Part shown: positions 1 through 64,000 of the stretch, piece after piece
Layout: every line of letters begins with the position of its first letter
Numbering within the stretch: position 1 is the stretch's first letter
Source of the DNA: Nitrosomonas sp. HPC101
GTDB taxonomy: Bacteria; Pseudomonadota; Gammaproteobacteria; Burkholderiales; Nitrosomonadaceae
Length of the DNA: 64,000 nucleotides
Assembly (NCBI RefSeq): GCF_009833125.1
Contig: NZ_QRCC01000008.1
Coordinates: forward strand, 124,001-188,000
Reading direction: 5' to 3'
Notes under the pieces: generated by a model
Seen by the model: only the letters and a program-made list of their open reading frames with translations
Told to the model about the DNA's origin: nothing
Databases searched by the model: none
Made by a program: the position numbers and the translations under genes

Positions 1-1
1 G

Positions 2-880
2 CCTCTGCAGGCACTTGATCAACCGGGTGACTGGCGTAATAACCGGCCTGATCTGCCGGGAGGAGGGTGGGCATTCCAGTACGCCAATCCGCATTATCCG
101 GACCTGGATGATACGGCTGTTGCAGCATGGGCGTTATATCAGGCGGATAAAGGAGATTACCGCACCAGTATTACCCGGGCGGCAGACTGGCTGGCGGGTA
201 TGCAATCAAGTAATGGTGGTTTTGCCGCATTTGACATAGACAATGTGCACTATTACCTGAATGAAATTCCATTTGCGGATCATGGCGCATTGCTCGATCC
301 GCCTTCAAGCGATGTAACAGCGCGCTGTATCGGCCTGCTTGCGCTGAATGGCGAGGCGAGACACCAGGAAGCCGTGCAGCGTGGACTGGCGTTTTTGTTC
401 AGGGAACAGGAGTCATCCGGTGCCTGGTTCGGGCGCTGGGGTACCAATTACGTTTATGGTACCTGGTCCGTGCTGGAGGCATTGAGGTTAGCGCGGGTGG
501 GCCATGACCATCCGGCGGTAAAACGTGCGGTGCAATGGCTGAAGTCGGTGCAGCGTGCCGATGGAGGGTGGGGAGAAACCAATGATTCATATCTTGATCC
601 CGGGCTGGCTGGACAACTGGAAACCAGTACTTCTTTCCAGACCGCATGGGCGGTACTTGGACTGATGGCGGCAGGTGAGGCGAGGAGCGTGGCGGTGAAG
701 AACGGGATCGACTATCTGATCCGCTCCCGGAGCGCTACCGGGTTATGGGAAGAACCGTGGTTTACCGCCCCCGGTTTTCCAAAGGTTTTCTACCTGAAAT
801 ATCATGGTTATTCCAGCTATTTCCCATTGTGGGCGCTGAACCGGTATCGTGCAATGAATAGTGGATCTGCCACTGCATGA
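2..880 (+). CDS. shc: Squalene-hopene cyclase, C-terminal part (5' end outside window)
   Basis: The reading frame is open from base 2 and gives the last 292 residues of a terpene cyclase that folds squalene into hopene at the membrane. The acid motif DLDDTA, which protonates the substrate in this family, is encoded near position 125. Several QW-type repeats are visible (GGWAFQ, GGFAAFD, GAWFGRWG, GGWGE), as expected for the alpha-barrel fold. The family is about 620-720 residues, so more than half lies upstream of the window. The stop overlaps the next start in ATGA, so it is translationally coupled to hpnG, the next step of hopanoid tailoring. Identification is firm from the motif set; the start cannot be seen. 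Confidence 0.93.
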   Translation, partial: PLQALDQPGDWRNNRPDLPGGGWAFQYANPHYPDLDDTAVAAWALYQADKGDYRTSITRAADWLAGMQSSNGGFAAFDIDNVHYYLNEIPFADHGALLDPPSSDVTARCIGLLALNGEARHQEAVQRGLAFLFREQESSGAWFGRWGTNYVYGTWSVLEALRLARVGHDHPAVKRAVQWLKSVQRADGGWGETNDSYLDPGLAGQLETSTSFQTAWAVLGLMAAGEARSVAVKNGIDYLIRSRSATGLWEEPWFTAPGFPKVFYLKYHGYSSYFPLWALNRYRAMNSGSATA

Positions 881-1581
881 GTCGTACCGGGATTGTAATC
901 GCGATGCGATCGGAAGCTGCCTGTATTACTTCACAGCGTAACCTGCCTTTCGACGAGGCGATACCGCTTGATGATCATCTGGTAGTCAGGGTGTGCGGCA
1001 TGGGTCCGATTGCTGCGCGTCGTGCAGCAATCGGCTTATACGATCAGGAAAACGTAGCGGGATTGATCAGCTTTGGCATTGCCGGTGCGCTGGATGATGC
1101 ATTGCAGCCGGGTGATCTGGTGTTGCCGGAAGCTGTGCAGACAAAACAAAGCTATCCAACAGACAGTGCATGGCGGACACGGATAGAGCGCAGTCTCCCT
1201 GCTCATCTCAATGTGATTCGCCGTCCAGTGGCTGCCAGTGATGAGCTGGTGTCTACCGCAGATCAAAAATATGCACTGGCGGCTCGGAGTGGTGCCTGTG
1301 CTGTTGATATGGAAAGTGGTGCGATTGCCGCTGTTGCTGCTGAAACAGGGATTCCGTTTGTTGTGATTCGAGTGATTTCAGACCCGGTACAATTTTCTCC
1401 CCCAGCAGCACTCATGGATGTATTACACCCGGATGGGCGTGTCAAGCCAATTGCGTTGCTGGCCTGTCTGTTGAATGGCTCACTCAAATTGGGCGAGTTG
1501 TTAAGATTTGGGTCGGATGCACAGATCGCGCTTAAAACACTGAAACAGGTTATTCAGGCAACTCGACATGAGCTGAGCTGA
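877..1581 (+). CDS. hpnG: Hopanoid-associated nucleoside phosphorylase HpnG
   Basis: This 234-residue protein belongs to the purine nucleoside phosphorylase/MTA nucleosidase fold. It has the early glycine-rich segment SFGIAGAL and the substrate segment VDMESGAIAAVA, whose Met-Glu pair contacts ribose in this superfamily. In hopanoid producers the orthologue HpnG removes adenine from adenosylhopane on the way to bacteriohopanetetrol. The 4-bp overlap with the cyclase gene supports that role rather than general purine salvage. The start ATG is fixed by the overlap. The next gene is convergent, so the hopanoid transcript probably ends in the 62 bp after 1581. Confidence 0.88.
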   Translation: MSRTGIVIAMRSEAACITSQRNLPFDEAIPLDDHLVVRVCGMGPIAARRAAIGLYDQENVAGLISFGIAGALDDALQPGDLVLPEAVQTKQSYPTDSAWRTRIERSLPAHLNVIRRPVAASDELVSTADQKYALAARSGACAVDMESGAIAAVAAETGIPFVVIRVISDPVQFSPPAALMDVLHPDGRVKPIALLACLLNGSLKLGELLRFGSDAQIALKTLKQVIQATRHELS

Positions 1582-1643
1582 CAAGAAGAATCCGGCACCT
1601 TCTCGCCTGCAATACGGTCACGGAGAGTTTAATCAGCGATTCC

Positions 1644-2834
1644 TTAGAGCAGACGCCGCAAATCTCCCCTCATAAAGCCATAAGCAGCAGTGTCACCGTC
1701 GATATTTTTGCTCAAGACTATGATTTTGAACAACTCTCCCATTTCAGCTGGGCTGATCAGGCGCTGTACCTGGCTGACTTGTGGCAGGTAATCGTCAGGC
1801 TGATCGGCAGGTGTGCGTGCCAGTAAATCGGTGATGCCGCAGTTGATCAGAAAATGGGTTTGTGTGGTGTAACCAGTTAGTTGTAGCCCGGAATCTAATG
1901 CAGTCTGGGCAATGGCGCTGAAATCGACGTGGCTGGTGATGTCCTGCAATCCAGGCAGAAAAAACGGATCATCGTGGGCATGATGCCGATAGTGGCACAT
2001 GAGTGTCCCTTGATGGCGTTGTGGATGATAGTACTCGCTCTGCCCAAAGCCGTAATCAATCAGCAGAATAGTACCTCGCTGAAGCAGTGTGGCAAGCGAG
2101 CGGATGAAATGCCGGTTAGCGAGGCTGATCTCGCTGAGATAGGGAAGAGGGGAGGGTCGATCGGTTGGAGGAAGTTGCCAGGCAGTATCAAATAGCTCAC
2201 CTTCTGCCAGGATTCGATCTTGCCAGGCGAGCCCCTGATCCTCCCAGAGCACTCCCCGTTCTGCAATGCTGCCGTTCTGCCAGACAGCGAGGTGGACAGG
2301 CATGGCATCGAGCACTTCATTGGCAAGTATCAACCCTTCGAACTGTTCTGGCAGGGCGGATAGCCAGCTTACTCGTGATGCCAGATGCGGGATGCGCTGC
2401 TCGATGGTTGTCCGCTGCCGTTGCTGCAGATCGGCGCTGAGATCGAGGATGTAGTAATGCTGTGGCAGGCAGTCCAGCTGCGCCAGTGTGTGTAGCAGAT
2501 CAACAGCCAGCTTACCGGATCCGGCACCCAGTTCCAGAATTGAACCTTGTTTGATCGGTTTCAAAATGTGTGCCGCGTACTGCGCCAGCGTTTCGCCAAA
2601 TAAAGGGGAAATTTCCGGTGCAGTGACAAAATCCCCTGCTGCTCCGAATTTGGCTGCTCCACCGCTGTAATAGCCCAATCGGGGGGTGTATAGAACCGTT
2701 TCCATATAATCCGCAAACGAGATCCATCCGCCGGAACGCGTGATTCGTTCATGGAGTATTGTTTTTAAAGCATCACTGTATTTTTGTTCGGATGGGTCGG
2801 GTAAGGGTAGGGCCACGAGGCTTGTCAGCTTCAA
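1644..2834 (-). CDS. SAM-dependent methyltransferase, MidA/NDUFAF7 family
   Basis: A protein of about 396 residues of the family formerly DUF185 (COG1565). The N-terminal block GGWISFADYMETVLY and the Gly-rich SAM motif ELGAGSGK at residues 101-108 are typical, followed by a Rossmann methyltransferase core. Mitochondrial relatives methylate an arginine of a complex I subunit; the bacterial substrate is not established. The frame opens with TTG at 2834, and a GTG at 2816 is an alternative because neither has a clear ribosome site. It is divergent from the folM-like gene, sharing about 55 bp of upstream DNA, and convergent with hpnG. Confidence 0.8.
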   Translation of the reverse strand: MKLTSLVALPLPDPSEQKYSDALKTILHERITRSGGWISFADYMETVLYTPRLGYYSGGAAKFGAAGDFVTAPEISPLFGETLAQYAAHILKPIKQGSILELGAGSGKLAVDLLHTLAQLDCLPQHYYILDLSADLQQRQRTTIEQRIPHLASRVSWLSALPEQFEGLILANEVLDAMPVHLAVWQNGSIAERGVLWEDQGLAWQDRILAEGELFDTAWQLPPTDRPSPLPYLSEISLANRHFIRSLATLLQRGTILLIDYGFGQSEYYHPQRHQGTLMCHYRHHAHDDPFFLPGLQDITSHVDFSAIAQTALDSGLQLTGYTTQTHFLINCGITDLLARTPADQPDDYLPQVSQVQRLISPAEMGELFKIIVLSKNIDGDTAAYGFMRGDLRRLL

Positions 2835-2889
2835 AAAGGTTTATGGTAGATTGTAGCCTTGAAGTGTAGCGTAAACAGAAAGGATCTTT

Positions 2890-3630
2890 GTGAAAGATAA
2901 AGTAATTCTGGTGACGGGCGGTGCACGGCGGGTAGGAGCAGCTATCTGCCGGTGGCTGCATCGTAAGGGTGCCAGGCTGGTAGTTCATTATCGTGATTCA
3001 TCTGCTGATGCACAACGGCTGAAACAAGCACTTGAACAGGAACGCCCGGATTCAGTGGCGCTGCTGCGGGCTGATTTGCTGGATATCAGTCAAATCCCGG
3101 CACTGGTTAATCAGGCAGCCCGGCAGTTTGGGCGGCTAGATGCGCTGGTCAATAATGCTTCCAGCTTTTTTCCGACACCTATCGGTGATTGTTCCGAACA
3201 AGCCTGGCATGATCTGGTGGGCAGCAATCTGAAGGCACCCTTGTTTCTGTCGCAGGCAGTCGCACCCTATTTGAAAAAAAACCACGGGTGCATCGTCAAT
3301 ATCATTGATATACACGCCGAGCAACCACTTAAACGCTACATTATTTATAACGCGGCCAAAGGCGGGTTGGTAGCTCTGACACGTTCTCTGGCGATGGAGC
3401 TTGCGCCAGAAATCCGTGTCAACGGCGTTTCGCCAGGACCCATTTTATGGCCGGAAACAAGTGAGTGGCAGAATGAGGCAACGCGTGCATATATTATTGA
3501 CAGAACACTGCTCAAGCGTATGGGAGAACCGGATGATATTGCACGCACGGTCAGTTTTTTGATTGAGGATGCGCCATTCATTACCGGACAGATTATCGCT
3601 GTTGACGGCGGGCGCAGTATCAATCTTTAG
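2890..3630 (+). CDS. Pteridine reductase-like short-chain dehydrogenase (FolM type)
   Basis: This 246-residue SDR starts at GTG, six bases after an AAAGGA ribosome site (2879-2884). It has the nucleotide-binding motif TGGARRVG (residues 9-16). The Arg-Arg in place of the usual Gly-x-Gly is the mark of NADPH-dependent pteridine reductases (FolM/PTR1). It also has NNAS at 88-91 and the catalytic Tyr153-x3-Lys157. Expected activity is reduction of dihydro- or biopterins in the cytoplasm. It lies close to folE2, which makes the pterin precursor, consistent with folate or pterin metabolism. Exact substrate is inferred. Confidence 0.82.
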   Translation: MKDKVILVTGGARRVGAAICRWLHRKGARLVVHYRDSSADAQRLKQALEQERPDSVALLRADLLDISQIPALVNQAARQFGRLDALVNNASSFFPTPIGDCSEQAWHDLVGSNLKAPLFLSQAVAPYLKKNHGCIVNIIDIHAEQPLKRYIIYNAAKGGLVALTRSLAMELAPEIRVNGVSPGPILWPETSEWQNEATRAYIIDRTLLKRMGEPDDIARTVSFLIEDAPFITGQIIAVDGGRSINL

Positions 3631-3657
3631 TATGGGAAACTGTACTTCTGGTTTTGT

Positions 3658-4272
3658 TTATTCATGCTCGCCGGAAAGAGCAGTAGTTTGTGCGATGATC
3701 CGGTCACAATAGGCAATGGCAAGTGCGGAAAGTAGAAACACCACATGAATGACAGTTTGTGCAATCAGCGTCTTTTCATCATAAGCAGCGGCATTAATAA
3801 AAGTTTTTAACAGATGAATCGATGAAATGCCGATAATGGCAGTTGCCAGCTTGATTTTCAATACCGAAGCGTTGACATGTGACAGCCATTCCGGCTGATC
3901 GGGGTGCCCTTCGAGATTCATGCGTGAAACAAAGGTTTCATATCCACCGATGATGACCATGATGAGCAGGTTTGAAATCATGACCACATCGATTAAACCC
4001 AGTACCACCAGCATGATGGTGGTCTCAGTCAGCTTCCCGCTATTTTCTGCACCTTTAACCGCCACCATTTCAAGTGTGTGTTGTAATGCGTCTGGATTGC
4101 CAACAACCGATCCGACCAGATCGATCAGCTCTACCCAGAAATGGTACACATATATGCCTTGTGCCAGTACCAGCCCCAGATACAAGGGTAGCTGCAACCA
4201 GCGGGATAAAAATAGAAAATAAGCGATTGAAGAGATGCGTTTTGAAGGCGTCGAATTGTGATCCTGTTGCAT
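3658..4272 (-). CDS. UPF0114 (YqhA) family inner-membrane protein
   Basis: A 204-residue protein with about four hydrophobic segments and the family hallmark IIGGYETFVSRM in the middle. The function of UPF0114 proteins is not known. The ATG at 4272 follows the folE2 stop on the same strand after 63 bp, so it may be read with folE2, although no functional link is established. It is convergent with the folM-like gene, with only 27 bp between the stops. Confidence 0.85.
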   Translation of the reverse strand: MQQDHNSTPSKRISSIAYFLFLSRWLQLPLYLGLVLAQGIYVYHFWVELIDLVGSVVGNPDALQHTLEMVAVKGAENSGKLTETTIMLVVLGLIDVVMISNLLIMVIIGGYETFVSRMNLEGHPDQPEWLSHVNASVLKIKLATAIIGISSIHLLKTFINAAAYDEKTLIAQTVIHVVFLLSALAIAYCDRIIAQTTALSGEHE

Positions 4273-4335
4273 GGCTATATCAATATTCTCAAAAAGTGCA
4301 GAAGATTAGCATAGCAACAAGGAATCCGTAATTAC

Positions 4336-5142
4336 TTATTGTTTCCGTTTGTCACGTTCAATGAGTGCGTAGGCAGAATGATTGTGTATGGATTCAAAGT
4401 TCTCTGATTCAACAATATAGGCATCTATCCGGTCATCGTGATCGAGTATCTCAGCCACGTCACGAACGATATCCTCGACAAATTTCGGGTTATCGTAGGC
4501 TTTTTCTGTGACATATTTTTCATCGGGTCGTTTCAGCAAGCCAAATAGCTCGCATGAAGCCTGCTCCTCTGCGATTTTTATGACGTCTTCAATCCAGACG
4601 AAGCTGTTGGTGCGCACAGAAATGGTTACATGTGAACGTTGATTGTGCGCACCGTAGTCGGATATTTTCTTGGAACAGGGGCACAGACTGGTAACGGGAA
4701 CGACTACCTTCATGGTAAATCCGTACTGATCGCCGTGTTTGATTTCACCGACAAAGGTTACCTCGTAATCCAGTAAACTTGTTACCCCTGAGATGGGTGC
4801 CGATTTATTGACGAAATAGGGAAAAGTCATTTCGATATGACCGGAATCTGATCCCAGTCTGCTGACCATGGAGCGCAGAATCTCTTCAAATGATTCAACT
4901 GAAATTTCGCGTTCATGACTGTTCAATATTTCCACAAAACGGGACATATGCGTTCCCTTGAAGTTATGCGGCAGATTGACGTACATGTTAAATTGCGCCA
5001 CGGTATGCTGGGAACCGCCGTCTTTATCGGCAACCGTCACCGGGTGACGAATTGCCTTGATTCCAACCCTATCAATTGCGATATGTCTGGTATCCAGTGA
5101 TCCCTGCACATCAGCAATAGGCTGATCAGTATATTTTTTCAT
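4336..5142 (-). CDS. folE2: GTP cyclohydrolase FolE2 (type IB)
   Basis: This 268-residue enzyme converts GTP to dihydroneopterin triphosphate, the first step of folate synthesis. The family landmarks are present: [11 protein letters not shown], the metal-site cysteine region [18 protein letters not shown], and the Glu-rich C-terminal half. FolE2 works with metals other than zinc and often replaces zinc-dependent FolE. No Zur site was searched for. An AAGGAG ribosome site lies 7 bases before the ATG. It follows dxs on the same strand after 102 bp. Confidence 0.95.
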
Positions 5143-5244
5143 GAGAGACTCCTTCTTACCCGGATTATCCGGCTGTGAAGCTGCATAAAATATGGGTGGA
5201 TCAATCGGTGAGAAATAGTATCCACCTGTTTTGCGGCTGGTTTA

Positions 5245-7104
5245 TTACGTGTGTGAATACTGGCGAGAAAGTCTTTCTTTTACTGACCGGATAATCCCGG
5301 TTTTGTCCAGTCCGCAGTCGGATAACATCTGTGCGGGATCACCCTGATCAAGAAAGCTGTCCGGTAAACCGAGTTGCAGCAGCCTGACATGCCTGTCCAA
5401 CCTGGCAAGACATTCCATCACAGCACTGCCTGCCCCTCCCATGACGGTATTTTCTTCAACTGTAACCAGTAACTCGTGTTCATCCGCAAGTGTTGTAATC
5501 AGCGTCTGATCGAGTGGTTTGACAAAACGCATGTTTACTACTGTGGCATCCAGCTCGTTTCCTGCTTCAAGACAGGGTGTCAACATGCTGCCAAATGCCA
5601 GCAGTGCAATCTTTTTGCCTTGTCGGCGAATCTCACCTTTGCCCAGCGGGATAGTGTGCATTTCCTGCTTTATTTGTACGCCAGGGCCCGTACCGCGAGG
5701 GTACCGGACGGCAGTGGGCGTATTGAGCTGGAAAGCAGTATAGAGCATCTGACGGCATTCATCCTCATCAGCAGGTGTCATCACGGTGATATTGGGAATA
5801 CAGCGCAGGTAACTCAGATCGAAGCTGCCGGCGTGTGTCGGGCCATCTGCCCCAACCAGTCCAGCCCGGTCAATTGCAAAAACAACCGGCAGATTTTGAA
5901 TGGCAACATCATGAATCAGCTGGTCGTACGCGCGCTGCAGGAAAGTCGAGTAAATTGCCACAACCGGTTTCAGTCCTTCACAGGCTGCGCCGGCAGCAAA
6001 TGTTATAGCATGTTGTTCAGCAATTCCCACATCGAAATAGCGATCCGGGTATTCCTTTGAGAAACGGATAAGTCCGGAGCCTTCCCGCATGGCGGGCGTT
6101 ATGCCAATTAATCGTGGATCTTCAGCAGCCATATCACATAGCCAATCCCCAAATATCTGAGTATAGGACGGCCTGGTGGATGGTTTTGACACAATTCCCT
6201 GGTCTGGCTTGAATTTCCCGACGCCGTGATACAGGACAGGATCTTCTTCTGCCGGTTTGTAACCTTTACCTTTGCGCGTCACAATGTGCAGGAATTGCGG
6301 CCCGTCGAGCTGCTTGATGTTATTGAGTGTAGTGAGCAGGATATCCAGATCGTGACCGTCAATCGGGCCGATATAATTGAAACCTAATTCTTCGAACAGT
6401 GTACCCGGAGTTACCATGCCTTTGACATGTTCCTCGGCGCGTTTCGCCAGCTCCAGCATCGGGGGAACCACACCTAGCATTTTCTCACCTGCACGCCTTG
6501 CAGTGGCATAAAAACGGCCTGACATCAATTTAGCCAGATGGTGATTGAGTGCCCCCACGGGGGGTGAGATGGACATATCGTTGTCATTCAGGATAACCAG
6601 TAAATCTGCGTCCATAACACCGGCATTATTTAGCGCCTCGAAAGCCATTCCTGCGCTCATTGCACCATCACCGATCACGGCAATTGCGTGCTGTTTTACA
6701 CCGCTGATCCGTGCGGCAACAGCCATACCCAATGCAGCACTGATGGAAGTACTAGAATGCGCGGTACCAAAAGCATCATATTCGCTTTCATCTCGTCTGG
6801 GAAAACCGGCAATTCCTCCCTGCATACGCAGATGAGCCATGCCCGCTCGCCGGCCAGTGAGAATTTTATGCGCATAGGTTTGATGTCCGACATCCCAGAT
6901 CAGGCGATCAAAAGGTGTGTTGAACACATAGTGCAACGCAATGGTCAGTTCAACTGTTCCGAGATTGGAAGACAAATGTCCACCCGTACCCGCCACGGAT
7001 TCAACCAGAAAATTACGTAATTCATCCGCCAATTGTAGTAATTGGCTGCGTTTTAAGGTACGTAGTTGTGCGGGTATCTCAATGCGATCGAGTAATGGAT
7101 ACAT
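5245..7104 (-). CDS. dxs: 1-deoxy-D-xylulose-5-phosphate synthase
   Basis: A full-length 619-residue thiamine-diphosphate enzyme that joins pyruvate and glyceraldehyde 3-phosphate, the entry step of the DXP/MEP isoprenoid pathway. The ThDP/Mg motif GDGAMSAG is at 145-152 with NDND at 173-176. The histidine of DVGHQ is near residue 74, and the transketolase pyrimidine domain (VGIAEQHAI) follows. It is downstream of xseB and ispA on the same strand, the common proteobacterial xseB-ispA-dxs cluster. It supplies precursors for ubiquinone and for the hopanoids made by the genes at the window start. Confidence 0.97.
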
Positions 7105-7167
7105 GCGAATTTGTAGCTGAGAGTGGGTAACTGTAAAGATTGGTAAGGATTGGATGGCAGCGTAAAA

Positions 7168-8061
7168 TCAAAATTCACGCTGCACGATGAAATCAGTGAT
7201 TTGCTGCAAGCGCAGAGCTTCGCGGCCAAATTTGTCTAATATACCACTGGCTTCCCGCTGTAGTTCGTGCGCAAGTTCCCGAGCCTGTTTGATGCCCAGT
7301 ATACTAACATAGGTGGGTTTGTTGTTTTCTGCATCCTTCCCCGCAGTTTTACCTAACGCGGTGGTGGAAGCTTCAGTGTCTAGGATATCATCTATCACTT
7401 GAAATGCCAGACCTATACATTTTGCAAAATGATCCAGCTGCCTGAGCTGATCTTGATCCAGCCTGTTACCGCAACGCGCTCCGAGTATTACTGCAGCTCG
7501 GATCAGTGCACCGGTTTTATGGATATGCATGAATTCGAGCTCCGGTAAACTGAGCGTTTTGTCAATGCTATCCAGATCAATTGCTTGTCCTCCAGCCATG
7601 CCCCGGGATCCGGTAGCAAACGCAAGATGTCGAATCATTTCCAGCTGTGTATATGGGTCTTCTGTCAAGGTGGATTCAGCCAATAACTGAAAGGCCAGGC
7701 TCTGCAGACTGTCACCCACCAGCAAGGCAGTAGGTTCATCATACCGGATGTGACAAGTTGGCTTGCCGCGCCGAAGTACGTCATTATCCATACAGGGAAG
7801 ATCATCATGTACCAGAGAATAAGCATGAATCAATTCTACCGCCGCGCCGGCGGCAACGATTCGTGTCTTGTCTGCTCCACTGAGTTCTCCGGCTGCAAAG
7901 GATAGTAATGGCCGTACTCGCTTGCCTCCATTCAGCACCGCGTAGCGCATTGCTTCATGCAAACGTACAGGAGCACAATTTGTAGCAGGGAGGCGACTCT
8001 CCAGGAAAGATTCAATTAAAGCAAGGCATTCGGTTGCCCACGGCTGGAAATCAGGATGCAT
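7168..8061 (-). CDS. ispA: Farnesyl diphosphate synthase (geranyltranstransferase)
   Basis: About 297 residues of the all-alpha polyprenyl synthase family. The first Asp-rich motif is DDLPCMDND (about residues 86-94), the second is DDILD (about 224-228), and the substrate-binding GGKRVRP is near the N-terminus. It condenses IPP and DMAPP to farnesyl diphosphate in the cytosol. I place the start at the ATG at 8061; a TTG three codons upstream (8070) is possible. Either way it overlaps the end of xseB, so the two are translationally coupled. Confidence 0.95.
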   Translation of the reverse strand: MHPDFQPWATECLALIESFLESRLPATNCAPVRLHEAMRYAVLNGGKRVRPLLSFAAGELSGADKTRIVAAGAAVELIHAYSLVHDDLPCMDNDVLRRGKPTCHIRYDEPTALLVGDSLQSLAFQLLAESTLTEDPYTQLEMIRHLAFATGSRGMAGGQAIDLDSIDKTLSLPELEFMHIHKTGALIRAAVILGARCGNRLDQDQLRQLDHFAKCIGLAFQVIDDILDTEASTTALGKTAGKDAENNKPTYVSILGIKQARELAHELQREASGILDKFGREALRLQQITDFIVQREF

Positions 8062-8320
8062 CGTGCTCAATGGTGGAAAAATTTCTCAATATATCTGCCT
8101 CAAGTATTTTTATCTGTTGTTGCGAATCTTTCAGCGTATTCTGACAGTATTGTAACAATTCCACTCCGCGTTTGTATGCAGAAAGCGCATCTTCCAGAGA
8201 CATTTGCCCGGCTTCCATATTTGCCACAATCTGTTCCAGTTCAGCAGTGGCTATTTCAAAATTTTCTGGCGGCGGATGTAATGCTGTTTCTTCTGTGTTC
8301 GACAATGATTTTTTTCTCAT
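8051..8320 (-). CDS. xseB: Exodeoxyribonuclease VII small subunit
   Basis: An 89-residue protein. The frame is open further upstream, but only the part from the ATG at 8320 resembles XseB: FEIATAELEQIVANMEAGQ and LEDALSAYKRGVELLQYC match the family's helical hairpin. It pairs with XseA to form the ATP-independent single-strand exonuclease VII. Length fits the usual 70-90 residues. No strong ribosome site is visible. It is the first gene of the xseB-ispA-dxs run and is divergent from tRNA-Asn. Confidence 0.85.
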   Translation of the reverse strand: MRKKSLSNTEETALHPPPENFEIATAELEQIVANMEAGQMSLEDALSAYKRGVELLQYCQNTLKDSQQQIKILEADILRNFSTIEHDAS

Positions 8321-8488
8321 GCAGACAGGATTCTTTCTTGGTGATAAAAAGGGTGTTTTATTTGTGTTTTTTAATAAAACGATCTGATCTGGCTGATGAT
8401 ATCGTTTGTTTTGTAATTGACTGCGAGAAAAGTTGACCGGCACAACATAAAAGTCTACCATACCGCGCTTGTAGTGATTGCCCCTTAT

Positions 8489-8564
8489 TCCCCGATAGCT
8501 CAGTCGGTAGAGCGACGGACTGTTAATCCGCAGGTCCCAGGTTCGAGCCCTGGTCGGGGAGCCA
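8489..8564 (+). tRNA. tRNA-Asn (GTT)
   Basis: A 76-nt cloverleaf with acceptor stem TCCCCGA/TCGGGGA, anticodon GTT inside ACTGTTAATCC, T-loop GGTTCGAGCC and an encoded CCA end. It is intact because the integrated element recombined within its 3' half and rebuilt it. The anticodon stem-loop to CCA section serves as the attachment site (see 8521-8564 and 32694-32737). Confidence 0.97.
8521..8564 (+). other. Attachment site attL (3' part of tRNA-Asn)
   Basis: These 44 bases, from the anticodon to CCA, recur without mismatch at 32694-32737. Upstream the match continues for five more bases after one mismatch (C here, T there). Downstream it stops after CCA. This is the pattern left by tyrosine-integrase recombination into a tRNA gene. 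Confidence 0.92.
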
Positions 8565-8633
8565 TAGAATATATAGCGATATCAATTATTTATGCTAATT
8601 TTAACGAGATTGGCATTTTTGTTTTTGGGGCTG

Positions 8634-8649
8634 GTGTCAACCAACTGTC
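8634..8649 (+). repeat. Terminal 16-bp repeat of the island (arm-type site candidate)
   Basis: GTGTCAACCAACTGTC occurs here, overlapping the end of the integrase gene, and again in the same orientation at 32577-32592 near the other end. Each copy is 70-105 bp inside its attachment repeat. Such terminal repeats are often integrase arm-binding sites; that role is inferred from position only. Confidence 0.6.
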
Positions 8650-9644
8650 AACGCAGCAATTGGGTTTAGTGCTCTTGCTGCCTCTAGGTGACTAGAGGCA
8701 AGGTGAGCATATCGCATTGTCGTTTTTAGATCTCGGTGACCTAACACCCGCTGCAAGGTCAGGATGTTGCCGCCGTTGATCATGAAGTGGCTGGCGAAGG
8801 TGTGGCGTAGCACGTGAGTTAGTTGGCCTGGCGGGAGGTCGATCTTTGTCCGTTCAATGGCCTCCTTGAACGCGCCGGTGCAGTAATCGAACAGCACATT
8901 GCTCCGTTTGTGGGTTTTGTGGTGCGCATGGATTTCTTGTTCTAGATTCTCCGCAATAGGAACTGCCCGAGTCTTGCCCGATTTGGTTCGTGCAAATTGA
9001 ATTATCCCGTTCCGCACTTGCGTAAGGGTAAGCCCCTCGGCCTCACTCCATCGAGCGCCGGTTGATAAGCAAATTTTCGCTACCAGATACACGTGTACGT
9101 TTGATGACGCCTGCAACTGTTCCAGCAGTGGCAGTATCTGCTCACTATTCAGGTACGAAAGTTCGTTTTCTTGAACTTTGAATTGTCTTAAGTCTTTTAG
9201 TGGATTATCTTTTTTCCAAGAGCCAAGCCGTATCAATTCGTTGAACATGGCCCGAAGATACGCATGTTCCCGGTTGACCGTGCTCAAGGTGATACCTGCA
9301 TCAATGCGGCCAGCCCGATACTTCGTGAACATGATCACGTCAAAATCACTGGCCATCGGGTCACGCATTTCCACGATAAGAGCCTTGATGCGTTTGTAGG
9401 TATCTTCCCCGGCCTGTAGCTCTTTGCCGTGGCTCTCGTACCAAAGTTCTGCTAAGGACGACAGCTTGCGCATGTCGCGTTTCTCGGGTGACCAAGCCGA
9501 ATTACTGTTTACCTGGGCCCTTATCCATGTTTCCCAAACCTTTGCCTCGGCCTGTATTCGGAATGTTTTTCGGTAGCGTTTGGAGCCCCTGCCGCCTGGT
9601 TGCACGTCGGCGAGCCAGCCCGCCTTGCTTTTTGTTATTGCCAT
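8637..9644 (-). CDS. Tyrosine site-specific integrase of the tRNA-Asn element
   Basis: About 335 residues from the ATG at 9644; a second ATG at 9656 and a longer open frame to 9707 also exist. The catalytic set is visible: Arg in STGARWSEAEGL, HxxR in HVLRHTF, GHRD, and the nucleophile Tyr in MRYAHL. The N-terminal half (RYRKTFRIQAEAKVWETW) looks like an arm-binding plus SAM-like core-binding region. It sits 72 bp from the tRNA-Asn 3' end and points toward it, as expected for the enzyme that integrates and excises this element. Its start overlaps the 3' end of a small membrane-protein gene, so its expression may depend on the upstream plasmid operon. Confidence 0.93.
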   Translation of the reverse strand: MAITKSKAGWLADVQPGGRGSKRYRKTFRIQAEAKVWETWIRAQVNSNSAWSPEKRDMRKLSSLAELWYESHGKELQAGEDTYKRIKALIVEMRDPMASDFDVIMFTKYRAGRIDAGITLSTVNREHAYLRAMFNELIRLGSWKKDNPLKDLRQFKVQENELSYLNSEQILPLLEQLQASSNVHVYLVAKICLSTGARWSEAEGLTLTQVRNGIIQFARTKSGKTRAVPIAENLEQEIHAHHKTHKRSNVLFDYCTGAFKEAIERTKIDLPPGQLTHVLRHTFASHFMINGGNILTLQRVLGHRDLKTTMRYAHLASSHLEAARALNPIAALTVG

Positions 9645-9814
9645 CTTGTTGCCCATACTAGGGAAAACCAATAGGTAACAATGGGTACAAGGACGACAGA
9701 GTACCAATAGAGGAATTTGCGAAACTTGGGATTAGCTTTGAATTCTCGACATATTGAGTACCAAGCCCACACACCTAGCGCCCAAAAGATAATAGTCGCG
9801 AGTGGATTAAACAT
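9635..9814 (-). CDS. Small two-span membrane protein (59 aa), unknown
   Basis: The ATG at 9814 lies 5 bp after the trbL stop and encodes 59 residues. There are two hydrophobic stretches (PLATIIFWALGVWAWYS and YWYSVVLVPIVTYWFSLVW) around a basic loop (REFKANPKFRKF). Its end overlaps the integrase start by 10 bp, so trbL, this gene and int look translationally linked. I do not recognise the family. Position next to trbL suggests a conjugation accessory role such as surface exclusion, but nothing in the sequence proves it. Confidence 0.6.
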   Translation of the reverse strand: MFNPLATIIFWALGVWAWYSICREFKANPKFRKFLYWYSVVLVPIVTYWFSLVWATRWQ

Positions 9815-9819
9815 TTTTC

Positions 9820-10974
9820 TTACTTCGTGATCGAACCGGTTCCACGGCCGACAGAGCTACCAGATTGAAAGCCCGCACGAGTAGCACTGACAACAGAACG
9901 ATGGCTCATGGCAGCACGGGCACCGCCGCCAATTTGCAACATGGTATTTATCCCTGCCATAGCGTACTTCATGGCTGGAGAAGAATCCATCGCTTGACCT
10001 ACCCCTGTCCGGGCTGCTGCGGCGCCTGCTCTACCGGCCAAGTTACCTGCGCCGGCACCGGCTACTTTTCCAACCGTTGATAACGCAGCCCCGGCAGGGT
10101 TGATTGACCAGCGGGCAGCCTGTGCCAGGGAAGCGATTTGCAGCGCAATCCCGCCCGACAGATCGGCCCCGATCGCCGCACCTTTCATGGTCAGGATTAT
10201 AAGAATCGTTGAAGACACGACAGCAGCTAAGGTGGTGCCAATGTAGTCAATGGTTTCAGCTGGTGTCGTAAGCAGTGCATCAGCATAGTTACTGACAACC
10301 TGCATTCCCAATCCCACGATAGCGGTGATGGCAACCGCCGTGAAAATGTACTTGAGAATGCTACTTAACCAGGTATTAAAAAATTGAGCCGTACCCTGGA
10401 ATGACAAGCAGGCGATAAATAGCGGGCCAAGTGCAAACATAATCGCCAGCGAGAAGTCGATGATGATCATGTTGATAGCCGCAACTATGGTGTAAAGGAC
10501 AATGAACCCTACCGTGAATGCCCCGCCGATGATGGCGGGAAGGCCCGTGAAGTCCGAGCCACCTAAGCGAATCACAAGATGATCCAAGCCATAATCAAGT
10601 ATATTTTTATAGGCTTTGCTTGCATTAAAAAGAACCTTATCCAGTTGAGCGTAAATGTTCGCTTCCGTTCCGCTGAAAAGAACGGTTAACCCGTCGCGCA
10701 ACTCATACGCCATTGCCATGATATTGCTTGCATAGGTTCCGGCAGCCAAGCAAAGAGAGAAGATCAAGAAGGCTCGCAGGGAATTAAAAAACACGTCAAG
10801 TAAATGATTCTGTCCGCCTATCCCCCGTACGATCTTATATCCCTGCCACATGATAGAAATGGTAAGACCCAACACCAAGGCTGGCGTCACCCATGTGATG
10901 ATCATGTTCGGTACATCGCTCCAAGATTTCGTCAAGTCTAGTATCTGGGTGGCTTGCCTCTCGATGATTCCCAT
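9820..10974 (-). CDS. trbL: TrbL/VirB6-type conjugal transfer membrane protein
   Basis: 384 residues from the ATG at 10974, preceded by GAGGGA; the frame is open farther upstream but lacks a site there. The N-terminal two thirds has about six membrane segments with the VirB6-like core AAINMIIIDFSLAIMFALGP. The tail is rich in Gly/Ala/Ser and likely flexible and periplasmic or cytosolic. VirB6/TrbL proteins form the inner-membrane channel base of type IV secretion systems. The rest of the transfer system is not in this window, so this is a leftover or part of a minimal set. It lies in a run repA - lipoprotein - trbL - small orf - int. Confidence 0.83.
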   Translation of the reverse strand: MGIIERQATQILDLTKSWSDVPNMIITWVTPALVLGLTISIMWQGYKIVRGIGGQNHLLDVFFNSLRAFLIFSLCLAAGTYASNIMAMAYELRDGLTVLFSGTEANIYAQLDKVLFNASKAYKNILDYGLDHLVIRLGGSDFTGLPAIIGGAFTVGFIVLYTIVAAINMIIIDFSLAIMFALGPLFIACLSFQGTAQFFNTWLSSILKYIFTAVAITAIVGLGMQVVSNYADALLTTPAETIDYIGTTLAAVVSSTILIILTMKGAAIGADLSGGIALQIASLAQAARWSINPAGAALSTVGKVAGAGAGNLAGRAGAAAARTGVGQAMDSSPAMKYAMAGINTMLQIGGGARAAMSHRSVVSATRAGFQSGSSVGRGTGSITK

Positions 10975-10987
10975 GATTGTTTCCCTC

Positions 10988-11176
10988 TTATTCTGTTGTT
11001 GCCTTTTTGGTCGGTTTGGGCTGTAGACCATCGGCTTGCAAAATAGGATTGGCCGTGTTTTCTCGCAATGCCTTCATGCCTTCCTCGTGGCCAGAAGTGG
11101 CATCATCACAACCGGCTAGCATGAAGGTTGCCCCAAAGATACACATAAAAACGGCAGTGTGAATTAGATTTTTCAT
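10988..11176 (-). CDS. Small lipoprotein, entry-exclusion-like (TrbK/EexN type)
   Basis: 62 residues with a signal peptide ending in the lipobox LAGC (Cys near residue 23) and a short charged tail. Small lipoproteins next to trbL/virB6 in plasmids are often entry-exclusion proteins that block redundant conjugation. The match here is by size, lipobox and position only. The start overlaps the repA stop in ATGA, so it is co-translated with the initiator gene. Confidence 0.6.
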   Translation of the reverse strand: MKNLIHTAVFMCIFGATFMLAGCDDATSGHEEGMKALRENTANPILQADGLQPKPTKKATTE

Positions 11177-12162
11177 CTTATAGTTCCTCTTTTATGAGTG
11201 TTGAAAGAATCGGCATTGTGTTGATGGTTTGCGGCGACACGCATTTTATTGACATGCTTAACTTGGCTATCAGAGCGGGTCCCAACAATATAAACTAGGT
11301 CGGAAGGTGTGATTTGCCAACCCTTGATGCAATTAACTGCAAACAGATCATCTAACGCGACCTTAAGCATTTTCCGGAAGTTTCGTAACTGTTTTGTGTC
11401 GCTACCGCATAGTTTCCGCAGAGTTTCCACTTTGTACGGGTAAGCCAAGGCGTGACTGGCGTAAAAACCATGCAGCCACTTAGCTAGGTTGCTCTTTAAG
11501 GCTTGGCGTTGCACCCAATCGATGTGTGTGAACCCGTCATCATAGAGATGAAGAAGTTTTTCATTAAGTATGACAACATACTGCTGAGTGACTTCATTAC
11601 GGTATGCTGCGCCTACCAGTTGCCCGCTAAATGTCTTTCTTTCCCTCTTCCAGCTAATTTCAACGACTCCGCCTTGCAAACGGGCAATCTCATCCTTCAA
11701 TTGCTCGTGTTGCGTTTTTCCGGTGTCCCTTCCCAGAGCCTTTAGTAGGGAGTACGCGCTAAATTCCACTTTGCCGCCAAGCGGCTGTAATCTGCCCAAG
11801 TGTAAAAGCATTTCCCATACACCAAGGTCAGTCTGGTTAAACCGTTCCCCCTTGAAGCGCAGTTCAATATCGGCTGTGCTGGCCAGCAGCTCACGACCTT
11901 TAAATACCTGACGGTTTTTGCTGATGGTGAATAACGCGGTACGTAGTAAAGCGTTCGGTACACCTCTAACCACTTCGGGCCAAGGTGGCAATTGCGCCAT
12001 GGCCTGCTGCACAGAGCTGCCGTTCCCTTGTTGGCGCTGCATGGCCTTTTTTTGTACAGCAAGTATACGCGACAGGATGTCGCTTGAAGTTTTTTGCAGC
12101 TCATCAACAGCCAACTTAGCCATCGGCTGCGCACTGTTCATAAGAGCTGCTGAACGATGCAT
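11173..12162 (-). CDS. Plasmid replication initiator, TrfA family
   Basis: 329 residues resembling TrfA of broad-host-range plasmids. Recognisable parts are the central RGVPNALLRTALFTISK and the paired winged-helix portion with FNQTDLGVWEMLLHLGR and LAKWLHGFYASHALAYPY. TrfA-like proteins bind iterons and load host DnaB at the plasmid origin. Three iteron-like repeats with DnaA boxes lie 1.1 kb away (13263-13616). The gene starts at ATG 12162 just after a small HTH gene on the same strand. An initiator inside a chromosomal island means the excised form may replicate. Confidence 0.85.
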   Translation of the reverse strand: MHRSAALMNSAQPMAKLAVDELQKTSSDILSRILAVQKKAMQRQQGNGSSVQQAMAQLPPWPEVVRGVPNALLRTALFTISKNRQVFKGRELLASTADIELRFKGERFNQTDLGVWEMLLHLGRLQPLGGKVEFSAYSLLKALGRDTGKTQHEQLKDEIARLQGGVVEISWKRERKTFSGQLVGAAYRNEVTQQYVVILNEKLLHLYDDGFTHIDWVQRQALKSNLAKWLHGFYASHALAYPYKVETLRKLCGSDTKQLRNFRKMLKVALDDLFAVNCIKGWQITPSDLVYIVGTRSDSQVKHVNKMRVAANHQHNADSFNTHKRGTIR

Positions 12163-12167
12163 GACGC

Positions 12168-12407
12168 TTAATTCGAATAAGCGTCTAAGTACTGCTTACC
12201 CATTTGCATGCGAACAGCTTCTACGTTCACAAAGACACGCTTGCCTATCTTGGTGGTAGGCCAATAGCCACGCTTATACTGGGCATGGAACACCGAGAAC
12301 GGTAAGCCGATTGTATGTGCAAATGCTTCCATAGTCATGATAGGCATGGCCGTATTGGCCAGATGTCCATTAATAGTTTCCTTTTCAATCCCGCCTGGAA
12401 CACTCAT
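12168..12407 (-). CDS. Small DNA-binding protein, excisionase/AlpA-like
   Basis: 79 residues from the ATG at 12407; a TTG at 12422 is also open. The segment MTMEAFAHTIGLPFSVFHAQ followed by GYWPTTKIGKRVFVNVEAV has the helix-turn-helix plus wing pattern of MerR-like excisionases, where the final strand reads a target helix. It is the first gene of the leftward plasmid operon, divergent from the 12500 regulator. A role in excision or in control of repA is inferred. Confidence 0.6.
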   Translation of the reverse strand: MSVPGGIEKETINGHLANTAMPIMTMEAFAHTIGLPFSVFHAQYKRGYWPTTKIGKRVFVNVEAVRMQMGKQYLDAYSN

Positions 12408-12438
12408 AATTACCCTGTTCAATTACGTCTACAGTATC

Positions 12439-12465
12439 ATGGAATATATCCATATTATATTGGAT
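12439..12465. promoter_or_regulatory. Overlapping dyads in the divergent control region
   Basis: The 92 bp between the divergent genes hold two small inverted repeats: ATGGA/TCCAT (12439-12443 and 12449-12453) and ATCCA/TGGAT (12448-12452 and 12461-12465). A possible -10 TACTAT lies at 12474-12479 before the rightward gene. They could be operator sites for one of the two flanking regulators. Confidence 0.4.
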
Positions 12466-12499
12466 TTTATCAATACTATAGCAAGAGTCAAGAGGAAAT

Positions 12500-13219
12500 A
12501 TGGCCAAAGATGTTCAAACCCTGGAAGATCGTTTGAGACTGTTGATCACGACTGTCACTTCTGCGGAGCGCAAATGGAAGGACATGGAACGTGCTACAGG
12601 GATACCCGCTACCAGTTGGGTTGATTTCTATCGTGGAAAGAAACGTGCTACTGCTGAAACGATTGAGGCAGTTAGCCGGGTATGGCCACAGTATTCGTTT
12701 TGGCTTTCGACAGGAATTACTGATCCACAGTATGGGCATGTCTCACCGCTTCCACATACAGACAAAGAGGTGCCTAGTGCGACACGTTATTTCATTGCGT
12801 TATTAGAAGAAAAAAGAGTTCGCGAAAAATTTGCAAATCGGTGGCTACAGGAGGATTTGGGAGAAGATTTTACCTTGCAGTGGTTTGGCACCGAGGCGTA
12901 CATAATGGTCCGGAATATTGAGATATTGGATCCACGCAGCGAATCAGAAGTGCTTCAGGCAACCCGGGAAACTCGGCATACCAAGCATTTGCGTAGAGTT
13001 GAAATTATGGCTCTTGACGCGATGCCTGCTCTCGACTATGAGCAGACTGAAAAGTTTCTGCCTGTGCTTAAAGCCCTATTGCAGGGTCTTACAGATACCT
13101 CACTTGGAAAAGAGAACAAGCTAACTCTAGGGCGTATTAACAAAATAATAGATGATATGTCCATTCGCGTAAAACGGTATAACGAACGGAAAAAGGAACA
13201 GAGCAATCGCAATCAATAA
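12500..13219 (+). CDS. HTH regulator of the plasmid/ICE module
   Basis: 239 residues. The N-terminal 80 residues form an XRE-like helix-turn-helix (WKDMERATGIPATSWVDFY) followed by RATAETIEAVSRVWPQYSFW, a pattern seen in regulators of proteobacterial plasmids and ICEs. The rest is charged and helical with no domain I can name. It is divergent from the repA operon and directly precedes the origin-like region, so it may control replication or excision genes. Start ATG follows AGAGGA closely. Confidence 0.6.
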   Translation: MAKDVQTLEDRLRLLITTVTSAERKWKDMERATGIPATSWVDFYRGKKRATAETIEAVSRVWPQYSFWLSTGITDPQYGHVSPLPHTDKEVPSATRYFIALLEEKRVREKFANRWLQEDLGEDFTLQWFGTEAYIMVRNIEILDPRSESEVLQATRETRHTKHLRRVEIMALDAMPALDYEQTEKFLPVLKALLQGLTDTSLGKENKLTLGRINKIIDDMSIRVKRYNERKKEQSNRNQ

Positions 13220-13704
13220 GGCAACAAGAGGAAGTTTGGGAGGCCGGAGCGGATGCGCTCACACGGCATTTCAAGTGCACTGATACGGCATTTCAGATGC
13301 ACTGATACGGCATTTCAGATGCGGTGTCTATTTTTTAATCAATCTGAAAAACCGCACACACACTGAATCTTTATGTTTTTATCCACAGATTTTGTGCCGT
13401 GCTAATAGTCTTTTAATACTTATTTAATCCGCGCGCGAAACTACTTTGTAGGCAAATCTCGCAGTTCGCGGCCCAGTATGGGGCACCTCTGCGGGTGCGC
13501 CCGACACGGCTACACTGAGGAGAGGGCTGTAGGATTGAAAAAAATCAGTAGCTTATGAATGAATATGTATGCATCTGCTACATATCCACAAGAACCATGA
13601 ATATTTCTGTGGATAACCCGCTTAAGGCACTGGTGTTGCAGGAAGAGATAGGGATGATTAATAATTGATCACCGCATTGATCTTTTTTAAGTGACTGAAG
13701 AATC
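13220..13704. other. Probable replication origin region (oriV)
   Basis: This 485-bp gene-free stretch has three iterons at 13263-13322 and AT-rich tracts (13329-13341 and 13409-13427). DnaA boxes matching TTATCCACA lie at 13379-13387 (plus strand) and 13608-13616 (minus strand), with a near match at 13582-13590. Together with the TrfA-like gene this is the layout of an iteron plasmid origin. The tail (13640-13704) leads into umuD; I saw no clear LexA box there. Confidence 0.72.
13263..13322 (+). repeat. Three iterons, 22-bp period
   Basis: The unit ACGGCATTTCAGATGC occurs at 13285-13300 and 13307-13322, and as ACGGCATTTCAAGTGC at 13263-13278. Units are exactly 22 bp apart, about two helical turns, as in iteron origins bound by TrfA/RepA-type initiators. 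Confidence 0.8.
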
Positions 13705-14136
13705 TTGTTAATCCTAGACTATAACCGTCCCACTCCTGTTCAGGTCGGCGAGCCAATATTGATTCCCCTGTACTCGGGTGTTCGTGCTGGATTTCCGAGT
13801 CCAGCAGAAGATTTTCTACTCAAACGCATTGATCTGAGCGATGAGCTGATTAAACACCCGGAGGCAACGTTCCTCATGCGTATCAAAGGGCATTCAATGG
13901 CGGCTGCCGGTATCGACGATGGCGATATTGTGGTTGTCGATAAGTCGGTTAAGCCGGAGCATGGGAAAATCGTGATTGCCTGTGTGGATGGAGAATTTAC
14001 CTGCAAACGGCTGTATATGATGGCTGGAATAACCAAGTTGCAAGCAGTCAATCCAGATTTTAAAGATATTCTTTTCAAGGACGGCCAGACCCTGGAAGTA
14101 TGGGGAGTAGTGACTTCCTGTATTAAACAGTTCTGA
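13705..14136 (+). CDS. umuD: UmuD-type subunit of DNA polymerase V (S24 peptidase fold)
   Basis: 143 residues. The autocleavage site Ala28-Gly29 lies in RAGFPSPAEDF, the catalytic Ser64 is in GHSMAAAG and Lys101 in FTCKRL, all as in UmuD. After self-cleavage on RecA filaments the C-terminal part joins UmuC for error-prone lesion bypass. The frame begins at TTG 13705; no ATG gives a better start. It heads umuD - orf117 - umuC, but umuC is broken, so no polymerase V can be made from this operon. Confidence 0.9.
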   Translation: MLILDYNRPTPVQVGEPILIPLYSGVRAGFPSPAEDFLLKRIDLSDELIKHPEATFLMRIKGHSMAAAGIDDGDIVVVDKSVKPEHGKIVIACVDGEFTCKRLYMMAGITKLQAVNPDFKDILFKDGQTLEVWGVVTSCIKQF

Positions 14137-14187
14137 ATCGTTTATTTAAATCATTATTTTCGTTACTACATAACAACAGGAATCGAC

Positions 14188-14541
14188 ATGAACAGAGCAT
14201 CTCGGTGGATTACCTACTACGGAATCAAACCTCAACTGCCACAAGCAGCACCGATTTCACTGTTTGCGCAAGATCAGGAAGACGAATTGTTTCTTGGCCC
14301 ACACGTTCGTCTTTGCGGATTCTCCGGAATGGCGCACATTGAATCATCTACCTTAGCATATCGGTATGCAGAAGCTTGTACTCCATTTTTACAGAAACGC
14401 TACGGCAATGAAACCAAGTTAGAGGTTGTCATTTGGGAATCAGTAGAAGATAAGAAATTAGCAGGCAGGATAGAGAAAGATTCAGAGATAATCCGCAAGC
14501 GTCTTGTGGCTGGAAATTTCTCTCCTAACAAAGCTCTATAG
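14188..14541 (+). CDS. Unknown protein between umuD and umuC (117 aa)
   Basis: The gene is framed by umuD (52 bp upstream) and umuC (19 bp downstream), so it belongs to the same operon. The product is soluble, with a motif-like stretch FLGPHVRLCGFSGMAHIESS and a basic C-terminus. I do not recognise a family. The early segment WITYYGIKPQLPQAA is compatible with a small regulator or accessory subunit of the mutagenesis operon, but no function can be assigned. Confidence 0.65.
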   Translation: MNRASRWITYYGIKPQLPQAAPISLFAQDQEDELFLGPHVRLCGFSGMAHIESSTLAYRYAEACTPFLQKRYGNETKLEVVIWESVEDKKLAGRIEKDSEIIRKRLVAGNFSPNKAL

Positions 14542-14559
14542 TCTAAGCTCTCATACGTC

Positions 14560-14667
14560 ATGAAGGTATTTGCCCTGATTGATGGCAACAATTTCTACTG
14601 CTCATGCGAGCGGGTATTCCAACCAAGCTTGCAGAAAGTACCGCTGATAGTTCTTTCTAATAATGAT
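14560..14667 (+). pseudogene. umuC: umuC, 5' fragment (interrupted)
   Basis: The first 36 codons of a Y-family polymerase: [20 protein letters not shown], then VLSNND. In UmuC the next residues are Gly-Cys-x-Ile-Ala-Arg; here the frame leaves umuC after NND and stops at 14688 inside foreign DNA. The missing continuation (NNDGCAIAR) is found at 22209. This fixes the insertion point of the triple-recombinase element to the codons for Asn-Asn-Asp. Confidence 0.92.
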
Positions 14668-14733
14668 CTGTATGCCCAACTTTGTTAGTAACATGAAGAC
14701 TATCTGATCTGCATTTTATATTGGGATTTATTA

Positions 14734-14766
14734 CCTCTTTGAGAACAGCTGATTACCTCAAAGAGG
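14734..14766. repeat. Inverted repeat near the left end of the element
   Basis: CCTCTTTGAG (14734-14743) and CTCAAAGAGG (14757-14766) form a perfect 10-bp dyad with a 13-nt spacer, 67 bp inside the junction and upstream of the first recombinase gene. It may be a recombinase-binding site or an operator. Confidence 0.5.
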
Positions 14767-14832
14767 GTCACTTATTCCATCTTTACAGTCTTAGCTTTAG
14801 ACAACGGCTAAATGGTTTGGGGAGAGGAACAG

Positions 14833-16005
14833 ATGAGGCTTGTGTTAGCCACTGCCGATCTTGTGGTTGAAGGCCGATCGTTTGAGGGTTTTCCTTTACT
14901 GCTGAACAATGACGGCTGGCCCCTTGAACCAGCACAATCTTTTTTGTGGCACACGTTGGTCACCAACGGTGGTATCGAGAGTAAGCTGACTTGGGAGGCA
15001 TATGGCCGCAGATTATATGACTATTTTTCATTCTTAACTGCCAATGGTTTGGTCTGGAATGAAGCACAGAAATCCATTGGGTTGAGTGTAGTGGCAAAAT
15101 ATCGGGACTGGTCACTTGGCGAATTAGGCTTGAATCCCAGCACCGTGAACAGACGCTTGAATCTGGTCGTGCGGTTTTACGATTGGTGCAAACGCCAAGG
15201 GCACATTTCTCACCTTCCATTCAGTATGCGTAATGTTCGGTTGTTACCACATCAAGGCTTTCTTGCCCACGTGAATCGCTTAGGTTGTGTAGTTTCAAAG
15301 CCGACAGTCATAGCCCGCGAACATAAACCAACGCTTAAATTTTTGATCAAAGAGCAAGTCAGACTGTGCCTTGGTGCTAAGCTTGATCCAAGTCATGCGC
15401 TTTTACTCAATTTGATGGTCCGAACCGGAATGCGGTCGTGCGAGGCGCGTACCTTTCCACTCACATACGTCTTCAATCCAAGAACACGAAAGGGGCTGAT
15501 GCCTGGTCAGATGATCCGCGTCAATCTTGAACCAACCGACATGCACATCAAATACGGAAAACCAAGAAGCGTGGATGTACCGTGGTCGCTCATGGAGGAC
15601 ATGTGGATCTATTCGTTGCACCAGCGAGAAATTCGGCGAAAACGATCAGGATTGGCTCCTTGTGCGCTTGTTCTGACAACGCTTGGAACCGAGTTCTCAA
15701 AAGGCGCTGTCGTGGATGCGATGAAAGCCATTGAGAAAAAGGTGGGATTTCCGGTGCGAGCTCACATGTTGCGGCATAGCTATGGTACTTACACGTTATC
15801 TGCACTACGCAAAAATATATCTTTCGAAGGTGAGCCGCTGTTGTATGTCCGTGACCGAATGGGACATTTAAGCGTACAAACCACTGCGATTTACCTACAT
15901 CTGATCAATCAGTTGGATGCACAGCTCGTATTAGCACACGAGGATGAAATAGACATGTTGTTCACGCGGGGCAGCAACGGCTCAATCGATACAGGGGGCG
16001 ATTGA
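14833..16005 (+). CDS. Tyrosine recombinase 1 of the umuC element (TnpA-like)
   Basis: 390 residues from the ATG at 14833, chosen because GGGGAGAGG lies just upstream; an ATG at 14812 is in frame but has no site. Catalytic residues are visible as Arg in GMRSCEARTFP, HxxR in HMLRHSYG and Tyr in TTAIYLHL. The N-terminal SAM-like domain includes TWEAYGRRLYDYFSFL. The stop overlaps the next start (TGATG), so the recombinases are made in fixed proportion. It likely acts with the next two enzymes on the element ends. Confidence 0.88.
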   Translation: MRLVLATADLVVEGRSFEGFPLLLNNDGWPLEPAQSFLWHTLVTNGGIESKLTWEAYGRRLYDYFSFLTANGLVWNEAQKSIGLSVVAKYRDWSLGELGLNPSTVNRRLNLVVRFYDWCKRQGHISHLPFSMRNVRLLPHQGFLAHVNRLGCVVSKPTVIAREHKPTLKFLIKEQVRLCLGAKLDPSHALLLNLMVRTGMRSCEARTFPLTYVFNPRTRKGLMPGQMIRVNLEPTDMHIKYGKPRSVDVPWSLMEDMWIYSLHQREIRRKRSGLAPCALVLTTLGTEFSKGAVVDAMKAIEKKVGFPVRAHMLRHSYGTYTLSALRKNISFEGEPLLYVRDRMGHLSVQTTAIYLHLINQLDAQLVLAHEDEIDMLFTRGSNGSIDTGGD

Positions 16006-17618
16006 TGGTTCGCATCAAAGATTATAAGACCAAGATACTTGATATCCCAACCGACCATGCGGCTCATTCAGAATCTATCAACGCATTAATTGCATTACCA
16101 GCAAACCCCCGCAACCATAATTTGATTGACTTGAGGCCATGGCTGGGGCGTGGCTTTGACGAATGGATTTGGGCAGTCACCACAGTATTGAAGGCGCGGC
16201 TCCACAGTGGGAATTTCTCCACCGCAACTATCGTGAGTTTCGCATCCAATGGGGTTAAGGTATTCCTGCCATATCTTACAGAAAACCAGGGAGACACGAT
16301 GCCCGCGCGACCCTCTGACGTAAGAATGGCCGATGTCTCGCGTTACATTGCTTGGCTAAAGCTCAAATATCCAAATGGATCCACAGCCAAGAACTATTAC
16401 TCCGCCTTCAAGGCGATTCTGGTTGGCCTGATGGATTATGGCTTTATCAACCAACACCCAGAAGTCTTGCTACCGAGCAACCCTTTTCCCAGGAATAGAG
16501 CGGTGACAAAAGGCGAGACCCCGTTAAGCCAAGCTGAAATGCAGCGATTGGCTATGGCACTTAAAACTGATCTTATTGCTATCCATCATGGACGATTCGT
16601 TGGATTGGAGTCGGAGGCCATTGTGGTTCTCATGCTCATCATTGGCATGCGTTCTGGCATCAATGTCACGCCACTTTTGGAAATGGAGCGGGACTGTTTG
16701 AGGCCACATCCCTTCATGCCTAACCTCATGCTGGTAAAAACCTTCAAACGCCGAGGAAGAGGTGCGCAGTCTACTTCATTGAGGCAGACCCACATCCACG
16801 ATCACGCAGCATCTATTCCGTTGGATGGTGTTGCTGTTCTCAGGAAAGCCTTGGAAATAACTCAGACTCTGCTGCCAAGTGCGCCAGAAATCATCAGAAA
16901 TCGTGTCTGGCTTTACCGCTCTTCGCAACGTGGACAAAGCAAGGGGCAGATACTTTGTTTGAATATGGGTAGTGTATCCGAACTCACTAGAGCAATCGTC
17001 AAACGCCATGGATTGATGGCTGATAATGGTTCTGTTTTGCGGATAACTCTTGGGCGCTTGCGCAAAACTATGGAAAACCGTCTCTGGAAGCTCAGTGATG
17101 GCGATTTGCTTACGGTGTCCTCAATGATGGGACATTCCCCACAGATTGCAGACAACCACTATTTACACCTTGATGAACGAACCAAAGCAGAGGGTGCGAG
17201 ATTCATCGGTGAAGTATTTCCACACAAGCTGAGAGGGCAACAATTTGTACCAACACCAACAGGTAGTTGCAAAGACAGTTTGCAAGGTGCTCTCGCTCCC
17301 AAAGATGGTTCAACACACTGTGCAGAGTTCACGCATTGCTTAGGTTGTCCAAGCTATGCCATTGTGGGAACAGTCCAGGATTTACACCGACTGTTTAGTT
17401 TCCAGCGTTTCCTGATATCGGAAGTGAATTACTATGCCACGGGAGAGTGGCAAGAATGGCAAGGCCACCATCACGACCTCATTGCGCAAATCGACAGAAT
17501 TGCAATCGAGAACTTCTTGCCTGCGATAGTGGAACAAGCCAAGGCACAGGCCACTAGTACCCCGCATCCATTCTGGGCAATACGCATGCGCCAGTTGCAA
17601 CTGAATAGAGCTGAGTAG
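16005..17618 (+). CDS. Tyrosine recombinase 2 of the umuC element (TnpB-like)
   Basis: 537 residues starting at the ATG that overlaps the previous stop. The catalytic core is recognisable by Arg in IIGMRSGINVTPLLE, RLRKT in the HxxR position and GHSPQIADNHYLHL with the Tyr nucleophile. The usual first His of HxxR is Gly here, a substitution tolerated in some large recombinases. The C-terminal Cys/His segment (CAEFTHCLGCPS) suggests a zinc-binding addition. It is the middle gene of the trio. Confidence 0.85.
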   Translation: MVRIKDYKTKILDIPTDHAAHSESINALIALPANPRNHNLIDLRPWLGRGFDEWIWAVTTVLKARLHSGNFSTATIVSFASNGVKVFLPYLTENQGDTMPARPSDVRMADVSRYIAWLKLKYPNGSTAKNYYSAFKAILVGLMDYGFINQHPEVLLPSNPFPRNRAVTKGETPLSQAEMQRLAMALKTDLIAIHHGRFVGLESEAIVVLMLIIGMRSGINVTPLLEMERDCLRPHPFMPNLMLVKTFKRRGRGAQSTSLRQTHIHDHAASIPLDGVAVLRKALEITQTLLPSAPEIIRNRVWLYRSSQRGQSKGQILCLNMGSVSELTRAIVKRHGLMADNGSVLRITLGRLRKTMENRLWKLSDGDLLTVSSMMGHSPQIADNHYLHLDERTKAEGARFIGEVFPHKLRGQQFVPTPTGSCKDSLQGALAPKDGSTHCAEFTHCLGCPSYAIVGTVQDLHRLFSFQRFLISEVNYYATGEWQEWQGHHHDLIAQIDRIAIENFLPAIVEQAKAQATSTPHPFWAIRMRQLQLNRAE

Positions 17619-17628
17619 GGAGACAGCC

Positions 17629-19443
17629 ATGGTAATACAGATACCGAAGGCTTATGACTTATTGGCAGCCCAATCCATATCAGTCAAAGGACTATCTGAT
17701 TTCGACAGATCCAATATTATAGTCAGCGCTGTAGTTGATATGGATGGTAACAATCATGTTCTATCCAGATTTGGTGATCCTGTTTGGGACTTCAGGCCCT
17801 ACTTTGAGCAATCAAACGTGGCAGACGGTCAAAAATACATTCTTTGGCCGGACGATTGCCCACAAGCTATGGTCGATGACTGTAAGGCTGTCTTGTATGC
17901 ATGGTTCAAGCGGGGACTTCCTCACTCGAAGCCTCCCATCGCCATGGGCGTCTGCCAAGCGGCCATAGCCTCGGCAATACCGACGATGCGCTGGTTAACA
18001 ACATTGAACATTAGAAAATTCGACCAAGTTAAGCCCATTCATATTGCGAACTATGTTCATTACACCCAATCCAGACTGACCCGTAACGCACAAAGCGTCT
18101 ACGATAGCTTGCGTATATTGGATTTTTTATGGGTGTTTCGTAACGAGACGTCATCCCCTCTTGCCATGTGCCCTTGGGGAGAGAGCTCGCTGTGGCGAAT
18201 CTGCGGTTTAGCAAAACAAGTCGGTGGCCAGTTCGGGCGAACTGAAACCGGCAAGACCCCCATCATCCCCCCAGATGTACAGGCTAAGATCTTCAACCAT
18301 TGCGAACAGATTCTCGCGTCGGCCCCGAAACTTCTTAACAAGCGCGATGCCGGTAAGTTGGGTCATAGAAATCCCGCATTGATCCGGATTCGGGATGCTG
18401 CACTCTATATCCTGTCGATTACCAGTGGCATGCGCAACGAAGAGGTCATTGGGATTGAAACAGGGTCATGGCGGAGTGAAATGTGTGACGGAGTAGAATA
18501 CCACTGGGTTGCTACCACGGAGCACAAAACAGGAAAAGGCAAGGTCGAGTTCCTGATACCGGAGCTAACAGTGAAGGTCCTGGACATGATGAGCCACTAT
18601 GCAAAGCCTCTTCAAGAGGAGCTTTCTCGTGAAATTGAGGAACTGATGAGAAATTCCGAGCTACGAGGTTTTAAGGAACGAATGCTACGGTTGGCAAAAG
18701 CTAAGAGAGATGTGAACAAGCTATTTCTATGTACAAGTATGTCTGGGCAGAGTGAAGCTTCAGGTTATCATGTTGATGCGCTGTCCAATGGTGCATCAAA
18801 GATCTCCTTCCGGCGATTGGCTAAGGCAGCTGGGACAGATTGGCTACTAGCTCCCCACCAATGCCGCAGAACCTATGCCCGGAATATCGTCGAATCTCGG
18901 ATGGGGCGCGCGTCGCTAGTATTTCTCAAGTGGCAATTCAAACATTCCAGCATCAGTATGACGCAGTTATATGCATCCAACCCAATTCAAGATACGTTGC
19001 TGTTTAATGACATTCTGGATGAGATGACTGAGTTCAAGGTCGATCTGATTGAATCTTGGCTTAGTGAGCAACCTTTAAGCGGTGGTGCTGGACGCAAAAT
19101 CAAAAAGGCACGCATTATCGCTCTGGAAAATCGAAAGGCATTATTAGCTGAGACGGCGAGTCAGGTTCACATCCGTGCTACGGGTCACGGATGGTGTCTC
19201 GCACAAGAAAAGGGATGTGGAGGTGCGGGCTTGTATGAAGCTACTCGATGCGTTGGATGCAAGAACGGAGTCATTGACAAATCCTTCACGGAAATATGGA
19301 AAGGTATCTACGAACAACAAACCGAATTGCTGGCCATCGACGATGCTGGACCGGCTGTCAAGCAACGTGCTGAGCGTGACGTTAAGTGGGCTCGCCAGGT
19401 CATGGTAGAACTTGGCGTTCTGTCGAAACAGCAGGTAAGTTAA
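17629..19443 (+). CDS. Tyrosine recombinase 3 of the umuC element
   Basis: 604 residues, starting 10 bp after the second recombinase gene. It has Arg in SGMRNEEVIGIE, the HxxR box in APHQCRRTYAR and Tyr in SMTQLYAS. A C-terminal Cys-rich stretch (GWCLAQEKGCGG, then CVGCKNG) again suggests a zinc-binding region. Length is close to Tn554 TnpB (about 630). Having this protein in addition to the other two sets the element apart from classical two-recombinase Tn554. Confidence 0.85.
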   Translation: MVIQIPKAYDLLAAQSISVKGLSDFDRSNIIVSAVVDMDGNNHVLSRFGDPVWDFRPYFEQSNVADGQKYILWPDDCPQAMVDDCKAVLYAWFKRGLPHSKPPIAMGVCQAAIASAIPTMRWLTTLNIRKFDQVKPIHIANYVHYTQSRLTRNAQSVYDSLRILDFLWVFRNETSSPLAMCPWGESSLWRICGLAKQVGGQFGRTETGKTPIIPPDVQAKIFNHCEQILASAPKLLNKRDAGKLGHRNPALIRIRDAALYILSITSGMRNEEVIGIETGSWRSEMCDGVEYHWVATTEHKTGKGKVEFLIPELTVKVLDMMSHYAKPLQEELSREIEELMRNSELRGFKERMLRLAKAKRDVNKLFLCTSMSGQSEASGYHVDALSNGASKISFRRLAKAAGTDWLLAPHQCRRTYARNIVESRMGRASLVFLKWQFKHSSISMTQLYASNPIQDTLLFNDILDEMTEFKVDLIESWLSEQPLSGGAGRKIKKARIIALENRKALLAETASQVHIRATGHGWCLAQEKGCGGAGLYEATRCVGCKNGVIDKSFTEIWKGIYEQQTELLAIDDAGPAVKQRAERDVKWARQVMVELGVLSKQQVS

Positions 19444-19461
19444 AGCTGAGCGGAGCTTCAA

Positions 19462-19851
19462 ATGAATAATCAAAAGGCGCACAATCGAAAAAAGACTGTC
19501 GAAGGTATTGAGCAAGCTATTGCTCGGGTACAGCAAGCCCAAGGCAAGGTATCCATTTCTGCTGTTGCTAAGGAGGCCGGGGTCACCCCAGCCCTGATTC
19601 ACAACACCTACCCGGACCTTGCAGAAAAGATCAGAAGGCTAGTGGGTAAGGCAACGAGAAGTCAGCGCGATGCCAAGCATGACACGTTAATTCGTGAGCG
19701 CCAGATCAACCATGCCTTGAGGCAGGAACTTGCAGAGTCGCGTGCAGATTTAGCTAAGCTTGCATCCATTAACCAAGTACTAATAAACGAGGTAGCCTTA
19801 CTAAAAGGTGTGGCTACGGAGAAAGTGGTTTCGATCCTTCATTCAAAATGA
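19462..19851 (+). CDS. Small HTH/coiled-coil accessory protein (TnpC-like)
   Basis: 129 residues, 18 bp after the third recombinase. Residues 12-60 form a TetR-like helix-turn-helix (VSISAVAKEAGVTPALIHNT) and the C-terminal half is a coiled coil (heptads through LRQELAESRADLAKLASIN). Tn554 TnpC (125 aa) holds the same place and size and influences orientation and efficiency of insertion. Equivalence to TnpC is inferred from order, length and shape. Confidence 0.7.
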   Translation: MNNQKAHNRKKTVEGIEQAIARVQQAQGKVSISAVAKEAGVTPALIHNTYPDLAEKIRRLVGKATRSQRDAKHDTLIRERQINHALRQELAESRADLAKLASINQVLINEVALLKGVATEKVVSILHSK

Positions 19852-20068
19852 TCGTGTGACGGTTTGCGGATAAGAACTGCTGCTCGTCTACACTTTTACT
19901 CTAGAAAGACGATAGTCACAATGCCTGAATTCTGCCGATTCAAGCTCATGAGATACATACAAGCAAAACCAACTAATTCATCCAAGTCGATGACAATAGA
20001 TATCAACTTGGTAGAAGGTAAAATTTTAGATACTTTACCTCATATGTCATTCTGATCGCGTCGGACAG

Positions 20069-20362
20069 ATGGGAGAAACCCGTGGTCGGCTATTGAACCA
20101 TAAGATCAGCGCCAACCTGTCAAATCAATTTGAGTGGCCGCTGTTCTTCTACGTCGCCTGTCTCTTCTTGCAGCTCCAGGCTACCCAGACAGTTGTCGCT
20201 CTTGCTTGGATCTTCGTTGGCGGCCGCATTCTGCATAGCGCTGTACAGATTTTTACTAGCAATGTCCGGCTCAGAGGTTTAGTGTTCACTATCAACTTTC
20301 TGGCAGTGATTGGCCTGTGGTACTTCGTGGTCACGGCTTCAGGTAAAGCAGTCGCGGCCTAA
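20069..20362 (+). CDS. MAPEG-family membrane protein, probably N-terminally truncated
   Basis: 97 residues with three hydrophobic segments and the MAPEG signature NQFEWPLFFYVACLF, followed by a WIFVGGRILHS helix. Family members (microsomal glutathione transferase-like) are about 130 residues with four spans; the first span is missing here and no good start with a ribosome site is seen. It is cargo of the umuC element and probably a relic. Confidence 0.6.
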   Translation: MGETRGRLLNHKISANLSNQFEWPLFFYVACLFLQLQATQTVVALAWIFVGGRILHSAVQIFTSNVRLRGLVFTINFLAVIGLWYFVVTASGKAVAA

Positions 20363-20899
20363 TCAGGTAAAGTGTAACGACCTTGAGAGAGTAACTTTTG
20401 AAGTATGGCTCTTGAGGCCGTAATTCATCCAATACACTTATACACAAATTCTGTGGGTAAGATTCAGGTTGAACCGTACTTTTTATTGGTACCAAGGATT
20501 TGATCCCCATGCTCAAACGTTAGGCACCATTTGTCAGATATTAAAATTGATGCAACCATAAACAAATAACTGCGACAGAACTAGAAGCAAATCAGTCTTA
20601 ACGTACGTTTTCGTTCCAATGGATTTCAAACCCTATTTACGATCACCGCAAAATGCGGCCGGAAGATAGTCCTACTTTTAAAGTAAGTTACTAATTTGAC
20701 GTTATACCCTCTAGAGTTAGTACAGTCATCAACGCCATGGTAAGTGCCCGGGTGTATATATTCAGCGCAGGCTGAAGAACCCTACTATCGAACCCACACC
20801 AGAAAAACTATGACGACCACTTTATTATTAACCGAAGAGCCTCGGCAATTCTCAGAGTAATTTATTACGAATATGTATCATCGGGAGGAGTAAAACATT
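20363..20899. other. 537-bp gene-free stretch in the umuC element
   Basis: No convincing gene on either strand. It contains the 70-bp repeat at 20641-20710 and, at its right edge, a strong ribosome site (GGGAGGAG, 20883-20890) for the DUF3800 gene. The remainder is AT-rich with scattered stops and no obvious structure. Confidence 0.6.
20641..20710 (+). repeat. 70-bp dispersed repeat, copy 1
   Basis: These 70 bases match 25945-26014 at about 65 positions, with differences near the right end. The repeat contains the hairpin CCGCAAAATGCGG and an AT-rich dyad around ACTTTTAAAGT. It may be an end of an insertion sequence that has otherwise been lost. Confidence 0.7.
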
Positions 20900-21991
20900 T
20901 TGAGCGATGAAGAAGTGGATGAAGAAAAGGGACTAGACCAGAAGAAACTTGAAAAGCTAGATCGTGAGAAAAAAGTACTATTGGCATCTTTGGCCGGCGG
21001 AGAATTTTCAGGGCAGATAACGAAGGTCGCATATATCCTAAACCTTTATCCTGAATCTAGAAATAGCGACATAACCCTAACTCTTAAATACTGGGAAACT
21101 TTTCAGTCTGATATCTATAACCCACAAGGGATTCTGCCCAAAGACTTATTTAGATTAGAACGAATGCACTATATCGTTCGTGCAAGAGCAAAGATTCAGA
21201 ATGAGTACAATCTCTTTACATCAAACACGGATGTAAAACGTTTCCGAAAGAAAAACGAAGAGAAAATGAATGAAGCTGTTCTGGAAGATGCAAAACCAAG
21301 AAGGTTAGTTCATGTATATGCTGATGAAACTGGCAAAACTCAGAATTATATAGCTGTTTCTTCTGTATGGGTTCTGACCGGCAGAGCTGTATTTACGGTG
21401 AGTCAGGCAATTAGTTCCTGGCAAGAAAAGTCTCTTTGGAAAAAAAGAGAAATTCATTTCGCTAAGCTCGGAAAGCAAGACCTGAATACACTAAATGAGT
21501 ATCTTGGAGTAATAGTTAAAAACAGAGAATTTTTGAGTTTCAAATCTATTGCTGTCGAGAGGTCGAAAACGAAACGTAGTATTGAGCAAGTAGTAGAAAA
21601 ACTTCATGAACACATGCTTTTGTATGGTGCAAGACATGAAATAGATAACAATCGGATAAGTCCGCCTCAAGAAATTGAGGTTACCCTTGACCATGAGCAG
21701 TCCCTTGATGTTATTACGCTAACCGAACTTAGTCAGCGCATAAATTCTGGATATGCTACTAACTATGGAGATAAAGTAAAAATCTCTCATATAGAGACTA
21801 TGTCATCTAGAAACAGCCCTTTGGTACAGTTGTCCGATGTAGTGGCCGGTGCAATTAATCGAAAAATGAATAATGCTGCTGACAAAAATCATAAAGATGA
21901 AATGGCTGATCGGGTAATCGATATGCTGGATTTGCAATTCGAGCAAGGTAACGTAAACGGGTTAGATGTATCAGCACATTTCAAAATATAG
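20900..21991 (+). CDS. DUF3800 family protein
   Basis: 363 residues starting at TTG, nine bases after GGGAGGAG. The N-terminal third is a charged helical region with no known domain. From about residue 137 it follows the DUF3800 pattern: VYADETGK, DHEQSLD in the middle, and LVQLSDVVAGAINRK near the end. These place the acidic residues of an RNase H-like fold, so a nuclease activity is possible but unproven. It lies as a single-gene cargo at the right end of the umuC element. A defence role is a guess from context. Confidence 0.75.
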   Translation: MSDEEVDEEKGLDQKKLEKLDREKKVLLASLAGGEFSGQITKVAYILNLYPESRNSDITLTLKYWETFQSDIYNPQGILPKDLFRLERMHYIVRARAKIQNEYNLFTSNTDVKRFRKKNEEKMNEAVLEDAKPRRLVHVYADETGKTQNYIAVSSVWVLTGRAVFTVSQAISSWQEKSLWKKREIHFAKLGKQDLNTLNEYLGVIVKNREFLSFKSIAVERSKTKRSIEQVVEKLHEHMLLYGARHEIDNNRISPPQEIEVTLDHEQSLDVITLTELSQRINSGYATNYGDKVKISHIETMSSRNSPLVQLSDVVAGAINRKMNNAADKNHKDEMADRVIDMLDLQFEQGNVNGLDVSAHFKI

Positions 21992-22208
21992 AATAGATAG
22001 ATGCAGTTATTACTGGCTTAAAATCGCGTTGAATGCTGGTTGATCCAGTTTTAAATGCATGTTATTACACATATTTCTTGAAGGGCAAGTAGATATGAGA
22101 GTGTTATTGGTGGCTAATTTTATGAGAATAAATGAGAAAAACTGTTAACGTTATGGTACCTTGTTTTAATAGAAAATAACTGTTACTTAATTGTTAGGAT
22201 CATTCAGA

Positions 22209-23404
22209 AATAACGATGGCTGTGCCATTGCTCGTAGTGAGGAAGCCAAAGCACTTGGCGTCAAAATGGGGCAGCCTTGGTTCCAGATTAAACACTTAGA
22301 AAATCTGCCGGACTGGTTGCGCTTTCCGCTAATTTCGCCTTGTACGGCGATATGAGCAGTCGCATGATGAGTCTGGCGTCCGAGCTGGGTGATTCGCAGG
22401 AAATCTACTCGATTGACGAGTGCTTTATCGGCTTGGAAGGAATCTCTGACGTAACTCAACGCGCCAAGGATACAAGAGCAAAAATCCTGCAATGGATCGG
22501 TATTCCAACCTGTGTCGGAATAGGGGAGAGCAAAACCCTGGCGAAGCTGGCCAACCATATTGCCAAGGATGCAGAACGAAAGCCCGGCAGCTATCCTGCC
22601 CGCCTTGCACAAGTCTGTAATCTGGCAGAACTTACGGAGCACCAGCGTATATACCTGTTTGGAATTACAGATGTTAGTGAAGTGTGGGGAATTGGTAGAC
22701 GTATCAGCCAGCAGCTTAAAGAAGCAGGCATTCAAACTGTCAAAGATTTTATCCAGCTCGATGCTGGAACAATCCGGAAACGATTCAGCGTTACCCTGGA
22801 ACGTACCTGGCGGGAATTACACGGCGAAAGCTGCATTGACCTTGAAGAAATACCAGCACCCAAAAAAGAGATTGCACATACCCGCACATTTGGCTATCCA
22901 GTGCGTGATCTGGAATCGCTGACTGAAGCGATAACAGAATTCACTTCCCGCGCGGCAGAAAAATTGCGCAGACAACAAAGCCAATCTTCAAGCATCCTGG
23001 TATTCATCCACACCAGCAAACACCGCCCAGGGCCGCAATACACGCGCTCAATCACCGTTCCAATGGTACGCCCTGCCTCCGATACAAATAGCCTGTTATC
23101 GGCTGCTGTACGCGGCCTTAAAACAATTTACAAACCTGGCTATGATTTAATCAGAGCAGGAGTAATCCTGGTGGATCTGACCAGTCCGGCAGTACAACAA
23201 ACCGAGCTGGATTTCGGCTCCTCGATGTCAGATAAAACCAATCAGTTAATGCAGACAATCGACCAGTTAAATGACCGATATGGCAGGGGGACGATCATTT
23301 ATGGCAGCGCAGGTATCGGCAAGAAAACCTGGTCAATGAATCAGCAACGCAAAACACCTTGCTACACAATGAAGCTCAGGGATATTCCGATTGCTGTGGG
23401 GTGA
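22209..23404 (+). pseudogene. umuC: umuC, 3' part (interrupted and frameshifted)
   Basis: The frame opens with NNDGCAIARSEEAKALGVKM, the direct continuation of the fragment at 14560. It then runs off frame near 22298. From about 22305 the other frame carries the rest: FALYGDMSSRMM, the acidic motif YSIDECFIG, WGIGRRISQQLK and the C-terminal fold to the stop at 23404. Adding one A to the run in TTAGAAAATCT restores continuity (LEKSAGLVALSANF). The gene is therefore hit twice, by insertion and by a one-base loss. The little-finger and C-terminal regions look intact. Confidence 0.9.
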
Positions 23405-23407
23405 GCC

Positions 23408-23447
23408 TTGACATCCTCCCCGGCCTTCAGGCCGGGGAGGATGTCAA
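23408..23447. terminator. Perfect 18-bp hairpin between convergent genes
   Basis: TTGACATCCTCCCCGGCC (23408-23425) and its exact complement (23430-23447) are separated by TTCA. It lies between the umuC stop and the antitoxin stop, so it could end transcription from both sides. Very similar CCTCCCCGGCC hairpins are found at ends of IS200/IS605-type elements, so it may be an IS end remnant. Confidence 0.75.
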
Positions 23448-23448
23448 A

Positions 23449-23727
23449 TTAGGCCGCGTGAAAATCCATAGAAAGCTCAAAGCCACATGCATGAGCATAC
23501 CTTTTCAGGGTTCCCCAACTCGGGTTGGTACCCCCTTTTTCTAAACGGCTAATGTTGCTCTTTTTGGTACCCATGCGGCGAGCCAACTCATCTTGAGTTA
23601 GGCCAGCAGCCGCACGCATTTTCAGCAGTGCACCGATAAATTCAAACTCTTCCGCCAGCACCTCATATTCCTGGTGCACTTCCGGTTTCTGAAGTGCACG
23701 CTCTTTCAATTGTTGCAATTTACTCAT
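23449..23727 (-). CDS. HigA-type antitoxin (XRE family)
   Basis: 92 residues with a classic helix-turn-helix (AAGLTQDELARRMGTKKSNISRLE) and a short N-terminal helix. It is the second gene of a toxin-first operon, overlapping the toxin gene by 4 bp (ATGA), the order of HigBA systems. It should neutralise the adjacent toxin and repress the operon through the palindrome at 24059-24078. The gene ends next to the 18-bp hairpin. Confidence 0.85.
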   Translation of the reverse strand: MSKLQQLKERALQKPEVHQEYEVLAEEFEFIGALLKMRAAAGLTQDELARRMGTKKSNISRLEKGGTNPSWGTLKRYAHACGFELSMDFHAA

Positions 23728-24044
23728 TGACCCACCTCTTTCATTCGTATTTTTGCCAGATCTAAGTCTTTCTTTGGCGTCTTCTGAGATTTCTTCACAA
23801 AGGCGTGCAGTATGTGTACATGCTTACCTTTCATGTAGCAGAAAAGTGCCCGGCCAATTCCTTCCTTTCCCTTGGCCCGTATCTCAAAAAGACCATCTCC
23901 CATAGGTGTGGTATGTGGAGCCCCAAGGTTAGCACCGTGCTCTTCCATCAATTCTAAAAGACGAATCATTCTGGCCTGAATCTGCGGTGGCATCTCGATA
24001 ATTGCATCCTCAACACCACTATAAAAATCAATTACCCACGACAT
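23724..24044 (-). CDS. HigB/RelE-type toxin (phage Gp49-like)
   Basis: 106 residues of the RelE/ParE superfamily. Diagnostic parts are MPPQIQARMIRLLELMEEHG, DGLFEIRAKGKEGIGRALFCY and VHILHAFVKKSQKTPKKDLDLA, which match the HigB-like group that cleaves mRNA on the ribosome. It precedes the antitoxin gene. As an addiction module it would stabilise the integrated element. Both genes are open and appear functional. Confidence 0.87.
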   Translation of the reverse strand: MSWVIDFYSGVEDAIIEMPPQIQARMIRLLELMEEHGANLGAPHTTPMGDGLFEIRAKGKEGIGRALFCYMKGKHVHILHAFVKKSQKTPKKDLDLAKIRMKEVGQ

Positions 24045-24058
24045 TGGCCACCTTCTAG

Positions 24059-24078
24059 GGTTATCATATATGATAACC
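24059..24078. promoter_or_regulatory. Perfect 20-bp palindrome, toxin-antitoxin operator/promoter
   Basis: GGTTATCATATATGATAACC lies 14 bp upstream of the toxin ATG. On the minus strand it overlaps a plausible promoter: TTGCAA (24085-24090), a 17-bp spacer, then TATGAT. Binding of the HTH antitoxin here would block the promoter, the usual autoregulation of such operons. Confidence 0.8.
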
Positions 24079-24110
24079 TATAATCTTGCAACTTTTCAAA
24101 GTTACCAACT

Positions 24111-24416
24111 TTATTTTTTTATACAACGCTTCACAGCTGCGACAAAATCCAACCTCAGCAGATACATCGCCAGATCGACGGCACCACCACCACCCTTCTC
24201 TGTCCTTGTGTCATACCACTTGCAGCCGGTCGCCAGCAGCTCAACCGCGCTGCCACCCACGGCCACGTTTAACCTGACTGTGCTTTTATCTTTGACCGGC
24301 ACAAAGTCAGCGTCTTTCTTCCAGTACAACCCCAGGGCATCGAGGGCAGCCGCCACCGGCATAGATCGCAATTGTTCCAGTAATTCAGGAGAGAATGATT
24401 TTCTTGATCTTCTCAT
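24111..24416 (-). CDS. Fragment of a plasmid TOPRIM/primase-like (DUF3991-type) protein
   Basis: About 101 residues from the ATG at 24416; a TTG at 24428 extends it by four. The motif KWYDTRTEKGGGGAVDLAMYLL is typical of the N-terminal CHC2-like region of plasmid mobilisation/primase proteins with DUF3991 and TOPRIM domains, which are several hundred residues. Here the frame ends right after that region, so it is a stub. Its 5' side abuts the IS3-family element, which probably cut off its promoter. Confidence 0.5.
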   Translation of the reverse strand: MRRSRKSFSPELLEQLRSMPVAAALDALGLYWKKDADFVPVKDKSTVRLNVAVGGSAVELLATGCKWYDTRTEKGGGGAVDLAMYLLRLDFVAAVKRCIKK

Positions 24417-24500
24417 ACAGTTCTTCAAGCTTCATAGTGATGTGGCTTAATGAAACCGGACAGATCAGTTAAGAGAAAATAGTCTTAACTGGAGGAAGGA

Positions 24501-24797
24501 ATGGTAACGAGAAAGCAGTACACGAAGGAATTCAAATTGGATGCGGTTAGCCTGGTATTGGATCAGGGCCATGCGACATCAGAAGTATCACGAAATCTGG
24601 AAATCAATGCCAATATGCTGAGGAGATGGATCAGAGAATACCAGGCAGATGATGCGGATCAAGTTTTTCGTGGCAATGGAAAGTTGACGCCAGAGCAGGA
24701 GGAAATTCGTCAGTTAAAGGCTCAGATCAGGCAGCTTAAGCTGGAGAGGGAAATCTTAAAGGAAGCGACGGTCTTTTTCGCGAAAGAAACGAAGTGA
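24501..24797 (+). CDS. IS3-family transposase OrfA
   Basis: 98 residues: an N-terminal helix-turn-helix (YTKEFKLDAVSLVLDQGHAT, NANMLRRWIREY) and a C-terminal leucine-zipper helix (EEIRQLKAQIRQLKLEREIL). It binds the IS ends. GGAGG lies before the ATG. It overlaps orfB as GTGA; in this family a programmed -1 shift near the overlap makes the OrfAB transposase. Confidence 0.93.
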   Translation: MVTRKQYTKEFKLDAVSLVLDQGHATSEVSRNLEINANMLRRWIREYQADDADQVFRGNGKLTPEQEEIRQLKAQIRQLKLEREILKEATVFFAKETK

Positions 24798-25672
24798 AAT
24801 ATTCGTTCATCACCCAAAAGAAGAAGACCTACCCGGTTGGTTTGATGTGCCGGCTCATGGGTGTAAGTCGTAGCGCCTATTATGATTATGTCCGGTGCGC
24901 TGACAATTGTTCTGTAGATCCGTGTCACGAAGAAATACTGGAAACGGTTCAAAGTATAGCGAACTCCAGCAATCATAGCTACGGCAGCCGCAGAATCGGA
25001 AAAGCACTGAATGCGCTGGGTTATCGGGTTAGCCGCTGGAAAGCTCGAAGCCTGATGCAAAAAGCCGGCGTGCAAGTAAGACACCGGAAGAAGTACAGGG
25101 TGACCACTGACAGCAATCACAAACAACCGATGTTCGAGAACAAGCTGAATCGACAGTTCGATGTTGCTAAACCGGATCAGGTCTACGTGGGTGACATCAC
25201 CTGTATCTGGACTCAGGAAGGCTGGCTGTATCTGGCTGTTGTCATCGATTTGTTTTCCAGGAAGGTGGTGGGTTGGAGCATGAGTTCAAGAATGAAAGCA
25301 AAACTGGTTTGTGATGCATTGAGAATGGCTATCTGGCAACGCCAGCCACAAGCTGGATTGATTGTACATTCGGACCGTGGATCGCAATATGCCAGCAAGC
25401 AATACCGGAATTTTCTCAAAATACATGGCTTTATCGGTAGTATGAGCCGTGTGGGAAATTGTTGGGATAATTCAGTGGCTGAGAGCTTTTTCGGCAGTCT
25501 CAAACAGGAACAAATCCACTGGCAACACTACCAAACTCGCCATGAAGCTCAGCAGGATGTGCTGCAGTATATTTCCATGTTTTATAACAGCCATCGACTG
25601 CATTCATACTTGGGATACAAAAGCCCTAATCAATATGAGGCAGAAACAGAAATATTGAGAAAAGTCGCTTAA
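24794..25672 (+). CDS. IS3-family transposase OrfB (DDE)
   Basis: 292 residues with the HTH_21 region (SYGSRRIGKALNALGYRVSR) and the integrase core. The acidic triad is visible as VYVGDITCIW (Asp), IVHSDRGSQY (Asp) and NSVAESFFGSLK (Glu). It starts with GTG inside the end of orfA and is probably made mainly as an OrfAB fusion. All motifs are intact, so this copy may be active. Confidence 0.95.
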   Translation: MKYSFITQKKKTYPVGLMCRLMGVSRSAYYDYVRCADNCSVDPCHEEILETVQSIANSSNHSYGSRRIGKALNALGYRVSRWKARSLMQKAGVQVRHRKKYRVTTDSNHKQPMFENKLNRQFDVAKPDQVYVGDITCIWTQEGWLYLAVVIDLFSRKVVGWSMSSRMKAKLVCDALRMAIWQRQPQAGLIVHSDRGSQYASKQYRNFLKIHGFIGSMSRVGNCWDNSVAESFFGSLKQEQIHWQHYQTRHEAQQDVLQYISMFYNSHRLHSYLGYKSPNQYEAETEILRKVA

Positions 25673-25794
25673 TTGGTCTGTCCGGTTTTACTTGACCAGG
25701 TCACAGGTATCCTTTGCTCTCTGTTTAATTGATAATGTAACGTGACGCGCTTCGCGTTTCAAGTGTTATTTGCTGATCAGGCTAATTAATTAGG

Positions 25795-25930
25795 GGTAGA
25801 CCCAACAGTTGTGTCACCAGCCGCCAGTTGGACAATTTGAATGCCGGAAAACACATGTTTTCCGATACCGAATTGCCAATCTAAAATGTCATATTCAGAA
25901 GACGATTGCACCAGTTGATTGGGTGTAACA
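25795..25930 (+). repeat. Long direct repeat, copy 1 (flank plus Tn402-type end)
   Basis: This segment recurs at 28363-28499 with a few differences and six extra bases in the second copy before the transposon end. It includes a hairpin built on GGAAAACACATGTTTTCC. The two copies bracket the 2.5-kb SEC-C/nuclease gene region. Confidence 0.8.
25887..25911 (+). repeat. Tn402/Tn5053-type terminal repeat, copy A
   Basis: The 25-bp end starts TGTCATATTCAGAAGACGAT and continues TGCAC. It matches the class 1 integron/Tn402 terminal repeat with one extra change (A for T at position 7). The following CAGTTGATTGGGTGTAA is also typical of the tniA-side end. No transposase gene follows here. Confidence 0.75.
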
Positions 25931-25944
25931 CCACGCGGATTTAT

Positions 25945-26014
25945 GATCACCGCAAAATGCGGCCGGAAGATAGTCCTACTTTTAAAGTGAGTTACTAACT
26001 GACCGTTATACCCT
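25945..26014 (+). repeat. 70-bp dispersed repeat, copy 2
   Basis: About 93 percent identical to 20641-20710, in the same orientation, 5.3 kb away. The two copies flank umuC-3', the toxin-antitoxin pair and the IS3 element, so recombination between them would remove that block. Confidence 0.7.
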
Positions 26015-26084
26015 ATATCAAAATCACAAGGCTTTGATAACTACGTAACTTTAACCAAATATCCTCCGTGATTCCCGGAGCAAT

Positions 26085-26190
26085 TTACTGTAACCGATAT
26101 TCCACTGGGCTTTTGCCACCGAGTTTTAATTTGATGCGATTCTTGTTGTAGAGGTCGTCTTGCAATTGGATGTAAATTAATTTTACCAAT
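26085..26190 (-). pseudogene. IS3-family OrfB C-terminal fragment
   Basis: On the minus strand the last codons read YIQLQDDLYNKNRIKLKLGG then KSPVEYRLQ and a stop, the typical tail of IS3-family transposases. An in-frame stop precedes it. It differs from the intact copy at 24438, so it is a relic of a second IS. Confidence 0.7.
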
Positions 26191-26228
26191 CTCTAAAGGA
26201 TGGGATTTTGGTGAGGAGAGTTGTCGGA

Positions 26229-28326
26229 ATGCGTTCTGAACAAGAGATTTTTGACGAGTTGGCAAGCCTCTGCGCGTCGCCGGGCTACGCGCATGCCGTT
26301 GCCTACTTGTGCTCGCGTGACAACATGATCCGCTATTCGGGGGAGATGACGGCCGAGGACATGCAGCACCTCTTTTCGAAGAGCCGGCTGATCCGCACCG
26401 AGACATCGACCCTCATCGGACTCATGCTCAAAAGCCCGATTGACTACACGCTTCCAGCCCCCCCGGTCCTTGAAAAGTATATCGAATCCACGGAAGCCTT
26501 GCTAGAAGAGATCCACCACGCGATGTCGGCCTCGTTCTGGCAGGACATCGATCCCGCCAAGATCGCCGAGGAAGGCTTCAATCCTTTCACGAGCGGCGCT
26601 GCACTGCGCGAACCAATCTTCTATGGTGGTGAGTCAGCGTACAGCTTTCAGTACCGCGACTTTTCCCCTGCGAAGTACGCAAACGATGACCCGTGGCTCA
26701 TCGCCAACAGGGGCTTTTCGATCCACGATGCGCGTAACGTCGTCTTTGCCATTTCGCGATTGCAGGATGAAAAGTCGATCAGCGTCATGCACTCCATGCG
26801 CGGCACGTCCCAAGAAACGTGGACCTTCTTGCCCGGCAATCGTAGATAGGGTCCTGTCCGCATTTGCAGTCCCGCCAAGCGCGTGCAACGAGCAGTTCAA
26901 GGCCCTGCACGATTTCAACATCGCCAACGCCAGTCCGCTCATCGGCATGCCGGATGGCACCTACCTGCTCTTCCACATCTACAGCCTTGTGGAGGCGCTG
27001 TATGAAGCGCCGTTCTACTGGATGGGCGCTGACAAGGCCTATGTCAGCACGGCCATGCAGAACCGCGGCGTCTTTACCGAGCAGTTCGCCGTTGAGCGCC
27101 TGCGGCAGGTCTTCGGCGCGGAGAACGTTCTTGCCAACATCGACATCTACGAGTCAAAGGGCACCAAGCTCGCTGAAATCGATGTGCTGGTGCTTTTCGG
27201 CAATCGCGCCCTGGTGCTGCAGGCGAAATCTAAGCGCCTGACGCTTGAGGCCCGGCGTGGTAATCACCTGCAGATCAAGGAGGACTTCAAAAAGAGCATT
27301 CAGGATTCCAGCGATCAAGCCTATCGCTGCGCAAAGCTGATCGAGGAAGGCAGGTGCTCCTTCAAAGATGCCGCCGGCAACGCAGTGACGTTGCCAGCAA
27401 GCCTCAAGCGGATCTACGTGATCTGCCTGATCTCAAACCACTATCCGGCGTTGAGCTTTCAGGCCCGGCAATTCTTGAAGTTCACGGCGACTGACACGAT
27501 TTCTCCGCCCTTCGTCATGGACGTTTTTGCGCTCGACGCGATGACCGAAATGCTCAGCTCGCCGCTGCACTTCTTAAGCTATGTGGATCGCCGGACTGGG
27601 TACACCGACAAGCTGATGGCGTCACATGAGCTGACGATCCTGTCCTACCACCTGAAGCAGAATCTCTGGCTGAACGACGAACATGACATGGTCATGCTGG
27701 ATGACGATATCTCTGCCGACCTGGATCTGGCGATGCTGGTTCGGCGCGAAGGCATCCCTGGCAAGGGCACTCCAGAAGGCATCCTGACGCGGTTCAGCGC
27801 GACGGCACTGGGGCGCATGGTTAAGGCAATCGAAGCCCGGCCTCACCCCGCGACTATCGACCTTGGCTTCACGCTGCTGACGCTCGGCGAAGACACCGTG
27901 CTCGAGGTCAGCGCCGGTATAGACCTGCTTGCCAAGCAGGGCATCGCCGATGGTAAGAACCATGATGTCACCGTGGGGCTGGGCAGTGGTGGCACCGGCC
28001 TCACGATTCACTGCAACGACGACCCGATTGAGGTTGCCGGCCCGGCGCTCCAAAGGCATTGCCACGCGCGGAAATACACCGAGCACGCCCAGACTTGGTT
28101 CGGGGTCTGCGTGCGCCCGATGGATCAGGCGCTGCGCTTTGGGATCAATCTTGAATTCCGATGGGAGCAGGACGACACCATGGACGCGCTCACGAAGAAC
28201 ATGGGCAAGCCAGGCAAGCTGACCTCTCTGCTGCGAGAGGCGGCCAAGGCGCGAACCAAGGTGGGGCGCAATGACCCTTGTCCATGTGGGAGCGGTAAGA
28301 AATACAAGAAATGCTGTGTGACGTGA
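26229..28326 (+). pseudogene. SEC-C domain nuclease-like protein, frameshifted (about 698 aa if repaired)
   Basis: Two consecutive frames make one protein. The first runs from the ATG at 26229 and ends at 26849. The second continues to 28326. Removing one A at 26838-26839 gives ...PGIVDRVLSAFAVPP and a continuous frame. The central part (FTEQFAVERLRQVFG, then AEIDVLVLFGNRALVLQAKS) resembles PD-(D/E)xK nuclease-related (NERD/Mrr-like) domains, with Asp and a Gln-Ala-Lys variant of the E-x-K box. The C-terminus VGRNDPCPCGSGKKYKKCC is a zinc-binding SEC-C motif. The gene is clearly more GC-rich than its neighbours, so it arrived separately. An anti-mobile-element nuclease is plausible but not shown. 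Confidence 0.75.
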
Positions 28327-28362
28327 GGTGGTGGAAACGCAGTAGCCGCCTTGTTTATTAGT

Positions 28363-28499
28363 GGTAAACCCAACAGTTGTGTCACCAGCCGCCAGTTGGA
28401 CAATTTGAATGCCGGAAAACACATGTTTTCCAACACCGAATTGCCAATCTAAAAATTACCGTCATTTTCAGAAGACGACTGCACCAATTGATGAGGTAT
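28363..28499 (+). repeat. Long direct repeat, copy 2
   Basis: Second copy of 25795-25930. It leads straight into the terminal repeat of the Tn402-like transposon at 28460. The shared flank shows that both terminal repeats once sat at the same target sequence, or that a duplication copied flank and end together. Confidence 0.8.
28460..28484 (+). repeat. Tn402-type terminal repeat, copy B (tniA side)
   Basis: After the first base it reads GTCATTTTCAGAAGACGACT then GCAC, followed by further TniA-site-like repeats ending in TATGCACGAA and TATGCACCAA before the tniA start at 28601. This matches the multi-repeat tniA-side end (IRt) of the family. Confidence 0.85.
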
Positions 28500-28600
28500 G
28501 AAGCCTGTTGTGCATATGGCTCTTGACAGCATAATATCAGTACTCATATGCACGAAACTCGTATATGTTCAATACTCGTATGCACCAAAGCGCGGTAAGC

Positions 28601-28969
28601 ATGGCGACCGATTTCGCACCGAATACCGAGCATGACGTGGCCACTCTGCCAGAACAGACATTGGAGCATGCGCTACGACGCGCCGCGATCATTGAGTCGC
28701 TGGCACTGTCGGAAACAGTCTGGCATGAAGCGGCCGACGCGGCAGTCCAGGCTATCAATGAGTCGATCATTGAAGCACGGCACAACCCCGAGACGGCGCG
28801 CTCTCTGTTCGAGTTGGCTTCCTACGGTCGGCACGATCCGGCATCACTGGAACAGTTGCGCGCCACCTTCGCTAAGGAAGGCATTCCTCCAGAATTTTTG
28901 TCACATTACAAGCCTGATGGATCCTTTGCATACCTTAGAAAGAATGACGGGTTAAGTGACAATTTTTGA
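28601..28969 (+). pseudogene. tniA: tniA 5' stub fused to an unrelated tail
   Basis: The first 50 or so codons match the TniA N-terminus: VATLPEQTLEHALRRAAIIE and ALSETVWHEAADAAVQA. After about 28752 the similarity stops and a different 70-codon tail follows (ESIIEARHNPETARSLFELA...), up to the stop at 28969. In Tn402/Tn5053 the order is tniA-tniB-tniQ-res-tniR, so the tail may be the end of tniQ, joined by one large deletion. The DDE catalytic domain is gone. The start is the ATG 16 bp after the last TniA-type repeat. Confidence 0.75.
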
Positions 28970-28993
28970 CGATCAGTAATTCCTGATTCATAC

Positions 28994-29021
28994 TGTCACA
29001 TAATCGAACGTATATGTGACA
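28994..29021. promoter_or_regulatory. res subsite (resolvase crossover/binding dyad)
   Basis: TGTCACATA (28994-29002) and TATGTGACA (29013-29021) form a 28-bp dyad just upstream of the resolvase gene. Size and place fit subsite I of a serine-resolvase res site. A partial half site (AGTGACAATTTTTGAC) lies near 28954-28969. Confidence 0.7.
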
Positions 29022-29030
29022 GATGAAACA

Positions 29031-29645
29031 ATGCTAATTGGCTACATGAGGGTATCAAAGGCAGATGGGTCTCAGGCGACTGATCTGCAACACGATGCAC
29101 TGATCGCGGCGGGTGTCGATCCTGCTCATATCTATGAGGATCATGCTTCTGGCAAACGTGAGGATCGTCCTGGTCTGGCAAGCTGTCTGAAAGCACTACG
29201 GAAAGGTGACATACTGCTTGTTTGGAAACTGGACAGGCTCGGACGGGATCTGCGACACCTGATCAATACCGTATACGACCTTACCGTGCGCGGTATTGGC
29301 TTGAAGGTGCTAAGCGGGCACGGTGCGGCCATCGATACCACGACTGCTGCCGGCAAACTGGTTTTCGGTATTTTCGCGGCTTTGGCTGAATTCGAGCGGG
29401 TGTTGATAGCAGAACGTACTAAAGCTGGCTTGGCCTCAGCCCGGGCACGCGGCAGGAAAGGCGGCCGCCCTTTCAAGATGACTACTGCCAAGCTGCGTCT
29501 GGCGATGGCCGCAATGGGTCAGCCAGAAACAAAGGTAAGCGATCTGTGCCAGGAACTCGGTATTACACGACAAACACTGTATCGACACCTTTCACCAAAA
29601 GGGGAGCTGCGCGAGGATGGGAGAAAATTGCTGACCGGGAAATAG
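29031..29645 (+). CDS. tniR: Serine resolvase TniR (Tn402/Tn5053 type)
   Basis: 204 residues from the ATG at 29031; the frame is open from a GTG at 29016, but that lies inside the res dyad. MLIGYMRVSKADGSQATDLQ carries the catalytic Ser9, followed by the Arg-rich WKLDRLGRDLRHLI and the invariant LAEFERVLIAERT. The C-terminal helix-turn-helix is VSDLCQELGITRQTLYRHL. It resolves cointegrates at res, the last step of replicative transposition in this family. It is intact and is the only complete tni gene left. Confidence 0.92.
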   Translation: MLIGYMRVSKADGSQATDLQHDALIAAGVDPAHIYEDHASGKREDRPGLASCLKALRKGDILLVWKLDRLGRDLRHLINTVYDLTVRGIGLKVLSGHGAAIDTTTAAGKLVFGIFAALAEFERVLIAERTKAGLASARARGRKGGRPFKMTTAKLRLAMAAMGQPETKVSDLCQELGITRQTLYRHLSPKGELREDGRKLLTGK

Positions 29646-29824
29646 ATCGGTGATTGTGTAGTTTAAACAAAGCGGAAAAATAGCCGTTAATACTAAGAGA
29701 ATAGCGTGCTATCTAATAAACAGAATCACAGTGTTATATCTATTTATTAAATTGCCTACTTAACAACTAACTTACTTAAATACTTCGATCTAACTAAAGT
29801 TAAATAGCATCAATTCCAAAGTTA

Positions 29825-29854
29825 TTGGACAAAGTTCCTTAGATATTCTATTAC
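29825..29854 (+). promoter_or_regulatory. Possible promoter of the zinc-ribbon/DCD operon
   Basis: TTGGAC (29825-29830) and TATTAC (29849-29854) are 18 bp apart, 16 bp before the ATG of the zinc-ribbon gene with AGGA between. The 225 bp from tniR to that gene is AT-rich and holds no other gene. Anti-phage dCTP deaminases of the AvcID type are paired with an inhibitory small RNA, which could lie here, but I see no defining structure. Confidence 0.4.
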
Positions 29855-29870
29855 ACCAATAGGAATAAAT

Positions 29871-30047
29871 ATGTCAGCCATCGTGAGTCATACAAGATGT
29901 CAGAAATGTCAAAAAATTCTTAATGTCTCTGAGCTCAAAGACAACCCAGATGGCAATGGAAGAATTTGCACTGATACCGTTGAATGCAAGAAGAACGAAC
30001 AAGAAAATATCAAGAGATCTAATCACGCACCCAAGACGACTCGCTAA
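29871..30047 (+). CDS. Zinc-ribbon-like small protein (58 aa) upstream of the DCD gene
   Basis: The ATG at 29871 follows AGGA by 6 bases. The product has CQKCQK near the N-terminus and two more cysteines (RICTDTVECKKN) about 20 residues on, giving a possible four-Cys zinc site, then a basic tail. I do not recognise the family. It ends 45 bp before the deaminase gene on the same strand, so the two are likely co-transcribed and it could regulate or sense for that enzyme. Too short for standard gene callers, but start, ribosome site and composition support it. Confidence 0.6.
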   Translation: MSAIVSHTRCQKCQKILNVSELKDNPDGNGRICTDTVECKKNEQENIKRSNHAPKTTR

Positions 30048-30092
30048 AACGATCTGCTTAGCTCACTGTTAGATTTCCTCAATAGGCATAGC

Positions 30093-31942
30093 ATGGAAGC
30101 ACAAAACAAAACAGCGAATTCCCACGCACTGGAATGCATCTACGAAGAGATCGGAAACTTTGTCGTCATTGGGTTGACTGGACGTACTGGATCAGGATGT
30201 TCGACGGCTGCCGAGATATTGTCATCGTCATCACTAAATCTTCCTGATGTTAGTCACTCCCATTATGTTGAAAATGAAAGAAGAAAATTCCGCATCGTTA
30301 AATCTTACATAGAAAAAAACTGGATATCTTTTCGGTGGCTACAAGTTCGGTCTGTTATCACAAGATACATTTTGACCATGAACTTCAATGAGCTGGTTAA
30401 TAATCTTTCCAAGATATTAGAAATTGAAACTTCAAAAATTAATAAAAGCTTTGATCCTTTCAAGGCAGAGTATGACGAAGCTCATGATCGGATCGAGAAA
30501 TACCTTGCCCTCAAAGACGACACGATGGAAGAAATCAAAATAAAAAAAAAAGATGCATATGAAATTTACTTCGAATGGTTGCCTGATTTCTCTAATAAGC
30601 TGCGAGATCGACTTCAAAGCATATCTCAAATTTCGTATACCAAGTTCTATCAATCGGTAGGAGATAATATTCGCGCGTCAGGAACCCCGAGCTCAAATGA
30701 GTTTGACTCCAAAAAAATTTTTGAGCTTGCTTCAACAATAAACAAAGTCATTAAATCCGCACACCATGTTGCAAGGGAAAAAGGTGAACCATGCCACATA
30801 GTGATAGATGCGATAAGAAATCCTTTTGAAGCTGTATATTTAAGTGAAAGGTACGCTGATTTCTATCTTTTTTCGATAAATACCAGCAATGATAATAGGC
30901 TCGCGCACTTAAGAACTAGCCATAAATTCAGTGAGCAGCAAATCATAGATCTGGACAAAAAGGAATACCCAGATAGACTGCTTGGAGACCAGAAGTTTGT
31001 ATCTCAGAATATTCAAAAATGCATTGAAATATCTGATATACACATTAATAACCCGAGAACAGATCAGTATGGGCATAGCGAGTTGCGCTCTCAGCTCGCT
31101 TGGTACGTCTCCTTAATCTTGCATCCTGGTCTAGTTACGCCGACTGCAACCGAGCGTTGTATGCAACTCGCCAGTAGTGCCAAATTGAACTCTGGTTGTA
31201 TCTCACGACAGGTTGGCGCAGTCGTAACTGATCGTTCTTATTCAGTGAAGGCGATTGGTTGGAATGATTCACCGCAAGGCCAGGTTCCATGCTTGCTTCG
31301 GAGTGCCAAAGATCTCATGAATGGTTCGGATGAGGTTGCATACAGTATTTATGAGAAGAATAATGACAAATTCAGGGATGCGCTTATAGGGAAATATGGA
31401 CAACACAAGTGTTCGAATATTCTGAATGGAAGAAATTTATCTTTTTGTTTTAAGGACTTGAAAAACGAGGTTGATGGGGAGAAAAATCAAGTTCACACAC
31501 GTTCCTTACATGCAGAGGAAAATGCTTTTCTGCAGATCACAAAGTATGGGGGCAGAAAATCTCTGGCGGAATCTTGTTCACGACAGCTAGCCCATGTGAA
31601 TTGTGCTCAAAAAAAGCCTACCAGCTTGGCATAAAGGAAATTGTTTACATCGACCCTTACCCTGGAATTGCTAATGAATACACGTTAGCAACGGGTAATA
31701 ATTCGCCAAAACTTATACTCTTCAGGGGAGCCATCGGCAAGTCATACCACAAGCTCTACACTCCGATTATGCCGTTTAAGGACGAGCTTGAAACCTTGCT
31801 TGACTTGAAGAAAAACCCGGACAAAAGGGATATTAAAATCAAAGATCTTGAGCAGGAGAACTCCCGCCTAACAGATGAGGTGGCTCGACTCAATGAAGAA
31901 ATCAAGAATGGTGGGCAGAAAACATCATCTGCACAACACTGA
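30093..31942 (+). pseudogene. Anti-phage dCTP/dCMP deaminase (DCD/AvcD type), frameshifted
   Basis: The N-terminal domain is a P-loop nucleotide kinase-like fold with FVVIGLTGRTGSGCSTAAEI, including the GSGCS variant seen in AvcD/DCD proteins. The C-terminal domain is a zinc cytidine deaminase: HAEENAF in the first frame and SPCELC in the second. The first frame leaves the deaminase near 31556 and stops at 31634. Adding one A to the run in GGCAGAAAATCT gives GRKISGGILFTTASPCELC and continuity to 31942, a protein of about 616 residues ending in a coiled coil. Family members deplete dCTP/dCMP during phage infection. As read, the zinc site is split and the enzyme would be dead unless the shift is an error or is bypassed. 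Confidence 0.87.
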
Positions 31943-31943
31943 G

Positions 31944-32273
31944 TGTCATTTTCAGAAGACGATTGCACCAGTTGATTGGGTGTAACGGTTGTTGTACAAA
32001 AGACTCTTAATAGTCACGTGTCAATAATTTGTTGTACCAATCTCGACTGTACAAATACTCATATGCACAATAGCAAGAAGTGGCTCAGACATCAGACAAT
32101 CACATCTTCGCTAGCCACGTTTTCTTGATTGCATCCGCAGAGTAAATGCTGTCAAGACTTATTGCTCATCACGGGCCGCTGGCAAACAGGCTTGCGCTAT
32201 ACCAAAATATTTCGGTAAATATCGGATGTTACCGACTTCTGACATTTAGTGCGGTTGTCTTCTGAAAATGACA
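31944..32273 (+). mobile_element. 330-bp mini-element with Tn402-type inverted ends
   Basis: Copy C (31944-31968, starting TGTCATTTTCAGAAGACGAT) and the inverted copy D (32249-32273) enclose 280 bp with no gene. The left part still has TniA-site-like repeats (TTGTACC, CTCATATGCACAA) but no tniA start. This is the size and form of a MITE-like derivative that a Tn402/Tn5053 transposase could act on. Flanking 5-mers are CTGAG and CTGGT, sharing only the first three bases. Confidence 0.7.
32249..32273 (-). repeat. Tn402-type terminal repeat, copy D (opposite orientation)
   Basis: Read on the minus strand it begins TGTCATTTTCAGAAGACAAC and ends CGCAC. It is the only end facing the other way and can pair with copies A, B or C. 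Confidence 0.8.
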
Positions 32274-32314
32274 CTGGTTTCGTCTTGCGCCATCCAAAAG
32301 AGCAGGGAAGGGGG

Positions 32315-32333
32315 GTAGCTACAATAGCGCTAC
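32315..32333. promoter_or_regulatory. Small dyad before the RelB-like gene
   Basis: GTAGC (32315-32319) and GCTAC (32329-32333) form a 5-bp inverted repeat 28 bp upstream of the antitoxin ATG, a possible autoregulatory operator. Confidence 0.35.
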
Positions 32334-32361
32334 ACTTCTAAACTTGTTATGGAGAAAAAAT

Positions 32362-32520
32362 ATGATAGCTGATGCTGTAGTGCGAGCACGTATTCCCGCT
32401 GATATGAAGGATAAGGTGATTGAAACACTAGATCGCATGGGATTGAGCGCATCTGATCTGATCCGCCTGACTTTCCTGCGCGTTGCGGAAGAAGGTCGGT
32501 CGACGAGGCCCAAAATTTAG
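32362..32520 (+). CDS. Truncated RelB/DinJ-type antitoxin, orphan (52 aa)
   Basis: The ATG follows GGAG by 7 bases. The sequence VVRARIPADMKDKVIETLDR then GLSASDLIRLTFLRVAEEG is the ribbon-helix-helix domain of RelB/DinJ antitoxins. The usual C-terminal toxin-binding tail (about 35 residues more) is missing, and no toxin gene follows before the island end 170 bp away. It is probably the remnant of a module lost when the right end formed. Confidence 0.75.
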   Translation: MIADAVVRARIPADMKDKVIETLDRMGLSASDLIRLTFLRVAEEGRSTRPKI

Positions 32521-32576
32521 AACACTCAGCGTGAAGAAAACGGACATCATGGTTGACAAACAAAATGGGCGCGAAA

Positions 32577-32592
32577 GTGTCAACCAACTGTC
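32577..32592 (+). repeat. Terminal 16-bp repeat of the island, right copy
   Basis: Identical to 8634-8649 and followed by GAC (AAC at the left copy). It lies 101 bp inside the right attachment repeat. Confidence 0.6.
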
Positions 32593-32693
32593 GACAGCAT
32601 AGCGAAATAAAGCACCTTTATAGCTCAACCAACGCAGCTTAATCCCTTAATTGCTAATATAAAGCGTATATAGTGCGACTGTATGATACGGAT

Positions 32694-32737
32694 TGTTAAT
32701 CCGCAGGTCCCAGGTTCGAGCCCTGGTCGGGGAGCCA
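32694..32737 (+). other. Attachment site attR (tRNA-Asn 3' fragment)
   Basis: An exact 44-bp copy of the tRNA-Asn end, including CCA, with no 5' half of a tRNA before it. It marks the chromosomal junction of the integrated element. The fragment cannot fold as a tRNA. Confidence 0.93.
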
Positions 32738-33106
32738 GTAAAATCAAGTAGTTGCATCTGTTTTTTCTCTTCCGTAATTTCCGCGGCCTTCTGACCTTTT
32801 TTGAAATTCGTTATTTGTTAGGGTAAGCGTGACTGAAATCCCGCAAATAATCGATCCATCCTGAGAATGGGTCATTCATCCACAATTTTCAAAGATGATG
32901 CTCTGACATAGATGGGGCCGCCCGTCAGATCCTTAATCACAACGAAATGGTGGAGCTGAACTGCAGCAATTTAAAACAGAAAGCCGGGCTGGCAACCACT
33001 GTCAACTTTCTGTCTGTGTCATATTCCAGAAATATTTGAAGGTTAGTATAGTTGCGTGATTGGTTTTCTCAGCCCTTGCTTCCTCCCCGTGAGTAAAGGG
33101 CCCTTC
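32738..33106. other. Gene-free stretch outside the right end of the island
   Basis: No convincing gene. A short open stretch starting near 32948 codes for only about 30 residues and has no support. This DNA would have followed tRNA-Asn before integration. Confidence 0.5.
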
Positions 33107-33143
33107 AATCCCTGCATTACTCTCAAGTGGCAGGGATTTTTTC
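33107..33143 (+). terminator. Rho-independent terminator
   Basis: AATCCCTGC (33107-33115) pairs with GCAGGGATT (33130-33138), followed by TTTTTT. It points rightward but no complete gene precedes it, so it may have ended the tRNA-Asn transcript before the island entered. Confidence 0.75.
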
Positions 33144-33162
33144 TTTCGTTAATTATCAATAA

Positions 33163-33390
33163 TCAGATCATTTCCGTAATCAATTTTTGACCCGCATGAT
33201 TCGAGATTTTGATCGGTTTATCCTTTTCACTCGCGTTCTTAATGTGACGGAAACGTGACAACGGAATGATAGCGTTATTCCTTGTCGATACGATTTCAGA
33301 TGCGACAAGCGTCAGATTTTCAGTTAAAAATTTGGCATAACGATCAACCATATTGCGCAATTCCCAACCTCCTGCCTCCAGAATCTTTCA
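33163..33390 (-). pseudogene. Integrase C-terminal remnant
   Basis: On the minus strand ILEAGGWELRNMVDRYAKFL followed by TENLTLVASEIVSTRNN is the end of a tyrosine recombinase with its nucleophile Tyr in DRYAKF. An in-frame stop lies just before. It is not related closely to the island integrase (which ends ...MRYAHLASSHL), so an older element once used this locus. Confidence 0.7.
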
Positions 33391-33462
33391 GTCGCCAGGA
33401 AGTCCAGGTATGACATAAATTATGGAATCGGAATTTTCAATGCCCTGCTTTCCTGATTGCAT

Positions 33463-34698
33463 TCATTCAAGCCAGCTTACAAAATCACCACGTGCAGCCT
33501 GCAGCCGCAATTGTGCTTCTGCCAGACCAGATACTAACTCCAGATAACCAAGCTGCGTCTCATAACGCATGCGAGTGGCATCGAGAAGCTCGACGATCGA
33601 ACTCTTGCCCAATCGATAAGCATCTTCTGCCATCTGCTTTAAAGAAGGTAAACGTGGCTCCAGCTGTTGCTCAAAATGATCAAACGCTGCTGTCCGCTGA
33701 GTGACCAGAGCAGTATAGCGCTGCACATCAGCCTGCACTTTGGCTTCTGCCAGATAACGTCGCAGACCGGCTGATTGTTCCTCTGCTTTTGCCCTGTCAA
33801 AAGCACCTCCCCGGGTTCCAAAAATCGGTACTTCGATCGAAATACCAATGGTATTGCTTGCTCCGTATGGCGCACTGGTCCAGAATCGGCCAGCAGTCAG
33901 CGAGACATTCGGGAAGCGTTCCCGATGGGCAACCTCGGTATTCGCTCTGGCGGCTGCTTCCTCCCGGCGGGCAGCAATGAGTACCGGATGCTTGTCGGGG
34001 TTGCCGGATACCCCCATATCGACGTTCTTCAAGGGTAGCAACTCACCAGTACCATGTGGTCTCCAGTCTGAAAAACCAAGCAACGTGGCGAGATGGGCCT
34101 GGCGATCAGCCAGTTCCGCCTTGGACTCCACTGATCGTGTATGCCATGTAGCCTGCTCGATATCAAGGCGCAGCAGGTCATACTGGCTTGCCATACCACT
34201 CATCTGACGGCCTGCTACGATATTCCGCAAATGGTCCAGCTCCGTCATGCTTGCCATCAGAGTAGCGTGTTTTTCCTGGGCAGCAAGCAGTGCGATGAAG
34301 GCAGCGCCGGCATCGGCTGCAAGCTCATTGCCGGAAGCATCAAAATAAGCCTGTGCAGCTCTGATGCCTTGCTCGGCGGCTTCAACACGGGCACCGCGCT
34401 GACCAGCGATGAGAAGAGGTTGTTCGATCGAAATTTCCTGCGCTCTGGCACCTTCGAAATCGGTAAATGCACGTGGTTGATGTGAGTGGTTATAACTGAT
34501 CGTCGGGTTTGGATAGGCACTGGCAGTACGCCGTTCGGCACGGGCAACAGCAATATTCTGCCGTTCGAGTGCCAGACGGGGGCTGGCCTTTCTGGCCAGA
34601 GTCAGTACACCGGCCATATCCACTGATTCCGGCGGGTTTTGTGCCAGAACCGGTAACGCTATCAGCAGGAACACAAAAGCTGTCAAACGGGGAATCAT
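33463..34698 (-). CDS. czcC: Outer-membrane efflux protein of the Czc system (TolC family)
   Basis: 411 residues with a signal peptide (FVFLLIALPVLAQN) and the two-fold TolC/OEP helical pattern. Blocks such as SAYPNPTISYNHSHQPRAF, GISIEVPIFGTRGGAFDRA and RYETQLGYLELVSGLAEAQL match CzcC-like proteins. It forms the outer-membrane channel of the tripartite pump. Its start overlaps the czcA stop by 4 bp, so it is the last gene of the czcB-czcA-czcC operon. Confidence 0.9.
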   Translation of the reverse strand: MIPRLTAFVFLLIALPVLAQNPPESVDMAGVLTLARKASPRLALERQNIAVARAERRTASAYPNPTISYNHSHQPRAFTDFEGARAQEISIEQPLLIAGQRGARVEAAEQGIRAAQAYFDASGNELAADAGAAFIALLAAQEKHATLMASMTELDHLRNIVAGRQMSGMASQYDLLRLDIEQATWHTRSVESKAELADRQAHLATLLGFSDWRPHGTGELLPLKNVDMGVSGNPDKHPVLIAARREEAAARANTEVAHRERFPNVSLTAGRFWTSAPYGASNTIGISIEVPIFGTRGGAFDRAKAEEQSAGLRRYLAEAKVQADVQRYTALVTQRTAAFDHFEQQLEPRLPSLKQMAEDAYRLGKSSIVELLDATRMRYETQLGYLELVSGLAEAQLRLQAARGDFVSWLE

Positions 34699-37600
34699 GC
34701 GTCAACCTCTTCAGGTGTTCGAAGTTGCTCGGAGGTAATCAGGCGATAGATCACGGGCAACACGAATAATGTAACAGCCAGCGTGGTCAGCATGCCACCA
34801 ACCACGACCAGAGCAAACGGGCGTTGAGTCTCGCTGCCGACACCCGTAGACAGCGCCATTGGCAGTAAACCGAAGAGAGCGAGTAGAGAGGCCATCAGTA
34901 CGGAACGCAACCGCTCCGTCGCACCCTCCAGAAGAGCAGGCAGCAATGCTTCTCCATCCCGTCGGCGTGCTTCAGTTGCCGACAGAACGAGTACCCCTAT
35001 CAGCGATACCTGACCAAGCAATGCGATGAAGCCAATGGCAGCACTGACTGAAAGCGGGATGCCGGCAATCAGGAGAGCAAAGACGCCACCGGTCAGAGCA
35101 AAAGGAACGGTTGCCAGGATTGCAAAGACGCTGCGACCGCTGTTCATGGCCATATAAAGCAGACCCAGTACCAGCAGTACGGCAACCGGCACCACCAGCT
35201 TCAGGCGGTTGGCAGCACGTTCCTGATTCTCAAATTCACCGCCCCAGACAAAATAATGTCCGTCCGGTGCCTTGATTCCAGCATCGACAGCTGCGATCGC
35301 ATCCTGGATGACAGATCCCATATCACGATCTTTGATATTGAATTTGAGCGCGAGAAAACGGACATTGCCTTCTCGCACGATCGAAGCCGCCCCATTGGCA
35401 ATCTTGATGTCAGCCAGTTGCTGCAAAGGGAGACGTGCTCCGGATGGTGTCGTGATGATCAGACCAGCAATTTTGTCAAAATCATCGCGAACAGGTTTGG
35501 GCAGCAAGAGACGTATCGGAACAGGTCGCTCTCCTTCCCAGTACTGTGTCACGATTCGACCGGAAAGAGCCGTTTCAATTGTTCTGGCAGCTTCTTCGAT
35601 TGGCACCCCTGCACGTGCCAGTGCGGAGCGATCGAGATGGATGCGCAATTGCGGGCTTGATACATCGCGATACAAATCCAGTTCAGTAATGCCTGGTATG
35701 TCCCTGAGCGCGGCTTTTGCCTGCTTCAAGGTGTCACGCATGAGTGCCAGGTCGTTGCCGAAAATCTTGAGCACAACCTTGCCTCTTACGCCACTCACCG
35801 CTTCTTCGACACTGTCCCTGATCGGCTGCGAAAAGTTGAAACGTACACCGGGAATTTCCATGAGTGCGTTACGCATGGCCTCGATCAGTTGCGGTTTGTC
35901 CCATCCACTCTGCCATGTCTCCTGAGATTTCAGTCGTACGAAGGTTTTCAGCATGTTGACGCCTTCGTTATCAGTACCATCCTCCGGCCGGCCATGCTCG
36001 GTATGTACATCAAGCGTTTCGGGAAAATGACTCAGGCGCTTGTGGACTTCCTGCAGGATCTCCTGGCTTTTTTCCAGGGCAATACTGGTGGGCATCTCGA
36101 CAAAAACAGCCAGATCTCCTTCATCCAGTTCCGGTAGGAATTCCGTTCCCAACCGGGAAAATGCAAAAGCACTTGTCAACAAGAGTGCGGTCGCCAGGAT
36201 CAAAACCGTACCACGCAATGCCATGGTTCGGTTCAGCAGCTTGTAATAGCCGCCCCGCAGTTTTCCAATCCAGCGGGGCTCGGTCAATCTGGCATGTTCC
36301 GGTTTGAACAGGCAGGCACAAAGTGCCGGCACTACCGTCAATGAGAAAATCAGTGCTCCGCCCAGAGCAAAGGCGTAAGTGAGGGCAAGTGGCCGGAAAA
36401 TACGGCCCTCCACCGATTGCAGTGTAAACACTGGCAACAGGGCAGCAATGATGATCAGCATGGCAAAGAAGATAGGACGCCCGACTTCTTTTGTCGAACG
36501 GATCACCAGATGCAGTACCGCCTTTTTATTGGCTGGCCGCTCATGCCGGATGGCATGGATGACGTTCTCAACCAGTACCACTGCCCCATCAACCAGGATA
36601 CCGAAGTCAATGGCTCCCATGGAAATCAAGTTGGCAGGCAATCCCAGCGTATGCAGACCAAGAAAGGCGACCAGTAACGACAAAGGAATGACTACTGCAA
36701 CAACTACCGAACCGGCGATACTGCGCAGAAAAAGCCAGACGATACCAACTACGAGCAAAAAACCATGCAAGAGATTCTCATGCACGGTCGCCAGCGTAAG
36801 ATCCACCAGTACGCTGCGGTCGTGCACTGCTTCAATCTTCATACCAGCCGGAAGAATAGTCGAATTGAGCATTCCGACCTGATGATGAATTTCATCCAGT
36901 ACAAGCGAGGGATTTTCTCCGCGCCGCATTAAAACCAGACCTTCTACAACTTCTTTTCCGTCGATTCCTCCTACCGATCCTCGTCGCGGTGTGGCAGCAA
37001 GTTTGACGATTGCCACATCACTGACCGTCAGTGCTGAACCGTTACTGGTCTTCAGAGGAATCTTTTTGATATCCTCAATTGAATCGATATAGCCGATACC
37101 GCGAATGGTGAGCTCCTGGTCCCCATGACGCAGAAATCCACCACCTACATTGAGATTTGCTTTGCGAATTGCTTCTTCAAGTGCTTCCAGGGCAAGCCCG
37201 GCAGCATATAACTTCAGTGGATCAGCCTCGATATGGATTTCTTTGAGAAATCCACCGAAAGACACGACATCGGCAACGCCCTGTATTCGTCGCAAGACAC
37301 TGGCGATATTCCACTGCATCTCCGAACGAAGCTGGTAGAGATCATGACGATCGCTCATGACCCGGAAGCGATAGATCTTGCCAAGCGGAGTTGCCTCCGG
37401 CGCCAGTACCGGCATGACATCTTCCGGCAGATCAGCCTGGAATAATCGTTGCCTCACCAGCATGCGGCTGATGAAAGGATCGGCATCGTCATTGAAAATC
37501 ATTGTCACGAGTGATAGCCCGAAGAGACTTTCACTGCGCAACAGGGTCATGTCTGGAGCGCCATTGAGCACCCGTTCCAGAGGAATAGTCACCTGGCGCT

Positions 37601-37784
37601 CAATCTCCTCGGCGGCATAACCCGGCATCTGAGCGATCACCTGTACCTGCGCGTTGGTGACATCTGGAAAAGCCTCGATCGGGGTATCAAGATAGGCGCG
37701 CATACCTAAAATAACGATGACCGCAGCGATGAATAAGGCCGCCAGACGCCGATGAACACAATGTTTGATGATCAGATTCAGCAT
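34695..37784 (-). CDS. czcA: Heavy-metal RND transporter CzcA (HME type)
   Basis: 1029 residues from the ATG at 37784 (MLNLIIKHC), the usual start context for the family; the frame is open 11 codons farther, overlapping czcB. Twelve membrane segments and two large periplasmic loops are evident. The proton-relay segment DFGILVDGAVVLVEN in the fourth helix is that of HME transporters for Zn/Co/Cd/Ni rather than the Cu/Ag group. It drives proton-coupled export of divalent cations from periplasm and cytoplasm through CzcC. The gene is intact. Substrate among these metals is inferred. Confidence 0.94.
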   Translation of the reverse strand: MLNLIIKHCVHRRLAALFIAAVIVILGMRAYLDTPIEAFPDVTNAQVQVIAQMPGYAAEEIERQVTIPLERVLNGAPDMTLLRSESLFGLSLVTMIFNDDADPFISRMLVRQRLFQADLPEDVMPVLAPEATPLGKIYRFRVMSDRHDLYQLRSEMQWNIASVLRRIQGVADVVSFGGFLKEIHIEADPLKLYAAGLALEALEEAIRKANLNVGGGFLRHGDQELTIRGIGYIDSIEDIKKIPLKTSNGSALTVSDVAIVKLAATPRRGSVGGIDGKEVVEGLVLMRRGENPSLVLDEIHHQVGMLNSTILPAGMKIEAVHDRSVLVDLTLATVHENLLHGFLLVVGIVWLFLRSIAGSVVVAVVIPLSLLVAFLGLHTLGLPANLISMGAIDFGILVDGAVVLVENVIHAIRHERPANKKAVLHLVIRSTKEVGRPIFFAMLIIIAALLPVFTLQSVEGRIFRPLALTYAFALGGALIFSLTVVPALCACLFKPEHARLTEPRWIGKLRGGYYKLLNRTMALRGTVLILATALLLTSAFAFSRLGTEFLPELDEGDLAVFVEMPTSIALEKSQEILQEVHKRLSHFPETLDVHTEHGRPEDGTDNEGVNMLKTFVRLKSQETWQSGWDKPQLIEAMRNALMEIPGVRFNFSQPIRDSVEEAVSGVRGKVVLKIFGNDLALMRDTLKQAKAALRDIPGITELDLYRDVSSPQLRIHLDRSALARAGVPIEEAARTIETALSGRIVTQYWEGERPVPIRLLLPKPVRDDFDKIAGLIITTPSGARLPLQQLADIKIANGAASIVREGNVRFLALKFNIKDRDMGSVIQDAIAAVDAGIKAPDGHYFVWGGEFENQERAANRLKLVVPVAVLLVLGLLYMAMNSGRSVFAILATVPFALTGGVFALLIAGIPLSVSAAIGFIALLGQVSLIGVLVLSATEARRRDGEALLPALLEGATERLRSVLMASLLALFGLLPMALSTGVGSETQRPFALVVVGGMLTTLAVTLFVLPVIYRLITSEQLRTPEEVDA

Positions 37785-37791
37785 CGTGTTC

Positions 37792-38913
37792 TTAAAGTAG
37801 TTGCTCAGCGGTGCCATCGAGTAACAGGGCGCCTTTCACCACAACTTCCTCGCCGGCTTGCAGCCCTTCCAGGATGATCACCCGGCCGTCGTATGAATTT
37901 CCGGTACGTACCGGACGAGGCTCGAAACTGCCATCGGATCGCTGCACATAGACAATCTGCTGACTATCTTCTTTGATCAGGATTGCCGAGGCTGGCAGAT
38001 TCAAGCTGGTATCGCTCACGGTACTCAGCCGCACTTCTGCCAGCATGCCGGATGAGAGATATCCAGTCTTTTCCTTGAAAGAAAGATAAACGGGTATACG
38101 TCGCTGTTCGCCATCGACTGCCTGTCCGATACCATCAACAATCGCATCCAGTCTCGTATCAATGGCCGGCACGCGGATTCTAGCTGATTGACCAACAGTA
38201 ACATGACTAATTTCACTTTCCGAGATATCGGCAATTGCCCACAGCTCATCGGGATCCCCGATTTCGACCAGAGCATCTCCTCCTGGAGATACTACGGTGC
38301 CGATACTGACCTTGATATCCAGAACGACGCCATCTACCGGGGCACGCAGAACGAAGCGATCTCCTTTACCTTCCCCTATCAGGGCGGTCATGTGCTTTGC
38401 CCGCTCAAGCTCAGCACGCGCTTCGCGAACGGCGGTTTCAGCACTGAAACGTTCGACCTCCAGACCGACCCCCTTTCTGATCATCTCGTTTTGACGTTTC
38501 AGCAAATCTTCAGCGGCAGCATTCCTGGCTGCAGCCTGATTGAGTATGGCACGAGCTGCTGCCACGTCAGCGCTCTGCAGCGTCATGAGCGGTCTTCCGG
38601 TCTTGACGGTTTCGCCTGGCCGCACGCCGATGGAAAGGACGCGCGCTACCACAGGGGAGCCGATGGCCGTCATTGCTTGCGGCCGGAAGACTATTCGTCC
38701 AGGCAAGACAGCTCCCAATGTATCCGTCCTTGTGCCCACAGCTTCAACCGCGACAAACTGGCGAGATGCTTCTGCCATTACCAGACCGCCGACACGATCA
38801 CTGACTTTATGTTCTACCGCCTGCTCGGGTACGATTGCACCTGAGCACGCTGCCAGACAGGCAATCACCAGCAATATGCCAAGGCGGCGAAGAACGAAGT
38901 TCATTATTGCCAT
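37792..38913 (-). CDS. czcB: Periplasmic adaptor (membrane fusion) protein CzcB, lipoprotein
   Basis: 373 residues from the ATG at 38913, chosen because AAAGGGG lies just upstream; the open frame is longer. It has a lipoprotein signal (GILLVIACLAAC, then SG), the barrel-sandwich and hairpin region with long coiled coil (RAILNQAAARNAAAEDLLKR), and a beta-barrel (RIRVPAIDTRLDAIV). It links CzcA and CzcC. It is the first gene of the operon and divergent from the two-component genes. Confidence 0.9.
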   Translation of the reverse strand: MAIMNFVLRRLGILLVIACLAACSGAIVPEQAVEHKVSDRVGGLVMAEASRQFVAVEAVGTRTDTLGAVLPGRIVFRPQAMTAIGSPVVARVLSIGVRPGETVKTGRPLMTLQSADVAAARAILNQAAARNAAAEDLLKRQNEMIRKGVGLEVERFSAETAVREARAELERAKHMTALIGEGKGDRFVLRAPVDGVVLDIKVSIGTVVSPGGDALVEIGDPDELWAIADISESEISHVTVGQSARIRVPAIDTRLDAIVDGIGQAVDGEQRRIPVYLSFKEKTGYLSSGMLAEVRLSTVSDTSLNLPASAILIKEDSQQIVYVQRSDGSFEPRPVRTGNSYDGRVIILEGLQAGEEVVVKGALLLDGTAEQLL

Positions 38914-38937
38914 TACGGCCCCTTTCAGAATATAACT

Positions 38938-38963
38938 CACGCTCCCTTTGTTGCGGGAGTGTG
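38938..38963. promoter_or_regulatory. Dyad in the czc/regulator intergenic region
   Basis: CACGCTCCC (38938-38946) and GGGAGTGTG (38955-38963) form a near-perfect inverted repeat with an 8-nt spacer, in the 104 bp between czcB and the divergent response regulator gene. It may be a binding site for the regulator or a leader hairpin. Confidence 0.45.
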
Positions 38964-39017
38964 TAACATAGCAAAACACTCCTTAAAAAGTTCTGACAAT
39001 GGTTCAAAAACAACAAG

Positions 39018-39689
39018 ATGAGAATTCTCCTGGTTGAGGATGACAGCGCCTTGCGCGATACACTTTCTCAGGCATTGCGACTGGCTGGTTATGGGGTCGA
39101 TCCCGTATCGGACGGACGGGCAGCCGATAACGCTCTGGCAGCCAATATCTATGATCTGGTAGTACTCGATCTTGGTCTGCCTTATCTCGATGGAATGACA
39201 GTGCTGCGACGTCTGCGCGATCGTAAGAATCGCACGCCGGTTTTAGTGCTAACTGCCCGTGACGGGATCAATGAGCGGGTGCAGGGACTTAAAACCGGAG
39301 CGGATGATTACCTCACCAAACCTTTCGCCTTGCCAGAACTGGAAGCCCGTATTGAAGCACTGCTTCGTCGTGCTGCCGGCGGGCAGGTACGGTTGACTCA
39401 CGGGCCGCTTGAATTTGATCTGGATGGCCATGTTGTCTCAATCAATGGTGAACCTGCTCATTTCTCTGTGCGAGAAATGATGGTGCTTGAAGTATTGATG
39501 CAGCGGGCCGGGCAGGTCGTGATCAAAACGCGCCTTGCCCAGAAAATCAGTAATTGGGATGACGAAATTGGAGTCAATACGATCGAGGTCTATATTCACC
39601 GGCTACGCAAGAAACTGGAACCTTGGGGGATACGCATCCGGACTATCCATGGACTTGGCTATCTGCTGGAACCCTATGCCAAAATTTGA
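39018..39689 (+). CDS. OmpR-family response regulator, likely controls czc
   Basis: 223 residues: a receiver domain with acidic DD at 8-9, the phosphoacceptor Asp51 (VVLDLGLPYLDG) and Lys in YLTKPFAL, then a winged helix (VNTIEVYIHRLRKKLEPWGI). Divergent placement beside czcBAC and the partner kinase indicates a CzcR-like role in metal response. ATG has only a weak ribosome site (AACAAG). It overlaps the kinase gene by 14 bp. Confidence 0.9.
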   Translation: MRILLVEDDSALRDTLSQALRLAGYGVDPVSDGRAADNALAANIYDLVVLDLGLPYLDGMTVLRRLRDRKNRTPVLVLTARDGINERVQGLKTGADDYLTKPFALPELEARIEALLRRAAGGQVRLTHGPLEFDLDGHVVSINGEPAHFSVREMMVLEVLMQRAGQVVIKTRLAQKISNWDDEIGVNTIEVYIHRLRKKLEPWGIRIRTIHGLGYLLEPYAKI

Positions 39690-41082
39690 GCACTTGTCTC
39701 TGCGACAACGACTGCTACTCTGGCTGCTGCCTCCCATCATACTGTTGACCGGTATCTGGATAGGTGTTGCCTACGCAATCATCCTGCATTTCGCCAATCT
39801 GGCTTATGATCGGGCACTGGAAGACACGGTACAGACCCTGGCCAGCCAGGTTCATATTGAACCAGATCGAGTCGAAATCAATCTGCCACCCGCTGCTCGC
39901 CGTATGCTGGAGTTTGATCAGGTAGATACAGTTTATTTCAGTGTATCGGATGAGCATGGACATCAGCTGGTTGGTAACCATGTGCTGCCGTCCAATCCGG
40001 ATGATGATAGGGCACCAGGAGAAACCTGGTTCTACAACAATATGGTCGATGGAAAGCATTTGCGCCTGGTAGAGTACACAATTCCTAACCGGCATACCGG
40101 CGAAGCAATTCATGTTCGGGTAGCCGAGACACTGAACAAACGCAAAATCCTTTCACGGGAAGTATTGACTTACTACATGCTGGCACCCCAACTCCTCTTT
40201 CTCTTCGGTATCGGGCTGCTTGTCTGGTACGGTATCGGTCGCGGCATTGCCCCTCTGAGCCGCATTCGTGATGCCATCGCCCAACGTACCCATGAAGACT
40301 TAGGTCCATTGATCGAAACCGGGCTGCCTGCAGAAGTCCGTGAACAGGTACACGTGATCAATGATCTGATGGCACGTCTGGGGCGAACGATTGCAGCCCA
40401 GCGACGCTTCATTGCTGATGCGACCCATCAGTTACGTACCCCTATCACCGTACTTCGAACCCAGATCGAACTTGCGCTGCGGGCTGATCCGAGTGATCTG
40501 CGCACTTTTATTACAAAACTGGATGCGACCTCGGCTCGTCTTTCCCGCCTGACAAATCAGTTACTCAACCTGAATCGCGCAGAAGCCGGTTTGACGGGTG
40601 CACCAGAATTTGCCCGTTTGGCAGTCGGTGAATGGACTGAAGATGTTGTTGCCGAGCATGTACCGATGGCGCTGGATAAGGCCATTGAAATCAGCGTTGA
40701 TATTGCGGAAGGCATACCGGTAATACGCGGTGATCGACAACTTCTCTCCGAAATGCTGGCCAATCTGATCGATAATGCCATCCGCTATACGCCCGCAGGA
40801 GGAAGAATCAAAGTTGACGTACGACAGGCGAGAGAAAATGTCATCCTGACCATTACGGATAACGGACCAGGCATTCCACAATCAGAGAAACAACATGTCC
40901 TGAAACGTTTCTACCGGGGAATCGAAACCGGCGCTTTTGTTGGAAGTGGTCTGGGACTGACAATTGCCCATGAAATCCTGATACTGCACGGTGGGCGAAT
41001 CGAACTTGTTGCCGTATCGAAAGACAATTCCGGATTATGCGTAACGGTTGAAATCCCTGTAACCATTGCGACTTCCCGATGA
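39676..41082 (+). CDS. Sensor histidine kinase, partner of the czc-linked regulator
   Basis: 468 residues from the ATG inside the end of the regulator gene; the open frame extends farther upstream but only this start gives a normal TctE/CzcS-like N-terminus. Two membrane helices (about 13-40 and 168-188) enclose a periplasmic sensor of about 130 residues. The H-box is DATHQLRTPITVL with His251. The ATPase domain has NLIDNAIRYTP, DNGPGIP and GSGLGLTIA. It likely senses periplasmic metal and phosphorylates the response regulator. It is convergent with rhlE. Confidence 0.9.
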   Translation: MPKFEHLSLRQRLLLWLLPPIILLTGIWIGVAYAIILHFANLAYDRALEDTVQTLASQVHIEPDRVEINLPPAARRMLEFDQVDTVYFSVSDEHGHQLVGNHVLPSNPDDDRAPGETWFYNNMVDGKHLRLVEYTIPNRHTGEAIHVRVAETLNKRKILSREVLTYYMLAPQLLFLFGIGLLVWYGIGRGIAPLSRIRDAIAQRTHEDLGPLIETGLPAEVREQVHVINDLMARLGRTIAAQRRFIADATHQLRTPITVLRTQIELALRADPSDLRTFITKLDATSARLSRLTNQLLNLNRAEAGLTGAPEFARLAVGEWTEDVVAEHVPMALDKAIEISVDIAEGIPVIRGDRQLLSEMLANLIDNAIRYTPAGGRIKVDVRQARENVILTITDNGPGIPQSEKQHVLKRFYRGIETGAFVGSGLGLTIAHEILILHGGRIELVAVSKDNSGLCVTVEIPVTIATSR

Positions 41083-41161
41083 TGAAAATAGCTGTGACAG
41101 GAAAGCCAGCTTGTTCTACAGAGGAAAAACCTTGTATGGCGACAATAATGTTAAGCCTGGT

Positions 41162-42682
41162 TCAGCGGTCATTATGATTGCGGTTGCCACCGGTACGGTG
41201 GTATGCCACCTGCTGATGTTGCGCAGTCACGGATTTGCCGGCAGGACGTCTCTGTCTGCGATCATTTCGTCCGGTATCAGCTCCGAGTGGACGGGATTCC
41301 GGGAGGTTCCAGGTATTGCCGTTGACTTCTTTACGCGGTTGGGTGGGCTTGCGGCGGATGTTGCCAGTATCGGGTGATGCATAATCCGTTAGCGTGTGCG
41401 GAGCAGATAACGGATTATCCCGATTATTGTTGCCGGCACGATTTCGCTCATTACGCTGCCCGTGCCGGCTTTTCTGTGGCGGATTGTCACACCTGCCGGA
41501 GTTGTGCGGTTGGACGGGCGCCGGTTCAGCATCGTGATCCGGTTCGAAACCGGGTAAAGTGGATCGTTCGATTTCGTGTCCGATCAGGCGTTCGATACCC
41601 TGCAGCAGTTTGAATTCATCCGCGCAGACCAGGGAAATTGCAGTGCCCGTTGCGCCTGCACGGCCGGTGCGACCAATGCGATGAACATACGCTTCGGCAA
41701 CATCGGGCAAATCGTAATTCACCACATGCGGGAGTTGGTCGATATCCAGACCGCGCGCGGCAATGTCGGTTGCCACCAGCACCTGCAATTCACCGGCCTT
41801 GAACGCAGCCAGCGCACTGGTGCGGGCGTTTTGGCTTTTGTTGCCATGAATCGCCAGCGCGGGAATATCCGCCTTTGCCAGCTTCTTCACCAAGGCATTT
41901 GCGCCATGTTTGGTACGGGTAAACACCAGCACCTGAGACCAGCGATGGGTCTCGATCAAATGCACCAGAACATCGCGCTTTTTACTGCGATCAACGATAT
42001 GCACATGTTGTGAAATTGCTGCTGCAGTAGGGTTGTTGCGGGCGACTTCGACGTAAGCGGGATCGGCCAGAAGACTGCTGGCCAGTTTTTTGATTTCGTC
42101 CGGACAGGTGGCCGAGAACAGAAGATTCTGGCGCTGCCCGGGCAACAGTTTGATCACCCGACGGATATCACGAATGAAACCCATGTCAAGCATGCGATCG
42201 GCTTCATCCAGCACCAGGATTTCAACCCGCGACAGATCGATCGTACCCTGGCTCACATGGTCGAGTAAACGGCCGGGGGTGGCTACCAGAATATCGACAC
42301 GGCGCTTCAGCTGCTCGATTTGCGGATTAATCTTCACGCCGCCAAACATTGCCATCGTGGTCAGTTTCAAATATTTGCCATAGATGCGTACGCTTTCTTC
42401 TACCTGTGCAGCCAGTTCGCGTGTCGGTGTCAGGATCAAAGCACGGATTGGCGGATGGTCTGCGGGTGATCCCAGCCTGATATCAGTCGACAGGCGATGC
42501 AGAATCGGCAGAGTAAATCCGGCCGTTTTGCCGGTGCCAGTCTGTGCGCCTGCCAGCATATCGCGGCCTGCGAGTATAAGAGGTATTGCTTGTGCCTGAA
42601 TCGGCGTAGGGGTGACATAACCGGTTTCTTCAACTGCACGTAAAATTTCGGCAGACAGGCCGAGTTCTGAAAATAAGGGCAT
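41162..42682 (-). CDS. rhlE: DEAD-box RNA helicase RhlE
   Basis: 506 residues with all helicase motifs: Q-motif region, AQTGTGKT (46-53), [27 protein letters not shown] and [10 protein letters not shown]. The last 120 or so residues are a basic, low-complexity tail rich in Arg/Asn/Pro, usual for RhlE. It unwinds RNA in ribosome assembly or RNA decay. AGGA lies 8 bases before the ATG. The gene ends convergent with the kinase gene. Confidence 0.93.
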
Positions 42683-42989
42683 GGAATAATTCCTGGTATC
42701 GAGCCTTGCATCCTGCTCCGAAATTCGGGGCAGAAATCAGTCGAGGCTGATATTTCGTGTCTGAAAGGAATATCAAGCGGACAATGCCTGAAGCAGAAGC
42801 CGGGTTGACGGTGCGCTGACTGATCGAAGCGCACCTGCTGAGCGGCGAAGTATAGCACGTTACGTTGGCAATCAGTGGTGGGGCAGGGCGACTGGCATAA
42901 GATATGCAGCCATATGTCCGGACTTTGTACGAAACGCTTGTCTCTATCCCTGGGGATCTGCTGAGCCCTGACTGCGGTGGCCAACCTGA
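42683..42989. other. Upstream region of rhlE, no gene seen
   Basis: A 307-bp stretch without a credible gene on either strand. It contains the rhlE promoter and possibly a long 5' leader; no clear terminator or riboswitch is seen. Confidence 0.5.
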
Positions 42990-44039
42990 TCAATCGATCC
43001 AGAACGCGCCGCGCTGACGCTGTAAGTACCAGGCTGAGTTTCCCGTTTCACGACATGCGCCGTAACGAAAGGAGGGCGGTAGCCCGGGAAATTTGAAGCG
43101 CAGATCGATGAACCAAACGCAGACATGCTGTGCGGTATGATCAATACCATCCAGAACCGGGAATTGTGCGAATTGACGAAACGATTTCAGAGCCAACTGC
43201 TGCCAGGCGTCGTGCGACAGGGCTGCATATTCGGGAGATTGGTTGTTATGCAAGCTGTAGTACGATCGCCAGCTTGCCATTGCCAGCGGGTGATAGGCCG
43301 CAGCCATCTTACACAACGGGCTATCCGAATCCGCACATTTGAGCGGGGTGCTCCGTCTCAGATTGACGCGTGCGACATGCAACTCGGTGCCATCACGAAT
43401 AATCACCATCTGATTGAAAGGTGACAAAGGTTGCGGCAACGCGCTGACTGCCTGCTGGTCGAGCATTTTTTCAGCGGCGTACGCTTTCCCCACCTGCATG
43501 GCTTCCTGATGAAGCATCCCTAAAAACGACACATATGCCACGATACCGATCAGTGCAGTTGCTGCATAGATCCGTTTTTCCGGAAAAATGGCACTCAGGA
43601 CAAGCCCGGCAAGAATAATCGCAGTGAACCACGGGTCGATAACGAAAACGAGTGGCAGAGAAAACCGCCCAGTGGAAAACGGCGCCAGCAGCATCAGCCC
43701 GTATGCCGTCACCAGATCGCCCAGAATATGGATCAGGATACCCAGGCATGCCGGGATGAAAAATGATTGCCAGGAATAGCGTTGCCTGGTAAATCTGGAA
43801 AACAGATGCGCCAGCAGTAATGCCCAGAAAGGCAGCAGCACGAGCGAATGAGTCGGCCCCTGATGCCAGTTGAGATAAGTCAGTGTGTCAATCAGCCGCA
43901 AGATGACATCACTGTCCGGAAAGGCGGCCGCCACACTGCTGGCAATGATGCGCTCCCGCAGCGGCAACCGCTGATCATGGGAGGAAGTAGCCGCCCTCAT
44001 CAGCAATGCACCGCTCAGCGCATGGGTCACAGGATCCAT
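42990..44039 (-). CDS. Membrane-bound metal-dependent hydrolase (YdjM/YfhO-like, DUF457)
   Basis: 349 residues from the ATG at 44039, with GGGGAG six bases upstream. The start MDPVTHALSGALL and HQGPTHSLVLLPFWALLLAH with its His residues, plus GILIHILGDLVTAYG, form the DUF457 metal-site pattern spread over four or more membrane helices. Family members are assumed hydrolases, with no known substrate. The C-terminal third is soluble. It lies just downstream of a TetR-type gene on the same strand. Confidence 0.8.
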   Translation of the reverse strand: MDPVTHALSGALLMRAATSSHDQRLPLRERIIASSVAAAFPDSDVILRLIDTLTYLNWHQGPTHSLVLLPFWALLLAHLFSRFTRQRYSWQSFFIPACLGILIHILGDLVTAYGLMLLAPFSTGRFSLPLVFVIDPWFTAIILAGLVLSAIFPEKRIYAATALIGIVAYVSFLGMLHQEAMQVGKAYAAEKMLDQQAVSALPQPLSPFNQMVIIRDGTELHVARVNLRRSTPLKCADSDSPLCKMAAAYHPLAMASWRSYYSLHNNQSPEYAALSHDAWQQLALKSFRQFAQFPVLDGIDHTAQHVCVWFIDLRFKFPGLPPSFRYGACRETGNSAWYLQRQRGAFWID

Positions 44040-44102
44040 TGTTCTCCCCTGTATTCCCTGTACCAGATGCACCCCGGGATGCGTTCAGCCGGGTTACCGG
44101 AG

Positions 44103-44744
44103 TTAATCGAGCTGCAGCGGAATTTGCCGGCTGGGTGGCACTGTACTTTTTGCGGGATCGCTGCCATAAATCTTCTCACCAAACCAGGCAGCCACGGTCA
44201 GGCGGCGCTTCAAAAACTGCCGGGTATGGCGCGAGTTTTCTGATGTGTCCCGCATCCAGAAAAAGAAAGTCATCAGATAAATGGTCGTCAGTGTGCTTTC
44301 CTCCAATGCCCGCCGCATGAATGTGGCATCCCGCTGAGCCGCCTCGCGTATCCATTGCACGGTGCGGCTGACACGCATGACAGCAGGTATCTGAATATGG
44401 ATATGCCCGAATTCCAGCTTGGACATGATCATCTGCCGGGTTACTTTACGCTGTACCGCCAGCGCATCCAGCCAGGTCATGATGAGATGGTGGATACGGT
44501 CAGAGGCAGTCAGTTCAAGAAAACCGGCGGATTCGGCCTCGTTCAGCATACAGCCATCAGCGCGATCGAACCAGGCAGCGATCAGCTCATCTTTCTCGCG
44601 GAAATACAACCGGATTTCATCCAGGGGAACCGCCAGCCTGGCTGCGATATCATATAGCCGCACTGCTTCCCAGGACGTGCAGGCAGCCAGCTCCACTGCC
44701 GTATCGATGATTGCATCACGCATCGGGTTATTACTGATCGCCAT
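44103..44744 (-). CDS. TetR-family transcriptional regulator
   Basis: 213 residues from the ATG at 44744, preceded by AAGGAGG; the longer open frame lacks a site. The N-terminal helix-turn-helix (AIIDTAVELAACTSWEAVRLYDIAARLAVP) with LYFREKDELIAAWF is TetR-like, and the rest is a helical ligand domain. It is 63 bp before the hydrolase gene on the same strand and may regulate the pair. Confidence 0.8.
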   Translation of the reverse strand: MAISNNPMRDAIIDTAVELAACTSWEAVRLYDIAARLAVPLDEIRLYFREKDELIAAWFDRADGCMLNEAESAGFLELTASDRIHHLIMTWLDALAVQRKVTRQMIMSKLEFGHIHIQIPAVMRVSRTVQWIREAAQRDATFMRRALEESTLTTIYLMTFFFWMRDTSENSRHTRQFLKRRLTVAAWFGEKIYGSDPAKSTVPPSRQIPLQLD

Positions 44745-45043
44745 ATTGAGCCTCCTTTTCTTAAAACAGAAAATAGCGTACTTCATTCTGGAAACTGTAA
44801 TCGGATGAATAGTAAGACTGCTATGCATCCGCGCTTCCCCAAACTGATAAGCGATCAACTGCAGTTTCCAAGTTCATTGTACCGGTGCACAGCCTGATTT
44901 TTCAGCCTTCTTCATAAGAATCAAGCGGGTTTTTCCACATGAGTGTCTTTCACGCAGATAACGGAAAATCAAGGATCAACACTGTTTGCTGCTGACTAAA
45001 CGCCATGTTTGCGAATTTCAGATTGCTTTCCATTCAGCTAACG

Positions 45044-45867
45044 CTATGAATGTTTGATGATTGTCGTCAGTCTGGTTTTGAGCAGGGATATACTTGGGGG
45101 ATTTTGAGTTGGCGTTTTAAGGTGTTTGTATAGGGATGGTCTGAAGTAGCTATGTTTTTTTTGCCGCCGCGAGGTGCGCGCGGTGGCCATTTCTACGCCG
45201 GTGTAACCCGCGTCGGCACCGACCATGTTTTCCTCGCCGTGCAGCAGTTTGTCGACCTGGGTAATGTCTGCAACGTTGGCTGCTGTACCGACCACGCTGT
45301 GCACCAAACCCGATTCGTCATCGACTCCGATGTGGGCTTTCATGCCAAAGTAATACTGGTTGACCTTCCTGGTCTGGTGTATTTTCGGGTCACGCTTGCC
45401 ATCCTTGTTCTTGATCGAACTCGGCGCATTGATCAGCGTGGCATCGACGATGGTGCCCTGGCGCAACGATAAACCCTGGTCACCCAGATAGCCATTAATG
45501 ACGCCCAGAATGCTGGGTGCCAGCTCATGTTTTTCCAGTAAACGACGAAAGTTGAGGATGGTGGTTTCGTCGGAAATACGCTCCAGATTCAACCCGGAAA
45601 ACTGGCTCAGGATGGTGGTCTCGTACAATGCTTCCTCCATCGTCGGATCGCTGTAGCCGAACCAGTTCTGCATCAGATGCACACGCAGCATCGCAATCAA
45701 CGGATAAGACGGGCGACCGCCTTCACCCTTGGGATAGTGCGGTTCGATCAGAGCAATCAAGTCCTTCCATGGCATAACATGATCCATCTCGATCAGAAAC
45801 AAAATTCCTCGCGAGTCTGCTTGCGTTTGCCGGCGTACTCAGCGTCGGCGAAGGTCATCTGCTTCAT
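45044..45867 (-). pseudogene. IS5-family transposase, frameshifted and 3' truncated
   Basis: The original start is the ATG at 45867 (KQMTFADAEYAGKRKQTREE). Near 45798 the frame breaks: the gene reads GAATTTTGTTTCTGA, where one more T gives EFLFLIEMDHVMPWK. The body keeps IDETTILNFRRLLE-like and GTIVDATLINAPSS motifs and FGMKAHIGVD. After VGADAGYTGVE the family sequence stops and an unrelated tail is read. The upstream end TTAGGGAACCTCTGAATAAG (minus strand, near 45920-45939) looks like the IS left terminus; no right terminus is found. Confidence 0.85.
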
Positions 45868-46000
45868 CGAAAAACTCAGCGGGTTAAATCCGGGTATTTC
45901 GCCAAAATCAGGAAGTCTTATTCAGAGGTTCCCTAAGAGGTTTGTATGGCATTTTTTACTGCAGACCCTCAGTCAGGAAAAGCCAGAAGGGGCTATCCGG

Positions 46001-46038
46001 ATAAAACACTGCACAGCGAGAACCCTCTGTGCAGTGTT
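46001..46038 (-). terminator. Terminator of the small membrane-protein gene
   Basis: AACACTGCACAG (46005-46016) and CTGTGCAGTGTT (46027-46038) form a perfect 12-bp stem with a 10-nt loop. On the minus strand a TTTTATCC tail follows, so it is a rho-independent terminator 9 bp after the 46048 stop. Confidence 0.8.
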
Positions 46039-46047
46039 CTGATGCGA

Positions 46048-46176
46048 TCAGTGTACGCTCGGCGCAAAATAAGCCGAAATTACGATTAATAAAGCCAGCA
46101 CTGTTATAATTAACACAGCAGCGCCCATCATTTTTCTAAAGGTTTCTGTATCGCTACCTTTTACTATTTCGCTCAT
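46048..46176 (-). CDS. Single-span membrane microprotein (42 aa), unknown
   Basis: AAGGAG lies 8 bases before the ATG at 46176; an ATG at 46182 is too close to it. A charged 15-residue N-terminus (SEIVKGSDTETFRKM) is followed by a hydrophobic span (AAVLIITVLALLIVISAYFA) and a stop. A strong terminator follows, so it is a complete one-gene unit. Size and form resemble small accessory subunits of respiratory complexes, but I do not recognise a family. Confidence 0.65.
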   Translation of the reverse strand: MSEIVKGSDTETFRKMMGAAVLIITVLALLIVISAYFAPSVH

Positions 46177-46320
46177 TTTCATTACTCCTTTTTCGTATGA
46201 ACCCGGAGAAAATCATGCACCTGATTGATCTGCATTTTATTGATCCATGTCAATAAAATGTATTACAGGTAATAGCGCTTGCTGTTTATAACACCTCCTG
46301 TTCCTGTTTAGAGGCTCAGA

Positions 46321-46668
46321 AGTATCCAGGGTTCCACGAGCGCAGGTCAGTTCGCACTGGGTTTCTTTCCAGGCTATGATTTTTATTCAGCTACTCAGAA
46401 TCCAAATGCGTCGATGCTTGACTACGGTATCGGGGTACTGGGGATTACACCAATCGGTAAAGCTGTTGGCACAGGTATCAGGCTCGGCGATAATCTGATC
46501 GGGGCAGCAGCAAAAGTAGCAGGCACCGGCGCTGAGAACGCGGCCAATGGTCTTAAGCTCAACAAGTCCTTGGCGAGTCAGGCTCAAATGGGCGAGGCAG
46601 GGAAAACGATGGCCGGTGCTGGTAGCCTGCACCATTCAGAGATTCGGAGCGAGTGGCTAGCTGTTTAG
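46321..46668 (+). pseudogene. Polymorphic-toxin (Rhs/pretoxin-type) fragment
   Basis: An open frame without a proper start reads FALGFFPGYDFYSATQNPNA, a Gly/Ala-rich region and LNKSLASQAQMGEAGKTMAG. The last is typical of the pretoxin joint in Rhs and hemagglutinin-type toxins. The toxin tip is absent: the frame ends 16 residues later. It is a relic of a contact-dependent toxin gene. Confidence 0.5.
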
Positions 46669-46675
46669 TCCCACT

Positions 46676-46735
46676 TATTGGTCGTCAGCTTTCCTTCAAA
46701 TCCATCCAGCAGGCGATTCAATACCTTGCATTGCT
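46676..46735 (-). pseudogene. Fic protein C-terminal remnant, copy 1
   Basis: On the minus strand VLNRLLDGFEGKLTTNKW is visible before a stop. It corresponds to VLNRLPDRFEGKLTTSKW in the longer remnant at 47937-48243. This is the C-terminal winged-helix start of Fic-family AMPylators. Confidence 0.6.
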
Positions 46736-46866
46736 TTGATGCGATCCATAAATTTTTTATATGACTTTTCGTTTTAAAAAACGAATTTACCATCTTTATC
46801 CAAAAAGATTGTTTTGTTAGAGTAGTCACTTACTCCCCTTCAGGAGAATGCATAGGAGAAATTGTA

Positions 46867-47292
46867 ATGATGCTCAAATTCAAAGGCGAGCTGCTAGCAG
46901 CATTGTTGGGCGTTAATGTGCTGCTGGCCGTACCTCCTGCGAGCGCGCAGGAGGTTGGCGAAAAGGTCACGCTGAACTTTCAGCAAGCAATACCAAACAT
47001 TCCTGGAAAATCCTTGATCGTTGTTGAGGTGGAATATGCACCTGGCGCCGCATCAGTACCTCATCATCACGCGCAATCGGCTTTCATCTACGCGTATGTT
47101 CTGAAAGGCGCTATTGAGTCGCAGGTTAATGACGAAGAAGCACGTATTTACCAAGCAGGCCAGAGCTGGTCAGAAGCGCCTGGTGCTTTGCATTCGATCA
47201 GCCGCAATGCAAGTCAGACCGAGCCCGCAAAGCTATTAGCGGTTTTTGTAGTGGATAGTTCCGACAAAACACTCACTCAACCCGTTAAATAG
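46867..47292 (+). CDS. Secreted cupin-domain protein
   Basis: 141 residues with a signal peptide (LLAALLGVNVLLAVPPASAQ) and a single cupin barrel. The metal-site histidines lie in SVPHHHAQSAFIYAYVLKG and a later His in PGALHSISRN. AGGAG precedes the ATG. It is followed after 20 bp by an AhpD-like gene, a pairing that suggests a small redox or detoxification operon. Substrate unknown. Confidence 0.82.
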   Translation: MMLKFKGELLAALLGVNVLLAVPPASAQEVGEKVTLNFQQAIPNIPGKSLIVVEVEYAPGAASVPHHHAQSAFIYAYVLKGAIESQVNDEEARIYQAGQSWSEAPGALHSISRNASQTEPAKLLAVFVVDSSDKTLTQPVK

Positions 47293-47312
47293 CTTAGTTA
47301 AAGGGAATTGAA

Positions 47313-47780
47313 ATGTCCGTTCGTATTGACTACAACCATGTTGCTCCGGGCGCATCTGCGGCTTGGGGTGGTGTCTATCGCTATGTGCTGAAAAGTGGGC
47401 TGCCAGCCGAACTGGTGGAGTTGGTGTACCTTCGGGTATCGCAAATCAACAATTGTGCTTTTTGCTTGGACATGCACACACGAGACTTGCTCGCTAAAGG
47501 GGTGAAAGTCGAGAAGCTGGCCTTGGTTCAAGCTTGGAGGGAGGCAGCCCAGTTATTTGACGAACGTGAACGTACGGCTCTTGCTTGGGCGGAGTCAGTG
47601 ACAAAAGTAGCTCAGACGGGTGTCCCTGATGAGGACTATGCTAAAGCCAGATCTGTTTTCAACGAAAAAGAATTGGTAGATCTGACGGTAGCGATCAGCC
47701 TGATGAACGCCTACAACCGGATGGCGATCAGCTTCCGAAGCACGCCAAAAGCGGCTGAACAGGGGCACAGCCTGCGGTAA
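47313..47780 (+). CDS. AhpD-like/carboxymuconolactone decarboxylase family protein
   Basis: 155 residues with the AhpD redox box NNCAFCLDMHTRDL (two Cys and His) and the family tail LTVAISLMNAYNRMAISF. Such proteins are alkylhydroperoxidase-like disulfide reductases. A ribosome site (AAAGGGAA) precedes the ATG. It is co-directional with the cupin gene and intact, in contrast to the relics around it. Confidence 0.85.
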   Translation: MSVRIDYNHVAPGASAAWGGVYRYVLKSGLPAELVELVYLRVSQINNCAFCLDMHTRDLLAKGVKVEKLALVQAWREAAQLFDERERTALAWAESVTKVAQTGVPDEDYAKARSVFNEKELVDLTVAISLMNAYNRMAISFRSTPKAAEQGHSLR

Positions 47781-47858
47781 GATAGTTGCCTGGTTACCGT
47801 GTCAGCTTCTTGAGAGTTAGCTATCAAGGTTCTCGCTAGTTCGTCTGGCGTCTAAAGA

Positions 47859-47936
47859 GTTAACGGGACATTAACTCGGTCAGCTTCATAGAATGCATCT
47901 TTGGTGAAGCCGCCGGTACTGACGTAGCGCCCGCGA
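47859..47936 (-). pseudogene. Mrr-type restriction endonuclease C-terminal remnant
   Basis: On the minus strand GRYVSTGGFTKDAFYEADR followed by VNVPL is the end of an Mrr-like restriction endonuclease (usually ...FVSTGGFTKDARYEAD...). It abuts the Fic remnant with no start or active site left. Confidence 0.6.
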
Positions 47937-48243
47937 TCATCCTTGTGGCACCTTATTTTGTGTAGTAAGTACGTCATGCAGCAGCAACTCTGTAATGTCG
48001 CGAAGTGCCGTGTCTTGGGAGCACTTCGCCAGCGCCGCCCATTTGCTGGTCGTCAGCTTTCCCTCAAATCTATCCGGCAACCGGTTTAACACCTTGATCT
48101 GACGCTCATTCATTGGGATGGCTGTTGCCCATCCTCAGAACTTAGCCTTGGCCAGCACCTGATCCAGGGTGGTGTGTGCCTGTTCGACGGCCTTCAGCAG
48201 CTCAGCCAAGAACCATTTCAACCAGGCGGTCACGTCCAAACTG
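47937..48243 (-). pseudogene. Fic protein C-terminal remnant, copy 2
   Basis: DVTAWLKWFLAELLKAVEQA, then a stop (TGA), then NERQIKVLNRLPDRFEGKLT and SKWAALAKCSQDTALRDITE are encoded on the minus strand. This is the helical linker and C-terminal winged helix of Fic AMPylators; the HxFx(D/E)GNGR core is missing. The in-frame stop and missing core make it a clear pseudogene. Confidence 0.7.
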
Positions 48244-48383
48244 CCTAATGGAGCCCAAAACGACTTGCATGGGGCCGGTAGAGTCGTCTCGTCAATTGTC
48301 GACAAGAATTTGATTTATTCCGGAGTAGCCAGTCGGAAACAATGCAGCGTGCCAACCGAACAGACGCTCAGTGGCGAGATTAG

Positions 48384-48450
48384 CAGACGCACCATGAAGC
48401 TCATCAGGATATACTGAATTACATCGCTATGTTTTACGACAGCTACCTGC
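48384..48450 (+). pseudogene. IS3-family OrfB fragment
   Basis: The plus strand reads THHEAHQDILNYIAMFYDS, matching TRHEAQQDVLQYISMFYNS of the intact IS3 OrfB at 24794. Only this block remains. Confidence 0.6.
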
Positions 48451-48593
48451 CTGAATTGCTTCGGTGTTCGCATGGATGATAATGATTTGTTCAGTATTTT
48501 TACCGAATGGAAGCCTCGGGTGACCTTCCGGTAAAATGATTTTGTTGTTCATCCTTTGATATAGAAATGGAATGAGATCAGGAGACCTGAGAT

Positions 48594-51308
48594 ATGAAGA
48601 GACAACTGGACAGTATTTTCAACCCCGGTGTCATCGCCTGTATCGGTGCATCCGGCAGGGAAGGGTCAGTCGGATTCGCTCTGCTGCATAATTTGCTCGA
48701 TGGCGATTTCAAAGGCAGGGTCTACCCTGTCAATCCGAAGCATGAATCCATTCAGGGAGTGACAGCCTATAAGAAGATCGGGGATTTGCCCGAAAAAGCA
48801 GATCTGGCCGTGATTGCCACGCCCGCGCATACCGTCCCCGGGGTCGTTGAGGAATGCGGGAAAGCAGGTGTGGGAGGGCTTCTGATCATCTCAGCGGGAT
48901 TCAGCGAGGCAGGTGAGGCAGGGCGGCAGATGCTGGAGCAGATCACAGCTACCTGTCAGCAGTACGGTATGCGGCTCGTCGGCCCCAATTGCCTGGGTTT
49001 CATCAACACTGCGGCGGGTATCAATGCCAGTTTTGCCACCAAAATGGCTGTCAGGGGCAACATTGCTTTTATTTCCCAGAGCGGTGCTTTGTGCACTTCC
49101 ATTCTCGACTGGGCGCAGGATCAGAACGTGGGTTTCAGTCATTTCGTTTCTATCGGTTCGATGGTGGATGTCGGCTTTGCGGAGTTGATCGACTATTTCG
49201 GGGTGGATAATGAGACATCTTCCATTCTGATCTATATGGAAGCGCTTAAGGATGCCCGTAAGTTCATGAGTGCCGCACGTGCTTTCGCCCGCACCAAGCC
49301 GATCATCATACTTAAAGCAGGCAAGAGCCAGGAAGGCAGCCAGGCCACGCTGTCGCATACCGGTTCTATTGCCGGTAATGACGCGGTATTTGATGCGGCA
49401 TTCCAGCGTGCCGGCATTATCCGGGTGGATACGATCGCCCAGTTGTTCAATTGTGCCCAGGCTCTGGCTACGCAGCCGCGCCCTCAGGGCAACCGTCTTG
49501 CAATCGTGACGAATGCGGGGGGGCCGGGGGTGCTGGCAACGGATTATCTGGTCACCCGGGATGGCCAGCTGGCGCATTTATCGGAAAAAATCATACATCA
49601 GCTGAATGAGGATCTGCCGTCGGGCTGGAGTCACGGTAATCCGGTGGATGTGCTCGGTGATGCGAATGCTGCCACCTATCACCAGGCACTGGCAGCGTGT
49701 TTGGCTGATGAGAATGTGGATGGTGTGCTTGCTATTCTGACTGCTCAGGCTGTCACCGATCCGGCTGGCGCGGCCCGTGAGGTAGTGAAAGCCGCGGCAA
49801 ATTCTCATAAACCGGTGCTGGCTGTATGGATGGGGGAAAGCGATGTGGCCGAGGGGAGGGACGTGCTCGAAGCCGGCAAAATACCGCATTATCGCTATCC
49901 GGAAAGTGCGGTGGATGTGTTTCTGAGAATGTGTCAGTACTCGCGTAATCTCGAATTACTGTATGAAACCCCTGAAGAGGTGCCACAGCGATTCACCCCG
50001 CGCAAGGATTCGGCCTGGCGTATCATTCGTAAGGCTTTGTCGGCAGGGCGCAAACATCTTACGGAGAACGAGGCGAAGGATCTGCTTGCCTGCTATGCCA
50101 TTCCTGTCGGGATCAGCAGGCTCGCCACCTCGGCGGAGGAAGCGGCCAGATTTGCCGGCGAAATCGGATTTCCGGTAGCGATGAAAATCGTTTCTCCCGA
50201 TGTGCTGCACAAGACCGATGTCGGCGGTGTAAAACTCAATATCAGTGATCATGCTGCTGCCAGCACAGCCTATCAGGCTATTCTGGAATCAGTACTCAGT
50301 CATGTACCCGCGGCTGACGTGCACGGTGTGCTGATCGAGGCCATGGCAAAAAAGCCTTTCGAACTGCTGATCGGTGCCAAAAAAGATGCCGTTTTCGGAC
50401 CGGTCATCGCATTCGGCAGCGGTGGTGTGGCAGTCGAGATACTGCGTGATACCCAACTCGGTCTGCCCCCGCTCAATATGCATTTGTCCCGCCGGATTAT
50501 CGAAGGCACCCGTATTTATCCGCTGCTGCAGGGCTATCGTAATATGCCGGGTGTGAATCTGGAAGATCTGGCTTTCACGCTGACCAAGTTTTCATATTTA
50601 TTGATTGATTTTCCCGAAATCAGGGAGGTCGATATCAATCCCTATGCTGCCGACCATGAATCAGGTATTGCACTCGATGCCCGCATCCTCCTGGATTCAT
50701 TTCAACCGCGACGCAAAGGACATCCGCATGATCATCTGGTGATTTCACCTTATCCGGGCAGATATATCAAACGTATTACACTGAAAAACGGGGTGGAAGT
50801 TATGTTGCGCCCCATCCGTCCGGAAGATGAACCAATGGAAACCCGGATGCTCGAGAATCTTTCCACCGAGACACTTTCTTTCCGTTTTTTCGGTAAGGTT
50901 CCCTACGTGAGCCATAGTTTCACTGCCCGGTTTACCCATATCGATTATGACCGTGAGATGGCAATCGTAGCGGAAGTCCTGGAAAACGGAGAGAAGCAAA
51001 TGATTGGTGTAGTACGTATCATGGCGGATGCCTGGGGGGAAAATGCAGAATATGCCATCGTAGTTGCTGATGAATGGCAGGGGCTCGATCTCGGTAACAA
51101 TCTGACTGACTATATCCTCGAAATCGCACGTGACAAGGGTATCGCCCGAATTCATGCAACCATGCTGGCCACCAACAAACGCATGATCCACATGTTTGAA
51201 AAACGCGGCTTCAGGATTTTCAGAGAGGATCCCGAAGCCTGTCACGCGGAACTGGATCTGGAAGCTAGCATGCCTTTTGCCGCAGAATTACCGTTTCAGC
51301 CAATATAA
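48594..51308 (+). CDS. PatZ-like protein: ADP-forming acyl-CoA ligase fused to GNAT acetyltransferase
   Basis: 904 residues. The order is CoA-binding Rossmann domain (FNPGVIACIGASGREGSVGF), succinyl-CoA ligase-like domains with the phospho-His candidate His255 in LSHTGSIAGND, an ATP-grasp domain (FPVAMKIVSPDVLHKTDVGG), and a GNAT domain from about residue 735 (VMLRPIRPEDEPMETRML, VVADEWQGLDLGNNL). Pat/PatZ proteins acetylate and inactivate acetyl-CoA synthetase and other enzymes. The catalytic His of the ligase is present here, so acyl-CoA ligase activity may also remain. It is a single gene with AGGAGA upstream. Confidence 0.87.
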   Translation: MKRQLDSIFNPGVIACIGASGREGSVGFALLHNLLDGDFKGRVYPVNPKHESIQGVTAYKKIGDLPEKADLAVIATPAHTVPGVVEECGKAGVGGLLIISAGFSEAGEAGRQMLEQITATCQQYGMRLVGPNCLGFINTAAGINASFATKMAVRGNIAFISQSGALCTSILDWAQDQNVGFSHFVSIGSMVDVGFAELIDYFGVDNETSSILIYMEALKDARKFMSAARAFARTKPIIILKAGKSQEGSQATLSHTGSIAGNDAVFDAAFQRAGIIRVDTIAQLFNCAQALATQPRPQGNRLAIVTNAGGPGVLATDYLVTRDGQLAHLSEKIIHQLNEDLPSGWSHGNPVDVLGDANAATYHQALAACLADENVDGVLAILTAQAVTDPAGAAREVVKAAANSHKPVLAVWMGESDVAEGRDVLEAGKIPHYRYPESAVDVFLRMCQYSRNLELLYETPEEVPQRFTPRKDSAWRIIRKALSAGRKHLTENEAKDLLACYAIPVGISRLATSAEEAARFAGEIGFPVAMKIVSPDVLHKTDVGGVKLNISDHAAASTAYQAILESVLSHVPAADVHGVLIEAMAKKPFELLIGAKKDAVFGPVIAFGSGGVAVEILRDTQLGLPPLNMHLSRRIIEGTRIYPLLQGYRNMPGVNLEDLAFTLTKFSYLLIDFPEIREVDINPYAADHESGIALDARILLDSFQPRRKGHPHDHLVISPYPGRYIKRITLKNGVEVMLRPIRPEDEPMETRMLENLSTETLSFRFFGKVPYVSHSFTARFTHIDYDREMAIVAEVLENGEKQMIGVVRIMADAWGENAEYAIVVADEWQGLDLGNNLTDYILEIARDKGIARIHATMLATNKRMIHMFEKRGFRIFREDPEACHAELDLEASMPFAAELPFQPI

Positions 51309-51408
51309 CGGTTATACCCCGGCGGGAGCCTCATCATGATGCCTCCGGCTATCAGACGATGCACCGGGAAGCGTCATGAGACGAGTAGAAGTTTATTTCT
51401 TTTGTGTG

Positions 51409-53691
51409 TTAGTGCCCCGATCTAACAGCGCCTTTAATACGTATCAACTGGGTCTCTCCATTGGGGCCGCTAACGCCATCATTGTCGTTAGCAAACAGTA
51501 ACGTTCCTTTTTTGGTAACCGCGAGACTTTCAATTTTCTCCAGCACCATACCGCCTGTCGCTTTGAGATCGGGCAACAAGTCACGTACCAGCGTTTTGCT
51601 GAGCGTCTCAAAAGACTCACCCTCAGGGCGGAACGTGATGCCTGAAACGGAGAATTCATAAACGCGTTTGATACGTGCATCAGTATTACCCTGGTTGTCG
51701 CGTTCGATGACGGCAAAACGGCCTTGGCCAAGTGCTGTTATTTCAGACAGGCCGACCCAGCCACCATTGGGAGACTGGCGCACCTCCAGCGGATAATAGG
51801 CAAATGTCCATTTACCAAGCGCGTGGTCATATCGACCGATCCTTACTTTTCCGCCTTCATTTGAATTGTCAGGCTCAGGATCATCAACCCAGGGGCGTTG
51901 GAATGCGGCATACAGAACTTCGCCATCATCTTCCATCACCGATGCAACACCTTCAAAACCAAACCGGCGCTGTTTTGCATTAACTGCATCCGGTAGCGTG
52001 ATAGTTTCGATGATTGTCCCATCGGAGGCCGCATGCACCAGCATATTGAGACTGGTAACCGGTCTTTTAGGCTCATCCACAGACCCTGCACCTTCGGATG
52101 CGATCCAGAAACTGCCATCACCGCTTGCACTGACTGCAATTCCCTCGGGATCCAGATTAACGGTTTTTCCGCTATTTTTCAGCACGATCTCGTCGAAGAT
52201 GACGGCAGGTTTTTTCCGGATATTCATAACGTAGATACGGCTTTGCTGATAAAAACTGTCATGAATGCTGTACAGCGTTTTGTCATCCTTGGGATCTATT
52301 GCAAAACCTGACAGTGCCCCCCATGGAATCGGCGTGCCATCGGGACGATCGGCAGAAATGATCGTCGGATACTCCGCCTTGTTTTTTTTCAGTTGATAGA
52401 TGGTGATTACGCTGCGATATGCATCTCCGCGGGAATCGTTCTCACTGGCCGAAACCAGCAGATTTCTCTTCGGAATCGCTTTGATCCCTTCCGGGCCGAT
52501 ACCTGCCGGCAGTGTCTGCAAAAATTCGAGGGTGTTATCTCTTCTCTTTACCGTATAAACGAAAACAACGCTCGAACGCTCGGACGCCACGAACAGGAAG
52601 CGGTCGTTACCGAATTTTGCAAATGCCACACTCTCGGGTTCGTTGCCTTTGTTTTCTGAGCGATCATCAGGATAATGGCCTAAACGTACCACTTCATGTT
52701 CCAGCGTGTTCCCTGAAGAAAAAACAATATTGCCCTGTGTGTCAAATGTGGTAAAGCCACGGCTGCCGCCAAACAGATCACCTTCATCTGCCGTTGCAAA
52801 CAGTTCATTGGAAATCCATGCAACGCCATCTGGTTCGCGTGGAATATCAAATTTGCTGTCGGTCAGATTGATGAGCGCGGGCTTTTCTTCTTTGGTGTCG
52901 ATCTGATGCAGATCAACTGTACCTGCTGTGAAGTGGTTAATAATGTTACCTGTTGGCAGATCAACCAAGACAATATGATTATTTTCCTGCAGGGTGACTA
53001 CGGCAATATTGTCTTCGTTGATCGCCACATACTCAGGTTCAGCATCATCGGGAAACAGTTCGGCAATTCCATCCAGACTGACATCGCGGATTGACCAGTT
53101 TGTCGGTGCATCCTTCAGGTCGATGATCTGTAATAAGCCGGGCGGCGCCTGTGGCGGTTCACCGTTACCCAACTTTTCATCGCGTTCATTTTCAATAACC
53201 ACTGCGGCATAGCGCTCATCAGGGCTGACTGCGATGGAATCCGGTTGTCCAGCCAGTGTATGAGTTGCAACAATTTTCTGTGATTCGATGTCGACCACCT
53301 GCAGATGGCCGCTGGGTGTAGTAAAGCTGGGTGAGGTGTTGACCACAACCAGTGCAAAATTGCCGGCTACTACAACGGATGTTGGCTCACCACCGACATC
53401 GATTGCGCCAAGTACTTTCGGCTGATCAGGCTTTCTGATATCGACAAACCCCAGTTTTTTTGTCTGACTGTCGGTGTAAACCAGTGTCTTGCCGTCTTTA
53501 CTGGCATCGATGATTTCAGCAACAGTTTCCAGGTCGATATCCGTGTTGAGATATACGGGAAATGTCGCGATACGGTTGAACAAACGATCTGCATTTGCAG
53601 CAAAAGGCAGCATGATACAAACCACCATTGCGGCTGCAATAGCAGAAAAACTGATTCTGTTTAGAAACGATGAATCCCCTTTTTCTTTCAT
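51409..53691 (-). CDS. Secreted protein with beta-propeller and esterase-like phytase domain
   Basis: 760 residues with a signal peptide (ISFSAIAAAMVVCIMLPFA). The N-terminal 400 residues contain repeated beta-propeller blades (DIGGEPTSVVVAG-like, SIAVSPDERYAAVVIENE, VAFAKFGNDRFLFVASERSS). The C-terminal part (PWGALSGFAIDPKDDKTLYS, NLDPEGIAVSASGDGSFWIA) is the esterase-like phytase domain. Bacterial proteins of this build are periplasmic or exported; enzymatic activity is predicted, not established. Together with the secreted diesterase at 57001 it may help scavenge phosphorus. Confidence 0.8.
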   Translation of the reverse strand: MKEKGDSSFLNRISFSAIAAAMVVCIMLPFAANADRLFNRIATFPVYLNTDIDLETVAEIIDASKDGKTLVYTDSQTKKLGFVDIRKPDQPKVLGAIDVGGEPTSVVVAGNFALVVVNTSPSFTTPSGHLQVVDIESQKIVATHTLAGQPDSIAVSPDERYAAVVIENERDEKLGNGEPPQAPPGLLQIIDLKDAPTNWSIRDVSLDGIAELFPDDAEPEYVAINEDNIAVVTLQENNHIVLVDLPTGNIINHFTAGTVDLHQIDTKEEKPALINLTDSKFDIPREPDGVAWISNELFATADEGDLFGGSRGFTTFDTQGNIVFSSGNTLEHEVVRLGHYPDDRSENKGNEPESVAFAKFGNDRFLFVASERSSVVFVYTVKRRDNTLEFLQTLPAGIGPEGIKAIPKRNLLVSASENDSRGDAYRSVITIYQLKKNKAEYPTIISADRPDGTPIPWGALSGFAIDPKDDKTLYSIHDSFYQQSRIYVMNIRKKPAVIFDEIVLKNSGKTVNLDPEGIAVSASGDGSFWIASEGAGSVDEPKRPVTSLNMLVHAASDGTIIETITLPDAVNAKQRRFGFEGVASVMEDDGEVLYAAFQRPWVDDPEPDNSNEGGKVRIGRYDHALGKWTFAYYPLEVRQSPNGGWVGLSEITALGQGRFAVIERDNQGNTDARIKRVYEFSVSGITFRPEGESFETLSKTLVRDLLPDLKATGGMVLEKIESLAVTKKGTLLFANDNDGVSGPNGETQLIRIKGAVRSGH

Positions 53692-53888
53692 GTATAAATC
53701 TCCCTGACTTTGAGTGGAACTGCGATGCCAGGATATTGATGACTGTTTATGTCATCGTGATGAAAGAGCAATGAAATTTCTGCTTCAGAAAACTTCAGTC
53801 TGGTTGCCCTGTATACCCGCAAGGGGTCTGGGCGTATTCACATGTAGACAGGTGGACTTGAGCTAAGCTGTTACCTGCTGAAAGCAGG

Positions 53889-56009
53889 CTATTCGTAATG
53901 TAAAGATTCTGCTGAAGACACGCGGTTGGCAACCAGAGCTGGATACAGTGCGGCAAGGGTGCAGGCCAGCAGAACCAGGCCGGCAATTGCCAGTGAAGCG
54001 GTGGGGGAGAGCACCAGCTCGTATCGAAACAGCGTGAAGCGATCCAGAAAGGCCACACTGACCGCACCTACCATGTGTCCCAGAACCAGGGCAAGCAAGG
54101 CGCTGACCGTGCCGAGAACCGCCCCCTCGATGAGCAATAAACGTACGATCTGTGCACGTGAGATCCCCAGAGTGCGGAGTACGGCGAATTCACGTTCACG
54201 GGCATGGACCTGAATCAGCATGGTATTGGTGACACCGATGATAGCAAGCAGGACGGTCATTGCCAGTACGAAGTCAAAAATCAGAAAATCACGGTCAATT
54301 TCATGAATCTGCCAAAAAGCCTGATTTGCGCCACGCCGATCCAGCACATACGGGTACAGGGCTTGCAGTTCCTCGTTAGAAATCCAGCTGCCATCGCGTT
54401 TGCGTACTACCAGATAGTCTCCCAGGGTGTGTTCCAGATTGTCTGCAAAAAGCGGGTTGCCATTAGTGAACAGAGCATAGGATTTAATATCTACATACTG
54501 TCCGTCATAGGCGTAATAACCTGCCTCATCCGTTACATCGATTACCTTGAAGCGGTGTTGTTCCGCGCGGGTGCTCACTACCAGTCGATCTCCCGTCATT
54601 ACATCGAAACGCGCTGCCAGGGTGCGGGATAAAATCACTCCGCCAGGCAATAGCAGTGGTTTTCCCCGGGCATGGCGCAGGGAGTTTATGTCCATCGCTG
54701 CAACCAGCCGTACTGGCAACTCTCCTTCCGCTTTATGAGACAAACGTAAAGGCAGCAGCTCGTATTGGTGCATGGTGCGCGCAAAGTCTTGCGGGCGCGG
54801 CAGCACGGTATCGGGCATTCGTTTCAAGAAGACATTCGGATATAAAGCTTCTTCAGCCCACGCGTGGATCTCATGTTTAAGGGCGCGCGTAATATCATGC
54901 AATGCGGTGAGCATGGCAAATACAAGCGTCACGGCGGCTACGGTAAATATCAGCTTGTGACTGGTCAGGGCCATGCGTTTTCCTGCCAATTGCGCATCCA
55001 GAGGCAATACGATACGCAAACCGGCCCCGACCAGGTGAATTGCGCCGCGTAACAATGGCCGCACCCACCACAGTGTCAGCATTGCCACTCCCACCACCAC
55101 TATGGCCTCAGTCAGGAAGAACTGAACCACCGAGAGCCAGGATTGCATGAATGGGCGGACGGCCAGCCAGCTTGCGCCCAGCAGGACAGGCAGTAACCAC
55201 GCGAACCCTGCTGACTGACGATGATGTAATTCTGTTTCCGCTGCTAAAAAGCGAGGTTGCAAGATATCGACTACCGGCAGGCGACAGAACCAGCGTACCG
55301 GTCCAATCACTCCAAGCAAACCAATCAATATACCTAGATTCCCGATCGCAAACAGCTCCATCCAGGGAATTACGAGCTCAGATGAAGGTGTGCGACCGGT
55401 CGTGGAAATGCCGGCACCTAACAAACCCAATGCTGCCGGTAAAGCCAGCACCAATCCCAGAGTAGTGCCGATGACGCCAAGTATCAGCACTTCTGCTATG
55501 AGTGATCCGGCTACGTTGCGCCGTTCTTCTCCGAGACAGCGCAGCAGGCTCAGTTCGCGCGCACGAGCGGCTACTGAGAAGCGCATGGTGTAGAACACGA
55601 TGATGGCACCCACTGCAAAGGCCAGTACAGCGGACAAACGTACCGCCAGGCGCATGGCCTGATAGTCTGCTTCGCCGCGTGGTGGTGGAGGGGATGCCAC
55701 TGTCAACCCGTCACGCGCAGCACCCTGTTGAGTCGGCACGAGGCTTCGTGTCACTCTTGGAACCTCGTTGGCACGTTCAAACCAGATCTGTGCCGAATGT
55801 GCTTCACCTGTTACGGGATCTGCCGCAAGCGGGCCGAGATCCAGGGTCTGCATCCCAGGTAGAGGAACCTCACTGCTGTTTGCATCTACAATCAGAATAG
55901 TTGCGATGACCAGCATCGCGAGGGCAATGCCGAGCACGGTTGCGACGGTTACTGTGAGATGACGACGCAGGCTGCGCAAGGCCAGATAAGCAGCCAGACG
56001 CCCGTTCAT
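53889..56009 (-). CDS. ABC transporter permease, FtsX/MacB-like (double FtsX domain)
   Basis: 706 residues with an N-terminal anchor (VTVATVLGIALAMLVIATIL) and two FtsX domains at about 125-330 and 565-700 (ERRNVAGSLIAEVLILGVIG, REFAVLRTLGISRAQIVRLL). A large periplasmic domain lies between. This is the plan of mechanotransmission exporters such as LolCE/MacB relatives. The cognate ATPase is 31 bp upstream. No adaptor or outer-membrane gene is adjacent. Substrate unknown, possibly a lipid or lipoprotein. Confidence 0.87.
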   Translation of the reverse strand: MNGRLAAYLALRSLRRHLTVTVATVLGIALAMLVIATILIVDANSSEVPLPGMQTLDLGPLAADPVTGEAHSAQIWFERANEVPRVTRSLVPTQQGAARDGLTVASPPPPRGEADYQAMRLAVRLSAVLAFAVGAIIVFYTMRFSVAARARELSLLRCLGEERRNVAGSLIAEVLILGVIGTTLGLVLALPAALGLLGAGISTTGRTPSSELVIPWMELFAIGNLGILIGLLGVIGPVRWFCRLPVVDILQPRFLAAETELHHRQSAGFAWLLPVLLGASWLAVRPFMQSWLSVVQFFLTEAIVVVGVAMLTLWWVRPLLRGAIHLVGAGLRIVLPLDAQLAGKRMALTSHKLIFTVAAVTLVFAMLTALHDITRALKHEIHAWAEEALYPNVFLKRMPDTVLPRPQDFARTMHQYELLPLRLSHKAEGELPVRLVAAMDINSLRHARGKPLLLPGGVILSRTLAARFDVMTGDRLVVSTRAEQHRFKVIDVTDEAGYYAYDGQYVDIKSYALFTNGNPLFADNLEHTLGDYLVVRKRDGSWISNEELQALYPYVLDRRGANQAFWQIHEIDRDFLIFDFVLAMTVLLAIIGVTNTMLIQVHAREREFAVLRTLGISRAQIVRLLLIEGAVLGTVSALLALVLGHMVGAVSVAFLDRFTLFRYELVLSPTASLAIAGLVLLACTLAALYPALVANRVSSAESLHYE

Positions 56010-56040
56010 CGCATCCCCATATCGTAGCGTTGGTTTGCAC

Positions 56041-56787
56041 TCATATGCCTAAAGCCAGTAAACGCGCATAAATCGGAGCCGGGGCATCCGCTTGCCCCTT
56101 GTGCACCAGTTCAGACGCAATGATCCCCTCTTTCAGAAAACAGACGCGATCTGCCCAGGCTGCGTGCTCCGGGCTGTGCGTAACCATTAATACACCGCTG
56201 CCTTCACGACGGGCGGTATCACGCAGGATACGCATGATCGAGCGCCCCACCTGCGGGTTGACGTTGCCGGTCGGCTCGTCGGCGAGCAGCAGATCCGGTC
56301 CGTGTACCAGGGCGCGTGCGATCGATACTAATTGCATCTCACCCCCGGAGAGTTGAAACGGTAGGTGATCCCGACGCTCGCTCATTCCCACCAGGGTGAG
56401 CATTTCATTCACTCTTTTGCCATCCTTATGGCGTATATCGCGATCGATTAGTAGTGGCAGACCTACATTCTCCGCTACAGTCAGCGTTGGGATAAGATTG
56501 AAAAACTGGAATACCTGGCCGATTTTCTTTCTTCGTAAAAGGGTACGCGCATGCTCGTCGTTATAATCGATTACCTGACCAGCAATTGTCACAATACCAC
56601 CTTGCGGAGCGTCGATACCGCATATGCAATTGAGCAAAGTAGTCTTGCCCGATCCGCTTGGACCCATGATCGCAACCATTTCTCCCTGCGCCACATGCAA
56701 GGACAGACCGCACAGGACTTCGATGAACTGCTGACCCAGGCGATAACCCTTGACCAAAGCATCGATGCCTAACAAGGTTGAATTCAT
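56041..56787 (-). CDS. ABC transporter ATP-binding protein, LolD/MacB type
   Basis: 248 residues with Walker [10 protein letters not shown] (42-50), Q-loop [20 protein letters not shown], signature LSGGEMQ and Walker [11 protein letters not shown]. The sequence around the Q-loop and the DEPTGN box is typical of the LolD/MacB/FtsE group. It is the first gene of a two-gene operon with the FtsX-like permease. Confidence 0.92.
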
Positions 56788-56936
56788 GAACTGCGTTACT
56801 CCTCGTTGCAGGAAATGACCGTGCTGCCTTGCCGGAGGCAGCGCACATGACTTCTTTATTCGATGGGTAAATAAAAGCAGTGTTCCAGGTAAATGGATTT
56901 AAAGCCTGGTACATTTTATAGAGCTTGTGGAGTAAT

Positions 56937-56969
56937 ACCACACCGACAGTTGTTGACTATCGGTGTGGT
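56937..56969. terminator. Strong hairpin between glpQ-like gene and ABC operon
   Basis: ACCACACCGA (56937-56946) pairs with TCGGTGTGGT (56960-56969). The inner bases AGT/ACT extend the stem past one mismatch to a 5-nt loop. It lies 31 bp after the diesterase stop; no T-run follows, so it may be a Rho-aided terminator or mRNA-stabilising structure. Confidence 0.6.
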
Positions 56970-57000
56970 GTCATAGCGCAGTACAGCAACTGCCTTTGTT

Positions 57001-58329
57001 TTATTGAATATTCATACAGTTTGCGTAATAGGTGGTGGTGGCGGGCCAGTCCGAGAACATACCGAGAATGCCAACCTGTCTAGCCAGCACATCCAGCACG
57101 GTGTAGACGTCACCATCATTGTTGATGGCATTTTTGATGGATTGATAATAAAAATCATTTTTTTCAGCTACCTTTGCCAGCGGCCCTGAGCGTTCCAGCG
57201 TCCAGGTAATGATATCCAGTCCAGCTTCCCGGGCAGCTGTCGCATAGGCAGATGGAATAATGCGTCCGTTTCTTTCAGTTGTCAGCAGCAGAGGGATCGG
57301 TGGTGCAATGATCTGTATACCTTCAGCTGCGAGTTGCTCCATGCCCGGTTTCCAGGTAGCGGGGTTGGTATGATCGAATCCCGGTAGTGTCTCGTAGCGA
57401 TCATCCAGATAAACAGCCTGCTTTCCGAAATCAGGTTCATTCTGAATCCAGTAAAGAATATCGTTACGATTGAATGATTGCGGATAGACATTGGCAGGGT
57501 TTACGTCGGCTTCCCTGTATTCGTTTATCATTTTCTGAGCGTAATCCTGTTGGCTGAAATGTCCTTGAAAGGGCATGGTGACGCTGGCGCTCTTGAGTTC
57601 GGGTGTCATCTTGACGCCCAGTTGTTTGAACAGTTCGATGCTTTCTTTATGGGTCATTAGTGTTCCCTTGCCGGCATAGAGGTCAGTGCGCCAGCTGGGA
57701 GTTCCATCCAGATATTCCTCTATGGTGGTTGCGCGAGGATTGCTGGCGTCCATCTTGCCAGTCAGTGTTTTAAACTCCGTGAGCGTGATATCACTGGTGC
57801 AGCATCGAGCCGTAGCGGGCCTGATGACTTCTCCGGTAACCGGGTCAATCTCGGCGGGCGTAAATGATTCCGAACATTTTTCAGCAAGTTCCGGAATAGT
57901 GAGGATATTGGTCGTGGTGTGCAGGTCGCATTGTGAATGACGACATACCAGCTCCTCATCTTGCGTAAAAGTCACATCACACTCGATGATGCCGGCTCCC
58001 ATGCGAGCAGCAGCAAGGTAGGATTCCCTGGTATGTTCAGGGAATTGCAGCGCCGCACCGCGGTGACCGATTGAAAAATCTGATTTCTTGGAAGGCTTTT
58101 TTTCACAAGCCAGCAACTTATTCTTGAGCGCGCCTTCGTCCATATCATTCACCAGAAAAAAAGGCCGCGGCCCCAGCTGTATTTTCATCTTTCCCTTTTT
58201 TATTGAGGATGTGGAAAAGTTTTCGTGCATATCAATCCCGCTACTCGTTTCTGCATATATTGCATTTACAAATGACAATAACAACAATATACAAGTGGAC
58301 AGAGCCGTTACTATTTTTTGATGATTCAT
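57001..58329 (-). CDS. Secreted glycerophosphodiester phosphodiesterase (GlpQ-like)
   Basis: 442 residues with a signal peptide ([19 protein letters not shown]). The GDPD barrel begins with [20 protein letters not shown] and continues [20 protein letters not shown], giving the catalytic His, Glu and Asp. KMTPELKS and [10 protein letters not shown] complete the barrel. It hydrolyses glycerophosphodiesters from lipids to glycerol 3-phosphate and alcohols outside the inner membrane. It is a single gene, upstream of the ABC operon on the same strand but separated by a hairpin. Confidence 0.9.
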
Positions 58330-58636
58330 GACTATCCCTCTTCACGATTAGACGCGTTTATCTTTAAACCTTGGCTGTCAGAGAAGTTTCAGAGATGTAA
58401 GCAGAGCGGAGTAAGCGCAGATCATTTCTAAACTTCCTGGCAGGTGCTTACATTACGTGTTGTTGATGTCTCGATCATCTCAATTTTGTTAAGTTTTTTT
58501 GAAGGCGTTTGAACTGTTTGATCACTTCTCGCATTCAGTAACGGATGTGGTGCGGTAGGTGTGCAGCAGGCTGCTGAATGGTGTCATGAATCGATTATGT
58601 CACTGGGGAGCGTCAAGTGAAGTCTTAAGCAGATGC
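58330..58636. other. 307-bp gene-free stretch
   Basis: Between the diesterase start and the cupin stop I see no gene, repeat or strong structure. It should contain the diesterase promoter. Confidence 0.5.
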
Positions 58637-58942
58637 TCAGTACAAATGAATGGCCAGCCAGAGCGCGCCGTGGGATGCTCGTTTGACGGTGTGAGGAGTA
58701 TTGGCCGGCAGGAACAGGTAGTCTCCGGCATTCAATTCAATGGTTTTTCCATCTGCTTCGAGTGTGGCTGTGCCTTTCAGCAATACGACCCACTCATCCT
58801 GTGCCTGCCGGTATTGCTGCGGCGATAGTTCGGCAGCACTGACGATACGCTCAATCACCAGATTTTTATGGGAGAGCAGTGTCTCAAAGGTTTCGCCTTG
58901 CTGTGGAACGGAAAAACCGGTAAACAGATTGCCTGTCTGCAT
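58637..58942 (-). CDS. Small cupin-domain protein
   Basis: 101 residues forming one cupin barrel: QDEWVVLLKGTATLEADGKT and GDYLFLPANTPHTVKRA, with the conserved His in the second motif. Similar proteins bind a metal and act as small enzymes or sensors; the substrate is unknown. No close operon partner: the next gene on this strand is 114 bp upstream. Confidence 0.8.
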   Translation of the reverse strand: MQTGNLFTGFSVPQQGETFETLLSHKNLVIERIVSAAELSPQQYRQAQDEWVVLLKGTATLEADGKTIELNAGDYLFLPANTPHTVKRASHGALWLAIHLY

Positions 58943-59056
58943 GTTGCTATGCCTTATGAATATAATCGGGAATTGTATTGCACCTGCAAAATCCTCAAAT
59001 TACATCGGGTGTTTTATACAAGATGCTGTTTGCCAGGATCGGGGGAGGGGCCAGCA

Positions 59057-60652
59057 TCAGGAAGATAGATCTTCCGCCGGTTGCAGTGCCTGGTATTGCC
59101 GTTCATATTGTTCTGCTTTGGATAAATCTCCCGCCTTCTTTGCTGCCCGGGCTGCCAGTGAAATTCCGTTACGCCGATTGGGCGTGCGGTGCAGCGAGGC
59201 TTCCAGTTCTTTCAGCGCGGCCTCTGGCTGATTCAATAGCAACAATAATTCACCGAGTAACTCACGCGCCGGGATGATGGAACCAGGGGTGACATTATCC
59301 TTTTCGGTTGAATCCTCCAGATCAGCGGAAGCACGCATCAGTTGCAGCGCTGCTTCGGTCCGGTTTTCAGCTGCTGCGATCCAGGCGGCGACGGCCAGAC
59401 GCTGAATTTCAATCTGACCGGCAGTGTAATCCTGGTGTGCGGCACGATCGAGATCGCGTAATGTCTCCAGCTGTTTCAGGCTGTTTTTTGCCTCGATCAT
59501 GTTGTCGCTTCTGGCAGCACCCAGCCCTTTGGCAAAATGGGTAAGTGCTTTACACCAGCCGAATTGCTGCCAGGGAAAATTTGCAGGATGAATACTCAAT
59601 TTTGCCGCTGCATGCCAGTCGCTGCGTTCGACCGCAAAACGTGCCGGAATGGCTGCAAAGGCGTAGGCAATGGTGGTGTTGTGTGGATGCGCCTGATCAG
59701 CAGCCAGTATGTCCTGCACAATGGCGCGTGCTTTTTCTGTTTCACCCAGTTGTAAATAAGCGTATAGCAGGTAATCCTTATAGTGAATATCATCCCCGTA
59801 ATTGTCCGATGCGTGTTCCTGTGAAGCCTGATATGCAGCCAGATTGGATTGCACTACATCCGGCCACAGACCCAGGCGCACAAAAATATGCGAGGACATA
59901 TGCAGGGCGTGCGGCACCGTGGGTGCAATATGTGTATAAGCACGGGCAGCATCCAATCCCAGCGCAGCCAATTCAGGATAATCACTGCTGTGAATAATGT
60001 AGTGTGCAACACCGGGGTGATGTGGTTCATCTCTCAGGACACGTTGCAACAACTTTAAGGCCTGTTTCTGTCGGGTGAGGGTTTTGTCGTCCAGTGAGGC
60101 GTTTGAAATGAGTGCCAGTGCATAAAACAACGTGGCTTCATTATCATCCGGAAATTGTTCAGCGATACGCTGCATGGCCTGCTCATACACCTGTTTGCGT
60201 GTACTGTAATCATGGCCATTACCATCTGTTGCCGGATAGATAATGGCAATCGCATCCAGATAGGATTTTTCCCGATCAGTTTTAATGGTGGACGGCTGTA
60301 CTTGCGCAAGCGCGTGACGTGCCCGTTGCATTTCTTCGATTGTTGGGGTAGTCGCCCATAGCTGCTGGTAAAGACTCATGGCAATTCCCCAATGCCCCAT
60401 GGCACAGTCTGGATCAATCGCAATAACTTGCTGGAAAGCTTTTTCTGCCTCGTCATACCAGAATGAATGCAACATCGCTAACGCTTTATCAAACTGATTT
60501 TGTGCAGCAGGCGTGCAGGAAACAGGAAAATGCACTTTCCCGAGTTTTGCCTGGTCGATATTGTTGACAGGATGATGATTACCATCCGCCATTGTGATTC
60601 CTGCCCAGAATACGGTGGTCGTGAAAATCAAGAGACGTACGAATGTTGTCAT
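59057..60652 (-). CDS. Secreted TPR-repeat protein
   Basis: 531 residues with a signal peptide (FVRLLIFTTTVFWAGITMA) and TPR-like repeats throughout (FWYDEAEKAFQQVIAIDPDC, LNQPEAALKELEASLHRTPN, KAGDLSKAEQYERQYQALQP). The central part, including HALHMSSHIFVRLGLWPDVV, is found in a family of uncharacterised exported proteins. It begins 10 bp after the DinG-family gene and is likely co-transcribed with it. Role unknown, probably protein-protein interaction in the periplasm. Confidence 0.8.
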   Translation of the reverse strand: MTTFVRLLIFTTTVFWAGITMADGNHHPVNNIDQAKLGKVHFPVSCTPAAQNQFDKALAMLHSFWYDEAEKAFQQVIAIDPDCAMGHWGIAMSLYQQLWATTPTIEEMQRARHALAQVQPSTIKTDREKSYLDAIAIIYPATDGNGHDYSTRKQVYEQAMQRIAEQFPDDNEATLFYALALISNASLDDKTLTRQKQALKLLQRVLRDEPHHPGVAHYIIHSSDYPELAALGLDAARAYTHIAPTVPHALHMSSHIFVRLGLWPDVVQSNLAAYQASQEHASDNYGDDIHYKDYLLYAYLQLGETEKARAIVQDILAADQAHPHNTTIAYAFAAIPARFAVERSDWHAAAKLSIHPANFPWQQFGWCKALTHFAKGLGAARSDNMIEAKNSLKQLETLRDLDRAAHQDYTAGQIEIQRLAVAAWIAAAENRTEAALQLMRASADLEDSTEKDNVTPGSIIPARELLGELLLLLNQPEAALKELEASLHRTPNRRNGISLAARAAKKAGDLSKAEQYERQYQALQPAEDLSS

Positions 60653-60662
60653 CAGAGATTCC

Positions 60663-62609
60663 TTAAACAGTTGTTAAAAAACATTTCACTTCTTCCAGAT
60701 CGCGCGTGCGTTTCATCGGTGGCAGACTTTGCCAGATTCGTTTTCCATAGGCTTTGGTTATCAGGCGTGGATCACAGATCATGAGTACGCCCCGGTCATA
60801 TTCATCCCGTATCAGCCGGCCGGCACCCTGTTTCAGATTGATCACCGCATAGGGAAGCTGGTATTCCATGAACGCATTGCGGCCTTCCTGCGTATATTTC
60901 TCGATCCGGGCAGAAAGTACCGGATCATCCGGTGAGGCAAACGGAAGGCGATCAATGATTACCAGTGAAAGCGCACGGCCGCGTACATCCACGCCTTCCC
61001 AGAAAGACTGGCTGCCCACCAGGACAGCATTGCCCAGTTTTCGGAATTGATTCAGGAGGGCGGAGCGGGTTTCCTGTCCCTGCAGCAACAAAGGAAATTC
61101 AAGCTGTTCCTGCGCGAAAGCATCCTGCAACCGTTCATGGATTTGCTGCATGTTACGCAGGCTGGTGCATAAAACGAACGCTCGCCCGCCACTGGCTTTG
61201 ATGACTGGTAAAGCCGCCTGAATGATGCTCTCTGTATAGTACTGGGTATTCGGATCGGGTAATTGAGTTGGCACGTAAAGCAATGCCTGATTGGGAAAAT
61301 CGAATGGACTGTCCCAGCTGGCAGTTTTGGCTTCGGCCAGCCCCATCATCCGGCTGTAATGGGAAAAATCCTTTTTGACCGACAGGGTCGCCGAGGTAAA
61401 AATCCACGCGCGCGCTGAGGCATTGAGCTGTTTGCTGAATGTTTCTGCAATAGATAGAGGGGTGGTGTTGAATTGCAGGCTTTGGCTGTAGGTTTCAATC
61501 CAGCTGATTACCTTGCTGGATTCAGCTTGCTCGTGCCATTGCCTGATTTTGTTCAGGATGGCTTGTGCACGCGACCAGCAGTTCTGTAATTCCTGGGAAC
61601 GAACCGCTTGAGTTTCCAGCAGCTCCACCAATTGCACCAGTTTCTCCTGCAGTGCCTGGCGTGCTTCGCTGAATCCGGAGCGTTGTGCGGCTGTTGTGGA
61701 GGAGAGGCGTACATGCTTTTCGGTGACCGTCAACTGAACATCCAGCGCAGCTTTTCCCACAGCCGCCAGCGCATCAAAAAGAGGTGTAAATTCCTGTGCA
61801 ACAAGCAGCGCTTCCGCATGGATATCACGTACCAGAGTCGTTATCTGACCGGTGCTGACCGATTCACCAAAAAACAGGCTGGCTACCTCAGGCAGTTGAT
61901 GCGCTTCATCGAATATCACGGTATTACAGGCGGGCAACAGCTCGGACAATCCCTCGTCACGCAGCATGACATCTGCAAAAAACAGGTGATGATTGACGAC
62001 AATCATATCGGCCGACAATGCGCGCTTACGCGCTTCCATAACGAAACATTGCCGATAATGCGGGCAGTCTGATCCCAGGCAGTTTTCCCGCGTGGAGGTC
62101 ACATGTTGCCAGATGGCTGCCTGTTCCGGTACTTTATCCAGCCCGCTCTTATCGCCATGGCCGCTGTTACTGGCGTAACGCTCGATCAGATTGAGGTATT
62201 TCACTTCGGTGCGGTTGGTAAAGTGAATATGATCAGAATTCAGTGTGCGTTCGAGATGATAATGGCAGATATAATTAGCACGTCCTTTCAGTAAGGCAAC
62301 GGTTACCGGTATTTTCAGGGCGGCACGTATGACCGGAATGTCGCGCTGAAAAAGCTGATCCTGTAATGTCTTGGTACCGGTTGATAAAATAACTTTTCCG
62401 CCCGACAGCAATGCCGGCACCAGGTAAGCAAAAGTTTTCCCTGTTCCTGTACCTGCCTCGGCGATCAGAGTCTCTCGGTTTTCTATGGCTTGTGCAATGG
62501 CTTGTGCCATTTCCAGCTGCTGGGTGCGTGGGCGATAGTCTGGTATATTGCGGGCGAGTAAGCCTTCAGATGAAAAAATAGTGCTCAGTTCGGGTATCAA
62601 ATCGGACAT
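60663..62609 (-). CDS. DinG/YoaA-family ATP-dependent DNA helicase
   Basis: 648 residues from the ATG at 62609; a TTG 11 codons upstream is possible. Walker A is EAGTGTGKT (51-59), the DEAH box is VIFDEAHQLPE and the final motif is LKQGAGRLIRDEYDRG. Cysteines in ENCLGSDCPHYRQC and nearby NYICHY form the 4Fe-4S site of XPD-like helicases. Size matches YoaA, which works with HolC in replication repair. It is divergent from lptD. Confidence 0.9.
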   Translation of the reverse strand: MSDLIPELSTIFSSEGLLARNIPDYRPRTQQLEMAQAIAQAIENRETLIAEAGTGTGKTFAYLVPALLSGGKVILSTGTKTLQDQLFQRDIPVIRAALKIPVTVALLKGRANYICHYHLERTLNSDHIHFTNRTEVKYLNLIERYASNSGHGDKSGLDKVPEQAAIWQHVTSTRENCLGSDCPHYRQCFVMEARKRALSADMIVVNHHLFFADVMLRDEGLSELLPACNTVIFDEAHQLPEVASLFFGESVSTGQITTLVRDIHAEALLVAQEFTPLFDALAAVGKAALDVQLTVTEKHVRLSSTTAAQRSGFSEARQALQEKLVQLVELLETQAVRSQELQNCWSRAQAILNKIRQWHEQAESSKVISWIETYSQSLQFNTTPLSIAETFSKQLNASARAWIFTSATLSVKKDFSHYSRMMGLAEAKTASWDSPFDFPNQALLYVPTQLPDPNTQYYTESIIQAALPVIKASGGRAFVLCTSLRNMQQIHERLQDAFAQEQLEFPLLLQGQETRSALLNQFRKLGNAVLVGSQSFWEGVDVRGRALSLVIIDRLPFASPDDPVLSARIEKYTQEGRNAFMEYQLPYAVINLKQGAGRLIRDEYDRGVLMICDPRLITKAYGKRIWQSLPPMKRTRDLEEVKCFLTTV

Positions 62610-62839
62610 TGAAACAGTCAAGTTATGCAAAGAGTTGATCAAGGTATGTAGAAATGTTCTTTTTCGATGTATTTACGACGTTAACAGGCTGCTAAAGTGT
62701 AACTGTGTTTTTACCTGAACGTATCCGGAATCACCTGCCACCAGATTTTTGTTGTGATCATCCATCCGAAACAATTGCCGGATAATAGTGCCCTTATTAA
62801 AAAGCATCCTGGGAGAATCCATTTGAATCCTGATTCCGA

Positions 62840-64000
62840 ATGAGTCCTCTGTCTAAATTACATTTAACACTGCACGTCTGCCTGTTGCTGTTGCCGCTTC
62901 AATTGGCGAATGCGCAGCAGTTATCCGAATCAGAAGAATCCCAACCGATTCACATCGAGGCTGATCGGATCAATGGGCACTATCAACAGGAAATCGAGGC
63001 AACCGGCAGTGTGCGGATGCGTCGTGGAGATCAGACATTATCTGCTGATCGCGTCAAATATTACCCGGGTACCGAAGAGGTGGAAGTGGAAGGAAATGCA
63101 CAACTTGAGCGTCCTGACGATACGCTGTGGGGAACCCTTTTGAAAATGAATCTGCGGACTGATACGGGCGAATTGAGTGATCCCCGCTATGTCCTCAAAG
63201 ATGGAAGCGGACGAGGCAGTGGAAGCCTGTTGCTGCTGGAAGGGGAAGATCAGTACAGAATCAAAAAAGCGCGTTATACCACCTGCCCGGAAGATAACCA
63301 CGATTGGTACATTCTGGCAGATGATCTGGAAATTGATAACGAAAAAAAAACAGGAACCGCGCGCCATGCTTCGATTCGATTCAAGGATGTCCCCATTTTT
63401 TATCTGCCATGGATGGATTTTTCCTTCAGTAAGGAACGAAAAACCGGATTTCTATCTCCAGTGATGGGTAACACCACCAGAAGCGGTGTCGAAGTCTCGA
63501 TGCCTTTTTACTGGAATATTGCACCCAATTATGATGCCACGATCACACCACGCCTTATGAGCAGGCGCGGTCTGATGCTGAATAATGAGTTCCGCTACAT
63601 GGGACAGGGACTGGGTGGTCTCCTGCAGTTTGATTTTCTACCCAATGATCTGGAAACGCATTCGACACGTTATGGTCTGCAGTTCAACCACACTCAATTT
63701 CTGGGGTCAGGCTGGTTCGGGATGTTGAACTATAATAAAGTCTCTGACCATAATTATCTCCGGGATCTGGGCAACAACATTCTGTTTACCTCCCGAACCA
63801 ACTTGTTGCAACAAGCTACAGCAAGTTATTTCGGTGATTTGGGGCGTAATGGCACACTCATGTTCAATACGCTTTTACAACAGTTTCAGACGGTACAGGA
63901 TCCGAGAGCGCGTATTATTTCACCTTACAAGATTCTGCCGCGATTTACACTAAACGCAACAAAAAGCAATGTCTACGGACTGGATTTTAACCTTGACAGC
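62840..64000 (+). CDS. lptD: LPS-assembly protein LptD, N-terminal part (3' end outside window)
   Basis: 387 codons are open from the ATG at 62840 to the window end. A signal peptide (LHVCLLLLPLQLANA) is followed by the OstA/LptA-like beta-taco domain (IHIEADRINGHYQQEIEATG, SADRVKYYPGTEEVEVEGNA). The first barrel strands come next (FYLPWMDFSFSKERKTGFLS). A Cys in YTTCPEDNHDW fits the family's disulfide region. LptD with LptE inserts LPS in the outer leaflet. The usual length is about 750-800 residues, so about half is present. It commonly precedes surA. Confidence 0.93.
   Translation, partial: MSPLSKLHLTLHVCLLLLPLQLANAQQLSESEESQPIHIEADRINGHYQQEIEATGSVRMRRGDQTLSADRVKYYPGTEEVEVEGNAQLERPDDTLWGTLLKMNLRTDTGELSDPRYVLKDGSGRGSGSLLLLEGEDQYRIKKARYTTCPEDNHDWYILADDLEIDNEKKTGTARHASIRFKDVPIFYLPWMDFSFSKERKTGFLSPVMGNTTRSGVEVSMPFYWNIAPNYDATITPRLMSRRGLMLNNEFRYMGQGLGGLLQFDFLPNDLETHSTRYGLQFNHTQFLGSGWFGMLNYNKVSDHNYLRDLGNNILFTSRTNLLQQATASYFGDLGRNGTLMFNTLLQQFQTVQDPRARIISPYKILPRFTLNATKSNVYGLDFNLDS

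Follow-up and report, generated by a model that had tools for sequence, protein, structure and literature searches.

The window, a 64,000-nt stretch of the Nitrosomonas sp. HPC101 genome, most probably carries a decayed, or at least split, anti-phage dCTP deaminase (DCD) of a mobile clade. The gene lies downstream of an apparently unrelated gene for a small four-Cys protein, probably drawn from the integron-cassette pool, and the pair sits on the tni-deleted remains of a Tn402-like element by a 330-bp MITE-like element.

The deaminase is encoded on the plus strand in two overlapping reading frames, 30093–31634 (513 residues) and 31574–31942 (122 residues). The initial annotation had treated 30093–31942 as a single gene, but no intact reading frame spans it. 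The first frame contains the P-loop GRTGSGCS at residues 30–37 and the HAE motif, whereas the second supplies PCELC and the C-terminal tail. Both zinc deaminase motifs, HAE and PCxxC, are therefore found, but in separate frames, and the GSGCS P-loop variant and split HAE/PCxxC motif described initially are indeed there. The assignment as a deaminase was likewise borne out. The PADLOC dCTPase model matches the two pieces with E values of 3.6e-102 and 2.6e-30, and NCBIfam NF041025 scores them at 287.5 and 79.0 bits against a curated cut-off of 400 bits. The final ~24 residues of the first open reading frame (ORF) are out of frame. Judged from the match ends, the window has one base fewer between the two matched parts than 21 of the 22 clade loci compared; the exception is L013, whose alignment extends beyond the split point. 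The two frames thus belong to a single anti-phage dCTP deaminase gene that a net loss of one base has split. Its membership in the known family is sound, and its activity is a prediction from sequence. Because the first frame stops before PCELC, which holds the second pair of zinc ligands, the copy as sequenced should not give a working deaminase. The gene is a new member of a defence family already known, and has probably decayed.

All 18 clade members that were checked are single ORFs of 567–652 residues. It is conceivable, if somewhat doubtful, that the gene is intact in the cell as a working single-gene defence and that the split is an error of the draft assembly. The net loss amounts to one base only, both pieces keep their identity to clade members (36–65% and 44–69%) with no additional stop, and the genome is a draft of 2.52 Mb in 31 contigs. 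On the other hand, a nearby gene at 26208–28326 is likewise in two frames, and this is compatible with decay of the region as well as with poor assembly there.

The relationships of the deaminase were examined in a tree of 35 rows in which the window is represented by the first-frame part alone. The window groups with 23 other rows in a clade (support 100/100) that excludes 11 AvcD-type rows. Among the latter is the plasmid protein of ETEC H10407, and we take this protein to be the ETEC AvcD of PMC10511110, as far as the available part of that paper describes it. A P-loop without lysine, HAE and PCELC occur together in all 23 other clade rows, and the P-loop reads GRTGSGC[ST] in 21 of them. 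The Lys-less P-loop is thus not peculiar to the window gene but occurs throughout the clade. A DCD relative was found on 153 viral contigs; 80 were kept, and 23 of these are near full-length. PCELC is present in 22 of the 23 and LHAEENAF in 21. Among the viral-contig loci, L104 is shorter and carries neither motif, L100 lacks the HAE string, and the P-loop of L102 is off pattern. Members of the clade are rare. A search of 369 sampled genomes of the class at E 1e-40 matched the window's own genome alone. Strong full-length DCD matches occur in 11 other genomes of the family, two of which (L037 and L038) belong to the window's clade.

Eight intact clade members were tested against NF041025, with 387.2 bits for the Cupriavidus locus L006 and 396.8–425.5 bits for the remaining seven proteins. 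Four of the eight reach the cut-off, and the other four lie just under it, at 387–398 bits. The idea that the clade lies below the curated cut-off was dropped accordingly. The predicted structure of the intact L006 protein, a 65% relative of the window gene, has a mean pLDDT of 80. Its best Foldseek match is to dCMP deaminases (1vq2, E 6.7e-5), and further matches, at E 0.02–0.03, include dephospho-CoA kinase and adenylate-kinase-like folds. An N-terminal P-loop kinase-like domain is recognizable in the window DCD from GRTGSGCS.

Compared with AvcID and the anti-phage dCTP deaminases covered by NF041025 and PADLOC dCTPase, the window gene shares the P-loop domain and the HAE/PCxxC deaminase, is matched by the same family models and would, like them, presumably act by nucleotide depletion. 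It differs in that its clade is separate from that of the ETEC protein and in that HAE in this clade lies at residues 459–507, against 337–441 in the AvcD-type rows. In addition, its locus shows no detectable RNA antitoxin, and its coding sequence is split in two frames. DCDs were reportedly tested by Tal et al. in 2022. By analogy with the AvcID work, an intact member of the clade would be triggered by phage infection and would deaminate dCTP/dCMP, so that phage DNA synthesis would be starved.

The small gene (29871–30047, plus strand) codes for 58 residues with cysteines at positions 10, 13, 33 and 39. It was correctly placed directly upstream of the deaminase, which starts 45 nt further on and has the same orientation. 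Two relatives were found with tblastn: WP_012663343 of the Desulforapulum plasmid pHRM2a (E 2e-5), identical in 15 of 40 residues with all four cysteines kept, and a protein in genome G648 of the same class (E 2.5e-5). Between the window and the pHRM2a gene, the first and second codon positions agree in 23 and 27 of 40 codons and the third in 18. For the G648 gene the corresponding counts are 28, 30 and 17 of 51. Conservation is thus higher at the first two codon positions than at the third, the pattern expected of a protein, and the ORF is probably real. No further convincing member was detected in 125 genomes of the family, 369 sampled genomes of the class, 398 sampled genomes of the phylum, viral contigs or phages. 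An extra match from the class search, L053, was set aside as a relative; it reads like what we take to be the zinc ribbon of accD. A plasmid search with the G648 member gave one match at E 0.5 inside a 152-residue protein, which was also set aside, and the same search with the Desulforapulum member brought no real gain. Pfam and NCBIfam gave sub-threshold matches only. Single-sequence folding produced one model with a pLDDT of 76 and four at 57–61, and the best match of the fold in the PDB was at just E 1.5. The four-Cys protein probably adopts a fold built around a single metal ion.

Both relatives adjoin attC-like sites. On pHRM2a, the gene begins 211 nt after such a site. The G648 gene has small genes around it and is followed after ~380 nt by an attC-like site of 87 nt, the outer boxes of which agree at 7 of 7 bases; two further attC-like stretches were seen there by eye. 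These calls rest on form and partly on eye, and the attC finder is near chance around both relatives, with two sites (four hits on both strands) at L023 against a shuffle mean of 1.0 and one site at L067 against 1–4 per shuffle. The four-Cys gene is likely a cassette gene that comes from the integron-cassette pool. No DCD is found around the relatives within 10 kb on pHRM2a and 14 kb in G648, and the 50 plasmids that matched DCD do not include pHRM2a. The pHRM2a protein resembles that of the window in sequence and in its cysteines but differs in having an adjacent attC-like site and no DCD nearby.

The small protein had originally been proposed as a zinc-ribbon partner of the deaminase, with its absence beside other DCD genes set beforehand as the result that would refute this. 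That result was obtained: when the three small proteins were searched against 56 DCD loci at a threshold of E 0.1, none of these loci gave a homologue, whereas all three control loci, including the window's own, were matched. The 56 comprise 45 loci of the window's clade, assigned by tree or motifs, and 11 of AvcD type. Four of them (L086, L088, L097 and L098) have no upstream sequence and L019 has only 160 nt, and several of the loci from viral contigs nearly duplicate one another. The pHRM2a and G648 proteins miss each other at E 0.1, so a more distant homologue could escape the search. Small ORFs containing a Cys pair were noticed upstream of the DCD at L008, L010, L013, L014, L016 and L021, read from stop to stop, and at L087, L095, L096 and L099. 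They were taken as chance, because none resembles the four-Cys protein. At L095 and L096, a 35-residue ORF from TTG lies 10 nt before the DCD gene. That the four-Cys protein is a new antitoxin, sensor or activator of the deaminase is hardly credible: its position directly upstream and on the same strand at a gap of 45 nt speaks for it, but 0 of 56 DCD loci have a homologue, both relatives lack a DCD in the stretches covered, and the DCD cassettes L007 and L016 leave no space for a partner. The four-Cys gene is thus apparently unrelated to its neighbour, and nothing found links their functions.

The cassettes L007, from Vibrio intestinalis, and L016, from a metagenome-assembled genome labelled Flavobacteriales, each hold a DCD between two attC sites. 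The first attC lies 11 nt (L007) or 18 nt (L016) before the gene, and the stop codon either lies 3 nt before the next attC or overlaps it by one base. The attC finder gave 10 hits for L007 against 4.0 in shuffles and 4 for L016 against 0.0; a first, too strict finder had reported no sites. For the second finder, shuffled loci averaged 0–6.5 hits on both strands and 1–4 on one strand. Only these two loci, in which the gene lies between two similar sites, were counted as cassettes. Since the genes fill their attC-bounded cassettes, members of the clade can move with neither a partner gene nor a long 5' RNA. The cassettes have no room for a partner or for a leader RNA such as AvcI, given the minimum length of 171 nt in the available part of PMC10511110. 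Integrons are known to carry anti-phage cassettes, as far as the accessible portions of a review (PMC12409362) and of PMC12444791 describe them. Among the literature matches listed, integron and dCTP deaminase occurred together only as an unrelated mention, which is no proof of novelty.

The leader of the pair in the window is AT-rich (29654–29870, plus strand). No structured RNA was detected in it, and neither a terminator nor a sigma-70-like promoter was found. Rfam gave a single match over 28900–32300, to a snoRNA at E 0.68, and the folds of 29646–29870 and 29860–30092 were no better than those of shuffles (z 0.26 and 0.98). An RNA antitoxin like AvcI within 29646–30092, with the four-Cys ORF being incidental, is very unlikely. 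The 447 nt free upstream would be ample for AvcI, whose minimum length is ~171 nt according to the part of PMC10511110 available, and on ETEC p58 an annotated 61-residue ORF (WP_000070788) ends 12 nt before the deaminase. Against this stand the fold scores, the lack of a noteworthy Rfam match or a terminator in the stretches covered, the distant protein relatives of the four-Cys ORF, and the 11 and 18 nt between attC and gene in the cassette DCDs. The ETEC p58 ORF (L079:874–1059) is directly upstream of its dCTP deaminase, at about the place expected for AvcI, and is perhaps spurious. Gap length was also considered as a separator of the two DCD clades, but it fails, as the AvcD-type loci L028 and L030 have 14 nt after the upstream ORF.

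A second type of location was found in prophage-like contigs, where the 3' end of ssrA, identified by motif, lies beside the DCD in 11 of the 56 loci (L083–L085, L087, L092–L096, L099 and L104). In all five loci tested, tmRNA matches upstream of the gene score 30.9–34.9 bits, under the gathering score of 47. The ssrA 3' end is presumably the attachment site. The conserved DNA upstream of these genes was considered as an RNA antitoxin and rejected, as it contains the ssrA 3' end. By their motifs, the ssrA-adjacent deaminases belong to the window's clade, but they differ in being single ORFs next to which the four-Cys gene was not found. In 20 of 5426 E. coli genomes, matches span at least 80% of the L085 copy. 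Upstream of the DCD gene, on the minus strand by the ssrA 3' end, partial matches to the IsrM sRNA occur at L083, L085, L093 and L095, four of five loci, scoring 27–56.6 bits where the gathering score is 376.

In the window, a weak attC-like pair of boxes at 30017–30074 (plus strand) spans the end of the four-Cys gene and the gap, with the DCD start 18 nt further on, and is a possible cassette joint. We regard it as unlikely that the pair represents two integron gene cassettes with decayed attC sites. Only 15 of 2000 shuffles hold as much as this box pair, and the spacing resembles that of the cassette DCDs L007 and L016. However, the criteria were set after the sequence had been seen, a stricter finder is silent at this position, and there is no attC after the DCD. 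Integrase fragments in the same genome reach 123 bits with the integron-integrase model, below its cut-off of 265 bits, and this model also matches in 13 of 14 control genomes; for these two reasons our estimate for the two-cassette origin was lowered slightly. The fragments, at C14:130675–131049 (L070) and C11:27614–27826 (L072), have internal stops.

The carrier begins with a left Tn402-type terminal repeat at 28460–28484, whose first base is C instead of T. It is followed at 28565–28969 by the 5' end of tniA (from 28601) fused to the 3' end of tniQ (from ~28741), left over after most of tniABQ was deleted, and at 29016–29645 by a tniR-type serine resolvase (PF00239, E 2.5e-41), all on the plus strand. 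Tn402-type ends are present at 28460, 31944 and 32273, each as a 25-bp repeat of the TGTC type, and a fourth lies at 25887; none was found in 100 shuffles. The segment 28601–28741 matches 2630 plasmid records, with a transposase annotation in three of five among the matches listed, and 28741–29625 matches TniQ plus TniR at 82%. Among plasmids, the carrier is matched best by sequences from Nitrosomonas eutropha and N. europaea. The left end, tni fusion and tniR together are 89% identical over 1189 columns to N. eutropha plasmid p2. This similarity ends at ~29653, and after tniR, p2 carries other genes, which we count in favour of unrelated neighbours in the window. Of 125 family genomes, the window's own is the only one to match the whole 3.9-kb segment, and nine others match parts of it.

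The right end at 32273 pairs with the second left-type end at 31944, and the two bound the 330-bp MITE-like element (31944–32273, plus strand), of which a stand-alone copy (82%) is present on the N. europaea plasmid NZ_CP157070. The transposon proposed initially is therefore upheld in its Tn402 kinship and its resolvase, but complete tniA, tniB and tniQ genes are absent, no 5-bp target duplication flanking the ends was seen by eye, and the right end is part of a stand-alone element. The carrier is thus a tni-deleted Tn402-like remnant next to a MITE-like element. It shares with Tn402/Tn5053-type elements the terminal repeats, tniR and a tni remnant, but differs from them in lacking tniABQ and visible target repeats. 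The cargo lies between the dead remnant and the MITE-like element, and its movement by these ends is putative. Tn402-like integrons flanked by MITEs are known and, as far as the available part of PMC3934969 goes, likewise have a MITE-like element beside them; that MITE is a different one, of 439 bp, and its ends are said there to match no known transposon.

The NERD plus SEC-C gene at 26208–28326 consists of the overlapping frames 26208–26849 and 26623–28326. It is flanked by 101-nt direct repeats (25786–25886 and 28354–28454, 95%), each followed by a Tn402-type end. Elsewhere in the window, three adjacent plus-strand genes at 14812–19443 look like what we take to be tyrosine recombinases, as in recombinase-in-trio elements. 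The genes at 9820–12162 presumably encode TrbL/VirB6 and the replication protein TrfA and are perhaps the remains of an integrated plasmid, and those at 33463–41082 presumably encode heavy-metal RND efflux with a two-component system.

Several points weigh against a split deaminase next to an unrelated gene. The short same-strand gap would fit an operon, co-occurrence is thinly sampled in a small family with three members here, the four cysteines are kept, so the small protein may be under selection where it sits, and the split of the DCD may be an assembly error. In a different account, which we consider highly improbable, the DCD clade would be a true one-gene defence able to move as a bare cassette of integrons, with no AvcI-type RNA. 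The four-Cys family would then be a regulator or accessory carried on cassettes and united with the DCD on a single occasion, in this lineage, and the pair would form a defence unit of two cassettes on a Tn402-type carrier.

On the preferred reading of a split deaminase with an apparently unrelated neighbour, the locus illustrates that genes found side by side on one occasion are not necessarily partners. It places a known defence enzyme in several mobile contexts, namely integron cassettes, the ssrA attachment site and a Tn402-like remnant. The bare-cassette form of the DCD clade is a useful by-product of the analysis. If deaminases with a leader of their own of 11–18 nt are still protective, the clade would need no long cis-encoded RNA antitoxin, unlike AvcID.
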